Assembly: GCF_010728155.1 (NCBI RefSeq)
Contig: NZ_AP022605.1
Location: 1,736,001 to 1,800,000 of the forward strand
Length of the DNA: 64,000 nt
Reading direction: 5' to 3'
From: Mycolicibacterium doricum
Lineage (GTDB): Bacteria; Actinomycetota; Actinomycetes; Mycobacteriales; Mycobacteriaceae
Shown here: in pieces, positions 1-64,000 of the stretch
How positions within the stretch are numbered: position 1 is the stretch's first letter
How the letters are laid out: each line of letters starts with the position of its first letter
Notes under the pieces: model-generated
Seen by the model: the letters and a program-made list of their open reading frames with translations, nothing else
What the model was told of the DNA's origin: nothing
Database searches by the model: none
Program-made: the position numbers and the translations under genes

Positions 1-435
1 TTCGAGGAGCCGGAACAGCGCCGTCGGCGCGTTCCCGATCGCCAGCACCGCGCCACCCAGCCGGTCGGCCCACAGGTCGACCGCTGCGGCGGACCGGGTG
101 CACCCCAGCTTCGCCGCGAGTTCGGGTGCCCGCGGGTCCGCGACCAGCGACACCACCTCGTTGTCGGCGGGCAGCCGTGACCGGGTGATGCCGGCGGCGA
201 CCATCGAGGAATCGCACAGCACCGGTGCGCCGGCGGCCAGCGCGGCGTGGGCACGGCCGACGGCGTCGTCGCTGAACGCCACGTGGTCGGCCACGTCGAT
301 CTGACCGCACGTGTGGATCAACCGGACCACCACGCGACTCACGTCGTCGGGGAACCGCGCCAGATCCGCCTCGTCGCGGATCGTCGCGAACGACTGCCGG
401 TAGATCTCGGCGCCGTCGCGGATGTAGTCCAGCAC
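1..435 (-). CDS. cobH: Precorrin-8X methylmutase CobH (3' end outside window)
   Basis: CobH moves the C-11 methyl group of precorrin-8X to C-12, giving hydrogenobyrinate in the aerobic cobalamin pathway (cytoplasmic). The visible 145 codons include RLIHTCG with the conserved histidine at residue 41, [10 protein letters not shown] and [10 protein letters not shown] near the window edge. The family is about 208 residues, so roughly 60 C-terminal residues lie outside the window. The start is GTG at 435, giving [16 protein letters not shown], which matches the mycobacterial N-terminus; it follows cobG with a 9-bp gap, so the two are co-transcribed. Confidence 0.93.
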
Positions 436-444
436 GCCGTCACC

Positions 445-1566
445 CTACGACGGGCGGTCGCGCGGCCGATAACCGTCCGGACCGGCGATCAGGACCTGGC
501 CGTCCGGCGGGCTGCCGCACCCTCGTTCGCACCCGACGAAGTGGCGGTGGCCCTCGGCGGTGGCGTCGACGGCGGCAGCGGCATCCGCGCGCACGTCGGC
601 GGCCGAACGTGCGCAGCCCGGGCTCCCGGTGCACGCGCTGACATCGAGCCACGGGGAGTTCTCGTCGAATATCAGCCCCATCGGCGCCAGCACGCGCAGT
701 GCCACGTCGGCGACGCCTTCGTCGAGGTCGCAGATCAGCAGCGACCGCCACGGCGTGATGACCACGGGTGCCTCGACCGCGCCGACGAACTCGGCGGTCC
801 TGGCGGGCAGCACACCGAGCCGAACCCCGGCGCCCAACGTGATCCGGCCGTCGTTCTGGGTGAGCCAGCCGACCGGTGGACGGATCACCGGGGGCCAGGT
901 GGCGCCGGGTTCCGCGGTGACGGGCAGGCCTGCGAGCAGATCCTGGGGGGCGGCGAGTTCGCCGACACGCCAGGCGTTGCCCCGGACCGCCACGAACCGC
1001 ACCGCGACGTCGATCAGGGTGCGCACCGCGTCGTCGAGGGACAGGCGCACGCCGGTGTCCCGGCCCGCCAGCAGCAGCGCCGCCTGCTCCCCGTCGAGGG
1101 CGTGCACACCGACGTCGGTGCCGAGGCCGGAGATGTCGCCGCGACCGTCGTCGAGACCGAACCAGAACCGGCCGGAGGACTCCGCCAGCACGGGCTCCCG
1201 CCGGATCGCCGCGTCGAGGTCACCGATCACCTGTCGCAGGTCCGCCAGCCCGCCCGAGCGCCCGGACAGGGGAGACGCGACGATGTTGCGGACCCGCTCG
1301 TGGGTCGGCGACGGCAGCAGGCCCGCGTCCCCGACCGCATCAGCCACCGCGCCGGTGTCGGTCATCCCGCGGATCTGGAGGTTGCCGCGCGACGTCAGTT
1401 CCAGATCCGGTGCGCCGAAGCGGGTCGCGGCCTGTGCCAGCGCGGTGAGCGCGGCGCCGGAGATCACGCCGCCGGGCAGCCGGACCCGGGCCAGCGCACC
1501 GTCGGCGGCCTGGTGCACCGAGAGGGCACCCGGGCACGCGTCCTGATCGAAGGATCGAGTCGTCAC
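445..1566 (-). CDS. cobG: Precorrin-3B synthase CobG
   Basis: CobG is a monooxygenase of the nitrite/sulfite reductase fold that converts precorrin-3A to precorrin-3B before ring contraction. The protein (373 residues from GTG 1566) has a ferredoxin-like half with LTSRGNLQIRG and LSGRSGG, a second half-repeat, and the iron-sulfur cysteines in CTGSPGC and CERGCG near the C-terminus. The reading frame stays open further upstream, but the homology starts at DQDACPGALSVHQAADG, so GTG 1566 is preferred. It heads the cobG-cobH unit and is divergent from cobN across about 90 bp, which must hold both promoters. Confidence 0.92.
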   Translation of the reverse strand: MTTRSFDQDACPGALSVHQAADGALARVRLPGGVISGAALTALAQAATRFGAPDLELTSRGNLQIRGMTDTGAVADAVGDAGLLPSPTHERVRNIVASPLSGRSGGLADLRQVIGDLDAAIRREPVLAESSGRFWFGLDDGRGDISGLGTDVGVHALDGEQAALLLAGRDTGVRLSLDDAVRTLIDVAVRFVAVRGNAWRVGELAAPQDLLAGLPVTAEPGATWPPVIRPPVGWLTQNDGRITLGAGVRLGVLPARTAEFVGAVEAPVVITPWRSLLICDLDEGVADVALRVLAPMGLIFDENSPWLDVSACTGSPGCARSAADVRADAAAAVDATAEGHRHFVGCERGCGSPPDGQVLIAGPDGYRPRDRPS

Positions 1567-1658
1567 TGCCTGCCATTCTAGGAACGGGCCGCGGTGCGTG
1601 GCACCGCCGGTGCGGTGGCTCGGCGCAGTGAGCGGACGCGGTGCGGTACGAATGACCA

Positions 1659-4600
1659 GTGCCCCCGCCGCTTCCCGCGCCGACCGTTCTGCTGCTGTCG
1701 ACATCTGACACCGACCTCATCACCGCCCGCTCCAGCGGGGCCGGGTACCGCTGGGCGAACCCTTCCCGCCTGGTGCCGGGGGAGCTCGATGGGTTGCTCG
1801 ACGGCGCCGACGTGGTGGTCATCCGGATGCTCGGCGGTTACCGCGCGTGGCAGGACGGCATCGACACCGTATCGGCCACCGGGCTGCCCACCGTCGTGGT
1901 CAGCGGCGAGCGGGAGCCTGACGCGGAGTTGATGAGGCACTCCACCGTCCCGCAGGGCGCCGTGCTGCAGGCGCATGGGTATCTCGCGCAGGGCGGCGTC
2001 GAGAACCTGCGGCAGTTGCACGCCTTCCTCAGCGACACGTTGCTGATGACCGGCGTCGGATTCGTCCCACCCGCTACCATGCCGACGTGGGGGCTGCTGC
2101 AACGGGGTGCTCCCACCACCGACGGCCCGACGATCGCCGTCCTGTACTACCGGGCTCAGCAGTTGGCCGGAAACACCGCCTACATCGAGGCGCTGTGCGA
2201 CGCGATCGAGGCGCAGGGCGGCCGGCCGCTGCCCGTCTACTGCGCATCCCTGCGCAACGCCGAACCGGAACTGTTGAAGCTCCTGGAGTCCGCCGACGCA
2301 CTCATCACGACGGTGCTCGCGGCCGGTGCTGCCACTCCCGCCACGGTGGGTGCCGGAGGCGACGACGACAGCTGGAACGTCGCCCATCTCGCCGCGCTCG
2401 ACGTGCCGATCCTGCAAGGCCTGTGTCTGACCAGCTCGCGGGCGCAGTGGAGTGATGGTGACGACGGCATGTCGCCGCTCGACGTGGCCACGCAGGTGGC
2501 CGTCCCGGAATTCGACGGCCGGGTCATCACCGTGCCGTTCTCCTTCAAGGAGATCGACAGCGAAGGACTGATCTCCTACATCGCCGACCCCGAACGGTGC
2601 GCCCGCGTGGCCGGCATCGCCCTGGGACACGCCCGCCTGCGGCGAACCGCGGCGAAGGACAAGCGGGTCGCGGTGGTGTTCTCCGCCTACCCCACCAAAC
2701 ATGCGCGAATCGGCAACGCGGTGGGACTTGACACCCCCGCCAGTGCGGTGGCGCTGCTGCGGGCCATGCGGGAGGCCGGCTACGACATCGGTGACGTACC
2801 CGGCGTCGACTCAGGCGATGGCGATGCGCTGATCCACGCCCTGATCGAGCGCGGCGGTCAGGACCCGGACTGGCTCACCGAGGGTCAGCTCGCCGGCAAC
2901 CCGATCCGCCTGTCCGCCGGCGAGTATCGAGCCTGGTTCACCACCCTGCCCGCCGAACTGACCGACGCCGTCGTCGAGCACTGGGGCCCACCGCCCGGTG
3001 AGCTGTTCGTCGACCGCACCCGCGATCCCGACGGCGACATCGTCATCGCCGCGATCCAGACCGGCAACATCGTGCTGATGGTCCAGCCGCCCCGCGGCTT
3101 CGGCGAGAACCCGGTCGCCATCTACCACGACCCGGATCTGCCGCCCAGCCACCACTACCTGGCGGCCTACCGCTGGATCGGCTCCGGGTTCGGCGCCCAC
3201 GCCGTCGTGCATCTCGGCAAGCACGGCAACCTCGAATGGCTGCCGGGTAAGACGCTCGGCATGTCGGCGGCGTGCGGCACCGACGCCGCACTCGGCGATC
3301 TCCCGCTGATCTACCCGTTCCTGGTCAACGATCCGGGGGAGGGGACCCAGGCCAAGCGACGCGCCCACGCCACGCTCGTCGACCACCTGATTCCGCCGAT
3401 GGCCCGGGCCGAGTCCTACGGTGATATCGCCCGACTCGAGCAGCTGCTCGACGAGCACGCCAACGTCTCGGCGCTCGATCCGAACAAGCTGCCCGCCGTG
3501 CGCCAACAGATCTGGACGCTGATGCGAGCGGCGAAGATGGACCATGACCTCGGCCTCGAAGAGCGCCCCGACGAGGACTCGTTCGACGACATGCTGTTGC
3601 ACGTCGACGGGTGGTTATGCGAGATCAAGGACGTCCAGATCCGCGATGGGCTGCACATCCTCGGCGCCGCGCCCGTCGATGACGCCGAACTGGACCTGGT
3701 GCTGGCGATCCTGCGGGCGCGTCAGCTGTTCGGCGGAGAGCAGAGGTTGCCCGGCCTCCGCCAGGCGCTCGGCCTCGCCGAAGACGGTCATGACCAGAGA
3801 ACCAGCGTCGACGCCGTCGAAGCGCAGGCCCGCCACCTGGTGGCGGCGCTGCAGGCGGCCGACTGGGATGTCGCGGCGGTGGACACCATCACCGACCACC
3901 CGCAGGTCGCGCCGATCCTGCGGTTCGCCGCCACCGAGGTGGTGCCGCGTCTGGCCGGCACCGCCGCCGAGATCCGACAGGTGCTGCGGGCGCTCGACGG
4001 CCGCTACATCGCCGCGGGCCCGTCGGGGTCCCCACTGCGCGGCCTGGTCAACGTCCTGCCGACCGGACGCAACTTCTATTCCGTGGACCCCAAGGCCGTG
4101 CCGTCGCGGCTGGCGTGGGAAACCGGTGTCGCCATGGCCGATTCGCTGCTCGAGCGCTACCGCGAGGACTACGGCGGATGGCCTCGGTCGGTGGGCCTTT
4201 CGGTGTGGGGCACCTCGGCCATGCGCACCTCCGGCGACGACATCGCCGAAGTCTTCGCGCTGCTCGGCGTCAGGCCCGTGTGGGACGACGCGTCGCGCCG
4301 GGTGGTCGGCCTGGAGCCGATCACGCCTGCCGAACTCGGCCGGCCCCGGATCGATGTCACCGTGCGAATCTCCGGCTTCTTCCGCGATGCCTTCCCGCAC
4401 GTGGTCGCCATGCTCGACGACGCCGTGACCCTCGTCGCCGATCTCGACGAATCCGACGCCGACAACTACGTTCGTGCCCACGCCCGGGCCGACCTTGCCC
4501 AGCACGGTGACCAACGGCGCGCTACCACAAGGATCTTCGGCTCCAAGCCGGGCACCTACGGGGCTGGTCTGTTGCAGCTGATCGACAGCCGCAACTGGCG

Positions 4601-5243
4601 CGACGACGCCGACCTCGCCGAGGTCTACACCGCGTGGGGCGGTTTCGCCTATGGCCGGGGGCTGGACGGTCGACCCGCCGCCGACGACATGAACCGCAGC
4701 TACCGGCGAATCGCGGTGGCCGCCAAGAACACCGACACCCGCGAACACGACATCGCCGACTCCGACGACTACTTCCAGTACCACGGCGGCATGGTCGCGA
4801 CGGTGCGCGCACTGACGGGTAAGGCTCCCGCGGCCTATATCGGTGACAACACCCGTCCCGACGCGGTACGCACCCGCACGTTGTCCGAGGAGACGAGCCG
4901 GGTGTTCCGCGCCCGCGTGGTCAACCCCCGCTGGATCACCGCCATGCGCAGGCACGGCTACAAGGGTGCGTTCGAGATGGCTGCGACCGTCGACTATCTG
5001 TTCGGATACGACGCCACCGCTGACGTCATGGCGGACTGGATGTACGACCGGCTGTCGCATGAGTACGTGCTCGACACGGAGAACCGCAAGTTCATGGAGG
5101 AGTCCAATCCGTGGGCACTGCACGGAATGGCCGAACGGTTGCTGGAGGCCGCCGGACGCGGCATGTGGGCCCAACCGGACCCCGCCATCGTCGACGGGCT
5201 GCGCCGGGTGCTGCTGGAGACCGAAGGTGAGCTGGAGAACTAG
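1659..5243 (+). CDS. cobN: Cobaltochelatase large subunit CobN
   Basis: CobN is the large porphyrin-binding subunit of the ATP-dependent CobNST cobalt chelatase, which inserts Co(II) into hydrogenobyrinate a,c-diamide. The 1194-residue length fits the family, and the CobN / magnesium-chelatase H domain runs over nearly the whole protein. Visible landmarks are TVLLLSTSDTDLI at the N-terminus, FSAYPTKHARIGNAVGLDTP, VHLGKHGNLEWLPGK and PTGRNFYSVDPKAVPS. The start is GTG 1659; an ATG at 1652 is in another frame. Subunits CobS and CobT are not in the window. Confidence 0.96.
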   Translation: MPPPLPAPTVLLLSTSDTDLITARSSGAGYRWANPSRLVPGELDGLLDGADVVVIRMLGGYRAWQDGIDTVSATGLPTVVVSGEREPDAELMRHSTVPQGAVLQAHGYLAQGGVENLRQLHAFLSDTLLMTGVGFVPPATMPTWGLLQRGAPTTDGPTIAVLYYRAQQLAGNTAYIEALCDAIEAQGGRPLPVYCASLRNAEPELLKLLESADALITTVLAAGAATPATVGAGGDDDSWNVAHLAALDVPILQGLCLTSSRAQWSDGDDGMSPLDVATQVAVPEFDGRVITVPFSFKEIDSEGLISYIADPERCARVAGIALGHARLRRTAAKDKRVAVVFSAYPTKHARIGNAVGLDTPASAVALLRAMREAGYDIGDVPGVDSGDGDALIHALIERGGQDPDWLTEGQLAGNPIRLSAGEYRAWFTTLPAELTDAVVEHWGPPPGELFVDRTRDPDGDIVIAAIQTGNIVLMVQPPRGFGENPVAIYHDPDLPPSHHYLAAYRWIGSGFGAHAVVHLGKHGNLEWLPGKTLGMSAACGTDAALGDLPLIYPFLVNDPGEGTQAKRRAHATLVDHLIPPMARAESYGDIARLEQLLDEHANVSALDPNKLPAVRQQIWTLMRAAKMDHDLGLEERPDEDSFDDMLLHVDGWLCEIKDVQIRDGLHILGAAPVDDAELDLVLAILRARQLFGGEQRLPGLRQALGLAEDGHDQRTSVDAVEAQARHLVAALQAADWDVAAVDTITDHPQVAPILRFAATEVVPRLAGTAAEIRQVLRALDGRYIAAGPSGSPLRGLVNVLPTGRNFYSVDPKAVPSRLAWETGVAMADSLLERYREDYGGWPRSVGLSVWGTSAMRTSGDDIAEVFALLGVRPVWDDASRRVVGLEPITPAELGRPRIDVTVRISGFFRDAFPHVVAMLDDAVTLVADLDESDADNYVRAHARADLAQHGDQRRATTRIFGSKPGTYGAGLLQLIDSRNWRDDADLAEVYTAWGGFAYGRGLDGRPAADDMNRSYRRIAVAAKNTDTREHDIADSDDYFQYHGGMVATVRALTGKAPAAYIGDNTRPDAVRTRTLSEETSRVFRARVVNPRWITAMRRHGYKGAFEMAATVDYLFGYDATADVMADWMYDRLSHEYVLDTENRKFMEESNPWALHGMAERLLEAAGRGMWAQPDPAIVDGLRRVLLETEGELEN

Positions 5244-5265
5244 ACCGTTTCGATAGGTTGATCAC

Positions 5266-5649
5266 ATGGCCCGCACCTTCCCCGACATCGCCGGCTCCAG
5301 GTACATCCTGCTGACCACCTTCACCAGGGACGGCCGACCCAAGCCGACGGCGGTCTGGGCCGCCCCGGCCGGCGACAAGCTCCTGGTGATCACGCAGGAG
5401 AAGTCGTGGAAGGTCAAGCGGATTCGCAACACCCAGCGCGTCACGATCGCCAAATGCGACCGAACCGGCAAACCGAAGAGCGAGCCGGTGGAAGCCACGG
5501 CGAAGATCCTCGACAAGTCCGCCAACGCCGCGACCTACGACGCACTCGGCAATCAGTACGGACTGCTCGGCAAGACCTTCAACGTTGCCTCGAAGCTGCG
5601 CGGGGGCATGAAGAACAACGTAACCATCGAGATCGAGGCCGCGGCCTGA
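5266..5649 (+). CDS. PPOX-class (split beta-barrel) F420/flavin-binding protein
   Basis: A 127-residue protein of the pyridoxamine-phosphate-oxidase-like split-barrel family, which in mycobacteria includes F420-dependent reductases. The N-terminus has SRYILLTTFTRDGRPKPTAVWAA and KSWKVKRIRNTQRVTIAKCD, the typical cofactor-binding strand and phosphate-binding basic region. A homologue sits next to cobN in M. tuberculosis (Rv2061c). It follows cobN by 22 bp on the same strand. The substrate cannot be read from the sequence, and FMN or heme binding cannot be excluded. Confidence 0.85.
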   Translation: MARTFPDIAGSRYILLTTFTRDGRPKPTAVWAAPAGDKLLVITQEKSWKVKRIRNTQRVTIAKCDRTGKPKSEPVEATAKILDKSANAATYDALGNQYGLLGKTFNVASKLRGGMKNNVTIEIEAAA

Positions 5650-5755
5650 CGTGGCCCCAGGTTCAACGCGGTTCCACGGCGAGAAGTACCTGCTGTTGGT
5701 TCACGAATGTCACGAATGTACGGAACCCACCCGGCCCCTGAGACGTTGGAGGGCT

Positions 5756-6229
5756 ATGGCAATGCGGCTGTTCCTGCTCTACGCGGTCGTCGAGGTTGCG
5801 GTCGTCGTGGCACTGGTCTCGACCGTCGGTCTGGGCTGGACGCTCCTGATCTCCCTCGCGACCTTCGTCCTGGGTCTCGTGCTGGCCGGCTCCCAACTCA
5901 AGCGGCAGCTGCGGCGCCTGCGTTCGGGCCTGACGGCGACGACGGCACCGGGGGCGGTCACCGACAGCGCACTGGTTGCGCTGGGCACCGTGCTGGTCGT
6001 ACTGCCCGGCCTCGCCAGTTCGGTCGCCGGTGCGCTACTGCTGCTGCCGCCGACACGGGTGGCTGCCCGTCCGGTCGTCACGGCACTGGCGGCGCGTCGC
6101 TTCGGGCGCGGGATGCCGATCGTCGTGATGGGTACGCCGCGCAGATCCCGCACCGGGGACTACATCGACGGTGAGGTCGTCGACGTCGTCGACGTGGAAC
6201 CCCCCTCGGTGGAGCGCCGGGTCGACTGA
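5756..6229 (+). CDS. fxsA: FxsA-family membrane protein
   Basis: A 157-residue integral membrane protein. Two N-terminal hydrophobic segments (LFLLYAVVEVAVVVALVSTV and TLLISLATFVLGLVLAGS) are followed by a third segment around VALGTVLVVLPGLASSVAGALLLLPP, the FxsA signature region, and then a polar C-terminal tail. The start ATG 5756 is preceded by TTGGAGGG; earlier codons in the same frame are hydrophilic and unlikely. FxsA is known in E. coli for countering F-plasmid exclusion of phage T7; its mycobacterial role is unknown. M. tuberculosis carries an FxsA homologue (Rv2053c) in the same neighbourhood, near ppm1. Confidence 0.8.
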   Translation: MAMRLFLLYAVVEVAVVVALVSTVGLGWTLLISLATFVLGLVLAGSQLKRQLRRLRSGLTATTAPGAVTDSALVALGTVLVVLPGLASSVAGALLLLPPTRVAARPVVTALAARRFGRGMPIVVMGTPRRSRTGDYIDGEVVDVVDVEPPSVERRVD

Positions 6230-6250
6230 CCCGGCTAGTCTGTCGGCTCC

Positions 6251-7843
6251 GTGACGACACTGCTGCTCAATGGGCGCGTGCACAGCACCAGCCACCCCGA
6301 TGCCACCGCCATGGCCGTACACGACGGCACCGTGGTGTGGCTCGGCAGCGACGACGTCGGCCGCGCCCAGTTCCCACAGGCCGAAACCGTCGACCTCGAC
6401 GGTGGCTTCGTGGCGCCGGCCTTCGTCGACAGCCACGTCCACCTCACCGCCACCGGTCTGACGCTCGTCGGCATCGATCTGCGCGACACCACCTCGCTGC
6501 GCCACTGCCTCGACCTGATCACCCAGCATGTGCGCACCCACCCGGACGGGGTGATCTGGGCGCACGGCTGGGATGAATCCAGGTGGCCCGAAGGCACCCC
6601 GCCGAGCACCGAGGACGTCGACGCCGCGGTGGGGCAGCGGGCGGTGTATCTCGCCCGCGTCGATGCCCACTCCGCGGCTGCCTCGACTGCGCTACGCGAC
6701 AGCACGACAGGCTTGGCCGACGCGGCCGGATACCACCCGCAGCGGCCCTTGACCGCCGGCGCACACCACCTCGTGCGGGCAACCGCACGGGCCCTGCTGA
6801 CAGCCGCCCAGCGCGAACGCGCCCTGCGCGCCGCCCTCGACGCCGCCGCCGCACACGGCATCGTCGCGGTCCACGAGTGTGCCGGACCCCAGATCGGCGG
6901 CCTCGAGGACTGGCTCGAGGCCCGTGAGTTCGAGCACGGGGTCGACATCGTCGGCTACTGGGGTGAGGCCGTCACCGACGCCGACCAAGCCCGCCACCTC
7001 GTCGACCGCACCCGCGCCCGCGGGCTGGCGGGCGACCTGTTCGTCGACGGTGCGCTCGGCTCGCGCACCGCATGGTTGACCCGGCCCTATGCCGACGCAC
7101 CGGAGCACTGCGGCAACGCCTACCTCGACGAGGACGCCGTCGCGGCTCACCTGCACGCGTGCACACAGGCGGGTGTGACCGCCGGCTTCCATGTCATCGG
7201 CGACGCAGCGGTCGGCACGGTGGTGGCCGCCCTCAGTCAGGTCGTCGAGCGCTTCGGCCCACCCGCAGTGGCCCGTTGTGGGCACCGCCTCGAACATCTG
7301 GAGATGGTCACGACCGAGCAGGCCGCCCAACTCGGGTCATGGGGTGTGGTGGCCAGTGTGCAACCGCACTTCGACGCCCTGTGGGGCGGCCCGGAGGGCA
7401 TGTACGCCCAGCGGCTGGGCCGGGATCGAGCTGTCGGGCTCAACCCGTTCGCGCTGTTAGCATCCCATGGCGTGCCACTCGCGTTCGGCTCGGACAGCCC
7501 GGTCACCAGCATCGATCCCTGGTCGACCGTGCGGGCGGCGAGTCACCACCAACGCCCGGCCAGCGCGATCTCGCCGCGGGCCGCGTTCGCCGCTGCCACC
7601 CGCGGCGGCTGGCGGGCGGCAGGCGCTCGGGACGGGGTCAGCGGCACCCTGGTGCCCGGCGCCCCGGCGTCCTATGCGATCTGGGAGGCCGACGACTTCG
7701 CGGTCAGCGCGCCCGCCGACACCGTCCAACGCTGGTCGACCGACCCGCGGTCGCGCGTTCCCGCGCTGCCGCGGCTTGACCCCGGCGACGCGTTGCCGCG
7801 CTGTCGCGCGACGGTGCACCGGGGTGTCGTCATCCATGGGTGA
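6251..7843 (+). CDS. Amidohydrolase family 3 (YtcJ-like metal-dependent hydrolase)
   Basis: A 530-residue amidohydrolase-superfamily protein. The N-terminal beta-sandwich is followed by the metal-binding FVDSHVHL motif (His62 and His64), [10 protein letters not shown] in the middle and the late [13 protein letters not shown] motif that supplies the catalytic Asp. YtcJ-type enzymes hydrolyse amides or related C-N bonds, but the substrate here is unknown. It starts at GTG 6251, 21 bp after fxsA, and its last 8 bases overlap the preferred start of lnt, so it is probably in the same operon. Confidence 0.85.
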
Positions 7844-9545
7844 CGCACCGGGTGGCCGGATGACGGCGCTGGGGCCTCGGCTGCGCGGCTTCGGGCAGGC
7901 GGTCGTGGACCGGATGTGGCAGCTGGTGGCGACGATCGCCGGCGGGCTGCTGCTGTGCGTGAGCTTCCCGCCGTTCGACTGGTGGTACTGCGCGTTCCTG
8001 TCGGCAGCGCTGCTGGCGTGGGTGCTGCGCACGGAATCGACGACGCGCGCGGGTGGGTTCGGGTACGGGTTCCTCTTCGGGCTGGCCTTCTACATCCCGC
8101 TGCTGCCGTGGATCAGCGGTCTGGTGGGGGCGGTGCCGTGGCTGGCGCTGGCCGCCGTCGAGGCGCTCTTTCCCGCGCTGTTCGGCCTCGCCGCGGTCGT
8201 GGTGCGCCGGCTGCCCGGGTGGCCGCTGTGGTTCGCCGCGCTGTGGGCGGCTCAGGAGTGGCTGAAATCAAGCGTGCCGTTCGGGGGTTTCCCGTGGGGT
8301 GTGGTCGCGTTCGGTCAGAGCGACGGTCCGCTGCTGTCGCTGGTCCGCATCGGCGGCGCGCCACTGCTGTCATTCGCCGTGATGCTCGGCGGGTTCGCGC
8401 TGGCGGCACTGGCCGGCGAGACCGTGCAGTGGCTTCGTGGTCACGACATCCGCGCCGCCACACCGCCTGCGGTCGTGCTGCCCGGAGCGGTCATCGCGGT
8501 GGTCCTGCTCGGGACGGCGGTCGTCTGGCCGCAGGTGCGGCACTCGGCGACCGGTGCGGTCGACGACCAGCCGGTGACGGTGGCGGCCGTGCAGGGCAAC
8601 GTCCCGCGACTGGGTCTTGAGTTCAACGCCCAGCGGCGCGCGGTCCTGGACAATCACGTCGAGGAGACACTGCGGCTGGCGCAGGACGTGCGGGCCGGCC
8701 GGGCGCGGCAACCGATGTTCGTGGTGTGGCCGGAGAACTCTTCGGACATCGATCCGCTGGCCAATCCGGACGCCGCCGCGCGGATCTCGACGGCCGCCGC
8801 GGCGATCAACGCACCGATCCTCGTCGGCGCCGTGGTACGCGCGCCGAACTACACTCCGGACAACCCGGTGTCGACGAATACGGTGCTGGTGTGGAATCCG
8901 GGCACCGGCCCTGCTGACCGTCACGACAAGCGGATCGTGCAGCCGTTCGGCGAATACCTGCCGTGGCGCGGCTTTTTCAGCAAGCTGTCCCCTTACGCCG
9001 ACCGGGCCGGCTACTTCGTCCCCGGCGACGGCACCGGGGTGGTCACCGCGGCCGGTGTGCCCGTCGGCATCACCACCTGCTGGGAGGTCATCTTCGACCG
9101 GGCCGCCCGGGAGTCCGTCCGCAACGGGGCACAGGTGCTCGCGGTGCCGACCAACAACGCCACCTTCGACGAGGCCATGAGCCGCCAGCAACTTGCCTTT
9201 GGCAAAGTGCGTGCGGTCGAGCACGACCGGTACGTGGTGGTCGCGGGCACGACGGGCATCAGCGCGGTGATCGCCCCGGACGGCCGGGACCTCGCGCGGA
9301 CAGGATTCTTCGAACCCGCCTATCTGGACACCCAGATCCGGCTCAAGACCGACGTCACGCCGGCCACCCGGTGGGGTCCGCTCGTGCAGGCGCTGCTGGT
9401 CATTGCCGGGGTGGGAGCCATGACGGCCGCCATACTGCACAATGGAAATTTCGTGCCCACGTGGTTGCGGCGGCGCCGAACCGCGACCCCGGACCCTGAC
9501 ACCCGGTCCGGCGCACGCAGCGGCAGCAACAAAGGAGCCTCATGA
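7836..9545 (+). CDS. lnt: Apolipoprotein N-acyltransferase Lnt
   Basis: Lnt adds the third acyl chain to the N-terminal cysteine of lipoproteins in the cytoplasmic membrane. The protein (569 residues from ATG 7836) has an N-terminal set of membrane segments (from about residue 20 to 240) and a C-terminal carbon-nitrogen hydrolase domain. The Glu-Lys-Cys triad is visible as [24 protein letters not shown] and TTCWEVIFD, and a last membrane helix ([15 protein letters not shown]) lies near the end. ATG 7860 is an alternative start. In M. tuberculosis this domain is fused to Ppm1; here it is separate and overlaps ppm by 4 bp. Confidence 0.93.
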
Positions 9546-10339
9546 CCGACCCGGCGACGGAAGCGCAACGCCCGACCCGCGCGGACGTCCGCGCGAGCCA
9601 GCGGACGCTGGTGATCATCCCGACCTACAACGAGCGGGAGAACCTGCCGCTGATCGTCAACCGCGTGCATGAGGCGTGTCCGCAGGTGCACATCCTGGTG
9701 GTCGACGACGGCAGTCCTGACGGCACCGGGGAACTCGCCGACGAGTTGGCGCTGACCGACCCCGACCGGATGCACGTCTTGCACCGCACTAGCAAGGACG
9801 GGCTCGGCGCGGCCTATCTGGCCGGGTTTGCGTGGGGGTTGGGCCGCGGTTACTCCGTGCTGGTCGAGATGGACGCCGACGGTAGCCACGCACCAGAGCA
9901 GCTACACCGGCTCCTCGATGCCGTCGACGCGGGCGCCGACCTGGTGATCGGCTCGCGCTACGTTCCGGGCGGCACGGTCCGCAACTGGCCGCGCCGCCGG
10001 TATGCGCTGTCCAAGACGGCCAACACCTACGCCCGGGTGCTGCTCGGTGTCGACATCCATGACATCACCGCCGGTTACCGCGCCTATCGGCGCGAGGTGC
10101 TCGAAAAGATCGACCTGGCGGCGGTCGACTCGAAGGGGTACTGCTTCCAGATCGACCTGACCTGGCGGACCATCAACAACGGTTTCGTCGTCGTAGAGGT
10201 GCCGATCACGTTCAGGGAGCGTGAACTGGGGCAGTCGAAGATGAGCGGGTCCAACATCCGCGAGGCCATTCTCAAGGTCGCGGACTGGGGAATCCGCGGG
10301 CGCTTCGATCGCGCCCGCGGACTGGAATACCGGTGCTAG
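9542..10339 (+). CDS. ppm1: Polyprenol monophosphomannose synthase Ppm1
   Basis: A family-2 glycosyltransferase that transfers mannose from GDP-mannose to polyprenyl phosphate. The product feeds lipomannan, lipoarabinomannan and protein mannosylation. The 265 residues show the GT-A motifs [38 protein letters not shown] and QIDLTWR, with no C-terminal membrane domain. The start ATG overlaps the lnt stop (ATGA), so the two are translationally coupled. The two-protein form is the arrangement seen in M. smegmatis, where Ppm2 (Lnt) anchors Ppm1 at the membrane. Confidence 0.94.
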
Positions 10340-10346
10340 CCGGCGC

Positions 10347-10685
10347 TCAGCTGCCGCGCCGCTTGGTCTTGATCAGCTCGAGGCGCTCCTTGAGGAGTTC
10401 CTCGAGTTCCTCGACGCTGCGCCGCTCGAGCAGCATGTCCCAGTGGGTGCGCGGCGGCTTGACCTTCTTCGGCTCCGGGACGTCACCCTCGATCAGGGTG
10501 CCCTCCAGGCCGTTGCGGCACAGCCACGTGCCGGGTATCTCGGCGTCGTCGGCGAACGGGACGTCGAACTCTTCGCCGTTGTCGGTGCGGTACCGGGCGA
10601 CCTGACGTGGCGCCAGGTCGTGGTTGCGGTCGGTCTCGTAGCTCACAGCTCCGAGGCGACTGCCTCTCAGGACTCGATCAGCCAT
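10347..10685 (-). CDS. rbpA: RNA polymerase-binding protein RbpA
   Basis: RbpA is an actinobacterial transcription activator that binds group 1/2 sigma factors and RNA polymerase and stabilises the open complex. The 112-residue protein from ATG 10685 matches the family almost throughout: MADRVLRGSRLGAVSYETDR, the core with RYRTDNGEEFDVPFADDAEIP and a single cysteine in WLCRNG, the basic linker PKKVKPPRTHWDM and the sigma-interacting helices RRSVEELEELLKERLELI. ATG 10685 is preceded by GAGGAG; an in-frame codon 9 bases upstream is less likely. It converges on ppm1 with only 7 bp between stops. Confidence 0.97.
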   Translation of the reverse strand: MADRVLRGSRLGAVSYETDRNHDLAPRQVARYRTDNGEEFDVPFADDAEIPGTWLCRNGLEGTLIEGDVPEPKKVKPPRTHWDMLLERRSVEELEELLKERLELIKTKRRGS

Positions 10686-10785
10686 CGTCAACACTCCTCA
10701 TCGAAAATATTCTTGCCGGATTATCAACGCGGCGGAGCCGCGAACGGTTCCCGACTCGACCCTCCATGATACCGGGATCGGCGGG

Positions 10786-11151
10786 GTGACCCGTCTACAG
10801 TCTGAATCCGTGGAGACCGCGAGCAGACGGCGTACCCGCCCCCAGCCGTGCCGTTGGTGCGGCCGCGAGGTCGCCGACGCAGGTCTTGGCCGTCGCCGCC
10901 AGTACTGCAGGCAGTCGTGCCGCCAACGCGCCTATGAGCAGCGCGCGATGGTCCGCGGAACCTCGCTGTCCCCGGACGCCGTCGTGCTGACCGCCGAGGA
11001 GGCCGCCCTGCTGGCCGACCGGGTTTTCGAGGTGCGCTGTGCGGCCGAAGACGTCGCAACCGCGATCGACGAAGGCGCCGGATCCGAGGAGCTTCGTCAG
11101 CTGTGCGACGCCCTGATGCGGGCGGCCAGGGCGGCCGACGGCTGGCGTTAG
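10786..11151 (+). CDS. Conserved small cysteine-cluster protein, unknown function
   Basis: A 121-residue protein with an N-terminal cluster C-x2-C (CRWCGREV) and C-x3-C (YCRQSCRQRAYEQR), which looks like a small zinc-binding element, followed by an acidic helical part. A similar short protein (Rv2049c) lies beside rbpA in M. tuberculosis. The start is uncertain: GTG 10786 has a weak GGCGGG ahead of it and GTG 10810 is also possible. It is divergent from rbpA, sharing the 100-bp upstream region. No function can be assigned. Confidence 0.7.
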   Translation: MTRLQSESVETASRRRTRPQPCRWCGREVADAGLGRRRQYCRQSCRQRAYEQRAMVRGTSLSPDAVVLTAEEAALLADRVFEVRCAAEDVATAIDEGAGSEELRQLCDALMRAARAADGWR

Positions 11152-11185
11152 GTTTTCCCGGTCGCGGGACGGGTAACTGGGCGCG

Positions 11186-12817
11186 GTGGTTTCAGAACAC
11201 AGGTATGCGGCGGAGCTGACCCGCACGGCCCGACGGGTGTTCGGCTGGGACGAACTGCACCCCGAACAGCTCGAGGCGATGGAGGCCGTCCTGGCCGGCC
11301 GCGACCTGCTCGCGGTGCTGCCGACCGGATCCGGCAAGTCCGCGATCTACCAGGTTCCCGCGGTGCTGCTCGACGGCGCCACCGTGGTGGTCTCGCCGTT
11401 GATCGCGCTCCAACAGGACCAGATCGCCGGCCTGGCCGACACCCGCGCCCCCGAGGCCGTCGCGATCCACTCCCAGCAGCGGACCTCCGAGACCCAGGAC
11501 AACTGGGAGGCGGTGGGCAACCATGAGGCGGAGTACATCTTCGTCTCACCGGAACAGCTGGCCAACGACGAGGTGGTCGCCCGTCTCGCCGAGGTGTCGG
11601 TATCGCTGATCGTCGTCGACGAAGCGCACTGCGTCTCCGCGTGGGGGCACGACTTCCGTCCCGACTACCTGCGGTTGGCCGACGCGTTCGCCCGGTTCGC
11701 CAACGGCGCGCCGGTCGCGGCGCTCACCGCCACCGCGTCGGTCGTGGTCCGCCGCGAAATCGTCGAACGGCTGAAGCTGCGGGACCCATTGCTGGTGGTG
11801 GGCGGCTTCGACCGGCCGAACCTGACGCTCGAGGTGCAGCAGTTCGTCAGCGACCCCGACAAACGCGCAGCGGTGGTGGACACCGTCGCCGACCTTGAGG
11901 CTCCCGGCCTGCTCTACACCGCCACACGCAAGGACGCCGAACGCTACGCCGAAGCGCTGGGCCGGCACGAGGTGCGTACGGCGGTGTACCACGCCGGATT
12001 GGCGGCGGCCGAACGCGACAGCGTCCACGAGAGATTCCGCAACGACGACGTCGACGTGGTCGTGGCGACCTCGGCGTTCGGCATGGGGATCGACAAACCC
12101 AACGTGCGGTTCGTCGTGCACGCGTCGGTGCCCGATTCACTGGACTCCTACTACCAACAGATCGGCAGGGCCGGGCGCGACGGTGACCCGGCGCGCGTGC
12201 TGCTGTTCTACCGCGCCGAGGACCTGGGGCTGGCCCGCTTCTTCACCACCCACCGTCCCGACGCCGAACTAGTGAACGCCGTTTACCAGGCGCTCGACAC
12301 CAAAAAGTCCACCCGGGCCAAGGCGCTTCGCCAACGACTCGACGTGCGGGCACGCCGGCTGACCAACGCGATCAACCTCCTCGAACAGGCGGGCGCGGTC
12401 CGGTCGACGCGAAAAGGATTCCTCTCCAACGGAATCCCGCCCCGGGATGCGGTAAATGCCGCGATCGAGGTGGTGGAGGCGCGCGAACGCGTGGACCGCA
12501 GTCGCGTCGAGATGATGCGGGGTTACGCCGAGTCACGGCACTGCCGGCGGCAGTTCCTGCTCACCTACTTCGGCCAGGCGCTACCCGGCCCGTGTGGCAA
12601 CTGTGACCGCTGCCGTGACGGCGGCCAGGCCGCCGGCGAGGACACCGGCGGACCGTCCGCCATCCCAATCAACACCGCGGTCGCACACAGAGAGTGGGGC
12701 GACGGCGTGGTGATCGGTGGTGACACCGACCGCGTCACCGTGCTGTTCGATGATTACGGATACCGCACGCTGGCGATGGCAACCGTCACCGAGAACGATC
12801 TACTGACGACGCGGTGA
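11186..12817 (+). CDS. RecQ-family ATP-dependent DNA helicase
   Basis: A 543-residue superfamily-2 3'-5' helicase of the RecQ group, acting in recombination and fork repair. Visible motifs are PTGSGKSAIYQ (Walker A), SPLIALQQDQ, DEAHCVSAWGHDFRPDY (motif II plus the RecQ aromatic loop), LTATAS, and GMGIDKPNVRFVVHASVPDS with YYQQIGRAGRDG (motifs V and VI). A zinc-site segment RRQFLLTYFGQALPGPCGNC follows. The HRDC domain is absent; instead the last 60 residues (REWGDGVVIGG onward) look like a small beta-barrel. The start is GTG 11186. Confidence 0.92.
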   Translation: MVSEHRYAAELTRTARRVFGWDELHPEQLEAMEAVLAGRDLLAVLPTGSGKSAIYQVPAVLLDGATVVVSPLIALQQDQIAGLADTRAPEAVAIHSQQRTSETQDNWEAVGNHEAEYIFVSPEQLANDEVVARLAEVSVSLIVVDEAHCVSAWGHDFRPDYLRLADAFARFANGAPVAALTATASVVVRREIVERLKLRDPLLVVGGFDRPNLTLEVQQFVSDPDKRAAVVDTVADLEAPGLLYTATRKDAERYAEALGRHEVRTAVYHAGLAAAERDSVHERFRNDDVDVVVATSAFGMGIDKPNVRFVVHASVPDSLDSYYQQIGRAGRDGDPARVLLFYRAEDLGLARFFTTHRPDAELVNAVYQALDTKKSTRAKALRQRLDVRARRLTNAINLLEQAGAVRSTRKGFLSNGIPPRDAVNAAIEVVEARERVDRSRVEMMRGYAESRHCRRQFLLTYFGQALPGPCGNCDRCRDGGQAAGEDTGGPSAIPINTAVAHREWGDGVVIGGDTDRVTVLFDDYGYRTLAMATVTENDLLTTR

Positions 12818-12902
12818 TTTCGTCGGCCGACGCGCTGTCATCAGGGTCTCGACGCCGTACCACGAGGCCACCCGCACCGCTCGGCACACTGTGTGCGGAG
12901 GG

Positions 12903-13583
12903 TCAGCAGCTGAACCGGGCGCCGACCTCAGGTGGCGGCGACACCTGCCGCAGACAACCGAACGGTGCGATCCCCGCGTCGCTGAACCGCGCCGCGGACT
13001 GGTGGGCGTAGTTGACGCAGAACAGCCCAGACTGGTCAGCGCGGCACCGGTAGTCACCGAAGTTCAGCGCCCGCCCGTACGGCAGTTCGACACCGAAACC
13101 GTCGGAGAAGGGACCGGGATCGGCGTGGGCAGAGCCCACGTCCAGTGTGGCGCCCGGGAAGTCGACCCACCCGCCCTTCCATTCGCCGTACACGTCGGGT
13201 GGACGCGCCGGCGGCTGCTGCAGGTCCACCAGACAGGTCAGTGCCCCCTCGGCGCGGCGGTCGGTGACGCACTTGGACGTGCCGGTCGGAGTGGTGAACG
13301 CGACGCCGTCCCCGAGCTCGGTGCCGGTCCCGTCGCGGATCACCGTGCGGAAATCGTCGGGTGCGGCGGGAGGCGCGGCCTCGATCCACCGGATCACCTC
13401 GCCGATCGTGGCTCGGGCGGACGGGGCACTGGCCGGTGGGGGTTTCGACGTCGAAGACGGCGGGGTGCGCGTGGTGCCGGAGGGCGCCGACACGGCCGGC
13501 TCCGTCTGCCGCGCCTGCCCGTCGACCACCTGGGAACAGCCCGCGACCAGCGCAGCCGCCGCGACCATCACAGCAATCCGCAT
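12903..13583 (-). CDS. LppI-like lipoprotein
   Basis: A 226-residue secreted lipoprotein. The signal peptide MRIAVMVAAAALVAGC ends in the lipobox LVAG-C and is followed by a Pro/Ser/Thr-rich linker to about residue 60. The folded C-terminal domain has paired cysteines (TSKCVTDR, LTCLVDL, YRCRADQSGLFCVNYAHQ, FGCLRQVS) that probably form disulfides. The frame is open for 49 more codons upstream, but only ATG 13583 gives a signal peptide. The position next to a lipT-like fragment matches lppI-lipT in M. tuberculosis, so LppI is the likely orthologue. Function unknown. Confidence 0.75.
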   Translation of the reverse strand: MRIAVMVAAAALVAGCSQVVDGQARQTEPAVSAPSGTTRTPPSSTSKPPPASAPSARATIGEVIRWIEAAPPAAPDDFRTVIRDGTGTELGDGVAFTTPTGTSKCVTDRRAEGALTCLVDLQQPPARPPDVYGEWKGGWVDFPGATLDVGSAHADPGPFSDGFGVELPYGRALNFGDYRCRADQSGLFCVNYAHQSAARFSDAGIAPFGCLRQVSPPPEVGARFSC

Positions 13584-13741
13584 GGTCGACAGGCTAGCGG
13601 GCCGACACGCCCACCCCGGCCAGGCGCGTCGGCGGGACGTGTTCGCTCCCGTCAGAAGATCCACGAGCACACCACCCGCGCAACCATCGGCACTGGAACG
13701 ATCGAGGGGTTCACCCGCGACCGGGTGCACCGCTGGCTAAG

Positions 13742-14000
13742 CGATTCCCTACGCTCAGCCACCGGTGGGGCGCCGCAGGTTCCGCGCCCCACTGCCCGCC
13801 GAGCCCTGGCGCGGGGTCAGGTACCGCCACAGCGTGGGCAACTGCGCCCCAGGACCCGAAGTGCACGCTCCTCGGTGTGGGCACGCGTCAGCAGATGAGC
13901 GAGGACTGCCTGACTCTCAACGTGGTCGCCCAGGAGAAGCCGGTGGACGGCCCACTGCCGGTGCTCTACGACGGTGCCGCGAGTGGTGGTCGACGGCTTC
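13742..14000 (+). pseudogene. lipT: 5' fragment of a type-B carboxylesterase (lipT-like), frameshifted
   Basis: In frame from 13744 the DNA reads IPYAQPPVGRRRFRAPLPAE and then PWRGVRYRHSVGNCAP, the classic N-terminal block of type-B carboxylesterases. Just after NCAP a 2-base loss moves the reading to another frame, where MSEDCLTLNVVAQEKP follows (from about 13895), again a carboxylesterase hallmark. The similarity ends near 14000, before any oxyanion HGGG or GESAG serine motif. There is no start codon and a stop lies directly upstream, so both ends are missing. It sits between the LppI-like gene and a SCO6745-type gene, as expected for a decayed lipT. Confidence 0.75.
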
Positions 14001-14046
14001 CGCGCCGACCGCTGGGAGATCAATTGGGTCAGGCCAGGTGGGCGCT

Positions 14047-14916
14047 TCAGTCCTCGAGATCGTCGCGGGACAGCCCCATCGGAGTGGCGATGGGGACGAT
14101 CTCCGCGGCGATGACCGCACGGGTAACCGGCGTCAGCGTCTGGAATAGCGTCTCGGTCTCGTCGTCGTCGAGGGCGTCCAGAGCACTGAGCGCCAGCGCA
14201 TCGGTCGAGTCCTCGATCTGCTGTTTGAACGCCTGCCCTGACGAAGTGAGCGCGCCGGTGGGGTCGAGCAGACCCCGCTCCGCCAGGCGGTCGGTGTGGT
14301 GCTGCCACTGGTCGTCGTCGTAATCGCGGCTGCGCATGATCATCTCGCGCGGCACCCGGCCAGCGGCAGCGTGCAGCACATTGCACTCACGGCCGCTCAA
14401 TCCGGCGGCGGCCAGCACGGCGACGTGCCCGTCGCCGCGGTGCTCGCGCAGCAGGGTGGTCGCGTGCCAGAGGACGGCGACGGGGTCTTCAGGCCAATCC
14501 AGTGACTTGTTCGCCGCGTACAGCGGTCGACCGTCCACGGGCAGATCGCGCGCCGCCTTCGCGGTCAGGGCGGCTGCAGTGCGAACCCGTTCGTCGTAAC
14601 CCACACCGCACCGGCCGAGAGCCGCCACCGCCGACCGCTCCCTGGCCTTCAGCGCCGCCTCCGGCGGAGCGACCTCCCACGCGGCGGGTAGCGCCTTGCC
14701 GACCCGTTCAGGGGTGAAGTTGTAGAAGATCGCGGTCACCACGTCGGCGGGAACCCGGCCCAGCGGTGCAGACCGCGCGGCGAAGTATCCCATCCAGAAT
14801 CCGCGGTAGCCGAGTCCCTCGAGGGCCGAACGGGATTCGGGGGCGAAATACGTGACGGCGTGCACGGGTTCGATGCGGTCGAACAGGCGGCGGGCCAGGT
14901 CCGGGCGTCTCCTCAC
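14047..14916 (-). CDS. SCO6745-family protein (helix-turn-helix-like), unknown function
   Basis: A 289-residue protein matching the actinobacterial SCO6745 family. Characteristic segments are RIEPVHAVTYFAPESR near the N-terminus, GYRGFWMGYFAARSAPLG, VVTAIFYNFTPERV, LWHATTLLREHRGDGHVAVL in the middle and DDDQWQHHTDRLAERGLL. The C-terminal half looks like a winged-helix segment followed by an acidic helix. No catalytic residues are recognisable. The start is ATG 14916 in the absence of a better candidate. Confidence 0.75.
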   Translation of the reverse strand: MRRRPDLARRLFDRIEPVHAVTYFAPESRSALEGLGYRGFWMGYFAARSAPLGRVPADVVTAIFYNFTPERVGKALPAAWEVAPPEAALKARERSAVAALGRCGVGYDERVRTAAALTAKAARDLPVDGRPLYAANKSLDWPEDPVAVLWHATTLLREHRGDGHVAVLAAAGLSGRECNVLHAAAGRVPREMIMRSRDYDDDQWQHHTDRLAERGLLDPTGALTSSGQAFKQQIEDSTDALALSALDALDDDETETLFQTLTPVTRAVIAAEIVPIATPMGLSRDDLED

Positions 14917-15041
14917 ATCGGAAAGTCAACCACCAACGCCGAGGCGGCCGATCATGAGGTCGGCACGGCCAAGCAGAAGTCCCCCGGACGGTAGTCGGGG
15001 AACTTCCCAGTCTGGTACTCAGGGTCTGGTCTCAGCGCATC

Positions 15042-15578
15042 TCAACCCTTGACCACCTGCGTGCCGCCGGCCATCTCGTCGTGCTTGCCCTGCTTGGTCG
15101 GGCTGCTGTTGATGGTCACCGCGATCACTATGATCGCGATGACGCCGAGCAGGCCACCGATGAACGGGATGATGGGCAGCAGCGTGAACAAGTTGCGAAT
15201 GGCCGACTGGGACGCCGAGGGCTTGGCCGCACCGCCGGGACCGCGCACGCTCATCCCCAGCAGCTTCTTACCCGGCGTCCAGCCCTGCGTCACCTCGAAG
15301 ACGACGTAGTACAGGAACGACAGCACCCCGGTGAACAGGCCGGTGACCCAGAAGTTGGACATCGAATCGGTCAGTGCGATCAGCAGACCGCCGACGATGC
15401 CGACGACGATGCCGTCGATCAACCGGGCCAGGAAACGCATCCCGAGGCTGCCGGGTACCTGTCCGCCAGCGTGCGGCGGGTAGCCGCCGGGCTGGCCGTA
15501 CGGCGGCTGCTGCCCGTACTGCGATTGGGGGCCATACTGCGGCTGGCCCGGTTGAGGGGGGTAGTCACCGGTTGTCAT
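15042..15578 (-). CDS. RDD-family membrane protein with Pro/Gln/Gly-rich N-terminus
   Basis: A 178-residue membrane protein. Residues 1-45 are low-complexity (Pro, Gln, Tyr, Gly). The RDD domain follows: MRFLARLIDGIVVGIVGG carries the conserved Arg-Asp pair, with three more hydrophobic segments ending in LGVIAIIVIAVTINSSPTKQ. Conserved GWTPGKKLLGMSVRG lies between segments. ATG 15578 is preceded by AGGAG at a good distance; the upstream extension is not convincing. RDD proteins are proposed to be transporters, but the substrate is unknown. Confidence 0.85.
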   Translation of the reverse strand: MTTGDYPPQPGQPQYGPQSQYGQQPPYGQPGGYPPHAGGQVPGSLGMRFLARLIDGIVVGIVGGLLIALTDSMSNFWVTGLFTGVLSFLYYVVFEVTQGWTPGKKLLGMSVRGPGGAAKPSASQSAIRNLFTLLPIIPFIGGLLGVIAIIVIAVTINSSPTKQGKHDEMAGGTQVVKG

Positions 15579-15679
15579 TGCATCCGCTCCTGACCGCGTA
15601 GTGGGTGGGAACGAATCTACCGCCGGAAGACGACGAACCGGGCGCTTCAACGCGCCCGGTTCGACAGGATCGACGACGG

Positions 15680-16579
15680 TCAGTGAAGCCGGCGCTTGGC
15701 CTCCTTGCGGACCTGCTTCTTGGACTGCTTGGTCTGCTTTCGGGTGGTCTCGGCCAGTTCGTTGGCCCGCTCGCGGGCCAGCAGAGCCAGTTCGGCGCTG
15801 CGTCCCTTGGCGACATCGGCCAGTTCGGGTGCGCGATCGCGGGCCACCTCGGCGAGCTCGGCGCCGCGCTTGCTCGCGACCTCGGCGAGCTCGGCGCCGC
15901 GCTTGCTCGCGACCTCGGCGAGCTCGGCGCCGCGCTTGGTCGCGACCTCGGCGAGCTCGGCGCCGCGCTTGGTCGCGACCTCGGCGAGCTCGGCGCCGCG
16001 TTCCCGCGCGACGCCCGCCAGCTCGCGTCCGCGCTCGGCACCGACGTGCAGGCCGTGGCCAAGCTTCTCGGCGAACTCACTGTCGGCCAGCGACCCGCCC
16101 GCCGCCGCGCCGACCGGCAGGGCCGCGGTGACCTTCTGCGCGGCCCGCCGACTGCGCCAACCCAGCGACGGCTTGCCCTCGGTATCCACGGCCGCGATGA
16201 TCAGGCCGCCGATCAGGCTGACGTCGGTGAGGAAGGCGCGGCGCTCCTCGGCCTTACGCTCCGGGTCGGTCTCGGTCCAGAACATGTGGCCGCCGAGGCT
16301 GCCGGGCACCACACTGAACGCCAGCGCTGCGGACGCGAGGCGGGGCAGCTTGCCGGAGGCCAGCAGCAGCCCACCACCGATCTGCACGCCCGCGGCGATG
16401 CGGGCGACGGTCTCGGCATTGGTGGGCACGTTCGTGCCGACCGGATCAGGCAGCTTGCTCAAACCTTCGAGCGTTGGCTTGGCCGCGTCGACAGCCCGTT
16501 GGGGGCTCCGCAGAGCCTCCACTCCACGCCCGATGAACACAGCAGACAACATGGGTCGCGCGATACGTCGAATAAGCAT
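15680..16579 (-). CDS. DoxX-family membrane protein with an 11-residue repeat tail
   Basis: A 299-residue protein from ATG 16579. Residues 1-155 form a DoxX-like module (MLIRRIARPMLSAVFIGRG, ARIAAGVQIGGGLLLASGKL, LTDVSLIGGLIIAAVDTEGK), a four-helix membrane fold linked in mycobacteria to redox complexes with SodA and SseA. From about residue 195 the chain becomes a run of near-identical 11-residue units of the form RGAELAEVA(T/S)K, then degenerate units, and ends in a Lys/Arg-rich tail (TKQSKKQVRKEAKRR). The repeat is amphipathic and should form one long helix. The normal DoxX family stops before this tail. Confidence 0.8.
   Translation of the reverse strand: MLIRRIARPMLSAVFIGRGVEALRSPQRAVDAAKPTLEGLSKLPDPVGTNVPTNAETVARIAAGVQIGGGLLLASGKLPRLASAALAFSVVPGSLGGHMFWTETDPERKAEERRAFLTDVSLIGGLIIAAVDTEGKPSLGWRSRRAAQKVTAALPVGAAAGGSLADSEFAEKLGHGLHVGAERGRELAGVARERGAELAEVATKRGAELAEVATKRGAELAEVASKRGAELAEVASKRGAELAEVARDRAPELADVAKGRSAELALLARERANELAETTRKQTKQSKKQVRKEAKRRLH
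15845..16012 (-). repeat. 33-bp tandem repeat inside the DoxX-like gene
   Basis: About five copies of a 33-bp unit encoding RGAELAEVA(T/S)K lie in the 3' half of the gene. Copies differ by only a few bases (for example the Lys-Thr versus Lys-Ser codons), so the array expanded recently and copy number may vary between strains. Flanking units (ARERGRELAG, RDRAPELADVAKGRSAELAL) are older, degenerate copies of the same 11-residue period. Confidence 0.85.
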
Positions 16580-16667
16580 GTTGCGGTGTGTTCCCCCGCC
16601 GAACATGTCACAAACGCCGCCGACGGACAGTCTTGCGCGTCGGTGCTGCGGAACGACGCCCGCGGCC

Positions 16668-17180
16668 TCACTTGAACGTCAGTGGATCGGCGACCGCGAA
16701 ACAGCGCTGGGTGTTCGTCATGATCAGGACCTCTCGTACCGCGGCGGCGTCGATCCTTGGGAATTCGAACAGGCGGAGGTCGCCGCGATCGAGGATCGCA
16801 CGGTCGGCGACGTCGACACCGGTGCTGGTGCGCACCAGCACGGTGACGGCGGTCGCATCGTCGACCAGCACCGTGACCATTACGCCGTCGCCGTCTGGTT
16901 GCCGGCCCCACGCGAGCGTCGGCGGGCAGGCGGGGTCGCCGTCGGCGTTCGGGGGGACACCAAGGTGCGCCGCGGCGACAGACACGTTGTTCCGGACCTT
17001 CGGCGCCTCGGATGCCGCGGCGGATGCTGCTATGGTTCGGGTCTCGGCCGGTTGGGCGGCCGGCCCGGGGTGGGCCAAACCAACGTCCAGACGGTACCCG
17101 CACCAGCTGACCGAGAGCGCGGTTGCGACGACCACGAAGGCCGCCTTGCCGATGTCCACGAGTTCCCCCTCGCTTGCCAT
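16668..17180 (-). CDS. Membrane-anchored hypothetical protein
   Basis: A protein of about 170 residues, not recognised. From ATG 17180 it begins MASEGELVDIGKAAFVVVAT followed by ALSVSWCGYRL, a single N-terminal membrane segment. A region rich in Ala/Pro and a compact domain with CPPTLAWGRQPDG, VMVTVLVDDATAVTVLVRTS and the C-terminal MTNTQRCFAVADPLTFK follow. Two cysteines of the outer domain may pair. The start could also be GTG or ATG upstream (17228 or 17288). It lies 88 bp from the DoxX-like gene in the same direction. Confidence 0.55.
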   Translation of the reverse strand: MASEGELVDIGKAAFVVVATALSVSWCGYRLDVGLAHPGPAAQPAETRTIAASAAASEAPKVRNNVSVAAAHLGVPPNADGDPACPPTLAWGRQPDGDGVMVTVLVDDATAVTVLVRTSTGVDVADRAILDRGDLRLFEFPRIDAAAVREVLIMTNTQRCFAVADPLTFK

Positions 17181-17542
17181 CCCGACACCCCGCGGGTACC
17201 CCCTTGCCCGCGCGTCAATCGGCACCATGATCCCCTTATCGGGCGCCTGGAGAGACGCGGATCGCCGAATTCCGTCAGAAGACGACAAAAGCCGGAACCG
17301 GAACCCATCCAGCTTGTGTCCCGTTTGCGCTTGGCGAAGTCGGTCAGGCGGACCACTTCGAGCAGAGGGTCAGAAAGCAGCCTCCGCAGATCACAGAGCA
17401 GCGGACTACGGTTAAGCAATCGCCGATCCCGGCGCGTGGAACCGGTGCGGTGGTGTGCGACCGTGTCGCGCGTCACGTGTGTACCGTCCCGAATCCGCGC
17501 ACGTCGTTTACCTGACGCCGCGGCCAGGGTAGTCAGGGTGGC
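17181..17542. other. Intergenic stretch, no gene recognised
   Basis: This 362-bp divergent spacer lies between the membrane-anchored hypothetical protein and the SRPBCC gene. Open frames here are short, change base-periodicity and resemble no known protein. It probably holds both promoters; no clear repeat or terminator was seen. Confidence 0.5.
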
Positions 17543-17974
17543 ATGGCATCGGTCGACGTGGCTGTCTCATCGGACCTCACGCCGGAGAGGGCGTGGGAGT
17601 TGGCCTCCAATCTCCGGCGGTTCGACGAGTGGCTGACCATCTTCGGAGGATGGCGCAGCCAGGTACCCGCCGAGATCGAGGTCGGCACCTGCGTGTCGTC
17701 TCTGATCAAGGTCAAGGGATTCCGCAACACCATCCACTGGCGGGTCACCCGGTACGACGAACTCAAGGAGATCGAGCTGATCGGGACCGGATTCCCGGCG
17801 ATCCGCATCGCGCTCTCGTTGCACGTAGAGGAAGAGCCGAACATCGGCTCGAAGTTTCGGGTCATCGCCGACCTGTCCGGTGGTCTGCTCAACACCCGGG
17901 TTGGGTCGCTGGTGGCGAAGGTGATCGAGTCCGACGTGCGCAAATCGGTCAGCAACCTCGCCGCGCTGCGCTAG
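17543..17974 (+). CDS. SRPBCC-family (START-like) protein
   Basis: A 143-residue polyketide-cyclase/START-fold protein. It begins MASVDVAVSSDLTPERAWEL and carries RFDEWLTIFGGWRSQVP, VKGFRNTIHWRVTRYDE and a C-terminal long helix VGSLVAKVIESDVRKSVSNL, the usual helix that closes the ligand cavity. In M. tuberculosis the related Rv0910 is the toxin of a toxin-antitoxin pair, but no antitoxin gene is adjacent here, so a general lipid or small-ligand binding role is at least as likely. ATG 17543 is the only sensible start. Confidence 0.85.
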   Translation: MASVDVAVSSDLTPERAWELASNLRRFDEWLTIFGGWRSQVPAEIEVGTCVSSLIKVKGFRNTIHWRVTRYDELKEIELIGTGFPAIRIALSLHVEEEPNIGSKFRVIADLSGGLLNTRVGSLVAKVIESDVRKSVSNLAALR

Positions 17975-18224
17975 CCCTGTTCGTGGTTCTCGCGCGGGTG
18001 AATCGACCGCTGGCCGGCTCGGGCGGCGTCTGCCGCTGGGGCGAGTGTTCAAGGATGCGGTCTACTGTTGCATCGCGGTCGTCCTGGTGATCAGTTCGGT
18101 CCGTCTACTGGTCTCGGGACCTAGCTACTCACGCCGAGGCCAGCACCGAGAGCACGTGCTCGGTGAAGCCGGTGGTGAGTGCGGAGGACGCCCGACCTCG
18201 GCCGGAGATAACTGTCGGGCGGTC

Positions 18225-18647
18225 TCAATACCTGCTGAGGACTTTTCTGACGCCCAGTGGAGCGTCGAGTGCGACGTCCGTGGCGGCCAGGACGGCCTTG
18301 GCGGTGCACATGCGGTCGGCAGCTTCGGGCAGGAAGCCCGACTGCAGGTCGACGGTGACAGTGTCGACGGTCTCGGTGGTGACGGTTCGGACGCCGTAGC
18401 AGGCGGGCGTACCCGAGAGGAAGTAGACACGGACGCCGGCGGTGTCGGATAGCGGGCTCCAGGCCTCGAAGCCCAACGGTTCGCCGTTGACGATGTCGAA
18501 CCGGCTGTGAACCAGCACTTCGGCCGAACTCAGCGGGCGCTCAACGGGTTCGGTGGTGGTGGTCGGCGCCGCCGAGGCGACGCCCGGTGCGAAACCTATG
18601 GTGAACAGTGAGCCCACCACGGCCGTGGCGACCAGGACAACCCGCAT
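18225..18647 (-). CDS. Secreted hypothetical protein with signal peptide
   Basis: A 140-residue exported protein, not recognised. The signal peptide is MRVVLVATAVVGSLFTIGFA followed by PGVASAAP, with a likely cleavage after ASA. The mature part starts Thr-rich (PTTTTEPVERP) and has two cysteines (GTPACYGVRTV and ADRMCTAKAV) that could form a disulfide. Residues before ATG 18647 in the open frame are not signal-like, so this start is chosen. Its neighbours give no functional clue. Confidence 0.65.
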   Translation of the reverse strand: MRVVLVATAVVGSLFTIGFAPGVASAAPTTTTEPVERPLSSAEVLVHSRFDIVNGEPLGFEAWSPLSDTAGVRVYFLSGTPACYGVRTVTTETVDTVTVDLQSGFLPEAADRMCTAKAVLAATDVALDAPLGVRKVLSRY

Positions 18648-18777
18648 CGCCCGACAATATGTGCCGAACGCTGTGCGGCACGGGCTCCTGACGGCGTGCC
18701 ACGTCACGATTGAGCTTCGGTGGGGTTGCGGAACCTTGTTGGAGACCAACCTATTCCGAGGGCTCTATTCCGAGGGC

Positions 18778-18963
18778 TCAGTCCCGTGACCAGACGGCGA
18801 CAAATCCGTGCGGGATGCCGGTGTGGCGGGCGATGAGGTCGCGGGCGGCCATCTCCACCTCGGCGCGGTCGGCGCGGTGGGTGACAGAGCCGAGTTCCGG
18901 GACGGTCACCGTCCACCCGGTCGTGTCACGGGTCACGACGATCTCGAAGGCTTGGCCGGCCAT
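18778..18963 (-). CDS. HicB-like short protein
   Basis: A 61-residue protein from ATG 18963: an N-terminal beta-strand pattern FEIVVTRDTTGWTVTVPELG and then ADRAEVEMAARDLIARHTGI, the pattern of HicB-type partial RNase H folds. HicB proteins are usually antitoxins paired with a small HicA mRNA interferase, but no HicA is present beside it, so it is an orphan or has another role. A start further upstream would add 50 residues of unrelated Arg/Pro-rich sequence. Confidence 0.6.
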   Translation of the reverse strand: MAGQAFEIVVTRDTTGWTVTVPELGSVTHRADRAEVEMAARDLIARHTGIPHGFVAVWSRD

Positions 18964-19139
18964 GGGGGGAAAGGTTCGGCGACGTGCGCCGCGCGAGTTG
19001 GATCGGCGACGGCATCCGTGGCTGCTCCGAATCGTGGCAGGCATGTTCGTGGGCTTTCTGCAGCGGGGATCGGGCCGTCGGACAATGTACTGCCCGGCGG
19101 AAGCCTTCTCCAAATCGCCGTAGCGCCGGTGCTACCGGG

Positions 19140-19556
19140 TCAAAACGGACTGCTGTTCTGTTGCCACTTGGCCTCTTCCGGGCGGGGTCCGAAGCGACGG
19201 GCGTAGCTCTCATGGATGTGGGCGTCCTTCTGGCGCTGGATCACGTCGACCAGCTCGGGATCGAGGTTGTGCTGGGCCAACCGGTGACGGCGCCACACCT
19301 TGTTCAGTGCGAGGGCCATCAGCAGCGCCCAGATGTAGATCGGTGCGGTCATCTCCAGGCGCACGTAGAAGGACGTGGGCAGCAGCCAGAGCGGAGCCAG
19401 CACCAGCAGCGGTGGAATCGCCATGCGGATCATGTGCCTGCGGACGGCGCCGTGCCCGGCGAGGTCCTCGGCGACCCAGCGACTCATCGATGCGGGCAGC
19501 CGTCGGCCGTAGGCGTAGGCGATGCGCTGGAAGAACGACGGTCGGGCGTCGGCCAT
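19140..19556 (-). CDS. DUF5313-like mycobacterial membrane protein
   Basis: A 138-residue protein with the N-terminal FFQRIAYAYGRRLPASMSRW and WVAEDLAGHGAVRRHMIRM, two membrane helices (AIPPLLVLAPLWLLP and APIYIWALLMALALNKV), and a C-terminal cytoplasmic tail rich in charged residues. This matches the mycobacterial DUF5313 family of unknown function. ATG 19556 is preceded by AGGAGCC. It lies divergent from the nitroreductase-like gene. Confidence 0.75.
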   Translation of the reverse strand: MADARPSFFQRIAYAYGRRLPASMSRWVAEDLAGHGAVRRHMIRMAIPPLLVLAPLWLLPTSFYVRLEMTAPIYIWALLMALALNKVWRRHRLAQHNLDPELVDVIQRQKDAHIHESYARRFGPRPEEAKWQQNSSPF

Positions 19557-19818
19557 GGTGGCTCCTGGGCGTGGTGGGTGGTCAGAGGTCGAGGGCGCCT
19601 GCCGCTTGGGCAGCGATGTTGATACGGGTCAGTGCGCGGTGGAGGTCTTCGAGCTTCGTTCAGATCACCGCCGACGCGGGCGACCACGGCCGGCGGAATG
19701 GCCAACGTCCTTAACAATACGGGTGGTCATAGGTGCCACTTCATCACGAGTGGTCACAGGTGCCACTATCATCGATCGACGACTGCGTCCGGCGGAGGTG
19801 AGACACCTGGCGGGTTCC

Positions 19819-20637
19819 ATGCCCGATGTGGCGACGCTCGAGCGTGCCCTGGACACTGCCGCTCGGGCACCCTCGGCCCAGAACGCGCAGCCCTGGCACT
19901 GGCGCGTCACGTCCGGCGGCGTCGACCTGTTCACCGACTGGAGTCGCCGACTGGGGGACAGCGAGGGTGATCGCCGCGACGTCCTGGTCAGTTGTGGTGC
20001 GGTGCTGCACCACTGCGCGGTGGCGTTCGCCGCCGTCGGATGGGCTCCGCGGGTGCACCGGTTCCCGGCTCGTGACGATGCCGACCATCTGGCGCTGATT
20101 GAACTGATCGAGGCGCCGCCGAGCGTTCGTGACAACGAACTGGCGGCGGCGATCCCACAGCGGCGGGCCGACCGGCGTCGCTATCGGGCGCAGCCGCTTC
20201 CTGAGGGCTCGCTGGAGTTGTTGCTTGTGCGTGCGGAACGCGACGGTGTGCGGTTCGGTGTGGTTCCGAAAGCTGGCTGGGGCCGGTCCACCCAAGGCGA
20301 CGTGGTGTTGCAGTACGGCCGGACAGTGGACGCACCGGCCGACGATGCGGTGCTGGTGGTGCTCGCCACCGAGGCGAACAACGATCTCGCGCAGCTGCGC
20401 GCCGGCGAGATCATGAGTGAGCTCATGCTGATGGCCACGGCGATGGGGTTGGCCACCTGTCCGCTTACGACGCCGCTGAGCGACACCCGCAGTCGACTGT
20501 CGTTGGCATGCGAGGTCTTCGACGGCGACGCGTATCCGCAGGTGTTGATCCGGGTGGGTTGGGCTCCGGCCGACGGCCCTCCGCTGCCGGTGCTCGAGCG
20601 GCGCTCCGTTCGCGAGACCACCACCTGGAGCATCTGA
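19819..20637 (+). CDS. Acg-type nitroreductase-like protein, shortened
   Basis: A 272-residue member of the Acg/Rv2032 group of nitroreductase-fold proteins, which sequester or use FMN and are linked to hypoxia regulons. ERALDTAARAPSAQNAQPWHW matches the FMN-phosphate-binding N-terminus, AAIPQRRADRRRY the middle, and AGEIMSELMLMATAMGLATC and LIRVGWAP the C-terminal part. The family is about 330 residues; the segment between FGVVPKAGW and GDVVLQYGRT lacks some 50 residues that normally form the active-site lid. ATG 19819 fits the homology although the frame extends upstream. Confidence 0.75.
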   Translation: MPDVATLERALDTAARAPSAQNAQPWHWRVTSGGVDLFTDWSRRLGDSEGDRRDVLVSCGAVLHHCAVAFAAVGWAPRVHRFPARDDADHLALIELIEAPPSVRDNELAAAIPQRRADRRRYRAQPLPEGSLELLLVRAERDGVRFGVVPKAGWGRSTQGDVVLQYGRTVDAPADDAVLVVLATEANNDLAQLRAGEIMSELMLMATAMGLATCPLTTPLSDTRSRLSLACEVFDGDAYPQVLIRVGWAPADGPPLPVLERRSVRETTTWSI

Positions 20638-21429
20638 ATCAGCCCAGCCGGGTGAGTTCATGGCGAACGCGCCAGGGTCGCCCAAGGCGAACATCTGCTC
20701 GGGCAGGAGGACGGTGCGGATCCCTGCGCCATCCACTTCACCGGGAAGACCGAGCCTGCGACCGACATCCGTGTCGGCAACGCGACCAACGGCACATGGG
20801 TCCCCGAGATGAACTGCAGGCCGACGGCCGGGCCGTTGGTGTTGACCGCTGCAGCAACGGCATTGCTGGCGGGATTTGCTGATGAAGATCCCCACCAGCG
20901 AACAGCTGATGATGCCGAGGAGGAACACCCGGGCCAATGTGAACCATCCATGCTCACGCGCTCGGTCAGGCGCGGATCGGCGAGTCCACCTCGACCACAC
21001 ATCCCGCGGCGCTGACGCAACTGCTTGGCATACGCGCTGGTCGACCAACCGCACTTCGAGCACTCATCGAAGCCGGATAACACCCGGCACCGATCGGTTA
21101 CCAGCGGTGGGCACCCAATTTTCGTGAGAGAGGTCCCCGAGCGGCGATTCATCCCCAACCCCGCGCTGGCCCGCAAGATGCGTTGCACTTCGCCGAGAGG
21201 TCGGCGTCCAGTGCAGATCAACTGGTAGCGGAACAACCCCACCGCCTGGCCTGGCTCGCGTCGCTTCTCATCCTCAGTGGGCCAGCCGGCGGTGTATAGA
21301 CACTTTAGAAACTCATGCCAATGCGTCTGGCGGCAGGCACAGCTCCGGCGGCAGTGTGCATATTATTGGGTGTACCTTTGCCGGCAACGGGCGGTAGCTG
21401 GCCATCAGCACTACGAGAGGAGAGATCGA
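20638..21429. other. 792-bp region without an intact gene
   Basis: No convincing intact gene. On the minus strand two alternating frames between about 21240 and 20650 contain protein-like pieces: a hydrophobic stretch WFTLARVFLLGIISCSLVGI near 20950, and LPEQMFALGDPGAFAMNSPG near 20700, each ending by frameshift. This looks like a decayed membrane or exported protein gene that I cannot identify. Confidence 0.4.
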
Positions 21430-21867
21430 GTGAATAGGAGTCTGCAGTTGTGGCCAAGACGCCGTGTCGTTGGCGCAGCTACTGCCGTTGCGGCGGCGGG
21501 CTTTGTTGGGCTGGCAGCAGCCGGCACTGGGGTTGCGCAACCGCCGCCACCGGACCCGTGTTCTCCCGCAGCAGTGATGCGTGTGCATGCCGGCGTGATG
21601 ACGCAAATGGCCGACTACCTGGACTCCCGTCCCGACGTTCAGCAGGTCTTCATCGATGCGAGAAGCAAGGCCACTTCTCAGGAACGGCACGCCGCTATCC
21701 AGTCATTCACTGATACTCATCCCGACGTGGCCGCTGCGTTCCAGAACATCCGCCGACCGATGCACGATCTGATGACGAGGTGCAACTTGCCCATGGGCTC
21801 AGGCATGATGGACCGGGGTATGGCGCCCGGGCAGATGGCGCCCGGAGCCACCGCACCAGGGCAGTAA
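21430..21867 (+). CDS. Hemophore-related secreted protein
   Basis: A 145-residue exported protein of the mycobacterial heme-binding (Rv0203-like, hemophore-related) family. An N-terminal twin-basic stretch (WPRRRVVGAATAVAAAGFVG) leads to a cleavable signal ending near VAQ. The mature domain has DPCSPAAVMRVHAGVMTQMADYL and NIRRPMHDLMTRCNLP, with the two conserved cysteines that close the helical fold. The tail is a Met/Ala/Pro/Gly repeat (MAPGQMAPGATAPGQ). GTG 21430 is preceded by GAGAGGAGAG, so this start is preferred over an upstream one. Confidence 0.8.
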   Translation: MNRSLQLWPRRRVVGAATAVAAAGFVGLAAAGTGVAQPPPPDPCSPAAVMRVHAGVMTQMADYLDSRPDVQQVFIDARSKATSQERHAAIQSFTDTHPDVAAAFQNIRRPMHDLMTRCNLPMGSGMMDRGMAPGQMAPGATAPGQ

Positions 21868-22094
21868 GTTCTTGCGACGCCCGCCGGCGGTCCGCGATAG
21901 GCGGCAGTTGCCGTCTCCGAGCTCAGCTCGGCTGGGTGGCCGGCGTAGTCTGTCGGTCCCGCTCGTGGTGAAAACGGCGGACGCGCAACGTCATATCGTT
22001 GAGGCGGCCACAAGCGGGATGGCCCATCGCGACCGACGTCGGCGCGCGCAATGGCTTATGGCGCGTCGACGGCCTATCGCACGTAGGGCCCACG

Positions 22095-22240
22095 GCCGTC
22101 ATGCCCGCGTCCTCGTGGTCGAGGATGTGACAGCAGTGGTAGACGCTTCGGCCCCGATAGCCCTTGAACGGAATGCGTAGACGTGCCCAGCCCCATGCGG
22201 GAATGGTTATCACGTCCCGTCGCGACCACGGCGAGCGAGC
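22095..22240 (-). pseudogene. 3' fragment of a multicopper oxidase
   Basis: The minus strand reads RRDVITIPAWGWARLRIPFK and then GYRGRSVYHCCHILDHEDAG, ending M. The HCH-x3-H-x4-M-type copper-binding signature of multicopper oxidases is plain, but one extra codon doubles the cysteine (HCCHILDHED where HCHILDHED is expected). Upstream cupredoxin domains are missing and the sequence after the motif degenerates. This is a dead remnant of an oxidase such as the mycobacterial copper-resistance oxidase. Confidence 0.75.
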
Positions 22241-22941
22241 GGGTGGTCGGGATACAGGGCCGCCGCCAGCTGCCGGTTCAGCACGAGGAGTCGCGGATCG
22301 TGGGCCTCCTCGGCCTTGCAGCGGCGACGGCGGTATGGCGGCAGGCCGGGTGACTGCCGGCGCCAGGGCCCTTCATACGTTGCCGCAGGCAACCCACTGC
22401 GCCGTGCGATCGAGAACCTCGAATACGCCGCCGAATAGCCACAGCGACGCTGCAACAGCTCGACCGCCTCGTCCGTTCGACGGCTGACAACGATCTTCGG
22501 CCACCGCTCCCGCCACTCCACATAGGTTCGCTATGCCCCCACGGTGCCGCCGACTCTCAAGAATGTCTGAATGAATGCAATGAGAATGTAGCGACCGCGA
22601 CCGACAGACACGGTCGTGTGCCCGCCAGCTGCTAGCTTGCTTCCCCTCCTTCTTCTGCGCGTCCTTCTTCTGCGCGTCCTTCCTCTGCGCGGCTACGGTC
22701 GAGCATCCCCGCCACTCAGTGGTCAAGCCACTGCTGCCCTCGTCGCCATGGACCTGGTGAGCGAGTGACGCAACATCGCCGTTGAGCGCCAGGGCGACGA
22801 CCTTCCAGCCGTCGACGGCGTCGATCTCGCTCACGATCGCGATGAAGTTGTCGCCGCAGGCGAGTAGCCCGCCCGCGAGCTTGACCCCGGGCAAGTGTGA
22901 AGGGCCGACAGTGGCTGATTACGGCTCATCATGGGTCACTG

Positions 22942-22977
22942 CGGGTGACAATGGCTGGCAACGGGTGACAATGGCTG
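22942..22977 (+). repeat. Two 16-bp direct repeats upstream of the antitoxin
   Basis: CGGGTGACAATGGCTG occurs at 22942-22957 and again at 22962-22977, a 20-bp (two helical turns) period. A weaker copy lies near 22905. They end 5 bp before the palindrome that overlaps the antitoxin start, so they could be additional repressor sites or a slippage product. Confidence 0.6.
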
Positions 22978-22982
22978 ACAAC

Positions 22983-23002
22983 CATGACACCATGGTGTCA
23001 TG
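22983..23002. promoter_or_regulatory. Perfect 20-bp palindrome overlapping the antitoxin start codon
   Basis: CATGACACCATGGTGTCATG is a perfect inverted repeat whose last three bases are the ATG of the ribbon-helix-helix antitoxin. Ribbon-helix-helix antitoxins typically bind such short palindromes in their own promoter, so this is the likely auto-repression operator. Binding is inferred. Confidence 0.7.
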
Positions 23003-23242
23003 AGTACGGTGACCAATGAGTCAGCCCAGCGCACCACTGGGCTGACCGTCCGGCTCCCTGGGGAAGTTGCGGACGCGCTGAAGAACTACGCCTTCGTGAC
23101 CGACACATCGGCCAACGAAGTTATCAAGCGCGCCCTCATCGAATACCTCAAGAATCACGGGCGGACCGAACTCATGGAGTCGGCGTTCGCCCGCGTCCTA
23201 CAGCAGCACAACGTGGCGCTGGACAAGCTGGCGGACATGTAG
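23000..23242 (+). CDS. Ribbon-helix-helix antitoxin of a Doc-type module
   Basis: An 80-residue protein with the ribbon-helix-helix fold: TTGLTVRLPGEVADALKNYA (strand plus helix A) and TSANEVIKRALIEYLKNH (helix B), then a C-terminal toxin-binding extension (ELMESAFARVLQQHNVALDK). It is followed without a gap by the toxin gene (TAG then TTG). The start codon lies within a perfect palindrome, which points to autoregulation. It appears intact although its toxin is frameshifted. Confidence 0.85.
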   Translation: MSTVTNESAQRTTGLTVRLPGEVADALKNYAFVTDTSANEVIKRALIEYLKNHGRTELMESAFARVLQQHNVALDKLADM

Positions 23243-23652
23243 TTGATCGTCTACCTCGTTACCGACGACGTTCTCACGATCAATCAACGGTTGGTCGGCC
23301 CTGATCAACTCCGCGATTTCGGACTGCTCGACGCTGCTGTCACCCGTCCGCAGATGAGCGCGCACGGCGCCGACGCCTTCCCGACCATCCACGAAAAGGC
23401 GGCGGCGCTGCTGCACGCGCTCGCCCGCACCCACCCGTTTGTCACCGCCAACAAGCGCACGGCGTGGATGGCGACGGCGATGTTCTACATGGTCAACGGC
23501 TACAACCTCTATACCGAAGCGGGCCAGGTCGTCGGCCTCAAGTGGATGTCGCCGAAGGGCAGATCGACGTACAGGGAATCGCGGCCATCCTCAAGGAATG
23601 GGCGCAAGACTTTGACACGTCCGACGAATGGATCGACGACATCGAAGGCTAG
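23243..23652 (+). pseudogene. Doc/Fic-type toxin, frameshifted near 23540
   Basis: A Doc-family toxin (kinase-like Fic fold that phosphorylates EF-Tu in phage P1). It starts TTG 23243 directly after the antitoxin stop: MIVYLVTDDVLTINQRLVG. The Fic motif reads HPFVTANKRTAW, with Ala where Gly is usual. After YTEAGQVVGL, near 23535-23545, a 1-base loss shifts the frame; the expected end, VDVAEGQIDVQGIAAILKEW then AQDFDTSDEWIDDIEG, is read in the next frame and stops at 23652. The unshifted frame runs into non-homologous Arg/Ser-rich sequence. The toxin is probably inactive unless the shift is a sequencing error. Confidence 0.8.
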
Positions 23653-24184
23653 TGAGCGCCGCGCCAGTTGTGCCGGTGCGGATCAGTCGGTCTCAGCGAC
23701 GTGAGTTAGCGATCAAATGGGAGCCGCTGAACGCGTGCGTCCTTGTGTATCACGTATCAGCATTGCCGCGCCGACGACGAGCCTAAAACACGCGGCCGAA
23801 CATGGTTCGAGGGCGTCAGCCCAGCCTTCGAGGATGTCGTCGGCAAATTCAGCGAGTGCGGCAGAGAGTAGCTGGTCGCCGCGGGCGCGGGCATGCTCGC
23901 CAGTGTTCTGCGTTAGTCGCTGCCGTAGACGCCGGACTGAGCAATCTCAAGGAAACAGCAGGCGTCGTCGCACAGGCGTCGACATTTCGCGCCTGCGACG
24001 AAACCTGGGCGCACAATGATCAGGCTGGCGAATCGATCGGCGCGGGCGCTGCACGACGGGGTCAATTACTCTGCGTACTTGCCCGTACCATCTCGGCGGC
24101 GGTGGCTCGCATCTCAGTTGACCTCACCCGCGCCGATCGGCCGGTCCCCGGGCTACTGGGAGGCCTTTTGTGCGTCTAAAATCC
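23653..24184. other. 532-bp region without a recognised gene
   Basis: No intact gene. On the minus strand, about 23925 down to a stop at 23713, a remnant reads LLSAALAEFADDILEGWADA followed by LEPCSAACFRLVVGAAM, which has good codon character but no upstream start and no recognised family. The rest shows no convincing coding signal. Confidence 0.4.
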
Positions 24185-24252
24185 CGTGATGGTGAAGAAT
24201 CGGTGATGGTGAAGAATCCGTGATGGTGAAGAATCCGTGATGGTGAAGAATA
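24185..24252 (+). repeat. Four tandem 17-bp repeats carrying a start codon
   Basis: The unit CGTGATGGTGAAGAATC is repeated four times head to tail (24185, 24202, 24219, 24236), with one base difference in the second copy and one at the end of the fourth. The unit is the GTG-ATG-GTG-AAG-AAT start region of the YefM-like antitoxin remnant that continues from the fourth copy. It is a short local duplication. Confidence 0.9.
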
Positions 24253-24386
24253 TTGTGCTGTCGGCGGCCAAGGACAGGCTTCAGCCTATGTCGATGGGGC
24301 GGGGAAAGCCCACGAGGTCATCCAGATCGCCCGCCACGGCTGAGTGGCGCGGTGATCATGTCCGCTGATGACCTTGAATCGCTGGG
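24240..24386 (+). pseudogene. YefM/Phd-like antitoxin remnant
   Basis: Three frames together spell an antitoxin: MVKNIVLSAAKDRLQ (from ATG 24240), then after loss of one G at 24284 AYVDGAGKAHEVIQIARHG, then after a stop and another shift LSGAVIMSADDLESLG. This is the Phd/YefM pattern (LSxAKxRL ... ITRHGxPxAVxMSxDDxxSLEE). Two frameshifts and one stop make it non-functional. Confidence 0.75.
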
Positions 24387-24575
24387 CTATCCAAGCCGCT
24401 GCGATACGAGTTCGAGGGCCGGCGGGTGGTGCGCCGTGGTGACTACCGCGTGACGTTTTGCATTCACGGTCGCCCCACAGGTTTCGCGCTTCGGGTCATA
24501 GCCCCCAGTGAGAGCGAGAGTTTACGTAGCGGCATCCGCCTTAACGTTGCCGTAACGAACCGTCAATTACCGTGA
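24387..24575 (+). pseudogene. RelE-like toxin remnant
   Basis: Directly after the antitoxin remnant the frame starting at 24387 reads LSKPLRYEFEGRRVVRRGDY then RVTFCIHGRPTGFALRVI. RelE toxins have the same block (GKPLRYELEG ... RRGDYRVxY). The N-terminal half is deleted, and the antitoxin and toxin pieces are joined at LESLG/LSKPLRYE, so a deletion has removed the antitoxin end and toxin start. The frame ends at 24575 inside the start of the next gene. Confidence 0.7.
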
Positions 24576-27202
24576 CCTGGGTGCTGGAGGCGATGCCATC
24601 GACGTTGGGAGTGGAAGAGGAATTTCACCTCGTCGACCTCAACACTCGGCGATTGACGGCGCGTGCGCCGGAACTGCTCGGCGATTTGCCAAGCAGCTAC
24701 GTGGCGGAGTTGCAGCGCTGCGTCGTCGAAATGAACAGTGCGGTCACGCACTCCCTCGACGACCTCGACCATGAGCTACGCGAGCGGCGCCGGGTGCTGG
24801 TCGATGCGGCGTCGGCCCTGGGCATCGGGGTGGTGGCGGCGGGGGCGGTGCCGTTGTCGGTGCCCGCCGAGATGCAGGTGACCGCGACTCCGCGCTACCG
24901 CCAGATGCTGGCCGACTACCAGCTGCTGGCCCGTGAGCAGCTGATCTGCGGCACGCAAATCCACGTCGGTGTCGACGACCGGGACGAGGCCGTTGCGACA
25001 GCCAACCGGGTGGCGCCGTTCCTGCCCATCTTGTTGGCGCTGTCGGCGAGCTCGCCGTTCTGGTCGAACGGCTCGGACACCGGCTACAGCAGCGTGCGGA
25101 CACTTGTCTGGCAACGATGGCCGACGACGGGACCGGCTGCGCCGGTCGCGACCGCCGCAGAGTACGACGCCCTGATCCAGGATCTCATCCGCAGCGGTGT
25201 CATCACCGACGCCGGAATGGCGTATTTCGACGTTCGTCCGTCGAATTCGGCGCCGACGCTGGAGCTGCGCATTTGCGACAGCTGTCCATCCGTCGCGACG
25301 ATCGTGTTGATCGCCGGCTTGTTCCGCGCCGTGGTCCAACGTGAAGTCGACGCACTGCGGCGCGGTGTGCCGGCGACGGTGATCTCCCCGACACTGTGCC
25401 GTGCAGCGACCTGGCGGGCCGCGCGCTCTGGGCTGGAGGGTGAGCTGGTCGACGTCCAGCACCCGGCCAGTCGGCCCGCCAGCGCCGTCGTGAGCTCGTT
25501 CGTCGAGTCCCTGCGGCCTCAGCTCGAGGAGTTCGGCGACTGGCCGAAGGTCAGCGGGCTCGTCCGAGAGGTGCTCGTGGCGGGAACGTCCGCCGCTCGC
25601 CAGCGTCGTGCGCTGCGCCGCAGGGGCCGACTCACCGACGTGGTCGACCAACTCGTCGCCGAGACGGCGGGACGCTGGCCTGCCACCGTGGCGGCCGCCG
25701 CCGCCGACCCCTCCCTGCTGTTCGGCTACCAGGTCGCTGAAGGCCCCGCCTCTGCCGACACCGAATCGCAGCAGCCCGCCGTCTGCTACGACGAGGCCAT
25801 CGAACCCGGCGGCGTACCGCGCCGGCACTACAAGGCGATCTTCGACAGCGTGGCCAGCCTCGGTGCCGCTAGGTTGCGGGCCCGCGAAAGTGCGATTGAG
25901 CAGGACCAGCGCGCCGGGGGCATCACCTTCCGCGTCAACGGTCAGGAACGGGCCCAGGTGTTCCCGGTGGACCTGGTTCCCCGCATCATCACCGCCGAGG
26001 ATTGGCACACCCTGACAGTGGGCCTGGCTCAGCGTGCCCGAGCTCTCAACGAGTTCCTTCGCGACATCTATGCCGAGCAGGCGATCCTGCACGACGGAAT
26101 CCTCGACGAGCATGCGCTTGACCGCGCCCCCGGCTTCCGCTCGACGGGGCGCGTCTTCGCCGGGCCGGTACGCGCCCACATCAGCGGCACCGATCTGATC
26201 TGCGACCGAGACGGGCATTGGCTGGTGTTGGAGGACAACCTGCGGATCCCGTCCGGCACTGCGTACGCGGTCGCCAACAGGCGCCTGCTGGACCGGCACG
26301 TGCCCGAATGGCACCGTCCCGCGACGACGGCCGATGTCGACGATGTGCCCCGCATGCTTTTCGAAACGCTGCGCGCCAGCGCTCCGGTGGAGGCGCCCGA
26401 CGACCCGCAGGTGGTGCTGTTGTCTGCGGGCTGGGAGGACTCGGCGTGGTTTGAACACACCTTCCTGGCCGAGGAGATGAACGTCGCGTTGGCGCATGCC
26501 TCGAACCTCTCGGTGCGCGACGGCGTCCTGTGGCGTCACCTCGGGCGCGGCCAAACCCGTGTCGACGTCCTCTATGTGCGCATGGACGAGGACATGCTGC
26601 TGTCGTCGCCCGGCTATGACGGGGAGCCACTGCGCGCAGGCCTCCTTCAGGCGCTCGCGTCGGGCACCCTGACGATCGCCAACGCCCTCGGCAACGGCGT
26701 CGGCGACGACAAGGCGATCTACCCCCGCGTGCCGGCGATGATCAAGTACTACCTCGGCGAGGAACCGCTGCTGCCGCAGGTGCGGACCTGGGTGTGCGGA
26801 CAGCGCGACGAACGCGATCACGTCCTGGCTCATCTTGCTGAGTTGGTCGTCAAGCCCATCGACGGATTCGGCGGCAGCGGTGTGCTCATCGGACCCGAAT
26901 CCTCGGACGCCGCGATCGAGCAGCGCCGTCGCGAACTGCTCACGCAGCCAGAACGATTCGTCGCCCAGGACACGGTGCGCCTGTCCACCCACCCTACTTT
27001 CGACGGTGAAGGAATGTATCCACACCACGTCGATCTCAGGGCCTTCGTTCACCTGCGGCCGGGAACCGGTGACTCTGTCACCGCGCACGTGCTGCCCGCC
27101 GCGCTGACACGGGTCGCGACACGCGGTTCGAGCATTGTCAACTCCTCGTCGGGTGGAGGCAGCAAAGATACCTGGATCGGTACCGGGCAGCCGGTGTTCT
27201 GA
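24572..27202 (+). CDS. Carboxylate-amine ligase (YbdK/GCS2) fused to a circularly permuted ATP-grasp domain
   Basis: An 876-residue two-domain ligase. Residues about 8-370 form a glutamate-cysteine-ligase type 2 (YbdK) domain: STLGVEEEFHLVD, CGTQIHVGVDD and APTLELRICDSCPS are the metal- and substrate-binding motifs. Residues about 410-860 match circularly permuted type-2 ATP-grasp proteins: EPGGVPRRHYKAIFDSV, RIITAEDWHTLTVGLAQRA, VLEDNLRIPSGTAYAVANR and VKPIDGFGGSGVLIGPE. The start is uncertain: GTG 24572 has no clear ribosome site, while GTG 24581 or ATG 24593 follow closely. The amidotransferase gene starts 12 bp downstream. Both domains form amide bonds from ATP, so a short peptide is the likely product; the substrate is unknown. 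Confidence 0.88.
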   Translation: MTWVLEAMPSTLGVEEEFHLVDLNTRRLTARAPELLGDLPSSYVAELQRCVVEMNSAVTHSLDDLDHELRERRRVLVDAASALGIGVVAAGAVPLSVPAEMQVTATPRYRQMLADYQLLAREQLICGTQIHVGVDDRDEAVATANRVAPFLPILLALSASSPFWSNGSDTGYSSVRTLVWQRWPTTGPAAPVATAAEYDALIQDLIRSGVITDAGMAYFDVRPSNSAPTLELRICDSCPSVATIVLIAGLFRAVVQREVDALRRGVPATVISPTLCRAATWRAARSGLEGELVDVQHPASRPASAVVSSFVESLRPQLEEFGDWPKVSGLVREVLVAGTSAARQRRALRRRGRLTDVVDQLVAETAGRWPATVAAAAADPSLLFGYQVAEGPASADTESQQPAVCYDEAIEPGGVPRRHYKAIFDSVASLGAARLRARESAIEQDQRAGGITFRVNGQERAQVFPVDLVPRIITAEDWHTLTVGLAQRARALNEFLRDIYAEQAILHDGILDEHALDRAPGFRSTGRVFAGPVRAHISGTDLICDRDGHWLVLEDNLRIPSGTAYAVANRRLLDRHVPEWHRPATTADVDDVPRMLFETLRASAPVEAPDDPQVVLLSAGWEDSAWFEHTFLAEEMNVALAHASNLSVRDGVLWRHLGRGQTRVDVLYVRMDEDMLLSSPGYDGEPLRAGLLQALASGTLTIANALGNGVGDDKAIYPRVPAMIKYYLGEEPLLPQVRTWVCGQRDERDHVLAHLAELVVKPIDGFGGSGVLIGPESSDAAIEQRRRELLTQPERFVAQDTVRLSTHPTFDGEGMYPHHVDLRAFVHLRPGTGDSVTAHVLPAALTRVATRGSSIVNSSSGGGSKDTWIGTGQPVF

Positions 27203-27214
27203 AGGAGGGGTGCG

Positions 27215-28996
27215 ATGTGCGGCATCTGTGGTGACATCACGTTCGACGGCACGTCGGCTGACCTGTCAGCGGTCAACCGCATGACCGCGGCGATGTCCAG
27301 TCGGGGCCCGGACTCCGACGGTGTCGTCGCCTACGGCCGGGTGGCCTTCGGTCACCGGCGCCTGTCGATCATCGATCTGTCGGCCTGCGGTGCACAGCCG
27401 ATGGTGGACAGCGAACTGGGGCTCACACTGGTCTTCAACGGCTGCATCTACAACTACCATGAGTTGCGCGCCGAATTGCAGTATGCCGGCTACGGCTTCT
27501 TCTCGACCGCCGACAGTGAGGTTGTCATAAAGGCCTATCACCGGTGGGGACCCCGGTGCGTCGAGCGGTTCAAGGGCATGTTCGCGTTCGCGATCGCCGA
27601 CCGCGACACCGGTGTGGTTGCCCTCGCCCGCGACCGGCTGGGCATCAAACCGCTCTACCTGGCCGAGGCAGCGGGTCGGCTCCGCTTCGCCTCCACGATC
27701 CGTGCACTGCTTCGGGGCGGTGACGTGGATACCGACATCGACCGGCACGCACTGCACCACTACATGACGTTTCATTCGGTGGTGCCCGCCCCACGCACTA
27801 TCTACCAGGGCGTCCGGAAGCTGCCGCCGGCCACCGTCCGGGTCATCGCGCCGGACGGCACGCACGAGGACACCGTGTATTGGAACCCGGTGTTCAGCCG
27901 TCAACCGGAGCGGTCCTCCTGGTCCGCCCGGGACTGGCAACACGCCGTGCTGGACGCGTTACGCACCGCGGTGGACCGGCGCATGGTCGCCGATGTGCCC
28001 GTCGGTGTGCTGCTCTCCGGCGGCATCGACTCCTCGCTCGTCGTCGCCCTGCTGGCCGAGCGGGGCCAAACCGAACTGGAGACCTTCTCGATCGGATTCG
28101 ACTCTGCCGGCGGCGAATCCGGCGACGAATACCAGTATTCCGATCTGGTTGCCGACACCTTCGGCACCGAGCATCACCGCATCCATATCGACAGCTCAAG
28201 GTTGGTTCCCGCGGTCGCCCCCACCATCGCGGCGATGAGCGAACCGATGGTGAGCCATGACTGTGTGGCGTTCTACCTCTTGTCCGAGGAGGTGAGCAAG
28301 TCGGTCAAGGTGGTGCAGTCGGGTCAGGGCGCCGACGAGATCCTCGCCGGCTACGACTGGTATCCACCGCTTGCCAGCGTCGCCCGCAACCAGGTGACTG
28401 ACGCCTACGCGAAAGTGTTCTTCGACCGCACCCACGACGATATCCGAGCGCTCCTCGCACCCGACTTCCACCTCGATCGCGACGTCAGCTACGACTTCGT
28501 CGCGGCGCACCAGGAAGCAGCCGGCGCCGACAGCGCGGTCGATGCCGCGCTGCGCCTGGACACGACGGTCATGCTGGTCGACGACCCGGTCAAGCGGGTG
28601 GACAACATGACGATGGCCTGGGGACTGGAGGCCCGGGTGCCGTTCCTGGACCACGACTTCGTCGAACTGGCCGCGACTTGTCCCCCCGAACTGAAACTGG
28701 CCTCCGGCGGCAAGGGGGTGCTCAAAGACGCGGCCCGCACGCTGTTGCCGGCCGAGGTCATTGACCGCACGAAGGGCTACTTCCCGGTGCCGGGCATCCG
28801 CCACCTGCACGGCGAGGTGCTCGACCTGGTGCGAGAATCTTTGACCAACAAGGCCGCTCGCCAGCGCGGCCTTTATCAACCCAAAGCGGTCGAGGTGATG
28901 CTCGCCGCGCCCAACGACCAACGGACCACTCTCGGGTCGAACGCGTTGTGGCAGCTCGCGGTACTGGAAATGTGGTTGCAGGCGATGGAGTCCTGA
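27215..28996 (+). CDS. Asparagine-synthetase-type amidotransferase (N-acetylglutaminylglutamine amidotransferase-like)
   Basis: A 593-residue class-II glutamine amidotransferase. Cys2 (MCGICGDITFDG) is the glutaminase nucleophile; the N-terminal domain continues with SRGPDSDGVV and GHRRLSIIDLS. The C-terminal synthetase domain has the PP-loop VPVGVLLSGGIDSSLVVAL and SGQGADEILAGYDWYPPL. The segments MSEPMVSHDCVAFYLLSEEV and ALHHYMTFHSVVPAP are typical of the type that amidates N-acetylglutaminylglutamine, an osmolyte dipeptide, rather than of housekeeping AsnB. GAAGGAGG precedes ATG 27215. It probably amidates the peptide made by the upstream ligase. The acetyltransferase and peptidase of the known osmolyte operon are not here. 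Confidence 0.88.
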   Translation: MCGICGDITFDGTSADLSAVNRMTAAMSSRGPDSDGVVAYGRVAFGHRRLSIIDLSACGAQPMVDSELGLTLVFNGCIYNYHELRAELQYAGYGFFSTADSEVVIKAYHRWGPRCVERFKGMFAFAIADRDTGVVALARDRLGIKPLYLAEAAGRLRFASTIRALLRGGDVDTDIDRHALHHYMTFHSVVPAPRTIYQGVRKLPPATVRVIAPDGTHEDTVYWNPVFSRQPERSSWSARDWQHAVLDALRTAVDRRMVADVPVGVLLSGGIDSSLVVALLAERGQTELETFSIGFDSAGGESGDEYQYSDLVADTFGTEHHRIHIDSSRLVPAVAPTIAAMSEPMVSHDCVAFYLLSEEVSKSVKVVQSGQGADEILAGYDWYPPLASVARNQVTDAYAKVFFDRTHDDIRALLAPDFHLDRDVSYDFVAAHQEAAGADSAVDAALRLDTTVMLVDDPVKRVDNMTMAWGLEARVPFLDHDFVELAATCPPELKLASGGKGVLKDAARTLLPAEVIDRTKGYFPVPGIRHLHGEVLDLVRESLTNKAARQRGLYQPKAVEVMLAAPNDQRTTLGSNALWQLAVLEMWLQAMES

Positions 28997-29188
28997 TCGG
29001 AGGCCGATGGCGTCTCTAGACGGTGGCTCTCAACTGCTGACAGGGCAGCGATTCACGCATCGAGGGCCGCCGTCACCAAGGATCGCCGCGAGTCTGGCGC
29101 AGCGTAGCTGTCGAAACGATGATCGCGGCAGGTCACTTGACCGCGCGGTCGGGTGTCCGAGCGCTGATGGATCGTTGCGTCTGAGGTT

Positions 29189-30277
29189 TCAGGCGGTGAC
29201 GGCGGCTGCGGCGTCGATGATGCCGGCACCAAGTCGTCGATCTGCGCTGGGGTTGGTCGCGGTGTCCGCGAGTATGGTCATCACCTGTTCGGCGCTGCGC
29301 CCCTGGGCGAGCAGCAGCGCGGCGACGCCGGCGACGAGCGGGCTGGCCATCGACGTGCCGGACAGTGTGGCGTATCCATCGGTGCCCTGCGGCCACCCGG
29401 TGGTCGGGCCGATCGGAGCGGTGGACAGGATGTCCTGGCCTGGCGCGGCGATGGACCGCAGGTCGCCGGTGTTGGTGAAGCCGGTCGGCTGGCCGTTCTG
29501 GTCGCTCGCCACGACAACCATGACCGGTACCCCAATGCGGTACACGCGCTTGCGGTCGCTGTCGTTGCCGGCGGCCCCGACGACAACGACCCCAGCCGCG
29601 CCGGCACGGCGGATCGCGGCGTTGATCGGGCCGCCCTTGCTCAGCCGGCCCGCCAGACCGGACTCACCCAGGGACAGATTGATCACGTTCGCTCCGTGCT
29701 CGGTGGCCCAGTCGATGCCGGCGGCGATGGTGTCGTCGCTGCCGGCGCCGTTGGCGTCGAGGGCGCGCACCGGCATGATCTTGGCGTCGGGGGCGGCCCC
29801 GATGATGCCGATGCCGTTGTTGGCGGCCGCGGCCGCGATGCCTGCCACGTGGGTGCCATGACCATGGGGGTCGGCGGCTTCCGTGCTGTTGGTGAGCACG
29901 TCGTAGCCGCCGACCAGCTTGCCCGCCAGATCGGGGTGGGCGGGGTCGACACCGGTGTCGACGATGGCGATCACCTGCCCGCTGCCGGTGGAGTGCTCCC
30001 ACGCGCCGGGCAGGCGCGCCGCATCGAGCGCCCACTGGTTGACACGCAGCGGGTCGGGTGCGCCCGGTGTGGCCGGCGTCATGGTTTGTGACGTCGACAC
30101 GATTCGTGGATGGGTAGGGGCCGGCACGCCGACGTTGGTGCATGCAGTCAGCGCCGCGGCGGCAACCAGCCCGAGAATGGCAACGTGAGTACCGATCCGC
30201 TCGGGCCTGGAGGGGTCAGCAAATGTCCGCTGGCCGCGCAAGACGAACCGAACGCGGCCATCCTGCCAAGGCGCCAT
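29189..30277 (-). CDS. Subtilisin-like serine protease (S8), probable lipoprotein
   Basis: A secreted S8 peptidase of about 362 residues. The catalytic triad is visible: Asp in VIAIVDTGVDPAHPDLAGK, His in HGHGTHVAGIAAAA and Ser in LSGTSMASPLVAGVAALL, with the oxyanion Asn in VVVGAAGNDS. The N-terminus has a hydrophobic segment HVAILGLVAAAALTACTN whose LTAC fits a lipobox, so the enzyme is probably anchored outside the membrane. The start is uncertain (ATG 30277 chosen; the frame extends to 30550). Unlike ESX mycosins it has no C-terminal membrane helix and no ESX genes nearby. Confidence 0.85.
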   Translation of the reverse strand: MAPWQDGRVRFVLRGQRTFADPSRPERIGTHVAILGLVAAAALTACTNVGVPAPTHPRIVSTSQTMTPATPGAPDPLRVNQWALDAARLPGAWEHSTGSGQVIAIVDTGVDPAHPDLAGKLVGGYDVLTNSTEAADPHGHGTHVAGIAAAAANNGIGIIGAAPDAKIMPVRALDANGAGSDDTIAAGIDWATEHGANVINLSLGESGLAGRLSKGGPINAAIRRAGAAGVVVVGAAGNDSDRKRVYRIGVPVMVVVASDQNGQPTGFTNTGDLRSIAAPGQDILSTAPIGPTTGWPQGTDGYATLSGTSMASPLVAGVAALLLAQGRSAEQVMTILADTATNPSADRRLGAGIIDAAAAVTA

Positions 30278-31259
30278 TCCTTGACGACGTGCAGCTTGTG
30301 GCCAGTGTGCCGGCTCAGGCATCGCCGCCCCGGCTGGGAGTGCCAAATCATCGGCGATGTCGTGATCGCGCCCGTCCCAGTCAGACGGTCCGTCTCCCGC
30401 CGCGAAAACCCGCACGCATCGCATCGTCTCTATCACGGCGTTTGGTGAGCGTGAGGATCTCCGGCACGTCTGTCGATACCGTCCATCTACTTGCCGTGTG
30501 ACGAACGTCCAACCGCTGCTCGTGCATCCGTCATCGTTTACAAGTGTCAATGGACATACAAGGATCCAACGCGTCGCCCAGCGCAGCGCTCCTCATCGCT
30601 GTCCTGAGCGCACGAACCACATAGCGGTGCCGCGCGGCATATCTTTCCGCATCGGCCGAGCAGTGATTGAATTCCGAGGCTGACTAGGCATTGGCGGCAT
30701 CGAGGACGTGTTCGTGCAAAGTTTCCGAGCTCGCTGTTGATCTTGCTCATGGATTCCGGAGTCACATGATCGCGAATGCGGGAGTCGATGTGGCGGCTCG
30801 CTGCGTGTCGGATTGATCGCCTATTTGGGGGGCACCGAGGCGGCCAACTCACGTTGATCATCACTGTGTCGAAGCCGAAGTCCGTGCGATCCTCACCGCG
30901 GGATTGGCGGGTGAAGATGTCCCCATGTCGGTGCTGCTGGCCGCGACACTGGCTCCCTATGACGATTCTTTGATCGCGGCCGTCGCCCAGGCCGCCGGCA
31001 AGATTGTCGTGACCCGCAACACCCGACACGTAGAACGCTTGGTGTCCGATGCCTGGACCCGTGGAGTTGTCGCTGAGGCGATTGTCTGTCAATGGACAAT
31101 TGTCGCGGCCAGTCTGGCCGGAGCCCGGGCGGGACTCTCCAAGCATCCCCGGTTTCATGCACACCGCGCTACGTGTGACCGCGGTGTGCTCTCTGGCCTG
31201 GAGTCCAGCGACCCCGCGACTCCTTCGACCATGACAGTGATGTGCTCGAACGCCGGCCC
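30278..31259. other. 982-bp region between the protease and the IS element, with a PIN-domain remnant
   Basis: No intact gene. On the plus strand about 30925-31060 reads LAATLAPYDDSLIAAVAQAA and GKIVVTRNTRHVERL, similar to the C-terminal block of VapC PIN-domain toxins (DxLIAAxA ... LVTRNxxHF), but the start, the first acidic motif and any VapB partner are missing. The remainder shows no convincing coding pattern. The right edge is the target site of the IS21-family element. Confidence 0.45.
31255..31259. repeat. 5-bp target-site duplication, left copy (GGCCC)
   Basis: GGCCC directly abuts the TGTCG end of the IS21-family element and is repeated at 33902-33906 on the other side. A 5-bp duplication is within the 4-8 bp range of IS21-family transposition. 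Confidence 0.7.
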
Positions 31260-31320
31260 TGTCGCTTGCCAGGGTGATGGGACCACCTGGTTGCCAGTGG
31301 GATGGGACCACCGTGGCGCG

Positions 31321-32117
31321 TTATTGAGGATGCTCGTCGGGGTGGTCTGGGTCAAGCCGGCCGCCGCGGGTCCGTTGGCGGTAGGACGGTCCTTCGATGA
31401 CGAGGGTGTGGGCGGTGGCGGTCAGCCGGTCGATCGCCGATTGGGCCAGCAGGGTGTCGGCGGTCATGGTCAGCCATTCGGCGGGTTCGCGGTTGGAGGT
31501 CACGATGGTGGTTTTGGTGCGGTGGCGTTCGACGACGATTTCGTAGAAGTCGCTGGTCTCGGTGGCGTCGAGGGGCCGCAGCGCGAAGTCGTCGATGATG
31601 AGGACGTCGGTGGCGGCCAGTCGGCGGATTTCGGTGTCGACGGTGTTGTCGAGGCGGGCGGCGCGCAGCCTGGTGAACAGCTTGTCGGCACGGCCGAACA
31701 GGACGGTGTGTTTGCGGCGGATTGCTATGTGTCCCAGGGCTGTTGCTAGGTGGGTCTTGCCGACGCCGACGGGTCCGAGGATGATCGCTGACTGGCCGGC
31801 GTCGAGGAATCTCAGTGAGGTGAGGTCGCCGAGTAGGGTGCGGTCATAGCGCAGGTCGTGTTGTGCGGTCCAGGTGTCCAAACGCATGCCCGGGTCGAGT
31901 CCGGCTTTGGTGGCTCGTAGTGCGGCTGAACGGGATTCGCGGCGGGACACTTCGTCGGCGAGCAGTGTTTCGAGGAACCGATGTGGCTGAGTTTGTGTTG
32001 GCGGGCCAGGGCGGCGCGTTCGGGCAAGGTGTCGGCCAGCGCGCCGAGTTTGAGGGTTTTGAGCAGGCGGGTCAGGTCAGCGCCGACCGGGTCGGCGGGG
32101 GCACGGTGGGTGGTCAT
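31321..32117 (-). pseudogene. istB: IstB helper ATPase, frameshifted
   Basis: IstB is the AAA+ ATPase that selects the target and activates the transposase. From ATG 32117 the N-terminus reads DLTRLLKTLKLGALADTLPE and HKLSHIG. Near 31985 a 1-base loss shifts the frame; the remainder, SRRESRSAALRATKAGLDPG, the Walker A GPVGVGKTHLATAL, Walker B DVLIIDDFALRPLDATE and IVTSNREPAEW, runs in the next frame to 31321. Length and motifs are otherwise complete. Confidence 0.88.
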
Positions 32118-32118
32118 G

Positions 32119-33741
32119 TCAGCAGGTCTCCTCGGAATCGGTAACGGGCACTACGGTCAATGATGTTTTGGTGACGTTGAATTCGGATGGGTTGCGGGTG
32201 AACCGGGTGGCTGTTTGGCCGACTGCTTGCGGTAGTGTCGGGGCGGTGTTCTCGGTGGCGCGTTGCAGCATGGAGGCGATCTTGTTGACCGAGACGACGT
32301 CGAGGTCCAGCGATAAGGAGCATGCTTGTTCGACGCGCTGCGCGCCGCGGCGCACCAGGCCTTGGAGCCGGTAGACGGTGCGCATCCGGGTCCAGGGCAG
32401 CGGGTCATCGAGGATGCGTTCGGCGTAGATCCCGATATTGGGGCCGTGCGCCGCGCACGCGGCGATCAACGCCGCCAGGTCCCGCAGCGCGTAACCCGCT
32501 TTGTGTTCGGGCAGGTCAGCACGGTCGGTGCTGCGGCCACCGGCCGGCTGGCGAGGATGGACTTTCACCAGCGTGGCGCGGTGATAGAACTTCACCAGCT
32601 CACTGTCGGCGCGTACGTCCAACGTGTGCCCGATCCAGCACTCGGGCAGCGAATACAGGGCTTTGGCGACTTCGGCGTGGAAATCGCGGTGTACCTTGAC
32701 CGCTTTGAACATCGGCACGTCATAGGTCCCCGGCACCGTGAGTAGCGTCGGTTGTTCTTCGGCGGTGAACACCTCCAGGGGACGTGCGCAGGTGGTGCCG
32801 TGGATGCGGGTACCGGCAGTGCGCACACCAAGTCATCACAGCCTGCTGCGCCTGTTCGAGACTGGTGAATGTTTCACCGTCCCAGAAGTTTCGGCGCACA
32901 TACTGCACAGTCCGCTCCACCCGCGGCTTGTCTTTGGGGGAGCGAACCCGGGCCGGGTCGGTGAGGAATCCGGCATGACCGGCGTAGTCGAGCCACCCGC
33001 GGGTGAACTGCGGGTTGACCGCATCGGCGGCGGCGATCACCGGCTTGAGATTGTCGGGGATCAGCACCGCGAACACGCCGCCGAAGAATCCCCACGCCGC
33101 CTGGCACCCGGCGATCACCGCCGCCAGGGTCTGCGAATACGACAACCACACGAACATGTGCCGGGAATAGACGGCGGTGAAGATCAACGCGTGCACCTTG
33201 CGGCGCCGCCCATCAGCAGCATCGGTGAGCATCCCCAGATAGCCGAAATCGATCTGGCATTCCACCCCCCGGATCACCATCAGCGACCCGCACCGTGGTG
33301 CCCTTGCGGCCGAAACCGCAACGCTCACTGGCGAATCGGTGCAACGTCCGATACGGAACCACACACCCCTGCCGGGCCAGCAACGTCTCAATCTTGGTGA
33401 TCGTCAACGGCCGCTGCTCACCATCGCCGGCCACCCAAACTTTGATCTGCTCCTCGAACCCCAACAGCTGCTCCCAGGCGGCGCCGTGACCATCTGGGCG
33501 GGCAGGACGCACCGCGTCGGCGACCACCCCCGATCAACCCGTCATCGAGGGCGCTGACATCGCCGTCGCGGCGCAGCCCGGCTGCCTGCGCGGCCTCCAC
33601 GTAGCGGCGCACCGTTTTGCGGTCCACGCCGCAATGCGCGGCGATCGTGCGGTACCCCGGCTCCGGCGGTAGCCCCGCCACCCCCAGCCACACCCGCAGC
33701 ACTTCCCTGATCTCGTTCACACTGACCTCCCGAAAAACCAT
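32119..33741 (-). pseudogene. istA: IstA transposase, broken by several frameshifts
   Basis: The DDE transposase of the IS21 element is split over at least four reading frames: the N-terminal helix-turn-helix (VNEIREVLRVWLGVAGLPPE, GYRTIAAHCGVDRKTVRRYV; to about 33535), the linker (LTITKIETLLARQGCVVPYR; about 33500-33300), the catalytic core (GVECQIDFGYLG, VLIPDNLKPVI, KPRVERTVQYVRRNFWDG; about 33290-32825), and the C-terminal part (TYDVPMFKAVKVHRDFHAEV onward to 32119). The three acidic residues are still there, but no continuous protein can be made. Its stop is 1 bp from the istB start. Confidence 0.88.
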
Positions 33742-33901
33742 GCCCGCCGCCCTCCGTGACTTGAGCTGTCACAGCGATCGAACGAACAAACGAAGAGACC
33801 ACCGACGCGACGCGCCGGTGGTCCCATAACTGGCAATCCAGGTGGTCCCATCACCCTGGCAAAATCAGGTCACACTGGTCCCAAGCTCCTGGCAAACGAC
33901 A

Positions 33902-34337
33902 GGCCCGTCAGTGTTGTCCAACCGAACATCGTGGAGGTACTTCGGCTGCAATCAGCATGCCTGCCGACGCTGGGACCGCACGAATTTACTGGGCTATCCT
34001 CTTCGGCGACAGATGAAGACAGCGACGTCGAGTGGATACCGCAGCGACGGATCAGAGCGCCCAGACCTGACTCGCTCTTTCGCCCCAATAGTGCAAGCTG
34101 CTTGCGGTCGAAGTACTCAAGGTTCCCCACATGGGTTACAAGCCGTGGCGCTTACCTTGTACGCACAAGATCACCGTCTCCAAGTGGCAGAGGTCCGTAT
34201 GCATCCTCGGCGGTGTTTGCCCAAGCGACGCCCACCCACGCTTGGGCCTCCAGCGCAATGTCCGTGGTACGAAGAGGACACCCCGCAGTAACGCTTCGCT
34301 GTTTGCCTTGAACCCAGGCAGAGAGAGGAAGTGTGCC
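33902..34337. other. Leader region between the IS element and the monooxygenase gene
   Basis: It begins with the right copy of the GGCCC target duplication (33902-33906). No gene is recognised in its 436 bp. It carries a 9-bp perfect stem with an 11-base loop at 34219-34247 and a good ribosome site (GAGAGAGGAA) just before the TTG start at 34338, so it is probably the promoter and transcribed leader of the downstream operon. Confidence 0.5.
34219..34247 (+). promoter_or_regulatory. Stem-loop in the leader of the monooxygenase operon
   Basis: GCCCAAGCG and CGCTTGGGC form a perfect 9-bp stem around an 11-base loop, about 90 bases before the TTG start. There is no following T-run, so it is not a simple intrinsic terminator; an attenuator or protein-binding site is possible. 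Confidence 0.45.
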
Positions 34338-35636
34338 TTGACCGAAAAATTCCATCTGGGATGGTTCCTGAACTTCGTCGCTGACGAGTGGAACGGCAAT
34401 TGGGGTGACGGTGGGCGCGACTTCACCGGCGATTTCTACGTCGATGTGGCCCGTGACTTCGAGCGCGCCAAGTTCGACTACATCCTGATCGAAGACAAGC
34501 TAATGGTGTCGACCGCTTTCGGTGGCACGATGGAGCACGACCTCAAACACGGGATCAACCCCAAACACGACCCGGTTCCGCTGGCTGTCCTGATCGCCTC
34601 CGCCACGAATCATATCGGCGTCATCCCAACGATGTCGACAAGCTTCTACCCACCCTTCCTGCTGGCCCGGTTGTGCAGCACCATCGACCACATCGCCCGG
34701 GGACGGTTCGGCTGGAACGTCGTGACCTCCGGCGAAGACCGTTCTGCCCAGAACTTCGGCATGGACAAGCTCTATGAGCACGATGAGCGCTACGCGATGG
34801 CGAGCGAATACATGGAAGTAGTCAGCAGGCTTTGGGAGTCGTGGGAACCGGACGCCATCGAGCGCGATTACGAGACCGGGACGTACGCAAACTTCAAGAA
34901 GGTCAACACCATTGACTTCGAAGGCAAGTACTACAAGAGCCGCGGTCCGCTGAATACCGCGCCTTGCCCACAGTACCGGCCCACCATCGCCCAGGCCGGC
35001 GCCTCGCCCCCTGGACGCGAGCTGGCCGCACAGCACGCCGACACGATTGTTGCACCGGCCAACGGCGTCGAGGCGATGAAGGCCTACCGCGACGACATCC
35101 ACGACCGGATGACGGCCAATGGGCGCGACCCCTCCGAGTGCAAGGTGCTTTACCTGGTGTCGCCAATCGTGGCCGACACGCACGAGGAGGCGCTAGCCAA
35201 GCGGGACCGGTGGTTCAATACCCCGTCCTACATCGAATACATGTTGGCGGAGATCTCTTCCATCACTGAGATCGACTTTTCACAGTTCGATCTCGATCAG
35301 CCGCTGGGAGAGCTGACGACCAACGGCGAGCGGGGCTCGCTGGAGAGTTTCCTGTCGCGAGGCAAGGGCAAGACGCTGCGCGAGATCGTCACTGGCAGCG
35401 GCCTCACGGCCAACATCCCGCTGGTCGGCACACCTGCCGAGGTGGCCAAGGAGATGGGCGACCTGATGGAGCAGGTTGGCGGTGACGGCTTCCTCATCAC
35501 CAGCCCGGTGATGCGACTCAACCGCCGCTACGTCACCGAGATCACTGACGGGCTGGTACCCGAGCTACAGAAGCTAGGCCTGACCCGCTCGGAGTACACC
35601 ACCACCATGTTGCGAGACACGTTGCGCGAGTTCTGA
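34338..35636 (+). CDS. NtaA/SnaA/DszA-family flavin-dependent monooxygenase
   Basis: A 432-residue bacterial-luciferase-fold monooxygenase of the class that uses FMNH2 from a partner reductase to break C-N or C-S bonds (nitrilotriacetate, EDTA, dibenzothiophene sulfone, dimethyl sulfide). It starts at TTG 34338 (LTEKFHLGWFLNF) behind GAGAGAGGAA. Family landmarks are TMSTSFYPPFLLARL, GRFGWNVVTS, AQNFGMDKLYEHDERYAMA, FEGKYYKSRGPLNTAPCPQ and GGDGFLITSP. It is clearly paralogous to the enzyme at 42064-43380. The next gene starts 4 bp after its stop, so they form one operon. Confidence 0.92.
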   Translation: MTEKFHLGWFLNFVADEWNGNWGDGGRDFTGDFYVDVARDFERAKFDYILIEDKLMVSTAFGGTMEHDLKHGINPKHDPVPLAVLIASATNHIGVIPTMSTSFYPPFLLARLCSTIDHIARGRFGWNVVTSGEDRSAQNFGMDKLYEHDERYAMASEYMEVVSRLWESWEPDAIERDYETGTYANFKKVNTIDFEGKYYKSRGPLNTAPCPQYRPTIAQAGASPPGRELAAQHADTIVAPANGVEAMKAYRDDIHDRMTANGRDPSECKVLYLVSPIVADTHEEALAKRDRWFNTPSYIEYMLAEISSITEIDFSQFDLDQPLGELTTNGERGSLESFLSRGKGKTLREIVTGSGLTANIPLVGTPAEVAKEMGDLMEQVGGDGFLITSPVMRLNRRYVTEITDGLVPELQKLGLTRSEYTTTMLRDTLREF

Positions 35637-35639
35637 ACC

Positions 35640-36800
35640 ATGACTGTCATCAGCACGCGGTGCCGCGTGCCCATTGCCGACACTGCAGCATCGGCTTCGA
35701 TCGCCGCTGCAGTCGATGCCCTGCGCGTCGGCAACATGGTGATCGTGGTCGACGCGGAGAATCCCGACGACGACGGCGATCTCACGATCGCCGCCGCGCA
35801 TGTCACGCCGCAGCGGTTGGCGTTCATGATGCGTCACACAGGTGGCATCCTCTGTGTACCGATGCCTGCGGCCGACTTGGACCGGCTGCACCTGCCGCCC
35901 ATGGTCGCAATGAGCCAGGACCCGCGAGGCGTGGGATACGCGGTATCAGTGAACGCCAGGACGGGGATCACCACCGGCATCTCCGCGACCGATCGGGCCA
36001 CGACGATCTCCCTGCTGATCAACCCCGATACCCACCCCAGCGACCTCCGCAGGCCCGGCCACGTGTTCCCATTGCGGGCAGTCGACGGCGGGGTGCTGCG
36101 TCGGGCCGGGCACACCGAGGCGGCCGTCGATTTGGTGCGAATGGCCGGGCTGCCGCCCGTCGCGGTGATCGGCGAAGTGGTCGACGATGACGGTTGTGTC
36201 GCCCGCGGGCACCGCCTACATGCGTTCGCCGCCACGCACAGGTTACCCGTCGTGACGATGGCCGAGCTGATTGCTTACCGCCGCCGCACCGAGCGCCTGG
36301 TGGAGTTCAAGGCCTCCAGTCGACTGCCCACCCGACACGGTGAGTTCCGCGCGCATGGCTTCCGATCCGTGTTCGACGACCGTGAACACATCGCGCTGGT
36401 GATGGGGGAGATGCCTGGATTGCACACGTCGCCGACGCTTGTCCGGGTGCAGTTGGAGTGCCTGCTGGGCAATGCGTTCAAGTCGGGACTGTGTGATTGC
36501 GGCGCCAAGCTGGATCATTCTCTGGAGATGATCGCTGACGAGGGCACCGGCGTCGTCGTGTATCTGCGCGGGCAGGGTGGTCGGTGCAGCGGGCTGCTGC
36601 CCACGTCGGCGCCGAACCCAGAGCAGGACAGGCCCGACGACAGGCGGGACTATGGCGTCGGCGCACAGATTCTCGCCGACCTCGGTGTGCGGCGCATGCG
36701 GCTGTTGACGAACAATCCGGTGAAGCGGATCGGACTGGAAGCATATGGTCTCGAAGTCACCGCGACTGAATGCCTACCGCGCAGCTCTGACACCGGCTGA
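35640..36800 (+). CDS. RibBA-like protein (DHBP synthase / GTP cyclohydrolase II fusion) with altered motifs
   Basis: A 386-residue paralogue of the riboflavin enzyme RibBA. The N-terminal half resembles DHBP synthase (GTGISATDRATTISLL-type segment, RPGHVFPLRAVDGGVLRRAG, HTEAAVDLVRMAGL), but the acidic motif usually written DREENEGD-like reads ENPDDDGD. In the cyclohydrolase II half the zinc cysteines remain (ECLLGNAFKSGLCDCG), whereas the first His of HSECLTGD is Gln and the catalytic RGxEGRGIGL reads RGQGGRCSGL. About 14 residues before DYGVGAQIL are missing and the C-terminus is short. It lies between the monooxygenase and an MFS gene, so it probably serves flavin-related catabolism rather than housekeeping riboflavin synthesis. 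Confidence 0.82.
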   Translation: MTVISTRCRVPIADTAASASIAAAVDALRVGNMVIVVDAENPDDDGDLTIAAAHVTPQRLAFMMRHTGGILCVPMPAADLDRLHLPPMVAMSQDPRGVGYAVSVNARTGITTGISATDRATTISLLINPDTHPSDLRRPGHVFPLRAVDGGVLRRAGHTEAAVDLVRMAGLPPVAVIGEVVDDDGCVARGHRLHAFAATHRLPVVTMAELIAYRRRTERLVEFKASSRLPTRHGEFRAHGFRSVFDDREHIALVMGEMPGLHTSPTLVRVQLECLLGNAFKSGLCDCGAKLDHSLEMIADEGTGVVVYLRGQGGRCSGLLPTSAPNPEQDRPDDRRDYGVGAQILADLGVRRMRLLTNNPVKRIGLEAYGLEVTATECLPRSSDTG

Positions 36801-37948
36801 TGCGATGGTTTCTGCCCCTTATGGCGGCAGGTGGGGTCGTGATGAGCTTAACCGCGCCTTTGGAAGTGGTGTTCGTCCGGGAGTTCTGGCACACCGGGCT
36901 GTTCATCGGCATCTTCATGCTCAGCGCGTCGATCGGCGTGATCGTCGTCGATGTGTTCGGCACCAGGCTCATCCCCGGACTCGACGCCAGGGCCGCGCTC
37001 GCCGTGGGGCTCGTGTTGTTCGGGGTCGCGTGCATCGGGATCGGTTTGGCGACCGGGGGCGCCTTGCTGATGGCCTCGCGGGTGATGCAGGGCATCGGCG
37101 GCGGGCTGGTTTTCGGCGCCGGGTTACAGGCCGCGGTTCGGGTCCGACCGAGCGCCGACGATGTCGCCCAGTCGGTGGGTCGGTTCAACGCCGCGTTTCT
37201 GTTCGGGGGAGCCATCGGCTCGCCAGGCGGATTGTTCGTGGCGGGGTTGATCGACGGTCGGCTCGGCTACCAGACCGCGTTCGTTGGCACGGGCGTATTC
37301 GCATTGGTCGTGGCGACCGCCCTAACTGCCGCACTGCCGAGGTTGGCAGCACCGCCGAGGATATCCCCGCCTCGAATCGGTTTGCCGCGTCTCGACAAGA
37401 CTCCCGGTAGCCGCGCAACGCTCGTGTTGGCGATGAGCGGCGACTTCTTGCGCGGCGGCGTGCTCTTCACCGCGCTTCCGCTGGCTGGCGCCGCCCTGGG
37501 GTACTCCACTATGACGATCTCCGTTGCCATAGCGCTGATGTCGGGCGTAGAGATCGTCGCCCTGCTGATCGCCTACCGGTACATCCGCAGCGACGGAATG
37601 GTCGCCACTCTGATCGCCTCATTCGCGCTGGGTATGGTGTGCGCGGCGCTGCTTGCTCTTGTGCCGAGCCAGTCGATCTATCTGCTGGCGTCCGCACTGT
37701 TCGGTGTCAGCCTGGCGGGAGCCACTGCGACGCTCCCGGTGTTGATAGTGGCCCAGGTGGGCGAATCCTCCACCGGCCTGGCGAGATTCCGGATCTCGGC
37801 CGGTATCGGGCTGCTGGCGGGGTCGGTTGGCTGCGCGGTAGTCGGCGCCGAGGTCGGCATTGCCGCACTATTCGGCCTGATCGCCGTCGTACTGTTAGCC
37901 AGCGCACAGCTTGCGAGGGTCGTCGGGGCGCCAATGGCCCCAATGTAA
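36800..37948 (+). CDS. MFS transporter
   Basis: A 382-residue major-facilitator protein with about twelve hydrophobic segments, starting RWFLPLMAAGGVVMSLTAPL and including the N-domain GTRLIPGLDARAALAVGLVL and SRVMQGIGGGLVFGAGLQAA (drug/H+ antiporter-like motif). A cytoplasmic loop rich in Pro and Arg (RLAAPPRISPPRIGLPRLD) divides the halves. Its ATG overlaps the RibBA-like stop by one base (TGATG). Export of a product or uptake of a substrate cannot be distinguished from sequence. Confidence 0.85.
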   Translation: MRWFLPLMAAGGVVMSLTAPLEVVFVREFWHTGLFIGIFMLSASIGVIVVDVFGTRLIPGLDARAALAVGLVLFGVACIGIGLATGGALLMASRVMQGIGGGLVFGAGLQAAVRVRPSADDVAQSVGRFNAAFLFGGAIGSPGGLFVAGLIDGRLGYQTAFVGTGVFALVVATALTAALPRLAAPPRISPPRIGLPRLDKTPGSRATLVLAMSGDFLRGGVLFTALPLAGAALGYSTMTISVAIALMSGVEIVALLIAYRYIRSDGMVATLIASFALGMVCAALLALVPSQSIYLLASALFGVSLAGATATLPVLIVAQVGESSTGLARFRISAGIGLLAGSVGCAVVGAEVGIAALFGLIAVVLLASAQLARVVGAPMAPM

Positions 37949-38028
37949 CTCAGGCGCATCACCCAGGCCCGAGCCCGTTAACAACCATCTGGTGAAGTGG
38001 TCGCGGGGTTTTATGGAAGGATTGGACC

Positions 38029-38841
38029 TTGTCAACAGGTGAACGCGAACTACCCGGGGGCTGGCGTGTGCGGGCCCGCCCCAGTACGGATGTCCGGCCG
38101 GAAGTGATCTTTCAACGGCAGCGGCAGAGTCCGGACCGATTGAACAACTCGGCGCGCCGGACCTACGATCTACTCCGCTCGACCCTCGTCACCACTGGCC
38201 GGAATATCTGCCTAGGTGAACGGGAGCTCACCGACGCCATGTCGGCTAGCCGCAACACCGTTCGGGCCGTTCTGCAGCAGCTCGCAAAGGAAGGAATGGT
38301 CACTCGAGAACCAAAGAACGGTACGCGCGCCACCGGTTCGCTGCTGCTGCGCATCGACGAACTCAGTCCCTTCGACGAGTACATCACCGAACCGTCCACC
38401 AGGATCGAGGTTCGAGTACTGGAATGCCAACCGCTTGGCTGTCCGCCGATGGTCCGGGATCGCCTGCGCCTGCCCGCTGGCTGGACCGTGGTGATGATCG
38501 AGAGCCTGGTTGTGCAGGACGAGCAACCACTCGGGCTGACGGTCAACTACATCGCCCTCGGCGAAGACGAGGCACCCGACTTTCACGTAGACGAACCGGA
38601 CGTCCTGCTCATCCTCGAGCGCCAACTCGGGATAAGCATCGGCACCAGCAGCACCACGGTGGGTGCCGTCGGTGCTGACGAGCAGAGCGCTGAACTCCTT
38701 GGTGTGGAGGTGGGCGCTCCAATGGTCTGGCTCGAGGACGTCATCGAAGACGACGAAGGGCAGCCGCGGGCGCTATCGCAACTCCGGCTGCGCGGCGACC
38801 GGGTTTCCTTCTCGGCCACGGCGTATCGTGGCACCGCTTGA
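38029..38841 (+). CDS. GntR-family regulator with UTRA ligand domain
   Basis: A 270-residue HutC-subfamily GntR regulator. The winged helix at about residues 40-105 reads ARRTYDLLRSTLVTTG, LGERELTDAMSASRNTVRAV and LQQLAKEGMVTREPKNGTRA; the C-terminal UTRA domain includes VVMIESLVVQDEQPLGLTVNYI and GAPMVWLEDVIEDDEGQPRA. It starts at TTG 38029, preceded by GGAAGG. It lies 80 bp after the MFS gene and is the best candidate regulator of the flanking monooxygenase and transport genes. Its last 69 bp overlap the 3' end of the convergent MFS gene. Confidence 0.85.
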   Translation: MSTGERELPGGWRVRARPSTDVRPEVIFQRQRQSPDRLNNSARRTYDLLRSTLVTTGRNICLGERELTDAMSASRNTVRAVLQQLAKEGMVTREPKNGTRATGSLLLRIDELSPFDEYITEPSTRIEVRVLECQPLGCPPMVRDRLRLPAGWTVVMIESLVVQDEQPLGLTVNYIALGEDEAPDFHVDEPDVLLILERQLGISIGTSSTTVGAVGADEQSAELLGVEVGAPMVWLEDVIEDDEGQPRALSQLRLRGDRVSFSATAYRGTA

Positions 38842-40059
38842 CGTGGTGGAGGCTTCGCGCCCCCTTATTAGGCCGCAGTTCATGATTACCGTCGCCGCAA
38901 GTGCAGCCAAGCCGACCAAGGCCGACACCAGCATCGCCAGCTGCGGACCGAACAAGCTCGACAACACCCCGAGGATGGCCATGCCCGCCGGCAGCGCCAG
39001 ACCGATCGTGGTGGTGACGAGTCCGAGAGCAGCGGCGCGTTCATGCGGCCCCACCGCCTGGACCGGCAGGGTCGCCTGTGCGGAGCCGAACAACGCCTGG
39101 CCGATCCCAGCCACACTCAGGGCAAGCAGAGCAACGACCACCACCGGGGTGTAGGCGAGTATGGCTAGGCAGCACAGGCACAATGCCACCCCGGCCACAT
39201 ACCCGCTGAACGGACGACGCGCCGGTCGGACCGTCAGCGCCCCGGCAACCAAGAGTTGCACGACGCCTGCAGTCGAGCCGATCACCCCTGCCATCAACGC
39301 GTCGGCGCCGAGGTGCTGGGCGATTACGGGTACCAGCGGCATGAACGCAAAGTAGAAGAGATTGCAGATGACGGTGACCAGAAGGATCACTGCCAGCACT
39401 CTCGAGCGTCTTAGCAGGCCCCAGTCGGTACTGCGCCCGCCGCCCACCACGATCTCCGGTCTGATGGGGAGCGACCGCGCCGGCACCCGCCGCGTCGAGA
39501 GCCAGAGCAGTGGTGCCGAGAAGGCGAGAAGCACCGCTGGAACGGTGAACGCCACACCGAGACCGAAGGCTTGGATGGTAATCCCGCCGATCAGGGGGCC
39601 CAGCATCATGGCGCTCGCCGTGGCGGCGACTTCAGTGTTGAGTACCCGGGTCGAGCGCAGCGGCCCACTCATCAGGAACAGCAGTTCGCGCTGCGTGGTC
39701 ATGTTGACCATCCCGCCGAAGCCGTACGCGAGCATGAACGGGTAGATCATCCAGGTGTGAACGACGCCGCTGCCGACGAGCACCGCCATCAGCGCCGAAA
39801 CGGGCAGCAGTACGAGTTCGGTGTACAACACCAGTCTCTGGAGCGCGGTATCACGGCGCAAGAAGGACCGGGAGGAGAAGTAAGCGCCTAGTAGCATGGG
39901 GGCGAACAAGCCGACGCCGACGAACTGGTTGGCGATCGGCGGGGCACCCAAATGAGTCACCAGGTACGTCCCGAGGAACAACCCGTCCCATCGGGTCAGA
40001 TGCCACATCCACGAGCTGACCAACAGCCACGGCAACGAACCACCTTGGGAATCAGGCAC
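38773..40059 (-). CDS. MFS transporter (second)
   Basis: A 428-residue major-facilitator protein with twelve predicted helices (VASSWMWHLTRWDGLFLGTY-like start, then GLFAPMLLGAYFSSRSFLRR, MLGPLIGGITIQAFGLGVAF, VAILLVTVICNLFYFAF-type segment, VVALLALSVAGIGQALFG). It ends with a polar tail. GTG 40059 is chosen; it lies 5 bp after the upstream permease stop, so it is the last gene of the minus-strand operon. The substrate is unknown; co-location suggests efflux of, or a second route for, the compound handled by this operon. Confidence 0.82.
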   Translation of the reverse strand: MPDSQGGSLPWLLVSSWMWHLTRWDGLFLGTYLVTHLGAPPIANQFVGVGLFAPMLLGAYFSSRSFLRRDTALQRLVLYTELVLLPVSALMAVLVGSGVVHTWMIYPFMLAYGFGGMVNMTTQRELLFLMSGPLRSTRVLNTEVAATASAMMLGPLIGGITIQAFGLGVAFTVPAVLLAFSAPLLWLSTRRVPARSLPIRPEIVVGGGRSTDWGLLRRSRVLAVILLVTVICNLFYFAFMPLVPVIAQHLGADALMAGVIGSTAGVVQLLVAGALTVRPARRPFSGYVAGVALCLCCLAILAYTPVVVVALLALSVAGIGQALFGSAQATLPVQAVGPHERAAALGLVTTTIGLALPAGMAILGVLSSLFGPQLAMLVSALVGLAALAATVIMNCGLIRGREASTTSSGATIRRGREGNPVAAQPELR

Positions 40060-40064
40060 ATTCT

Positions 40065-41060
40065 TCAGAGTGCGACCCTGGGATCAGCGATCGACTGCAG
40101 GGCGTCCACCACGGTGTTGGTCATCACATACAACACGCCGGCCACCAGCGTCACTCCCGCTATAGCGTTAAAGTCCGCCTTATCGATGGCCCTGGCGATG
40201 TATAGCCCGATGCCCGGACGGGCGAAGATCAACTCAACCAGAATGCAGTTGCCGATCATGACCGCGATCTGCAAACCCATCAGTGCCAGTACCGGCCCGA
40301 GAGAATTGCGGGCAGTATGCATGAACAGAATTCGTTTCTCGCCCATGCCCTTTGCACGGACCGTGCGGATATGGTCGCCGTGCATGGTCGTCTCGAGGCT
40401 GCTGCGCAGGACCCGTCCCACAGCCACCGCAGGTGTCAGCGCCAGGCAGAAGGCCGGAAGGATGAGGTGATACAAGTCGTCGAAGAAGACCTCCGGCCGC
40501 CCGGCCAGCACGCTGTCGAGCAGCAGGAAATGCGTCGGGCCGGTGGGGGCATCGTAATAGGAGGTGGTGCCGGTGACCGGCAGGATATTGAGGTAGCGAT
40601 AGAACACCAGCATGCCGAGCAAGCAGGCCAGGAACACTGGCACCGACGCACCGGAGATCATCACCACGCGGAGCACTCCCGAACCCCGCCAGCCCTGTGC
40701 AGTCGCCAGCCCTAAGAAGAAACCGATGAGCACGGTGAAGATCATCGCGACGAGGAGCAATTCCAGCGTGACCGGCAGGAACGTCGCGATGTCGGAGAGC
40801 ACCGGGGTGCGGGTCAGACTCGACTGGCCGAGATCTCCTTGCAACGCATTCACCAGGTAGTGCACGAATTGCATCGGCAGCGGTTGGTCGTACCCGAGCT
40901 CGTGCCGCGCGGCGGCATACACCTCGGGCGAAGCCTTCGCGCCGACCAACGCAGCCACCGGATCGACCGGTGCCACCTGTTGCAGGGTGAACACCGCGAT
41001 GACGAGAACGAGCAGCACGGGGATCGCGCCAAGTAGGCGCCGAGGCAAGACGGTCAGCAT
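40065..41060 (-). CDS. ABC transporter permease, DppB/OppB type
   Basis: A 331-residue permease of the dipeptide/oligopeptide/nickel class. The N-terminal helix LLGAIPVLLVLVIAVFTLQQ is followed by DPVAALVGAKASPE (the usual periplasmic loop), LPVTLELLLVAMIFTVLIGF and the cytoplasmic EAA-type loop HIRTVRAKGMGEKRILFMHT. Six membrane helices are expected. Its ATG overlaps the stop of the DppC-type gene (TGATG), giving translational coupling. Confidence 0.93.
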   Translation of the reverse strand: MLTVLPRRLLGAIPVLLVLVIAVFTLQQVAPVDPVAALVGAKASPEVYAAARHELGYDQPLPMQFVHYLVNALQGDLGQSSLTRTPVLSDIATFLPVTLELLLVAMIFTVLIGFFLGLATAQGWRGSGVLRVVMISGASVPVFLACLLGMLVFYRYLNILPVTGTTSYYDAPTGPTHFLLLDSVLAGRPEVFFDDLYHLILPAFCLALTPAVAVGRVLRSSLETTMHGDHIRTVRAKGMGEKRILFMHTARNSLGPVLALMGLQIAVMIGNCILVELIFARPGIGLYIARAIDKADFNAIAGVTLVAGVLYVMTNTVVDALQSIADPRVAL

Positions 41061-41938
41061 CAGCGATCCCGGATACGGTCACGGAGCGCATCGCCGGCGA
41101 AGTTGGCGACGATCGCGATGAGGGCAACCGCGATGGCAGGCATGATCGGGATCCACCAGGCGCTGAATATGTAGGTGATGCCCTGGGCACTCATGGACCC
41201 GAGTTCGGGCGCAGGCTGGGGTGCCCCGAGCCCAAGGAAGGACAGGCTGGCCAGCATCAGCACCAGTGCTGCGATATCTAGGCTCGCGGTCACGATGGTC
41301 ACCGGTACAGCCCCTGGCAGCAGATGGCGACGCAGTAGCCGCCACCAACTCACCCCACCAACTCGGGCTGCCTCCGTGTGGGGCGACGCCCGCAGCTTCC
41401 GGACCTCGGACCGCACGATCCGGGTGTAGAGCGGCCACCAGACGATCGCGACACCGATGAGCGTGTGGGTGTAGGACCGCCCGAGTGCGGCGACCACCGC
41501 AAGCGCGAGGATCGGGCCAGGCAGCGCGAGGAACGCGTCGGTCATCCGCATCAGGACCGCGTCGAACCACCCGCCTGCGGCACCGGCGATCAGCCCGATG
41601 AGGCCGCCGAACACGACGGCGAACCCGACCACGGCCAGCGCGCCGAACCAGCTGGTCTGCATACCGCACAGGACGCGACTGAGGATGTCGCGCCCGACGG
41701 TGTCAGTGCCCAGCAAGTTCGCGGCGCTCGGTGCGGTCATCGGCTTGCCGACCGCGATGAGTGGGTCGAACGGCGCGATCTGCCTGGCGAAGATCGCGAC
41801 GAAGAACATCAGCGCCAGTGCACCAAAGGCGACGTAACTGGCGATTGAGGTGCCCTGAAAATACTGGCGAGTCGCCAGACCCATGCGACTGCGGTACCGC
41901 ACGAGTTCTGTCGGTACGTAATACTCCGCGATTGCCAT
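41060..41938 (-). CDS. ABC transporter permease, DppC/OppC type
   Basis: A 292-residue permease. It shows the DppC pattern: N-terminal helix ASYVAFGALALMFFVAIFAR, the periplasmic LLGTDTVGRDILSRVLCGMQ motif, the helix FALALPGPILALAVVAAL-type segment and the EAA loop EVRKLRASPHTEAARVGGVS. ATG 41938 is preceded by AGAGGAG; the longer open frame upstream is not conserved. It works with the DppB-type protein and the fused ATPase at 43420-45405. Confidence 0.92.
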   Translation of the reverse strand: MAIAEYYVPTELVRYRSRMGLATRQYFQGTSIASYVAFGALALMFFVAIFARQIAPFDPLIAVGKPMTAPSAANLLGTDTVGRDILSRVLCGMQTSWFGALAVVGFAVVFGGLIGLIAGAAGGWFDAVLMRMTDAFLALPGPILALAVVAALGRSYTHTLIGVAIVWWPLYTRIVRSEVRKLRASPHTEAARVGGVSWWRLLRRHLLPGAVPVTIVTASLDIAALVLMLASLSFLGLGAPQPAPELGSMSAQGITYIFSAWWIPIMPAIAVALIAIVANFAGDALRDRIRDR

Positions 41939-42063
41939 TGACGCTCCTCTGTCGGGGAATGCTCGGCGCCGCACGTTGGATCCGAGTAGACCCGGTCTGG
42001 ATGTCACCGGGGGTTCGGCGACGTTGCCGAAGAATTACGCCCCCTTGCCGGAAGCCGTGTTGG

Positions 42064-43380
42064 TTAGAACTCGCGCAGCGTCCGTCGCAGGGTGGTCTCG
42101 GTGTACTGAGTCCGAGTCAGCCCGCGGCGCTGCAGTTCTGGCACCAGCCCGTCGGTGATCGAAGAGATATACTGCCGGTTGAGGTCCCAGCCCGGCTTCA
42201 TGATCAAAAAGCCATCGCCACCGATCTCCTCCATGGCCTCGCCCATCTCGCGAGCAACCGTTTCCGGAGTACCGACGAACTCAATACCGGTGGTGGCCCA
42301 GTCGATCGCCAGCTGGCGCAATGTCTTTGGTCCCGGGCTGCCGTCGCCCCGCATGAAATGTTCCAGTGAGCCCCGCTCTCCGTTGGTGGTCAGATCCGCG
42401 GGTAGGGGTTCGTCCCAGTCGAACTGCTTGAAGTCGATCTCGGTGTTGGACGAGATACCGACGAGTTGCTTCTCGATGTAGCTGTCGACCGACGTCAGAC
42501 GTTCGATCTCCGCACGTGCCTCCGCCTCGGTGGCGGCCACCACCGGGGAGACACAGAACATCAGCTTGATGTCGTCGGGGTCGCGCCCTGCCGCTGCGGC
42601 ACGAGCGCGGATATCGTTGCGGTACTCCCGCATTCCCTCGACACCGGTGCCGACGGCGACGATCGAGTCGGCGGCACGGGCCGCAAATGCCCGACCTCGT
42701 GGTGACGCCCCGGCCTGCAGGATAGTCGGCCGGTGCTGCGGCGAAGGCACCGTGTTGAGCGGGCCCCTCGACTTGAAGTACTTGCCGACGAAATCGATTG
42801 GGCGCACCTTGCTGAAATCGGCGAAGGTGTGGGTTTCCCGGTCCATTACGACCGCGTCGGCATCCCAGGAGTCCCAGAGCTGCGTGACGACGTCGAAGTA
42901 TTCGTCTGCGACGTTGTAACGCTCGTCGTGCTCGGGGAGACCGTCCAACCCGAAGTTCTGTGCGGCCCGGTCCTCGGCTGACGAAACGATGTTCCAGCCG
43001 AACCGGCCTTCGGCGATCGAATCCACCGTAGAGGCCAACCGGGCCAGCAGATACGGCGGGTAGAACGACGTCGACATCGTCGCCACCACGCCCAGCTTCG
43101 AGGTCTTCGCCGCAATCAGCACCGCCAGCGGAATCGGATCGTGTTTGGGCGCGAAGACTGAGTTCTTCAGCGCACCCTCCATGGAGTTTCCGTAGGCGTC
43201 GGCCACCATCACGGTGTCTTCGATCATGATGAAGTCGAAGCAGGCCCGTTCCATGCTGCGTGCCATGTCGACGTAGAACTTGCCGTTGGACCAGGTCGCT
43301 ACATCCGGTGACGCCCAGGGTGAATCCCACTCCGGGGGAATGAAGTTCATGAACCAGCCGAGGTGAAACATCTTCGTCAT
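42064..43380 (-). CDS. NtaA/SnaA/DszA-family flavin-dependent monooxygenase (second copy)
   Basis: A 438-residue luciferase-fold monooxygenase. MTKMFHLGWFMNFIPPEWDS, ATMSTSFYPPYLLARL, GRFGWNIVSSAEDRAAQNFG, FVGKYFKSRGPLNTVPSPQH and GGDGFLIMKPGWDLNRQY are family landmarks, and the C-terminus (TLRRTLREF) matches the paralogue at 34338. ATG 43380 is preceded by GAGGAG. It sits between the permeases and the ATPase gene of a peptide-type importer, so its substrate is probably imported by that system. FMNH2 could come from the reductases at 45680-46662. Confidence 0.92.
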   Translation of the reverse strand: MTKMFHLGWFMNFIPPEWDSPWASPDVATWSNGKFYVDMARSMERACFDFIMIEDTVMVADAYGNSMEGALKNSVFAPKHDPIPLAVLIAAKTSKLGVVATMSTSFYPPYLLARLASTVDSIAEGRFGWNIVSSAEDRAAQNFGLDGLPEHDERYNVADEYFDVVTQLWDSWDADAVVMDRETHTFADFSKVRPIDFVGKYFKSRGPLNTVPSPQHRPTILQAGASPRGRAFAARAADSIVAVGTGVEGMREYRNDIRARAAAAGRDPDDIKLMFCVSPVVAATEAEARAEIERLTSVDSYIEKQLVGISSNTEIDFKQFDWDEPLPADLTTNGERGSLEHFMRGDGSPGPKTLRQLAIDWATTGIEFVGTPETVAREMGEAMEEIGGDGFLIMKPGWDLNRQYISSITDGLVPELQRRGLTRTQYTETTLRRTLREF

Positions 43381-43419
43381 CGCAATCTCCTCTGTCAGTG
43401 GTTGATCGGAAAGCGTGCT

Positions 43420-45405
43420 TTAGCCGGCGAGCAGCTGATCTGTCTGGCCGTTCGTCAGCAGACACGACGCCAGGTGCCGCGCGGTGTCGTCGGTGGACAG
43501 CAGATTCGGAACCCTGCTGTCGCAGCGCTCCACCTTCTCCCGACAGCGTGGATGAAATGCGCATCCGGACGGTATCGACAGCGGACTCGCCGGCTCTCCC
43601 GGTAGCCGCACCGGTTCCTTGCCCGGGCTGGGCACCGCCGCCAATAGTGCCTTCGTGTAGGGATGTTTCGGGTCGTCGATCAGTGACTCGGTTGGTGCCA
43701 GCTCAACGATCTGACCGAGGTACATGACGGCGATCCGGTCGGCGATGAATCGTGCGGCGGCCAGGTCATGGGTGACGAACATGACGGCCATGCCGAGTTC
43801 GCGACGCAACACCTGCAGCAGATTCAACACCGACGCCGCCAGCGACGCGTCGAGCGCTGAGGTCGGTTCGTCGCACAGCAGCAGGCGGGGCGGCACGATG
43901 ATCGCGCGGGCGAAGGCTACCCGCTGGCGTTGACCACCGGAGAGGCTGGACGCCTTGATGCTGGCCACATCGGGTGGCAGCCCGACTTGGCGCAGCGCGG
44001 CATCGACCTTGTCGCGGCGCTCGGTCCGGTTCGTCGTCTTCAGCAGTCGCTCGCCCACGATCTCGCCCACCGACATCCAGGGGGTCAACGACGCGCCCGC
44101 ATCCTGGAACACCATCTGCGGACGTTCGCCGACATACTTCACGGTGCCGCCGTCCGGGTCCATCAAACCGGCCACCACGCGCAGCAGGGTCGACTTACCA
44201 GAACCGGATTCGCCTACCACAGCGACGGATTCGCCGGGGGCCACGTCGAGAATGACGTGACGCAGCGCGTGCAGGCTGTCCTTGCCGAACAGTCCGCGCC
44301 GCACTCCGAAGTGCTTGTCGACCCCGTTGACCTGCAAGGCGGGCAGCGTGTCGTCGAGTTCCATCATCGGCGGGAACAGCGGGGTATCCTGACGGGCGTG
44401 CGATTCAGCCGTGGCGTCCGACACAATGCAGGCCGCGACGCCGGAATGAGTCCTGGCAGGCGTGGGGTCAGGTATGACGTCTGAGCACGCGACGGTCACC
44501 GCCGGGCAGCGCGGCGAGAAGGCGCAACCCTTCGGATGGTTTCGCGGATCCGGCGGCTGACCCGCCAAGGCGCTGATCGCGCGGCCGAGCGGTAGGTCCA
44601 GATCGAGCCGGGAGTTTAGGAGTCCGAAGGTGTACGGATGCGACGGAGCCCGCAACACGTCGCCCATCGTGCCCAGCTCGGCCAGTCGACCGCCATAGAG
44701 CACCGCGACACGGTCCGCAATTTGGGAGGCCACCCCAATGTCGTGGGTGACGACGATGAACGACGTTCCCAACTCCCTGCACAGATCGCGGAGCAGTGCG
44801 AGCACCTGCGCCTGCACGGTGACGTCGAGGGCGGTCGTCGGTTCGTCGGCGATGACCAGGTCCGGCTTGCCTGCAACGGCCATCGCGATCATCACGCGCT
44901 GTCGCAGGCCGCCGGACAGTTCGTGTGGAAACGCTTTCATCCTCCGGACCGGGTCTGGCACACCGACGAGGTCCAGCAGCCGTCGAGCCTCATCGGGGTC
45001 ATCGGTCAGCTCAGTAATCTGTCTTCCGACCCGCATGGTCGGGTCCAGTGATGTCATGGGGTCCTGGAACACCGCGCCGAGGTGGGCCTTACGCACGCGG
45101 CGGCGCTCGGCTGGGCTGGCGGCGACCATGTCGATGCCGCACACCTCGGCCTGACCGGAGATCACCGGCGCGGGTTCGCCGGCGAGCAGACCGAGTAGCG
45201 CCATCCCTAGGACGCTCTTACCGGACCCGGATTCCCCGACGAGTGCCAGCACCTCGCCGGGCTGGACATCGAGGCTGACACCCCGCAGTGCCTGCAGGGG
45301 CATCCCGCGACGCTGGAAGGTGACGTTCAAGTCGGACACCCGGGCGCGCGGTGTCTCCAGGCCCGCTGTCGTCGCGGGTTCGACGTGGTTTGCGTCGATG
45401 CTCAT
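43420..45405 (-). CDS. Fused dipeptide-type ABC transporter ATPase (DppD-DppF)
   Basis: A 661-residue protein with two complete ABC domains. Domain 1 has Walker A GESGSGKS at residues 57-64, Q-loop FQDPMTSLDP, signature LSGGLRQRV and Walker B VIADEPTTAL; domain 2 has GESGSGKST near residue 400, LSGGQRQRVAFARA and LLCDEPTSALD. Each ends in the cysteine-containing motif of oligopeptide importers (GCAFSPRCP and GCAFHPRCREKVERC). ATG 45405 was chosen because the upstream open frame is unlike any ATPase. It is the first gene of the minus-strand operon. Confidence 0.93.
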   Translation of the reverse strand: MSIDANHVEPATTAGLETPRARVSDLNVTFQRRGMPLQALRGVSLDVQPGEVLALVGESGSGKSVLGMALLGLLAGEPAPVISGQAEVCGIDMVAASPAERRRVRKAHLGAVFQDPMTSLDPTMRVGRQITELTDDPDEARRLLDLVGVPDPVRRMKAFPHELSGGLRQRVMIAMAVAGKPDLVIADEPTTALDVTVQAQVLALLRDLCRELGTSFIVVTHDIGVASQIADRVAVLYGGRLAELGTMGDVLRAPSHPYTFGLLNSRLDLDLPLGRAISALAGQPPDPRNHPKGCAFSPRCPAVTVACSDVIPDPTPARTHSGVAACIVSDATAESHARQDTPLFPPMMELDDTLPALQVNGVDKHFGVRRGLFGKDSLHALRHVILDVAPGESVAVVGESGSGKSTLLRVVAGLMDPDGGTVKYVGERPQMVFQDAGASLTPWMSVGEIVGERLLKTTNRTERRDKVDAALRQVGLPPDVASIKASSLSGGQRQRVAFARAIIVPPRLLLCDEPTSALDASLAASVLNLLQVLRRELGMAVMFVTHDLAAARFIADRIAVMYLGQIVELAPTESLIDDPKHPYTKALLAAVPSPGKEPVRLPGEPASPLSIPSGCAFHPRCREKVERCDSRVPNLLSTDDTARHLASCLLTNGQTDQLLAG

Positions 45406-45679
45406 GGTGCAGGACCCTCGGTTTCCGGTGGGATGATCCGAATCGGGGAGGGTGGGACCGCGGTCGGCGCTGGCGCGGGTTGCCCAATCGGTATGGAGAC
45501 AGCAAAGCCCTGGCGTGTGACGGATTTGGGGCGCGTCGATGTCCATCCCATTGCGCCGATGTGCCGCCAGTCGAGCCGGCCGCGGCGCAATCCAAGTTTT
45601 ACCCCCGGGCGAGGCAGGGGACATTTGCCACTCGTTGACTACAACGGTTGATATAGCTGGCTTATGGAGGTGCGCACAC
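45406..45679. promoter_or_regulatory. Divergent promoter region between importer ATPase and flavin reductase genes
   Basis: These 274 bp separate two divergent operons and must carry both promoters. TTGACT at 45635-45640 is a possible -35 element for the plus-strand reductase genes, 45 bases before the ATG; no good -10 can be assigned at the ideal distance. No gene is present. Confidence 0.45.
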
Positions 45680-46165
45680 ATGACAGTGGTAGTGGTAGGG
45701 AATCCGAAGCCGATGTCGCGGACGCGGGCGGCAGCCGAGCTGGTGGCCGAGATGCTGACCGGCACCGGCCCCGAGCAGGTGATCGATGTCGTCGACCTCG
45801 GAGCGGGGCTGCTGAGTTGGGGAGATCCAAAAGTCGCCGAGGCGAAGGAGATTGTGAAGTCGGCGGAATCTTTGGTGGTGGCGTCTCCGACGTTCAAGGC
45901 AACCTATACCGGTCTTCTGAAACTGTTTTTGGATCAGTTCGGTGCAGGTGAACTCGGTCAGACCACCACGTTTCCGATCATGCTCGGCGGCTCGCTGGCG
46001 CACGCTCTGGCCCCCGAGCTGACGCTGCGCCCCGTCCTCGTCGAGATCGGCGCGAGCTGTCCGGCACCGAGCCTGTATCTGATCGACTCGGAGTACGAGA
46101 CATCACCGGAGCTGGAGAAGTGGCTCGGCATTGCCCGTCGCTTCGCTCCGCAGGTGTCATCATGA
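45680..46165 (+). CDS. NADPH-dependent FMN reductase (flavodoxin-like)
   Basis: A 161-residue flavodoxin-fold reductase. VVVVGNPKPMSRTRAAAELV is the phosphate-binding start (GNPxxxSRT), SLVVASPTFKATYTGLLKLF carries the SPTYxxxxxGxLK motif for the flavin, and TFPIMLGGSLAHA the third loop. Such enzymes (MsuE, SsuE, EmoB type) supply FMNH2 to luciferase-fold monooxygenases. ATG 45680 follows TATGGAGG. The gene overlaps the second reductase by 4 bp (ATGA). Confidence 0.87.
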   Translation: MTVVVVGNPKPMSRTRAAAELVAEMLTGTGPEQVIDVVDLGAGLLSWGDPKVAEAKEIVKSAESLVVASPTFKATYTGLLKLFLDQFGAGELGQTTTFPIMLGGSLAHALAPELTLRPVLVEIGASCPAPSLYLIDSEYETSPELEKWLGIARRFAPQVSS

Positions 46166-46662
46166 TCACGGCAATTGACGGCAACTTCGATCAGGCACTG
46201 CTCCGGCAGGCCTTCGGTGCGTTCCCGAGCGGTGTCACGGCGTTCTGCGGTCTGATCGAGGGGGTTCCCGAGGGTATGGCGGCCAGCTCGTTCACGTCGG
46301 TCTCCCTCGACCCCCCGTTGGTTTCGGTCTGCGTCGCGAATACCTCCACGACGTGGCCGAAGCTGGCCCAGCTCGATCGGCTGGGGCTCAGTGTGCTGGC
46401 CAATGAACATGCGCCCGTGGCAAGGTCTTTGGCGTCTAGGACCGGTGATCGGTTCAGCGGCGTCGACTGGACATCGACCGACACCGGCGCGGTGTTCGTG
46501 CACGGCTCGACGCTGTGGCTGGAATGCGTGCCGTTCAAGCTCGTCGAGGCCGGCGATCACGAAATCGTGGTGCTGCAGATCGTCGCGCTGGCGGTTTACC
46601 CCGATATCGCGCCGATGATATTCCACCGCAGTAACTTCCACGGGCTGGTATCCGCCAGCTGA
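46162..46662 (+). CDS. Flavin reductase-like domain protein
   Basis: A 166-residue split-barrel flavin reductase (HpaC/ActVB type): LLRQAFGAFPSGVTAFCGLI, GMAASSFTSVSLDPPLVSVC and FSVNVLA-like LGLSVLANEHAPVARSL, ending in IFHRSNFHGL. It binds FMN or FAD and uses NAD(P)H to deliver reduced flavin. The ATG at 46162 overlaps the previous stop, so the two reductases are made together; two reductases of different fold beside the monooxygenases is unusual. A strong terminator follows 10 bp later. Confidence 0.88.
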   Translation: MITAIDGNFDQALLRQAFGAFPSGVTAFCGLIEGVPEGMAASSFTSVSLDPPLVSVCVANTSTTWPKLAQLDRLGLSVLANEHAPVARSLASRTGDRFSGVDWTSTDTGAVFVHGSTLWLECVPFKLVEAGDHEIVVLQIVALAVYPDIAPMIFHRSNFHGLVSAS

Positions 46663-46671
46663 GCTGAATGC

Positions 46672-46711
46672 AAAGCGTGCTGCCGGATCAAATCATCCGG
46701 CAGCACGCTTT
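46672..46711. terminator. Bidirectional intrinsic terminator
   Basis: A perfect 17-bp stem (AAAGCGTGCTGCCGGAT and its complement) with a 6-base loop lies between the convergent flavin reductase and substrate-binding protein genes. The A-run and T-run at the two ends suit termination from both sides. Confidence 0.9.
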
Positions 46712-46717
46712 CGTGGT

Positions 46718-48358
46718 TCAGGCCCGCTTGAGCGCGGGCGGCCAGAAGATTTGCGGGTAGAACGAGTTGCTCTCGATGCCGGACAAGTGCTTGCGCGTGA
46801 TTGTCGAGTTCGGCGGGAGACACAGCGGGATCCAGATTGCGTCGTCCAGGACTATCTTGCTGCACTGCTCGTAGATGGCATTCATCTGTTCGGTGTTCGG
46901 CGCCCGGACGGCCTGGTCCATCAAGCCGTCGAGCTGCGGGTTGGAGTATTGGTAGAAGTTCAACGGTGCGGCACCCGTCCGCAGCAGGATTCGGAACGTG
47001 GTGTCGAGGTGCAAGGTGTCGCCACCGAGGAACGTCACCATCAGATCTGGCCTCTTCTCGGACGGCTGGTTCGACAGGTCGAACATCTCAGCCACCGGTA
47101 ACGCACGCACTGTCACGTCGAGCCCCAGTGTCGCAAGTTGATTTTGGATCAGCTCAGCCATCTGCTGGCGTGGCGCCCCGCCGTCGGCCGCCCAAGCCAG
47201 ATCTACCTTCTTGGAAGGTAGTGACCCCACCATGGCCTCCAGCGGCCCGGTGTCGACTGTGGCCGGGAACGGGGCCATTGCCGGGGGCAGGGTGGCCTCT
47301 GGCCACATCGATTCCTGAACGGTCGCAAGCCCGCCCCAGGCGGTATCGACGATCGTCTTGCGATCAAGGGCGGTAAGCAGTGCCTTGCGTAGGGCCAAGT
47401 CGGCGAAGATGCCCGAGTTCGGATTGAGCCAGATGGCCTCGCCGACGCCGCCGATCGCATTGACGACGGTGAATTGCGGATTCTGCTGATAAGCAAGCAC
47501 ATCCGGGATGGCGAAGCCCTTCGATACCAGATCGAAGGCACCGGAGTCGAGCTGCAGTTTCTGGGTGGTGATATCCGGGGTGATGTTGATCCGGATGGAT
47601 TCGAAAGGCGGCTTGCCGAGCCGGTAGTCGGCAAATGCCGCCAGCGTGTAGTGGCTGCCGGGGACGAACTCGGTGATCGTATATGGGCCGCTGCCGGCGT
47701 CGTGAGTCTTCAGCCAGTCCTGGGCCAGGTCGCCACCAACTGCGTTCTTGGACACCGCAGTCGGGCTCACCGCGAAGGGTTGCCATGGACAGGCTAGGTA
47801 GTGCATAAATGCGCTGTTGGGCTCCTTGAGCGTGACGACGAACGTGGTGGCATTCGGCGCATCGGTCTTGGCGACACCGGCCACCATGTAGGCCGGTCCC
47901 TGGTTGACGTCGGCGCGGCGCTCGAAGCCCTTGACCCAGGACATGGAGTCGGCGGCCGTTCCATCGTGGAACTTCACGCCGGGTTCCAACGTGAACGTGT
48001 AGGTCAGTTGGTCGGGGGAGAGCGTCCACGATTTGGCTAGTACCGGGATGATCTCCGCGGAACCGGGCTTGTAGCGGACTAATCCCTCGTAGGCGAACTC
48101 CATGAGCTGGGCGCCCTCACCCTCGTACATGATGTCGGGGTCGGGGACCTGCATATCGGCCAGGAACGGCATCTTCAGGGTGAGGGTGTCGCCGCTGCCT
48201 GAACCGCCGCCCGCTCCACCGCCTGCGCCGCAAGCGGCCGCGAGTGCCGCCAGGCTGACTCCACCGATGGTGATTCCGCTGGCTCTCAGGAAGGTGCGGC
48301 GATCCCAGCCGCCGGTGGGATCGTGCGAATTGCCTATCGGGCGTGTTTTCTGGAACAC
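46718..48358 (-). CDS. Peptide/opine-type ABC substrate-binding lipoprotein
   Basis: A 546-residue family-5 extracellular solute-binding protein. The N-terminus has a twin-arginine motif (WDRRTFLRASG) and a lipobox (ALAAAC), so it is folded before export and then lipid-anchored. Family segments are DPDIMYEGEGAQLMEFAYEG, WTLSPDQLTYTFTLEPGVKF, HDGTAADSMSWV and KTHDAGSGPYTITEFVPGSH. AGGAGG is 5 bases before GTG 48358; an in-frame TTG at 48361 is too close to it. It probably serves the importer at 40065-45405, although a separate promoter is needed. Confidence 0.9.
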   Translation of the reverse strand: MFQKTRPIGNSHDPTGGWDRRTFLRASGITIGGVSLAALAAACGAGGGAGGGSGSGDTLTLKMPFLADMQVPDPDIMYEGEGAQLMEFAYEGLVRYKPGSAEIIPVLAKSWTLSPDQLTYTFTLEPGVKFHDGTAADSMSWVKGFERRADVNQGPAYMVAGVAKTDAPNATTFVVTLKEPNSAFMHYLACPWQPFAVSPTAVSKNAVGGDLAQDWLKTHDAGSGPYTITEFVPGSHYTLAAFADYRLGKPPFESIRINITPDITTQKLQLDSGAFDLVSKGFAIPDVLAYQQNPQFTVVNAIGGVGEAIWLNPNSGIFADLALRKALLTALDRKTIVDTAWGGLATVQESMWPEATLPPAMAPFPATVDTGPLEAMVGSLPSKKVDLAWAADGGAPRQQMAELIQNQLATLGLDVTVRALPVAEMFDLSNQPSEKRPDLMVTFLGGDTLHLDTTFRILLRTGAAPLNFYQYSNPQLDGLMDQAVRAPNTEQMNAIYEQCSKIVLDDAIWIPLCLPPNSTITRKHLSGIESNSFYPQIFWPPALKRA

Positions 48359-48534
48359 CAATGCCTCCTGCTTGGGTCATCTTGACCGAGTCACGGCAAC
48401 TCACTGGCGCGTCTCGCTGATATTAGTGAATCGGTGTTGCGTGACACATCCGCGTCGCGTTGGTGCCTCGTGTATTACGCCGGTTGCCGACGTTGGATGG
48501 GGAACACCGGACGGCCGGATAGACACGGAACAAA

Positions 48535-48925
48535 CTAGAACTCCAGTAGATTTTCGCGGAAGGTGCTGTGGTGATAGCCGTCTCGAATCAGTCCCCGCTT
48601 GCGCAGAGCGGGGGCAAGCCCGTCGGCGATTTCGGCGATGTTTCGTCGGGTGACTGTCGGAGACAGGAGGAACCCGTCGCCACCGACTTCCTCCATGGCC
48701 TCGCCCATCTTCGCCGCGACGGTGTCCGGCGAGCCGACGAACTAGGCCGGCGTGCGTGTCGACGGTGGCGATGGCCTCCCGGAGCGTCTTGCCGCGTGCA
48801 CCTTCGATGAAAGTGCGCAGCGTGCTCGTCTCTCCGTTACCCCACACGTCGGGGACCTCTTGGTCGAGATCGAACGTCGAAAGTCGAATTCGCCGCCCGA
48901 GGTGTAGCTCAGACCCCAATCAGCG
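48535..48925 (-). pseudogene. C-terminal fragment of a third NtaA-type monooxygenase
   Basis: Read on the minus strand, three frames together give SYTSGGEFDF, then TFDLDQEVPDVWGNGETSTL with EGARGKTLREAIATVDTHAG, then FVGSPDTVAAKMGEAMEEVG with GDGFLLSPTVTRRNIAEIAD and the end FRENLLEF at the stop 48535. This is the C-terminal 120 residues of the same family as the two intact copies. Two frameshifts and loss of the N-terminal two thirds make it dead. Confidence 0.85.
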
Positions 48926-48991
48926 TGCCGCCGAAAGATCCGTCATTCACCCGATGGCGCCCACCCACTGGCCCCCATAGCGTGAAACCAC

Positions 48992-49432
48992 ATGATCCCC
49001 ATTCCTCAGGATGACGCCACCCGGCAGAAGATGCGAGAGGCGATCGATGCGAGCGTCGAGGACTTCCACGGGGTACCGGGCTTCTCGGTCGTGCGCACCG
49101 AGGGGCCGGGTACCGCCATCGGCGCGCACGGCGGGATCCAGGACGACATGCAACTCGACCGAGTTCTGACCCGGATGCGGATGCAACCTGCAGGTGCCTT
49201 CGGCGGCAAGTTCGTGATCATCTGCACCAAGCCCGAGCGGGAATGGCGGATCGCCAAACTCTCCGGCATCCGCGGTGTGCCACCAAAATTCGTCGACGAC
49301 CGGGTCTTCACCGACGAGCAGGCCGCACAGGCGGAGATCTTCGCGAAGCGGCTGGAGCAGTACCCCGCCGAGGACGGGATGCCGGAGCACTGCACCCCGG
49401 CCTGGAAGGCCCGAGGGGAGAACTGGGCATGA
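48992..49432 (+). CDS. N,N-dimethylformamidase-like small (alpha) subunit
   Basis: A 146-residue protein. The segment RMQPAGAFGGKFVIICTKPE followed by REWRIAKLSGIRGVPPKF and DRVFTDEQAAQAEIFAKRLE has the same order of conserved residues as the dimethylformamidase small subunit DmfA1 (132 residues): RMQP, EREW..IA, P..DD..F..E..A...F.KR. The first 50 residues differ. Its stop overlaps the ATG of the large-subunit gene by 4 bp (ATGA), as expected for an alpha-beta pair. On its own the assignment would be weak; the adjacent large subunit makes it strong. Confidence 0.82.
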   Translation: MIPIPQDDATRQKMREAIDASVEDFHGVPGFSVVRTEGPGTAIGAHGGIQDDMQLDRVLTRMRMQPAGAFGGKFVIICTKPEREWRIAKLSGIRGVPPKFVDDRVFTDEQAAQAEIFAKRLEQYPAEDGMPEHCTPAWKARGENWA

Positions 49433-51846
49433 CGGCCACCGACATCTACCCGGACATGCTGAGACTCACCGGCTATGGCAGCCAGTGGTCGGTCGAGCAG
49501 GGTGGCACCGTCGACTTCTTCGTCAACTGCGACGGGTCGACCGCTTACCGCGCAGAACTGGTCAAGCTGATTCACGGCGACACCCATCCGAGCGGACCGG
49601 GCTTCAAGGAAGAACTCATCGAGTCACCGGTCAACGGCACCTACCCGGGCCGATCCCAGACCATTCACGCCGGCTCTTACGGCATGGTGCTCGACCGCGG
49701 CCCGCTGCGGGTCGACAGCTTCACCCTGCAGTGCTGGATTTGGCCGACCATGCCGACCAAGGTTGACGGGTACTGGTCTCCGGGCGAGCAGATGATCATC
49801 GGCAAATGGGCCGAAGGCACAGGTTATGGCCTGTTCCTCGACCTCGAGGGCCGGGTGTGCCTACGGATCAACGACCAATTCCTGACGTCTGCCGAACCGG
49901 TTCGCGACCGAGCCTGGCACTTCATCGCAGCCACGTTCGACGCTACGACGGGACGCGCGGTTCTACATCACGAACCGCAAATCCGCTATGCCCTCGATCC
50001 GCGACCGGAGCCCGTCGAGAGCACGTTCGACGACTCCATCGCGCACAGCGCGGCCCCGTTCACGTTCGGTGCGCACCCCACCCGGCCCGAGTCAGATGGC
50101 GCGTGCCGACAACCGCACGGCTGGGTGATGACCGATCACTACAACGGCAAGATCGACGCGGCGCGACTGTGCTCGCGCGTGCTCACCCGGCTCGAGATCG
50201 AGACCATGAAGCTCGGGTCGGCGCCGGGCATGGACGAACGGCGCGGTGTGGGACCGGGACCCGACCTCGGGGCCACCATGGTGGCCGCATGGGACTTTGG
50301 CTTGCAGATCCCCACCCGGACGATCGTCGACTGCGGGCCCTATCGGCTCGACGGCGAACTCGTCGGCATGCCCGCCCGCGGCATGACGGGTCACGACTGG
50401 AGTGGCGCCCAGACGTCCTGGAAAGTCGATCATCGCGAATATGGCGCGATCCACTTCCACGACGACGACGTGGACGACGCCCGCTGGGACCTGGACTTCA
50501 CGCTCGCGGTGCCGGACGACCTACCGAGCGCCGTCTACGCCATCAAGCTCAGCACAGACGACGGCGACGAGGACTACGTTCCGTTCATGGTGCGGCCCCC
50601 ACTGGGCAAGCCGCGGGCCAAGATCGCCGTCATCATGTCGACCATCGACTACATGGCGTACGCAAACGAACACCAGGCGAGCAACTTCGGCAGCGTCGAG
50701 GCGCTGCTGTATCGAACGCCGATCCTGCAGCCGCAGAACATCTTTCTTTCTGTCCACCGGGAGTACGGGTACTCGCTGTACGACACCCACAGCGACGGCT
50801 CGGGCGTGCACATCTCGTCGCGACTGCGCCCGGTCCTCAACGTGCGGCCCAAGTACGACTCGTGGCTCACCCAGTCGCCGTGGCAGTTCAACGCGGATCT
50901 GCACCTCATCGACTGGCTGACGGAACTGGGGTACGAGTTCGACGTCATCACTGACGAGGACATCAGCTACGACGGGCTCGAGCGGATCGAGGGCTACAAC
51001 GTGCTGCTCACCGGCTCGCACCCCGAGCACAAGGACGCCCATTATCTCGACGCGGTCCACGCCTACAAGGAGCGGGGCGGCCGCCTGATGTACATGGGCG
51101 GCGACGGGTTCTACTGGCGGCACACCTTCCATCCAGCCTACGGCCGCGGTGAAGTCACCGAGCTGCGACGCTGCGAGTCCGGCATCAGACCCTGGCAAGC
51201 GCAGCCCGGCGAGTACCACCACCAGAGCGACGGCCGGCTGGGTGGCATGTGGCGTTTTCTCGGCCGAGACATGGCAGCCGTCAGCGGAACATCCATGGTG
51301 GCGCAGGGATTCGACATCTCGACCTACTTCAAGCGCACACCTGAAAGTGACGATCCCCGAGTGGCATGGGCGTTCGAGGGAATCGATTACGACGACCGAC
51401 TCGGCGACTTCGGGCTGGTCGGCGGCGGCGCCGCAGGCGCCGAACTCGACACTGTAGACACCACGCTCGGGTCGCCGCCGCACACCTTGCTCGTTGCGAC
51501 GTCGGCAGGCTTGCACACCGACGCCTACCTCACGGTCACGGAGTTGATCTTGACCAACGCTCCCGGGCACACCGGTACCCAGAACCCGCGCATCCGTGCC
51601 GACATGGCGTTCCACGAGACCCCGAACGGCGGCGGGGTGTGGGCGTTCAGTTCCATCTCATACTGTGGCAGCCTCTCGCACAACGGATACGACAACAACA
51701 TCTCGAAACTGACTTCGAACGTCCTCGACCACTTCATGGCCGACGGACCGCTGCCCGCGCCCGATGCGTCGCAGGTTCGTCCCCGAGGCAGGTTCGAGTC
51801 GACCCCGGCGCTTAACTTTCACCTGCCCGAGGAGTCGTCACACTGA
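49429..51846 (+). CDS. N,N-dimethylformamidase-like large (beta) subunit
   Basis: An 805-residue protein matching the dimethylformamidase beta subunit (762 residues in the known enzyme), which hydrolyses N-substituted formamides to formate and an amine using a mononuclear iron site held by two tyrosines and a glutamate. A LamG-like beta-sandwich lies at about residues 95-230 (DSFTLQCWIWPTMPTKV, GTGYGLFLDLEGRVCLRIND). The C-terminal catalytic domain includes VIMSTIDYMAYANEH, SVHREYGYSLYDTHSDGSGV, TDEDISYDGLERIEGYNVLL and RLMYMGGDGFYWRHTFHP. Iron ligands cannot be fixed without alignment. The true substrate may be another formamide or amide. Confidence 0.85.
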   Translation: MTATDIYPDMLRLTGYGSQWSVEQGGTVDFFVNCDGSTAYRAELVKLIHGDTHPSGPGFKEELIESPVNGTYPGRSQTIHAGSYGMVLDRGPLRVDSFTLQCWIWPTMPTKVDGYWSPGEQMIIGKWAEGTGYGLFLDLEGRVCLRINDQFLTSAEPVRDRAWHFIAATFDATTGRAVLHHEPQIRYALDPRPEPVESTFDDSIAHSAAPFTFGAHPTRPESDGACRQPHGWVMTDHYNGKIDAARLCSRVLTRLEIETMKLGSAPGMDERRGVGPGPDLGATMVAAWDFGLQIPTRTIVDCGPYRLDGELVGMPARGMTGHDWSGAQTSWKVDHREYGAIHFHDDDVDDARWDLDFTLAVPDDLPSAVYAIKLSTDDGDEDYVPFMVRPPLGKPRAKIAVIMSTIDYMAYANEHQASNFGSVEALLYRTPILQPQNIFLSVHREYGYSLYDTHSDGSGVHISSRLRPVLNVRPKYDSWLTQSPWQFNADLHLIDWLTELGYEFDVITDEDISYDGLERIEGYNVLLTGSHPEHKDAHYLDAVHAYKERGGRLMYMGGDGFYWRHTFHPAYGRGEVTELRRCESGIRPWQAQPGEYHHQSDGRLGGMWRFLGRDMAAVSGTSMVAQGFDISTYFKRTPESDDPRVAWAFEGIDYDDRLGDFGLVGGGAAGAELDTVDTTLGSPPHTLLVATSAGLHTDAYLTVTELILTNAPGHTGTQNPRIRADMAFHETPNGGGVWAFSSISYCGSLSHNGYDNNISKLTSNVLDHFMADGPLPAPDASQVRPRGRFESTPALNFHLPEESSH

Positions 51847-52664
51847 TGACTCGCGCCGCGGCACGGCCCAACATGCTCTTGGAACCGGTGTCTACGGGCA
51901 GGCACGTCAGCGCGGACACCACCGATTGGACCGCGACGTGGGTGTGCGTCGGGTTCGTCGAGCAGCTCACCGAGGTGGGTGCGGTACTGCCCGCGACGAT
52001 CGGCCATCACGCCGCCCACGTGCGACGGACCGGCGACGGCTTGGTCGCAGCATTCAACGCCAGACCGTTCGGTGGATGCATGTCGATTCCGATGCACTGC
52101 GGCAGCACCCGCAACGTCAGATGTCCCCACCTGGCCTGTGCGTTCAGCGCGGACGCCGGGGTGCTTGACCGCAACACCGACCCCACCGGACGCGCACGAG
52201 CCGAGTTCGTCGGCGATGGGCGCCGAACCGTCGAGATGCCGCTCGCGCAACGGGGACCGCTGCTGTTCGTGAACGTGACGCTGGAAGAGCCGGTACCGCT
52301 GGTGATCCCTGACCCGTATGCGCCGGGGACCCTGGTGCCGGTGGCGGCGGGCTCGCAGCTGGTGCCCGGCAACTGGGTGACGACGCCGCAGCGGGCCGCC
52401 TTGGCCGTAGCCAGGGCGCTTGGCACAGACGCCGAGACGAGCGCCGTGCCGCCGAACCTGGCGATGGTGCGTTTCGGAGGAGACACCTTCGCGGCGTTGA
52501 GCCGCCCAGCAGGCCACACCCGCAGTACCGTCGTGTGGGCACTGCACCGTGGGCAGCCGACCGACGATCGATGCCTCAGCGATCAGCACCGAACTGTGGG
52601 CGACGTCACGGCGGCCTTAACGGCATCGAAACAGATCCCGAACCTTTCCGACGTCCCTTCGTAG
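51846..52664 (+). CDS. Rieske-like protein with unusual Cys/His spacing
   Basis: A 272-residue protein. Residues 25-105 follow the start of Rieske oxygenases (WTATWVCVGFVEQL, TIGHHAAHVRRTGDGLVAAF, NARPFGGC) and then have a Cys/His cluster: Cys78, His84, Cys85, Cys93, His95, Cys98. Canonical Rieske proteins need C-x-H and C-x2-H about 17 residues apart, which this spacing does not provide, so it may bind a different metal centre. The rest is unassigned. Its ATG overlaps the dimethylformamidase beta stop by one base, so it is made with that enzyme and probably assists or succeeds it. Confidence 0.55.
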   Translation: MTRAAARPNMLLEPVSTGRHVSADTTDWTATWVCVGFVEQLTEVGAVLPATIGHHAAHVRRTGDGLVAAFNARPFGGCMSIPMHCGSTRNVRCPHLACAFSADAGVLDRNTDPTGRARAEFVGDGRRTVEMPLAQRGPLLFVNVTLEEPVPLVIPDPYAPGTLVPVAAGSQLVPGNWVTTPQRAALAVARALGTDAETSAVPPNLAMVRFGGDTFAALSRPAGHTRSTVVWALHRGQPTDDRCLSDQHRTVGDVTAALTASKQIPNLSDVPS

Positions 52665-52687
52665 TCGACTAGTGGTCAGAGCACTAG

Positions 52688-53470
52688 ATGTCAGTTTGGA
52701 CGGAGAACGACGAGATGACCCGTGCGGGGATCGACACTCCTGACTTTGCGTCCATCGCCGCCGCGATGGTCTCCGGGGACGCTGAGGTGCGGATCTGCGG
52801 CGCGATCGACTTCATTCGTGTCGAGACGGGGTGCGACACCTTTCTGCTCGCCTTCAAGACGCCACGGGACAAAGGGTTCAGCCTCGTCAAGTCGGTCGGC
52901 TATTCCGAGGCCGTAGCCCGGCACCTCTCCTCCGACATCCAGTCGATGCCGGAATTCAGGAAGCAGTTCTCCGACCACGACCGCATAACGGACTGGGAGG
53001 ACGTACCGGAATTTCCCGACTCGTACAGCGGGGCCGAGGTGCTGCGCCCGGAGGGATTCACCAACGGTTTCCTCATGGTGCTGCACGACGGCGCCGGTGA
53101 CGTGGTCGGCATGTGCCAGGCCAACATGGAACGACCCGAGTTCTCCGCACGCAACCGGTGCATGGTCGAAGCCGCGAGGCCGTTGTTCACCAAGTACGTG
53201 ACGCGACTGCGGGCCTGCGCGCGCGCCCGACTGACGCCCCGCGAACAGGAAATCCTTGTGCTGCTGAGGGCCGGGATGTCCAACCCCGAGATCAGTGACC
53301 GGCTATTCCTTTCGCCGCGCACGGTGAGCACCCATGTCGAGCGGGTGCTGCGCAAGCTTGGTGTGGCCAACCGGGTGGCCGCCGCCGTGTACGCTACGGA
53401 ACTCGGCCTTGTCGACCTGCAACGGGACATAACTTCGGCGGCCGTGCCGCGGAGCATAGCCGCCCTCTGA
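52688..53470 (+). CDS. LuxR-family transcriptional regulator with GAF-like sensor domain
   Basis: A 260-residue regulator. The C-terminal LuxR/GerE helix-turn-helix is at residues 182-245: LTPREQEILVLLRAGMSNPE, LFLSPRTVSTHVERVLRKLG and a VANRVAAAVYATELGLV end. The N-terminal 170 residues look like a GAF-type ligand domain (CDTFLLAFKTPRDKGFSLV, GFTNGFLMVLHDGAGDVVG); no receiver or autoinducer domain is evident. It follows the Rieske-like gene by 23 bp and precedes the transporter operon by about 235 bp, so it probably regulates one or both in response to a small ligand. Confidence 0.85.
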   Translation: MSVWTENDEMTRAGIDTPDFASIAAAMVSGDAEVRICGAIDFIRVETGCDTFLLAFKTPRDKGFSLVKSVGYSEAVARHLSSDIQSMPEFRKQFSDHDRITDWEDVPEFPDSYSGAEVLRPEGFTNGFLMVLHDGAGDVVGMCQANMERPEFSARNRCMVEAARPLFTKYVTRLRACARARLTPREQEILVLLRAGMSNPEISDRLFLSPRTVSTHVERVLRKLGVANRVAAAVYATELGLVDLQRDITSAAVPRSIAAL

Positions 53471-53705
53471 CCTATCAGTCCGACGCCTGGGTGACCCTCT
53501 TCGTCATCCGGGCGGTCGGCACGCCCACATGATGCCCTCGGACACAGCCAAATACGTCGGCTGACGGATGGTAGTGAAGCTCCAGAACCCCTAGCGTGGA
53601 GTTCGTTCTCGTCGAATATCGCCGACCACCGGGGTGCAGTGCACACAACGGCTGGTGGCTTCACCTACCCAGAGGACTACGGATGGAGCAAGGACCCGAA
53701 ACGTG

Positions 53706-55310
53706 ATGCGGCACAAAATGAGGAGTCTCTTCGCGGCGTGCGTGGTCGCCGCGTGCGCCTTCACCGTGATCGCAGGGTGCTCGCGCCCACCCGTGCAGAC
53801 GGGCAACACGTTCGTCGTCGCCATCGAATCCGAAGCGGACCTTCTCGATCCGCAGGTTGCCGGCGGCTGGGTGTCTTGGCGCATCAACCGGCAGATCTTC
53901 GAACCGCTCGTGGACGAGGATCTGACCATCCCCTCAGCCGAGGCCACCATTCCGCCGCTCAAGCCAGGACTGGCCGCGTCATGGGATGTCTCCGCGGACG
54001 GCCTCGATTACATATTCCACATTCGCCAGGGTGTCCAGTTCCACGACGGCACACCGCTGAATGCGGAGGCGGTCGAGTACAACATTCGTCGGATGTGGGA
54101 TAAGGAGTCCCCGATATATTCCGCCAAGGCGGGTGGTCAGACCAGCTTCGTCTGGAAGTTCGTGGAGTCGGTCGCCAGCGTCGACGAGTACACGCTAAAT
54201 GTTCGTCTTAAGCAGCCCTTCTCGGAGTTCCTGCGAATGCTCACCCAGGGTGGCAACGGGTCGACGGCCATCATGAGCCCCACCGCGCTCGAGGCCTATG
54301 GCGACGACATCGCTGATCACCCAGTGGGCACCGGACCGTTCAAGTTCGCCGAACGTATCCGGGGCGAGCGCATCGACCTGGTACGCAACGACGACTACTG
54401 GGGCAAGGTGCCCTACATCGACGGCGTGGTGTTCCGGCCGTTGCCCGACCCGTCGGCGCGGACGGCGGCGCTGCGGTCCGGTGACGTCGACATGATCGCG
54501 GTACCGAACCCCGACAGCATCGACAATCTCGTGGCCGAGGGATACCAATTGTCGGAGGGCATCCCGCCGCACAGTTGGTATCTGTCGTTCAACATGAAGG
54601 ATCAGTACACCTCGATCCCCGAGGTGCGCCAGGCGATCAACCTGGCCATCGACCGGGAGGGCATGGCGCGCGATCTGCTGCGCGGCTCGGTGACTCCCGC
54701 CTATGGGGTCCAAGCAATGTCGGCCGGCGGATACGTCGAGCGCAGGGATGCCTACGAACGAAATCTGGACGAGGCCCGGCGGCTACTGGCGTCGGTGGAC
54801 CTGCAGGATGGATTCCAGACCACGCTCATCACGTCCACCGATGGCTCCGGGCAGATCATGCCTGCGCAGATGGCCGAGTTCATTCAGCAGAACCTCGCGG
54901 AGATCGGCATCGAGGTGGCCATCCAAACGCAGGAATGGATCTCGTATCTTGGGGTCTGGGCGCGCGGGATGCAGGACGGCGTTGGGATGGCTCAGATGTC
55001 TTGGGGCATGACCAGCCCCTACTGGCTCTACATCGCGACATCCTCTGAACTGCAAGCACCTGACGGCCCCAATGTCGGCTACTACTCCAATCCGCAGCTC
55101 GACGAAGCCATGAACAATGCGATCACCGCGCTCGATCCCGCCAAAGCCGACGAGTATTGGCGACAGGCCAACAACATCGTCAGCGACGACCACGCGTTGG
55201 CCCCGATCGTCAATGACAAGGCCCCCTACATGCTGGCCCCCTATGTCTCCGGTTTCGTCTCGGCCAGCGAAGAGTGGTACGACCTGACCGAAGTGAGGCT
55301 GGAACAATGA
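53706..55310 (+). CDS. Dipeptide-type ABC substrate-binding lipoprotein (second)
   Basis: A 534-residue family-5 solute-binding protein. The signal peptide MRHKMRSLFAACVVAACAFT ends in the lipobox VIAGC. Family segments are LLDPQVAGGWVSWRINRQIF, FHIRQGVQFHDGTPLNAEAV, IADHPVGTGPFKFAERI and REVRQAINLAIDRE-like PEVRQAINLAIDREGMARDL. ATG 53706 lies behind GGAGCAAGG; a further ATG at 53718 is possible. Its stop overlaps the permease start (ATGA). It differs strongly from the binding protein at 46718, so the two importers take different compounds. Confidence 0.93.
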   Translation: MRHKMRSLFAACVVAACAFTVIAGCSRPPVQTGNTFVVAIESEADLLDPQVAGGWVSWRINRQIFEPLVDEDLTIPSAEATIPPLKPGLAASWDVSADGLDYIFHIRQGVQFHDGTPLNAEAVEYNIRRMWDKESPIYSAKAGGQTSFVWKFVESVASVDEYTLNVRLKQPFSEFLRMLTQGGNGSTAIMSPTALEAYGDDIADHPVGTGPFKFAERIRGERIDLVRNDDYWGKVPYIDGVVFRPLPDPSARTAALRSGDVDMIAVPNPDSIDNLVAEGYQLSEGIPPHSWYLSFNMKDQYTSIPEVRQAINLAIDREGMARDLLRGSVTPAYGVQAMSAGGYVERRDAYERNLDEARRLLASVDLQDGFQTTLITSTDGSGQIMPAQMAEFIQQNLAEIGIEVAIQTQEWISYLGVWARGMQDGVGMAQMSWGMTSPYWLYIATSSELQAPDGPNVGYYSNPQLDEAMNNAITALDPAKADEYWRQANNIVSDDHALAPIVNDKAPYMLAPYVSGFVSASEEWYDLTEVRLEQ

Positions 55311-56263
55311 CCCGGGTAGTCGGGACTCGCTTGGGCGCAACGCTAATCGTGTTGTTCGGGGTCAGTCTCATCGTGTTCCTGCTGTTGCAGATGGTGCCGG
55401 GCGACCCGGCTGTGACCATCCTCGGGACCGGTGCAACGGCCGAGACCGCAGCAGCCCTGCGGACCGAGTTGGGGCTGGATCGGGCGCTGCCCGTGCAGTT
55501 CTTCGACTATCTCGGCGGGCTGCTGCAGGGTGACCTCGGCCGGTCCCTGACGGTCAACGCCCCCGTCACTGACATCATGGTGCCGCGGTTCGCGAATACT
55601 CTGATCCTCACCGGCGCCGCGCTGGTGCTGTGCATCGTGATCGCCGTGCCGCTAGGTGTCATCGCCGCCCACAAGCAGTACAGCATCTTTGACCGTGCCT
55701 CCATGGTGATCTCACTGGCCGGCGCGAGCGTCCCGGTGTACTGGTTCGGGCTGCTGCTGATCGGAGTCTTCTCCATCAGCCTGGGCTGGTTGCCGACCTC
55801 CGGTATGTACAGCCCACGCTTTCCCGGCGGATTCGGCGATCTACTGGCACATCTCATCCTGCCGGCCGTCGCGGCGGCACTGGTCCCGCTGGCGGTGATT
55901 GCCAGGATGACCCGCAGTGTGATGGTCGACATCCTCCAGCAGGACTACATTCGCACGCTGCGCGCCTCAGGATTGTCGACCACCTCAGTGCTGTGGCGCC
56001 ATGCCCTGCGCAACGCGCTGCCGCCGATCGTCAACATCGTCGGTCTACAGGTGGGCTACCTGCTCGGTGGCGTGGTGTTCGTAGAAGTCGTCTTCGGTTG
56101 GCCGGGTCTGGGCCAGCAGCTGTACACCTCGATCACCCAGCGCGACATCCCCGTGGTGCAAGCCGGTGTGCTGTTCATCGCGCTGGCCTTCGTGATCATC
56201 AACCTCTTTGCCGACACGGCGGTCGGCCTACTTGATCCGCGGACGAGAAGGGCGGCGCACTAA
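55307..56263 (+). CDS. ABC transporter permease, DppB type (second importer)
   Basis: A 318-residue inner-membrane permease: first helix LGATLIVLFGVSLIVFLLLQ, MVPGDPAVTILGTGATAE, periplasmic LGLDRALPVQFFDYLGGLLQ, and the EAA loop QQDYIRTLRASGLSTTSVLW, with a final helix VVQAGVLFIALAFVIINLF and DPRTRRA tail. It starts inside the binding-protein stop and its own stop overlaps the next ATG (TAATG), so the importer is translationally coupled throughout. Confidence 0.94.
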   Translation: MTRVVGTRLGATLIVLFGVSLIVFLLLQMVPGDPAVTILGTGATAETAAALRTELGLDRALPVQFFDYLGGLLQGDLGRSLTVNAPVTDIMVPRFANTLILTGAALVLCIVIAVPLGVIAAHKQYSIFDRASMVISLAGASVPVYWFGLLLIGVFSISLGWLPTSGMYSPRFPGGFGDLLAHLILPAVAAALVPLAVIARMTRSVMVDILQQDYIRTLRASGLSTTSVLWRHALRNALPPIVNIVGLQVGYLLGGVVFVEVVFGWPGLGQQLYTSITQRDIPVVQAGVLFIALAFVIINLFADTAVGLLDPRTRRAAH

Positions 56264-57210
56264 TGAGTGCGATGACGGATGTGGTCGGTATGGGCCGCTC
56301 GATGATCGGCGCCGGCAAGACGTCGGCGAGCGGGCACGCGCCCTCCGAGGGGAAAGCTCCGAAACCACCGTGGAAGTTGGCTGTTCGCGCATTCAGCCGC
56401 GACAAGTGGGCCGTGGCGTCGATGATCATCCTGGTATTGATTGCGCTGGCAGCCATCTTTGCGCCACTGCTGACCCCGTACAGCCCGGTCGCGGGTGATC
56501 CAGTGAACCGGCTCGCGGGCCTCGGCACCGACGGCCACCCCCTTGGCCTGGACGGTCAGGGCCGCGATATCTGGACCCGGCTGCTCTACGGCGGTCGCAA
56601 CTCGCTGACGGTGGCGGTGGTTCCGGTACTGGTGGTGTTCCCGCTGGCGTTGTTGATCGGCCTGTTCGCCGGCTTCCAGCGCAGCCGCGCCGGGGAAACC
56701 CTGATGCGGGTACTGGACGTGTTGTTCGCATTCCCGCTCGTGCTGCTCGCAATCGCCTTGTCGGCGGTGTTGGGTGCGGGCCTTGGCAATGTGATGCTCG
56801 CCATCGGGATCACCCTCGTGCCGTACATGGCCCGGGTCGCCTACACAGCCACTGTGCAGGAATCCTCCAAGGACTATGTGGAGGCGGCCCGCGCCTACGG
56901 CGCGAACCCGTTGCTGTTGATGTTCCGCGAACTCATGCCGAACGTCGTCGTTCAACTGCTGGTGTACGCAACCACCCTGTGCGGCCTGATGATCGTGGTG
57001 GCATCCGGGCTGAGCTTCCTCGGGGTCGGCGTGGTCCCGCCCACCCCGGACTGGGGCATCATGACCGCAGATGGCAAGAACGTGCTCCTCGAAGGGATCT
57101 ACCACGTCGCGACCATCCCGGGTCTTCTCATCCTCAGCGTCTCGCTGGCCTTCAACCTCATCGGCGATGGTGTCCGGGACGCACTCGACCCGAGGAAGCA
57201 GACCAGCTGA
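56263..57210 (+). CDS. ABC transporter permease, DppC type (second importer)
   Basis: A 315-residue permease with a long polar N-terminus (residues 1-45), the first helix VASMIILVLIALAAIFAPLL, the DppC motif HPLGLDGQGRDIWTRLLYGG, helices around VVPVLVVFPLALLIGLFAGF, and the EAA loop ESSKDYVEAARAYGANPLLL. The C-terminal GDGVRDALDPRKQTS is typical. The stop overlaps the ATPase start (TGATG). Confidence 0.94.
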   Translation: MSAMTDVVGMGRSMIGAGKTSASGHAPSEGKAPKPPWKLAVRAFSRDKWAVASMIILVLIALAAIFAPLLTPYSPVAGDPVNRLAGLGTDGHPLGLDGQGRDIWTRLLYGGRNSLTVAVVPVLVVFPLALLIGLFAGFQRSRAGETLMRVLDVLFAFPLVLLAIALSAVLGAGLGNVMLAIGITLVPYMARVAYTATVQESSKDYVEAARAYGANPLLLMFRELMPNVVVQLLVYATTLCGLMIVVASGLSFLGVGVVPPTPDWGIMTADGKNVLLEGIYHVATIPGLLILSVSLAFNLIGDGVRDALDPRKQTS

Positions 57211-58106
57211 TGACCACTCACAACGCACTCGATGTCAAGAACCTGTCCGTCGACTTCCACACCGATGGCGGTGTGGTGCACGCAGTCAAGAATGCCAACA
57301 TCAGCGTCCAGGAGGGCGGAATACTGGGACTGGTGGGCGAGTCGGGCTCGGGGAAGTCGGTGACCTCGCTGGCGGTGCTGCAACTGCTCACCAACCGTGC
57401 CGAGATCACCAGCGGCGAGATCCTCTTCCGCGGTGAGAATCTCCTCGACAAGACCGACAAGGAGATGCGTGCCATCCGTGGTCCGCACATCGGATTGGTT
57501 TCGCAGAACGCACTGTCGGCATTGGATCCGTCGTTCACGGTCGGCGCGCAGCTCATGGAGGTCATCCGGCTGCACCAGGGCGTGGACAAGGCATCAGCCA
57601 AGGCCAAGGCGCTAGAGGTTCTCGACCTGGTCGCGGTGCCCGACCCCAAGCGACGGATGAAGTCCTATCCGCACGAGTTGTCCGGCGGTCAGCGCCAGCG
57701 CGTCGTCATCGCCATCGCGCTGTCGTGCCGGCCGGAACTGCTCCTCGCCGACGAACCGACCACCGCGCTGGACGCCACAGTGCAGAAGCAGATCCTCGAT
57801 CTGCTGCTCGACATAAACCGCGAACTCGGTACGTCGATCCTGTTGGTGACCCATGACTTCGGTGTCGTCGCCCACGTCTGCACCGACGTGACCGTCATGC
57901 GCCGAGGTGACGTGCTGGAGTCAGGAACCGTCGACCAGGTGCTGACCAAGCCGGCACACCCGTACACCCAGGGGCTGATGCGTGCGGTCCCGCGGTTGCG
58001 CCTCGATGACGCCACCCGCTCGGTGGCGCGCGCCGACCGGCGACTGTTCGAGTTCCATGGCGAGACCAGCGCGAACTCTGCGAAGGAACAGCAATATGTC
58101 GCTTGA
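57210..58106 (+). CDS. ABC transporter ATPase, DppD type (second importer)
   Basis: A 298-residue ATPase: Walker A GESGSGKSVTSLAVLQ, Q-loop VSQNALSALDPSFTVG, signature LSGGQRQRVVIAIAL, Walker B LLLADEPTTALDATVQ and H-loop LLVTHDFGVVAHVC, ending with HPYTQGLMRAVPRLRL, typical of peptide importers. It lacks the usual C-terminal cysteine motif. The DppF-type gene starts 11 bp before its stop. Confidence 0.93.
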   Translation: MTTHNALDVKNLSVDFHTDGGVVHAVKNANISVQEGGILGLVGESGSGKSVTSLAVLQLLTNRAEITSGEILFRGENLLDKTDKEMRAIRGPHIGLVSQNALSALDPSFTVGAQLMEVIRLHQGVDKASAKAKALEVLDLVAVPDPKRRMKSYPHELSGGQRQRVVIAIALSCRPELLLADEPTTALDATVQKQILDLLLDINRELGTSILLVTHDFGVVAHVCTDVTVMRRGDVLESGTVDQVLTKPAHPYTQGLMRAVPRLRLDDATRSVARADRRLFEFHGETSANSAKEQQYVA

Positions 58107-58917
58107 CAATCGGTTGATCCGGGTGAAGGACTTGAAGAAGGTGTTCTCCGTGCGCGGCGAGGACGGCAAACGCGCCCAATTCGTCGCCGTCGACTCCATC
58201 AGCTTCACCGTCACACACGGCGAAACGTTCGGTCTGATCGGTGAATCCGGCTCTGGCAAGACGACCACGGGCCGTATGGTGATGGGTCTCGAGACGCCGA
58301 CGTCGGGGTCGGTGACCTTCGATGGCAATGAGCTCGTCGGCCTGTCCGATCTCGACTTGCGACGCTACCGTCGGCAGATCCAGATCGTGTTCCAGGACTC
58401 TGGATCGGCGTTCAACCCGCGCCGCAGCGTCGGAGCGCAGATTTCGTATCCGCTCAAGCTTTTCCGCACCGCATCACCCGCCGAGGCCAGGAACAAGACA
58501 CTCGCCCTCCTGGACCGGGTGGGGATGCTGCCGTCGCACTACGACCGCTACATTCACGAGTTCTCGGGTGGGCAACGCCAACGGCTCGGCATCGCCCGTG
58601 CCCTGGTCACCGACCCGGACTTCGTCGTCCTCGACGAACCGACCGCAGCCCTGGACGTGTCGGTGCAGGCACAGATTCTGAACCTACTCAAAGACCTTCA
58701 GCGCGAACGCAAGCTGACGATGCTCATGATCACCCACAACCTCGCTCTCGTGGAGCACATGTGTGAACACGCAGGAGTGCTCGATCACGGGAAACTTGTC
58801 GAGGCCGGCCCTGTCGATCGCCTCCTGACGAATCCGGAAACAGACATCACCCGCAAGCTCGTGGATGCCGTACTCGAACCAGAACTGGCCGGAGCAGCCA
58901 TGATGGGGGACCGATGA
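58096..58917 (+). CDS. ABC transporter ATPase, DppF type (second importer)
   Basis: A 273-residue ATPase: Walker A GESGSGKTTTGRMVMGL, Q-loop IVFQDSGSAFNPRRSVG (Ser where Pro is usual), signature FSGGQRQRLGIARAL, Walker B VVLDEPTAALDVSVQAQ and H-loop LMITHNLALVEHM. ATG 58096 is preceded by GAAGGA and lies inside the DppD-type gene. The C-terminus is shorter than in most DppF proteins. Its stop overlaps the amidase start (ATGA), which links import directly to hydrolysis. Confidence 0.93.
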   Translation: MSLDNRLIRVKDLKKVFSVRGEDGKRAQFVAVDSISFTVTHGETFGLIGESGSGKTTTGRMVMGLETPTSGSVTFDGNELVGLSDLDLRRYRRQIQIVFQDSGSAFNPRRSVGAQISYPLKLFRTASPAEARNKTLALLDRVGMLPSHYDRYIHEFSGGQRQRLGIARALVTDPDFVVLDEPTAALDVSVQAQILNLLKDLQRERKLTMLMITHNLALVEHMCEHAGVLDHGKLVEAGPVDRLLTNPETDITRKLVDAVLEPELAGAAMMGDR

Positions 58918-60314
58918 CCGAGACTTTCACTGATCGGACGGCGAGCAGCCAGACCTTGCAGGATCTCGATCCCGTCGACTCCGTCCGCGGAGCCCTGGCG
59001 CGGATCTCGCAGACCGAGGACAAGATCGAGGCGTTCGCCGCCGTCTTCGCCGAGGAGGCCCTTGCTGTCGCGCAACAGCAGCGAGAAACCGGGCCGACGG
59101 GACCTCTGTGGGGCACTCCCGTCGTCGTGAAGGACATCTACGATGTCGGCGGTTACCGCACCGGCAACGGTTCCCTCGGCGCTCCGGAACACCTGGCGGC
59201 AGCGGATTCCGAGGCGGTGCGCAGGCTACGGGCGGCCGGGGCGATCATCGTCGGTAAGACCGCCACGCACGAATACGCCTACGGGGTCAACACTCCGCCA
59301 ACGCGTAATCCGTGGTCGCTGGACCGTATTCCCGGCGGCTCCAGCGGTGGCACCGGTGCCGCTATCGCCGCCGGAGTGACGACGGCGGGGCTCGGCACCG
59401 ATACCGGTGGATCTATCCGCATCCCCGCCGCGCTGTGCGGAGTCACCGGTCACAAGCCGACGTTCGGCATGGTGAGCCGACGCGGGGTCAGTGCGCTGAG
59501 TTTCACCCTGGACCACACCGGGCCACTGGGCCGCACCGTCGACGACACCGTGGCACTACTGGAAGTCATCGCCGGGCACGATCCAGGCGACCCCTATAGC
59601 AGCACCGCCCGCATCCCAGATTTCCGCAGCGAATTCGCCCGTGGGCTCGAGGGCTTGACGATAGGCGTCGCGGAACCGTACTTCTGCGACCGGCTCACGC
59701 CTGACGTGGCCGCCACCTTCGTGGCCGCGGTACGCACCCTGGAGGCCGCGGGCGCCATCATCCGCCAGGTCAGGTTCAACGACGTCGAACTGTGCCCTGA
59801 GGTGGTGCACGTGGTCTGCGGGGTCGAGGCCGCCGCGTGGCACTCGATTCAGACGGGGATGAGGCCGGAAGAGTTCGGTACGGACGTTCAGAGGGCGTTG
59901 GCCGTCGGGGCGGCCTACACAGGCGTGGACTATCTCGCCGGTCTACGCGCCCGCGCCGCTGTCATCGCCGGAATGACCGCGATGTTCGACGGGGGTGTCG
60001 ACCTGCTGGTGTCGGCGACCGTCGCGATGACCGCGCCACCCTTTGGATCGACCGAAGTCGACTTCGGCGGCACCACCGTCCCCATCCTGGACGGCATCAA
60101 CGCACTGACCGTGCCTGCCAACGTGACGGGGATGCCGACGTTGACGGTACCGGCGGGATTCGGCAGCGACGGCCTTCCGATCGGTCTGCAGTTGATGGGC
60201 CCACCCGGCGCGGACGCGACGGTACTGGGTGCCGGGCGGGCTTTCGAATCGCTCGCCGGATGCGTCGACAAGCCGCTTCCCGCTCTGCCTCACATCACCA
60301 AACCAACGAATTAG
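58914..60314 (+). CDS. Amidase-signature hydrolase (AtzE/GatA-like)
   Basis: A 466-residue amidase of the Ser-cisSer-Lys class. Lys73 (VVVKDIYD), Ser143 (PGGSSGG) and Ser167 (GTDTGGSIRIPA) make the triad with the usual 24-residue spacing. Other segments are THEYAYGVNTPPTRNPWSLD and GLPIGLQLMGPPGADATVLG. The length is that of AtzE (1-carboxybiuret hydrolase) or GatA, and it lacks the C-terminal domain of allophanate hydrolase. A small AtzG-like gene follows after 9 bp, as in the AtzE-AtzG pair. The natural substrate is unknown; a urea derivative or amide imported by the upstream system is likely. Confidence 0.88.
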   Translation: MTETFTDRTASSQTLQDLDPVDSVRGALARISQTEDKIEAFAAVFAEEALAVAQQQRETGPTGPLWGTPVVVKDIYDVGGYRTGNGSLGAPEHLAAADSEAVRRLRAAGAIIVGKTATHEYAYGVNTPPTRNPWSLDRIPGGSSGGTGAAIAAGVTTAGLGTDTGGSIRIPAALCGVTGHKPTFGMVSRRGVSALSFTLDHTGPLGRTVDDTVALLEVIAGHDPGDPYSSTARIPDFRSEFARGLEGLTIGVAEPYFCDRLTPDVAATFVAAVRTLEAAGAIIRQVRFNDVELCPEVVHVVCGVEAAAWHSIQTGMRPEEFGTDVQRALAVGAAYTGVDYLAGLRARAAVIAGMTAMFDGGVDLLVSATVAMTAPPFGSTEVDFGGTTVPILDGINALTVPANVTGMPTLTVPAGFGSDGLPIGLQLMGPPGADATVLGAGRAFESLAGCVDKPLPALPHITKPTN

Positions 60315-60323
60315 GGAGAACCC

Positions 60324-60521
60324 ATGTCCGTCAGTGAATTCGTCCCCTCGGAGGCAGCCATGGCCGCGGCCTTCGACTACGCCGGGCTGACCGTGCCACC
60401 CGAGCGGTTGACGGCGAACTACCAGATCTACTCGTCGACACTCGCGCTGATACGACGGGCCTCCGTGGAGGGACTTGGCGAGACCGTACCGGCCGTCGGC
60501 TTCAATGCCCGCTGGCAGTGA
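60324..60521 (+). CDS. Small AtzG/DUF4089-like protein, probable amidase partner
   Basis: A 65-residue protein: VSEFVPSEAAMAAAFDYAGL, TVPPERLTANYQIYSSTLAL and the end GETVPAVGFNARWQ. The pattern (a helix ending in a Gly-Leu, PPER, a long helix, then a Pro-containing tail ending in an aromatic) resembles AtzG, which binds and stabilises the amidase AtzE. GGGAGAACCC precedes its ATG. It lies between two amidase genes and could serve either. Similarity is by pattern only, so the call is tentative. Confidence 0.6.
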   Translation: MSVSEFVPSEAAMAAAFDYAGLTVPPERLTANYQIYSSTLALIRRASVEGLGETVPAVGFNARWQ

Positions 60522-60546
60522 CTACAAGACCACGAAAGGCACACCC

Positions 60547-61953
60547 ATGGAACTGTACGAACTGCCGTTGCTCGAGGTGGCGGCGAAGATCCAGGCCAAG
60601 GAGGTCTCGCCGGTAGAGGTCGTCAAGTCGTCGCTGGCGCGGCTCGAGGAGACTGAGCCCACCCTGACCGCATTCGTCACCACCACACCGGAGATCGCGC
60701 TCGAGCAGGCAAGCATCGCCGAGAAGGTGATCGGTGAGGGCAACTACCGCGGACCGCTGCACGGCATCCCGCTCGGCGTCAAGGATCTCTACGACACCGC
60801 CGGCGTGAAGACCACCTCGAGTTCGGCGCAACGCGCGGAGCACGTGCCCGACGTCGACTCCGTCTCCGTCGCGAAGCTCTACGACGCCGGCATGATCCTG
60901 ATCGGCAAGACCCACACCCACGAATTCGCCTACGGGGCAACCACGCCGACCACCGGCAATCCCTGGGCGCCGGACCGCACACCGGGCGGTTCCAGCGGCG
61001 GCTCGGGTGCCGCGGTCGGGGCGGGCGTAGTGCCCGTCGCGCTGGGCAGCGACACCGGCGGTTCGATCCGCATACCGGCGGCGCTGTGCGGCACCGTCGG
61101 GTTGAAGCCGACCTATGGACGTGCCTCCCGCGTCGGGGTTGCCTCGCTGTCGTGGTCGCTCGACCACGTCGGACCGTTGAGCCGCAACGTAGTAGACGCA
61201 GCGCTGGTGATGGCCGCGATGTCGGGCTACGACCGGCGCGATCCGGCCACTGTTGACGTGCCCGTACCCGACATGGTGAGCCAGATCGGCGCTGGGGTCG
61301 CGGGGAAGAAGATCGGCATCCCCGTGAACTTCTACACCGAGCAACTCGACCCCGAGGCGGCAGCGGCCGCCACGACCGCCGCCACACTCTTGGAAAGCCT
61401 TGGGGCGGAGCTGGTCGAGGTCACAATCCCCATGGCCGACCTCATCTTGGCCACCGAGTGGGCCATCATGATGCCCGAGGCCGCCGCCTACCATCAGGAT
61501 TACCTGCGCACGTCACCGGAGAAGTTCACCGACGAAGTCCGTACGCTGCTCGAGACCGGGGCCGCGCAGCTGGCCACCGATTACGTCAACGCGCTCCGGC
61601 TGCGTACCTCGATGCAGGCGGCGTGGAAGCAGATGTTCTCCGCGATCGACGTGGTGCTGGCACCGACCGTCGTAGGGCCCGCGACCCTGCGTGCCGATCC
61701 GTTCATCACCTGGCCCGATGGCACCGTGGAGGGTGCCACGGGTGCGTACGTCCGCTATTCGGCGCCGGCCAACATCACGGGGCTACCGGCGCTGTCGGTG
61801 CCCGCCGGCTTCACGTCCGAAGGGCTGCCGCTCGGCGTGCAGATCCTCGGGAAGCCGTTCGCTGAGCCCGAAATCCTGCAGGTCGGCTATGCGCTGGAAC
61901 AGTATTCGGACAATGTCGGCAAGATCGCACCAGTGCTCGCCGGAGCCGCGTAG
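60547..61953 (+). CDS. Amidase-signature hydrolase (second, GatA-like)
   Basis: A 468-residue amidase with the complete triad Lys79 (LGVKDLYDTAG), Ser149 (PGGSSGGSG) and Ser173 (GSDTGGSIRIPA). It begins MELYELPLLEVAAKIQAKEV and SPVEVVKSSLARLEETEP, the usual N-terminal helix pair, and ends with GLPLGVQILGKPFAEPEILQ. It is clearly paralogous to the amidase upstream but not a recent duplicate. ATG 60547 is chosen because the conserved start begins there; the open frame reaches back to 60475. Its stop overlaps the ureE start (TAGTG). Confidence 0.9.
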   Translation: MELYELPLLEVAAKIQAKEVSPVEVVKSSLARLEETEPTLTAFVTTTPEIALEQASIAEKVIGEGNYRGPLHGIPLGVKDLYDTAGVKTTSSSAQRAEHVPDVDSVSVAKLYDAGMILIGKTHTHEFAYGATTPTTGNPWAPDRTPGGSSGGSGAAVGAGVVPVALGSDTGGSIRIPAALCGTVGLKPTYGRASRVGVASLSWSLDHVGPLSRNVVDAALVMAAMSGYDRRDPATVDVPVPDMVSQIGAGVAGKKIGIPVNFYTEQLDPEAAAAATTAATLLESLGAELVEVTIPMADLILATEWAIMMPEAAAYHQDYLRTSPEKFTDEVRTLLETGAAQLATDYVNALRLRTSMQAAWKQMFSAIDVVLAPTVVGPATLRADPFITWPDGTVEGATGAYVRYSAPANITGLPALSVPAGFTSEGLPLGVQILGKPFAEPEILQVGYALEQYSDNVGKIAPVLAGAA

Positions 61954-62441
61954 TGGGCGGTGCGACCTCGCCGATGGCGACGGGTCCGCAGATCCTCGAC
62001 GGCATCGTCGGGTGGGTCTCCGACGGTGCCGTCGCCGCCCGGCTGCACGAACTGCGTCACCGGCACGCCGTGGAATACGTGCATCTCGACGTCCAGGATC
62101 TCGACCGTAGACGGCTTCGCGTCACCTCGGACGCAGGTACCGAATACGCAGTGGCGCTGCCACGAGATGCCGCACTCGCCGACGGAGCCGTCCTGCTCCT
62201 CGAAGCCGAACGCGCCGTGGTGGTGCGCGCCGGCGCACCGCGGACCATGACGCTACGGGCCGCCGACCTGCCGGCGGCACTGCGGCTGGGCTTCCTTGCA
62301 GGGCACCTGCACTGGAAGACCGATCAACACGAGGGCATCCTGGTCGTCCACCTCGAAGGGCCGGAATCGGCCTACGCCGCGCGGATCGGCGACCTACTGG
62401 CGAGCGGCAGGGTCGAGTGGGTACGGCGGGCCCATGACTGA
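61953..62441 (+). CDS. ureE: Urease accessory protein UreE
   Basis: A 162-residue nickel chaperone for urease assembly. It has the UreE N-terminal peptide-binding domain (HAVEYVHLDVQDLDRRRLRV, TEYAVALPRDAALADGAVLL) and a C-terminal metal-binding domain (LGFLAGHLHWKTDQHEGILV with the nickel-binding histidines). There is no histidine-rich tail, so nickel storage capacity is low. The GTG start overlaps the amidase stop and its own stop overlaps ureF by 8 bp. Confidence 0.9.
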   Translation: MGGATSPMATGPQILDGIVGWVSDGAVAARLHELRHRHAVEYVHLDVQDLDRRRLRVTSDAGTEYAVALPRDAALADGAVLLLEAERAVVVRAGAPRTMTLRAADLPAALRLGFLAGHLHWKTDQHEGILVVHLEGPESAYAARIGDLLASGRVEWVRRAHD

Positions 62442-63105
62442 GCCCGCCCAGCTGCTGGCTGCCATCAGGTTCGGCGACACCGGCTTTCCTTCCGGCGGGT
62501 TCGCGTTCTCGGCGGGGTTGGAGGGGTCCTACCGCGACGGCCTGGTGCTCGGCGAGGAGGACGTCAGCGCCTTCGCCACCGAACAGCTGGAGGGCCGGTG
62601 GCACGGGTGTGACCGGGTGCTGATGCGTCGAGCCTGGACGGCGGAGGATCCGTCCGTCGTCGACGCCATGGCCGAGGCGATCGCCACCATGTCGGTGCTG
62701 CGAGAGGCGTCCCGGCGTGCCGGTGCGGCGACCCTCGCCACGTTCGCGGCGGTTCTCGAACCCGCGTCCAACAACGCGGTGGCCAACTACCGGGACCGGG
62801 TGCTTGCCGGGTCCGCGCTCGGACACCTGTCGGTGGCGCACGCGGTGTGCCTGCGGGCGGCGGACCTGACGCTGAAGACCGCGGAAACCGTCGTGGCGTG
62901 GCAGGTTGTATCGGGCATCACCGGTGCGGCACTGCGTCTCGGGATCGTGGGGCACCTCGGCGCGCAGCGCATCACCACCGGCCTGACTCCACTGATGCTC
63001 GATCTGCTGGGCCGTCAGCCCCACAGCACCCCCGCCGCATTCACCGCCTACGCCGAGATTGCCGCCCAACGCCGCGGCGACGGCGCGCGCCTGTTCGCCA
63101 GCTAG
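62434..63105 (+). CDS. ureF: Urease accessory protein UreF
   Basis: A 223-residue helical protein that acts with UreD and UreG to load nickel and CO2 into apo-urease. RFGDTGFPSGGFAFSAGLEG, SYRDGLVLGEEDVSAF and EQLEGRWHGCDRVLMRRAW are the family N-terminus, and ITGAALRLGIVGHLGAQRIT with LTPLMLDLL the C-terminal helices. ATG 62434 overlaps ureE. The ureE-ureF-ureAB-ureC order differs from the ureABCFGD order of M. tuberculosis. Confidence 0.92.
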   Translation: MTEPAQLLAAIRFGDTGFPSGGFAFSAGLEGSYRDGLVLGEEDVSAFATEQLEGRWHGCDRVLMRRAWTAEDPSVVDAMAEAIATMSVLREASRRAGAATLATFAAVLEPASNNAVANYRDRVLAGSALGHLSVAHAVCLRAADLTLKTAETVVAWQVVSGITGAALRLGIVGHLGAQRITTGLTPLMLDLLGRQPHSTPAAFTAYAEIAAQRRGDGARLFAS

Positions 63106-63129
63106 TTTTCCGCGAGTAATAGGAGCCCC

Positions 63130-63780
63130 ATGAACCTGACACCCACCGAGATGGAGCGCCTCACCGTGTTCAGCGCTGCCGAAATAGCCAGGCGCAACCT
63201 GCGCGAGGGCATCCCGTTGAGCCACCCGGAAGCGGTGGCGATGCTTGCCGACGAGGTCATGCTCGCGGCCCGCAAGAACATGGCGTACGACGAGGTCATC
63301 GACCGTGCCGCGTCGCTGCTGCGCGCCGATCAGTGTGAACCGGGCGTGCCGGACATGGTGCGCATCGTCGCGGTGGACGCGCCGTTCGCCGACGGCACCA
63401 AACTGGTCACGCTGATCGACCCGATAGCTCTTGGTGAGAACGGGTTTCGGCCCGGCGAGGTTATCGTCGGCGATGAGCCCGTCGAACTGTTCCCCGGCGC
63501 CGAGCGGATGGCGTTGACCGTCGTCAACCGCGGCGACCGCGACATTCAGGTCCGCAGCCAGTCGCATTTCTTCGAGACTAACCCGGCGCTGGAGTTCGAC
63601 CGGCGCGCAGCCTGGGGGCACAAACTCGACGTGCCCTCGGGTGCCGGCGTCCGGTTCGAACCTGGCATCCCGGTCGACGTGCAGTTGGTCCCCATGGCCG
63701 GTGCGCGGGTCGCACAGGGGTTCTCAAGTTTGGTCAACGGACCACTGGATGCCGACGGCGCACTCGGGGCCGCACTGTGA
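63130..63780 (+). CDS. ureAB: Urease fused gamma-beta subunit UreAB
   Basis: A 216-residue fusion of urease gamma (about 1-100: LTPTEMERLTVFSAAEIARR, EVMLAARKNMAYDEVIDRAA) and beta subunit (about 101-216: GENGFRPGEVIVGDEPVELF, RSQSHFFETNPALEFDRRAA, PSGAGVRFEPGIPVDVQLVP). The joining region is GTKLVTLIDPIALGENG. In M. tuberculosis these are two genes; a gamma-beta fusion occurs in Helicobacter. TAGGAGCCCC precedes the ATG. Its stop overlaps the ureC GTG (GTGA). Confidence 0.93.
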   Translation: MNLTPTEMERLTVFSAAEIARRNLREGIPLSHPEAVAMLADEVMLAARKNMAYDEVIDRAASLLRADQCEPGVPDMVRIVAVDAPFADGTKLVTLIDPIALGENGFRPGEVIVGDEPVELFPGAERMALTVVNRGDRDIQVRSQSHFFETNPALEFDRRAAWGHKLDVPSGAGVRFEPGIPVDVQLVPMAGARVAQGFSSLVNGPLDADGALGAAL

Positions 63781-64000
63781 CTTCGATCGACCGTGAGTCC
63801 TACGCCCGCATCTTCGGACCCACGACGGGGGACCGAATCCGGCTCGCCGACTCCGATCTCTTCGTCGAGGTGGAACACGATCACACGGTGCCCGGTTACG
63901 AGTTGCTCAGTGGTGCAGGCAAGTCGGTACGCGACGGCGAAGGCTACCGGCCGACGACCAAGGTGTCCGACGGTGCCCTCGACTACGTGATCATGAATGC
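63777..64000 (+). CDS. ureC: Urease alpha subunit UreC, N-terminal part (runs off window)
   Basis: The visible 74 codons from GTG 63777 read SIDRESYARIFGPTTGDRIR and LADSDLFVEVEHDHTVPGYE, the invariant UreC N-terminus, then KVSDGALDYVIMNA. UreC carries the bi-nickel site that hydrolyses urea to ammonia and carbamate; the catalytic residues lie beyond the window. It overlaps ureAB by 4 bp and is the last visible gene of the transporter-amidase-urease run. Confidence 0.95.
   Translation, partial: MTSIDRESYARIFGPTTGDRIRLADSDLFVEVEHDHTVPGYELLSGAGKSVRDGEGYRPTTKVSDGALDYVIMN

Follow-up and report, generated by a model that had tools for sequence, protein, structure and literature searches.

The closest described counterpart of the locus analysed here is the pathway for N-acetylglutaminylglutamine amide (NAGGN), which combines the amidotransferase AsnO with Ngg, an acetyltransferase-ATP-grasp protein, and in some bacteria with an M42 peptidase. 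NAGGN has been identified by NMR in the actinomycete Micromonospora provocatoris (PMC8146288), and asnO-ngg pairs without the M42 peptidase have been reported, mainly from Mycobacterium (PMC8070244). The Mycolicibacterium doricum DNA studied here, a stretch of 64,000 nt at C1:1736001-1800000 hereafter called the window, carries an AsnO-type gene preceded by a gene for a fusion of two ligases (Table 1). Judged from its sequence, this pair is genuine and intact and belongs to a gene set conserved in actinobacteria that is NAGGN-like in kind but has other ligases and another peptidase; its function is predicted.

Table 1. The fusion-asnO pair and its surroundings (positions in the window)
Feature	Positions	Strand	Details
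Doc (Death-on-curing) family toxin gene, upstream of the pair	23243-23704		TIGR01550 46.8 bits (cut-off 38.65)
17-bp tandem repeat	24184-24251		about 320 bp upstream of the fusion
Promoter element TTAAC-n6-GTAAC, partly GlnR-site-like	24541-24556	+	only match in the window; 0.01 expected
Fusion, single open frame carrying both ligase domains	24572-27202	+	876 aa
GCS2/YbdK ligase domain of the fusion	24572-25690	+	PF04107 186 bits; residues 12-288
Circularly permuted ATP-grasp domain, up to the stop codon	25772-27202	+	PF14403 406 bits; CP_ATPgrasp_2, fusion residues 470-849
AsnO-type amidotransferase, glutaminase and synthetase domains	27215-28996	+	593 aa; TIGR03104 961.5 bits (cut-off 570.1); GATase_7 and Asn_synthase
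S8 peptidase, convergent with asnO	29189-30550	-	type VII mycosin-like, 211 bits (cut-off 278.75)
IS21-like istB and transposase pieces, across several frames	31321-33741	-	
Row of NtaA/DmoA-family FMN monooxygenase, RibAB-like protein, MFS transporter and GntR regulator	34131-38841		

The ligase fusion and the adjacent amidotransferase

The initial annotation had described a GCS2/YbdK ligase fused to a circularly permuted ATP-grasp domain and followed after 12 bp by a NAGGN-type amidotransferase, and the profile matches bear out both genes. The GCS2 domain scores above the cut-off of the YbdK family model TIGR02050 and matches the YbdK structure 1r8g in a sequence search of the PDB, the circularly permuted (CP) domain matches 3n6x (332 bits), and the fusion exceeds the NF010041 cut-off (368 versus 332 bits). 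The architecture itself is already on record, as seen from the NCBI name of one relative ('carboxylate--amine ligase/circularly permuted type 2 ATP-grasp protein'); among the titles and abstract starts of the matches listed from the open-licence PMC literature, we found none joining these parts. The true start of the fusion is probably the GTG at 24581 and not 24572, since the database prediction of the same protein has 873 aa and relatives begin at the same distance, to about 2 bp, from a common upstream motif. The conserved motif residues of both GCS2 and ATP-grasp are present, and alignment with 28 related fusions revealed no altered invariant column in either the GCS2 (0 of 71) or the CP domain (0 of 73); no loss of catalytic residues is seen in either ligase. 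AsnO retains Cys2 and SGGIDSS, and compared with 25 relatives it keeps 167 invariant columns, with one altered (E to D at residue 7).

An AlphaFold2 model of the fusion was of moderate quality (mean pLDDT 71.7, pTM 0.59) and was therefore used for fold matches only. These include 3n6x, YbdK, eukaryotic-type glutathione synthetases, glutamate-cysteine ligases, the Pup ligase PafA and, weakly, the bifunctional glutathione synthetase 3ln7. The glutamate-cysteine ligases probably correspond to the first domain and the glutathione synthetases to the second, the match table carrying no ranges, which suggests that a gamma-glutamyl bond would be formed first and a second amino acid added next. Proteins and peptides are also known substrates of ATP-grasp, GCS-fold and AsnB-like enzymes, and the match with PafA would suit enzymes that modify a protein or ribosomal peptide instead of free amino acids. 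We consider such a substrate quite unlikely, because no further gene was common to most loci compared, among the matches listed and for ORFs of at least 90 aa, and because AsnO is nearest to a dipeptide-amidating family.

Conservation of the gene set and the distant S9 peptidase

Named relatives of the pair come mainly from Mycobacterium and Williamsia. The fusion is followed by asnO in 17 of 20 related loci, three of them near-duplicates (L084 of L083, labelled Nevskia; L094 of L091; and L087), and in the same 17 the next gene encodes an S9-type peptidase of about 625 aa (PF00326, 159 bits) with acylaminoacyl peptidases as PDB matches. The flanks of L087 reach 100% identity with Williamsia muralis although its label is Kitasatospora arboriphila, so that contig is probably mislabelled or contaminated. 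In L079 and L093 the sequence ends less than 2 kb from the fusion, and L095 extends 10 kb beyond the fusion without asnO; positions 1-2408 of L095 are a second fusion copy, with broken reading frame, in the MAG bog_759, which also contains L089. By gene order, then, the 'compact two-gene unit' of the initial annotation is an incomplete set, to which the S9 peptidase belongs as third gene.

In a draw of 298 genomes of the order (fusion threshold E <= 1e-115), 31 had a fusion match, 30 of them full length and one (G132) with the CP part only. Conserved pairing of the two genes, which had been proposed as a check, holds in 25 of these 30 genomes, where asnO adjoins the fusion with gaps of at most 262 bp. 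Separate distribution, which would have counted against a joint pathway, is nevertheless seen in part: in four of the 30 (G086, G153, G225 and G278) asnO is not adjacent, with no AsnO found by HMM near the fusion in the stretches fetched, G009 and G113 have asnO-S9 but no full-length fusion match, and G004 carries the fusion and asnO-S9 on separate contigs. G209 counts neither as linked nor as unlinked because its asnO starts at the edge of another contig. The S9 gene comes next in 22 of the 25 fusion-asnO genomes, the exceptions being the present genome (G000), G272 and G125 (contig edge), and in G153 it directly follows the fusion. A phylum-wide draw yielded the fusion in 5 of 396 genomes (E <= 1e-130), namely this one and four of one other genus; asnO is next to the fusion in three of these four, the other (G634) has S9 next and no adjacent asnO, and two of the four have a disrupted CP frame.

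The same components also occur rearranged or unfused. G154 has asnO, S9, GCS2 and CP as four separate genes in a row, the order asnO-S9-CP is found in G054, G096, G112 and G098, and GCS2-asnO-S9 without CP in Streptomyces fungicidicus, Embleya and Nonomuraea; on two Streptomyces plasmids, asnO-S9 stands without a ligase in the stretches shown. The occurrence of the two fusion domains as independent genes beside asnO and S9 is good evidence for one shared pathway. Counting against it, CP proteins near S9 have lost ATP-grasp motif residues in G073 and G124 (asnO-S9-CP) and in G051 (S9-CP). CP proteins with such losses, and hence possible pseudoenzymes, are encoded beside S9 at L129 (11318-12718), L142 (11658-13082) and L132 (9948-11387), in L129 and L142 also beside asnO. 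Solo GCS2 genes about 70% identical to the first domain of the fusion occur in L154 (8010-9149, a Mycobacterium branderi plasmid) and L071 (9113-10195), with no asnO or S9 match beside them in the stretches fetched. An OsmC-family gene adjoins the Streptomyces fungicidicus operon and could speak for a glutathione-amide-like thiol product (gamma-Glu-Cys-X-amide), as could the membership of GCS2 in the gamma-Glu-Cys ligase family and the fold match of the fusion to glutathione synthetases. Such a thiol is nevertheless very unlikely, as the selected neighbours scanned with Pfam include no conserved thiol reductase or peroxidase and mycobacteria use mycothiol and ergothioneine as their thiols. One study (PMC4213376) reports glutathione amide as undetected in Allochromatium vinosum.

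In the present genome (4.03 Mb) the S9 gene lies at C1:2709129-2710988, about 0.94 Mb from the pair. Its frame is open, the GWSYGG, HGGNDTNV and DDGHEI motifs are present, and its product is 80% identical to the S9 peptidase of L077. Nine genes flanking the L077 operon, one of them partial, are found in the same order at this S9 locus, from which the fusion and asnO are missing, and G010 (L141) has the same empty arrangement; the 650 bp upstream of the S9 gene contain no significant trace of the pair. In trees, this S9 peptidase groups with those of L076, L077 and L141 and the CP domain of the window is placed near L076 and L077 (support 86), the placement of the GCS2 domain is without resolution, and the AsnO of the window branches outside 12 other mycobacterial AsnO. 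A recent simple transposition of the pair was considered and is not proven, the AsnO placement disagreeing with those of S9 and CP; the position of the pair may reflect relocation with faster evolution or replacement by a distant copy. Of the 35 same-genus genomes in the order draw, 22 have an S9 match (E <= 1e-40) but 3 a full-length fusion, which implies that the peptidase serves another purpose or persists where the pathway is lost.

The upstream region of the pair contains an element matching the pattern TTAAC-n6-GTAAY, several relatives having GTAAT in the second half. In 1.62 Mb of locus sequence (overlaps included) the pattern has 12 matches, 11 of them 31-39 bp upstream of a fusion start codon and the twelfth in L074; with two repeats removed, the 11 represent nine distinct mycobacterial loci including the window, which are related and thus not independent. 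By region, 7 of 29 fusion upstream regions carry it and 22 do not, among them those of the mycobacterial loci L077, L078, L080, L082 and L083. The GlnR site of Mycobacterium smegmatis is given as Gn2AC-n6-GnAACA or AC/T-n9-AC (PMC3662644); the element in the window fits AC-n9-AC and the GnAAC half, its first G and final A do not fit, and a stricter GlnR pattern misses it (one match elsewhere, 1.54 expected). We take this as a weak lead that hints at nitrogen control rather than a response to salt. No repeats flanking the pair were present among those listed for 22500-31500, no RNA family reached the gathering score in 20000-36000, and the window has no tRNA.

This setting, with a Doc toxin gene, tandem repeats and IS21 pieces around a pair that stands apart from its S9 gene, might suggest a relocated leftover without function, and the end branch of the CP domain is long (0.39 versus a median of 0.19). 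Against this, both frames are open, no family-invariant ligase residue is lost, the promoter motif is kept and the distant S9 gene likewise has an open frame and its motifs, and we regard loss of function as quite improbable.

AsnO and its relation to ngg-linked enzymes

The acetyltransferase and peptidase genes of the NAGGN operon had been noted as not adjacent, which is confirmed. The genome has its own NAGGN-type pair, a second asnO with ngg alongside (C1:1412972-1416513), and its one match to Ngg (TIGR03103) above the cut-off (C1:1412972-1414612) lies there and not beside the fusion; the sole match to the M42 peptidase model TIGR03106 reaches 97 bits (cut-off 397.75). Among 30 fusion genomes tested for ngg (29 of the 30 of the order draw, all except G209, plus G004), it is absent (E <= 1e-100) from 26 and present in G000, G004, G218 and G272, so the fusion-asnO pair neither needs nor excludes ngg.

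In a quick tree of 53 AsnO rows, with SH-aLRT support only and no bootstrap, 36 rows from these operons, the window included, cluster together (SH-aLRT 98), a few of them with a missing partner, and all 15 ngg-linked rows fall outside; the AsnO of the window does not group with the latter. The tree was rooted on the very long branch of the AsnB-like protein of this genome and has long branches at the root; it leaves out duplicates or near-duplicates (L055, L056, L084, L087 and L094) and 14 of 28 actinobacterial ngg-linked rows. All 28 entered a comparison of alignment positions, made without L161 and the outgroup, in which 29 ngg-linked and 36 other AsnO show five fixed differences (90% within each set), all in the synthetase half. 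When the comparison is narrowed to the 22 fusion-linked AsnO, the differences number 13 (90% per set), 12 of them in the synthetase half; one of the 13 is residue 381, where all 29 ngg-linked sequences have H and 20 of the 22 fusion-linked ones have D. The close similarity of the synthetase domain to that of ngg-linked AsnO makes glutamine the probable amidated residue; we infer a similar amidated end with a different remainder. The NCBI equivalog TIGR03104 takes in both operon-linked and ngg-linked AsnO and, as the operon group is free of ngg-linked rows, its name 'N-acetylglutaminylglutamine amidotransferase' probably claims too much. What this argument leaves uncovered is a second AsnO (E <= 1e-200) in eight fusion genomes of one family, f15 (G207, G241, G263, G271, G295, G299, G310 and G313), in which ngg was not found at E <= 1e-100. 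On a Polaromonas plasmid (L161, 4001-9573), an AsnO gene is followed by genes for transaldolase, phosphoglucomutase and phosphoketolase, with no ngg annotated in the stretch.

The pair could make NAGGN itself, or a nearly identical compound, with the fusion replacing Ngg, as AsnO exceeds the NAGGN equivalog cut-off and is almost identical to ngg-linked AsnO in its synthetase motifs, and most fusion genomes tested lack ngg. We judge this unlikely: the fusion has no acetyltransferase domain (Pfam domain scan), no match to the Ngg model lies beside the annotated operons while the genome's own ngg pair (L067) is apart, ngg is already present in four of the 30 fusion genomes tested, among them the present one, and the AsnO of the operons form a separate group.

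Predicted pathway and comparison with known systems

We infer the substrates, the order of steps, the product and any osmotic or other physiological role of the pathway as follows. The pair would be the biosynthetic part of a three-component pathway of ligase(s), AsnO and S9 peptidase. Peptide synthesis would begin at the GCS2 domain, most likely with a bond between the gamma-carboxylate of glutamate and an amino acid; the CP domain would attach a second amino acid, and AsnO would amidate the C-terminal carboxylate at the expense of glutamine. Hydrolysis or trimming of the product would fall to the S9 enzyme, which is encoded here at its distant locus. That the ligases make a short, probably gamma-glutamyl-started peptide, which AsnO amidates and S9 degrades or trims, is the reading we favour and find fairly probable, and it upholds the short amidated peptide of the initial annotation as a predicted product. 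A broader proposal, which we put forward tentatively as possible yet closer to doubtful than to probable, is an actinobacterial NAGGN-like family with an AsnO-S9 core and exchangeable ligases (GCS2 alone, CP alone, or the two together as separate or fused domains), in which every combination would yield its own amidated and probably gamma-glutamyl peptide, acting as a storage or protective solute under nitrogen control. If true, the NCBI equivalog name would be shared by two or more pathways, and mycobacteria and their relatives would have a class of small amidated peptides still to be discovered, with GCS2-asnO-S9 and fusion-asnO-S9 as a natural comparison for what each ligase adds.

Bifunctional glutathione synthetases of the GshF type (3ln7) also fuse a glutamate-cysteine-ligase-type domain to an ATP-grasp domain, but the fusion differs in its ligase subfamily (GCS2), its circularly permuted ATP-grasp and the amidotransferase next to it. 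Carboxylate-amine ligases of the YbdK family (1r8g) share the GCS2 domain, which in the window is joined to a second ligase and linked with AsnO. Solo CP_ATPgrasp_2 proteins have the CP domain but no GCS2 domain; they include 3n6x and a paralogue in this genome (C1:2606983-2608365, 44% identical), with no GCS2, AsnO or S9 matches in the surrounding 16 kb. The NAGGN pathway resembles the present set in an AsnO above the TIGR03104 cut-off with nearly identical synthetase motifs and in its logic of ligase, amidotransferase and peptidase, whereas here GCS2 and CP-ATP-grasp domains stand in place of Ngg, an S9 peptidase takes the place of the M42 enzyme, and AsnO belongs to a group of its own.
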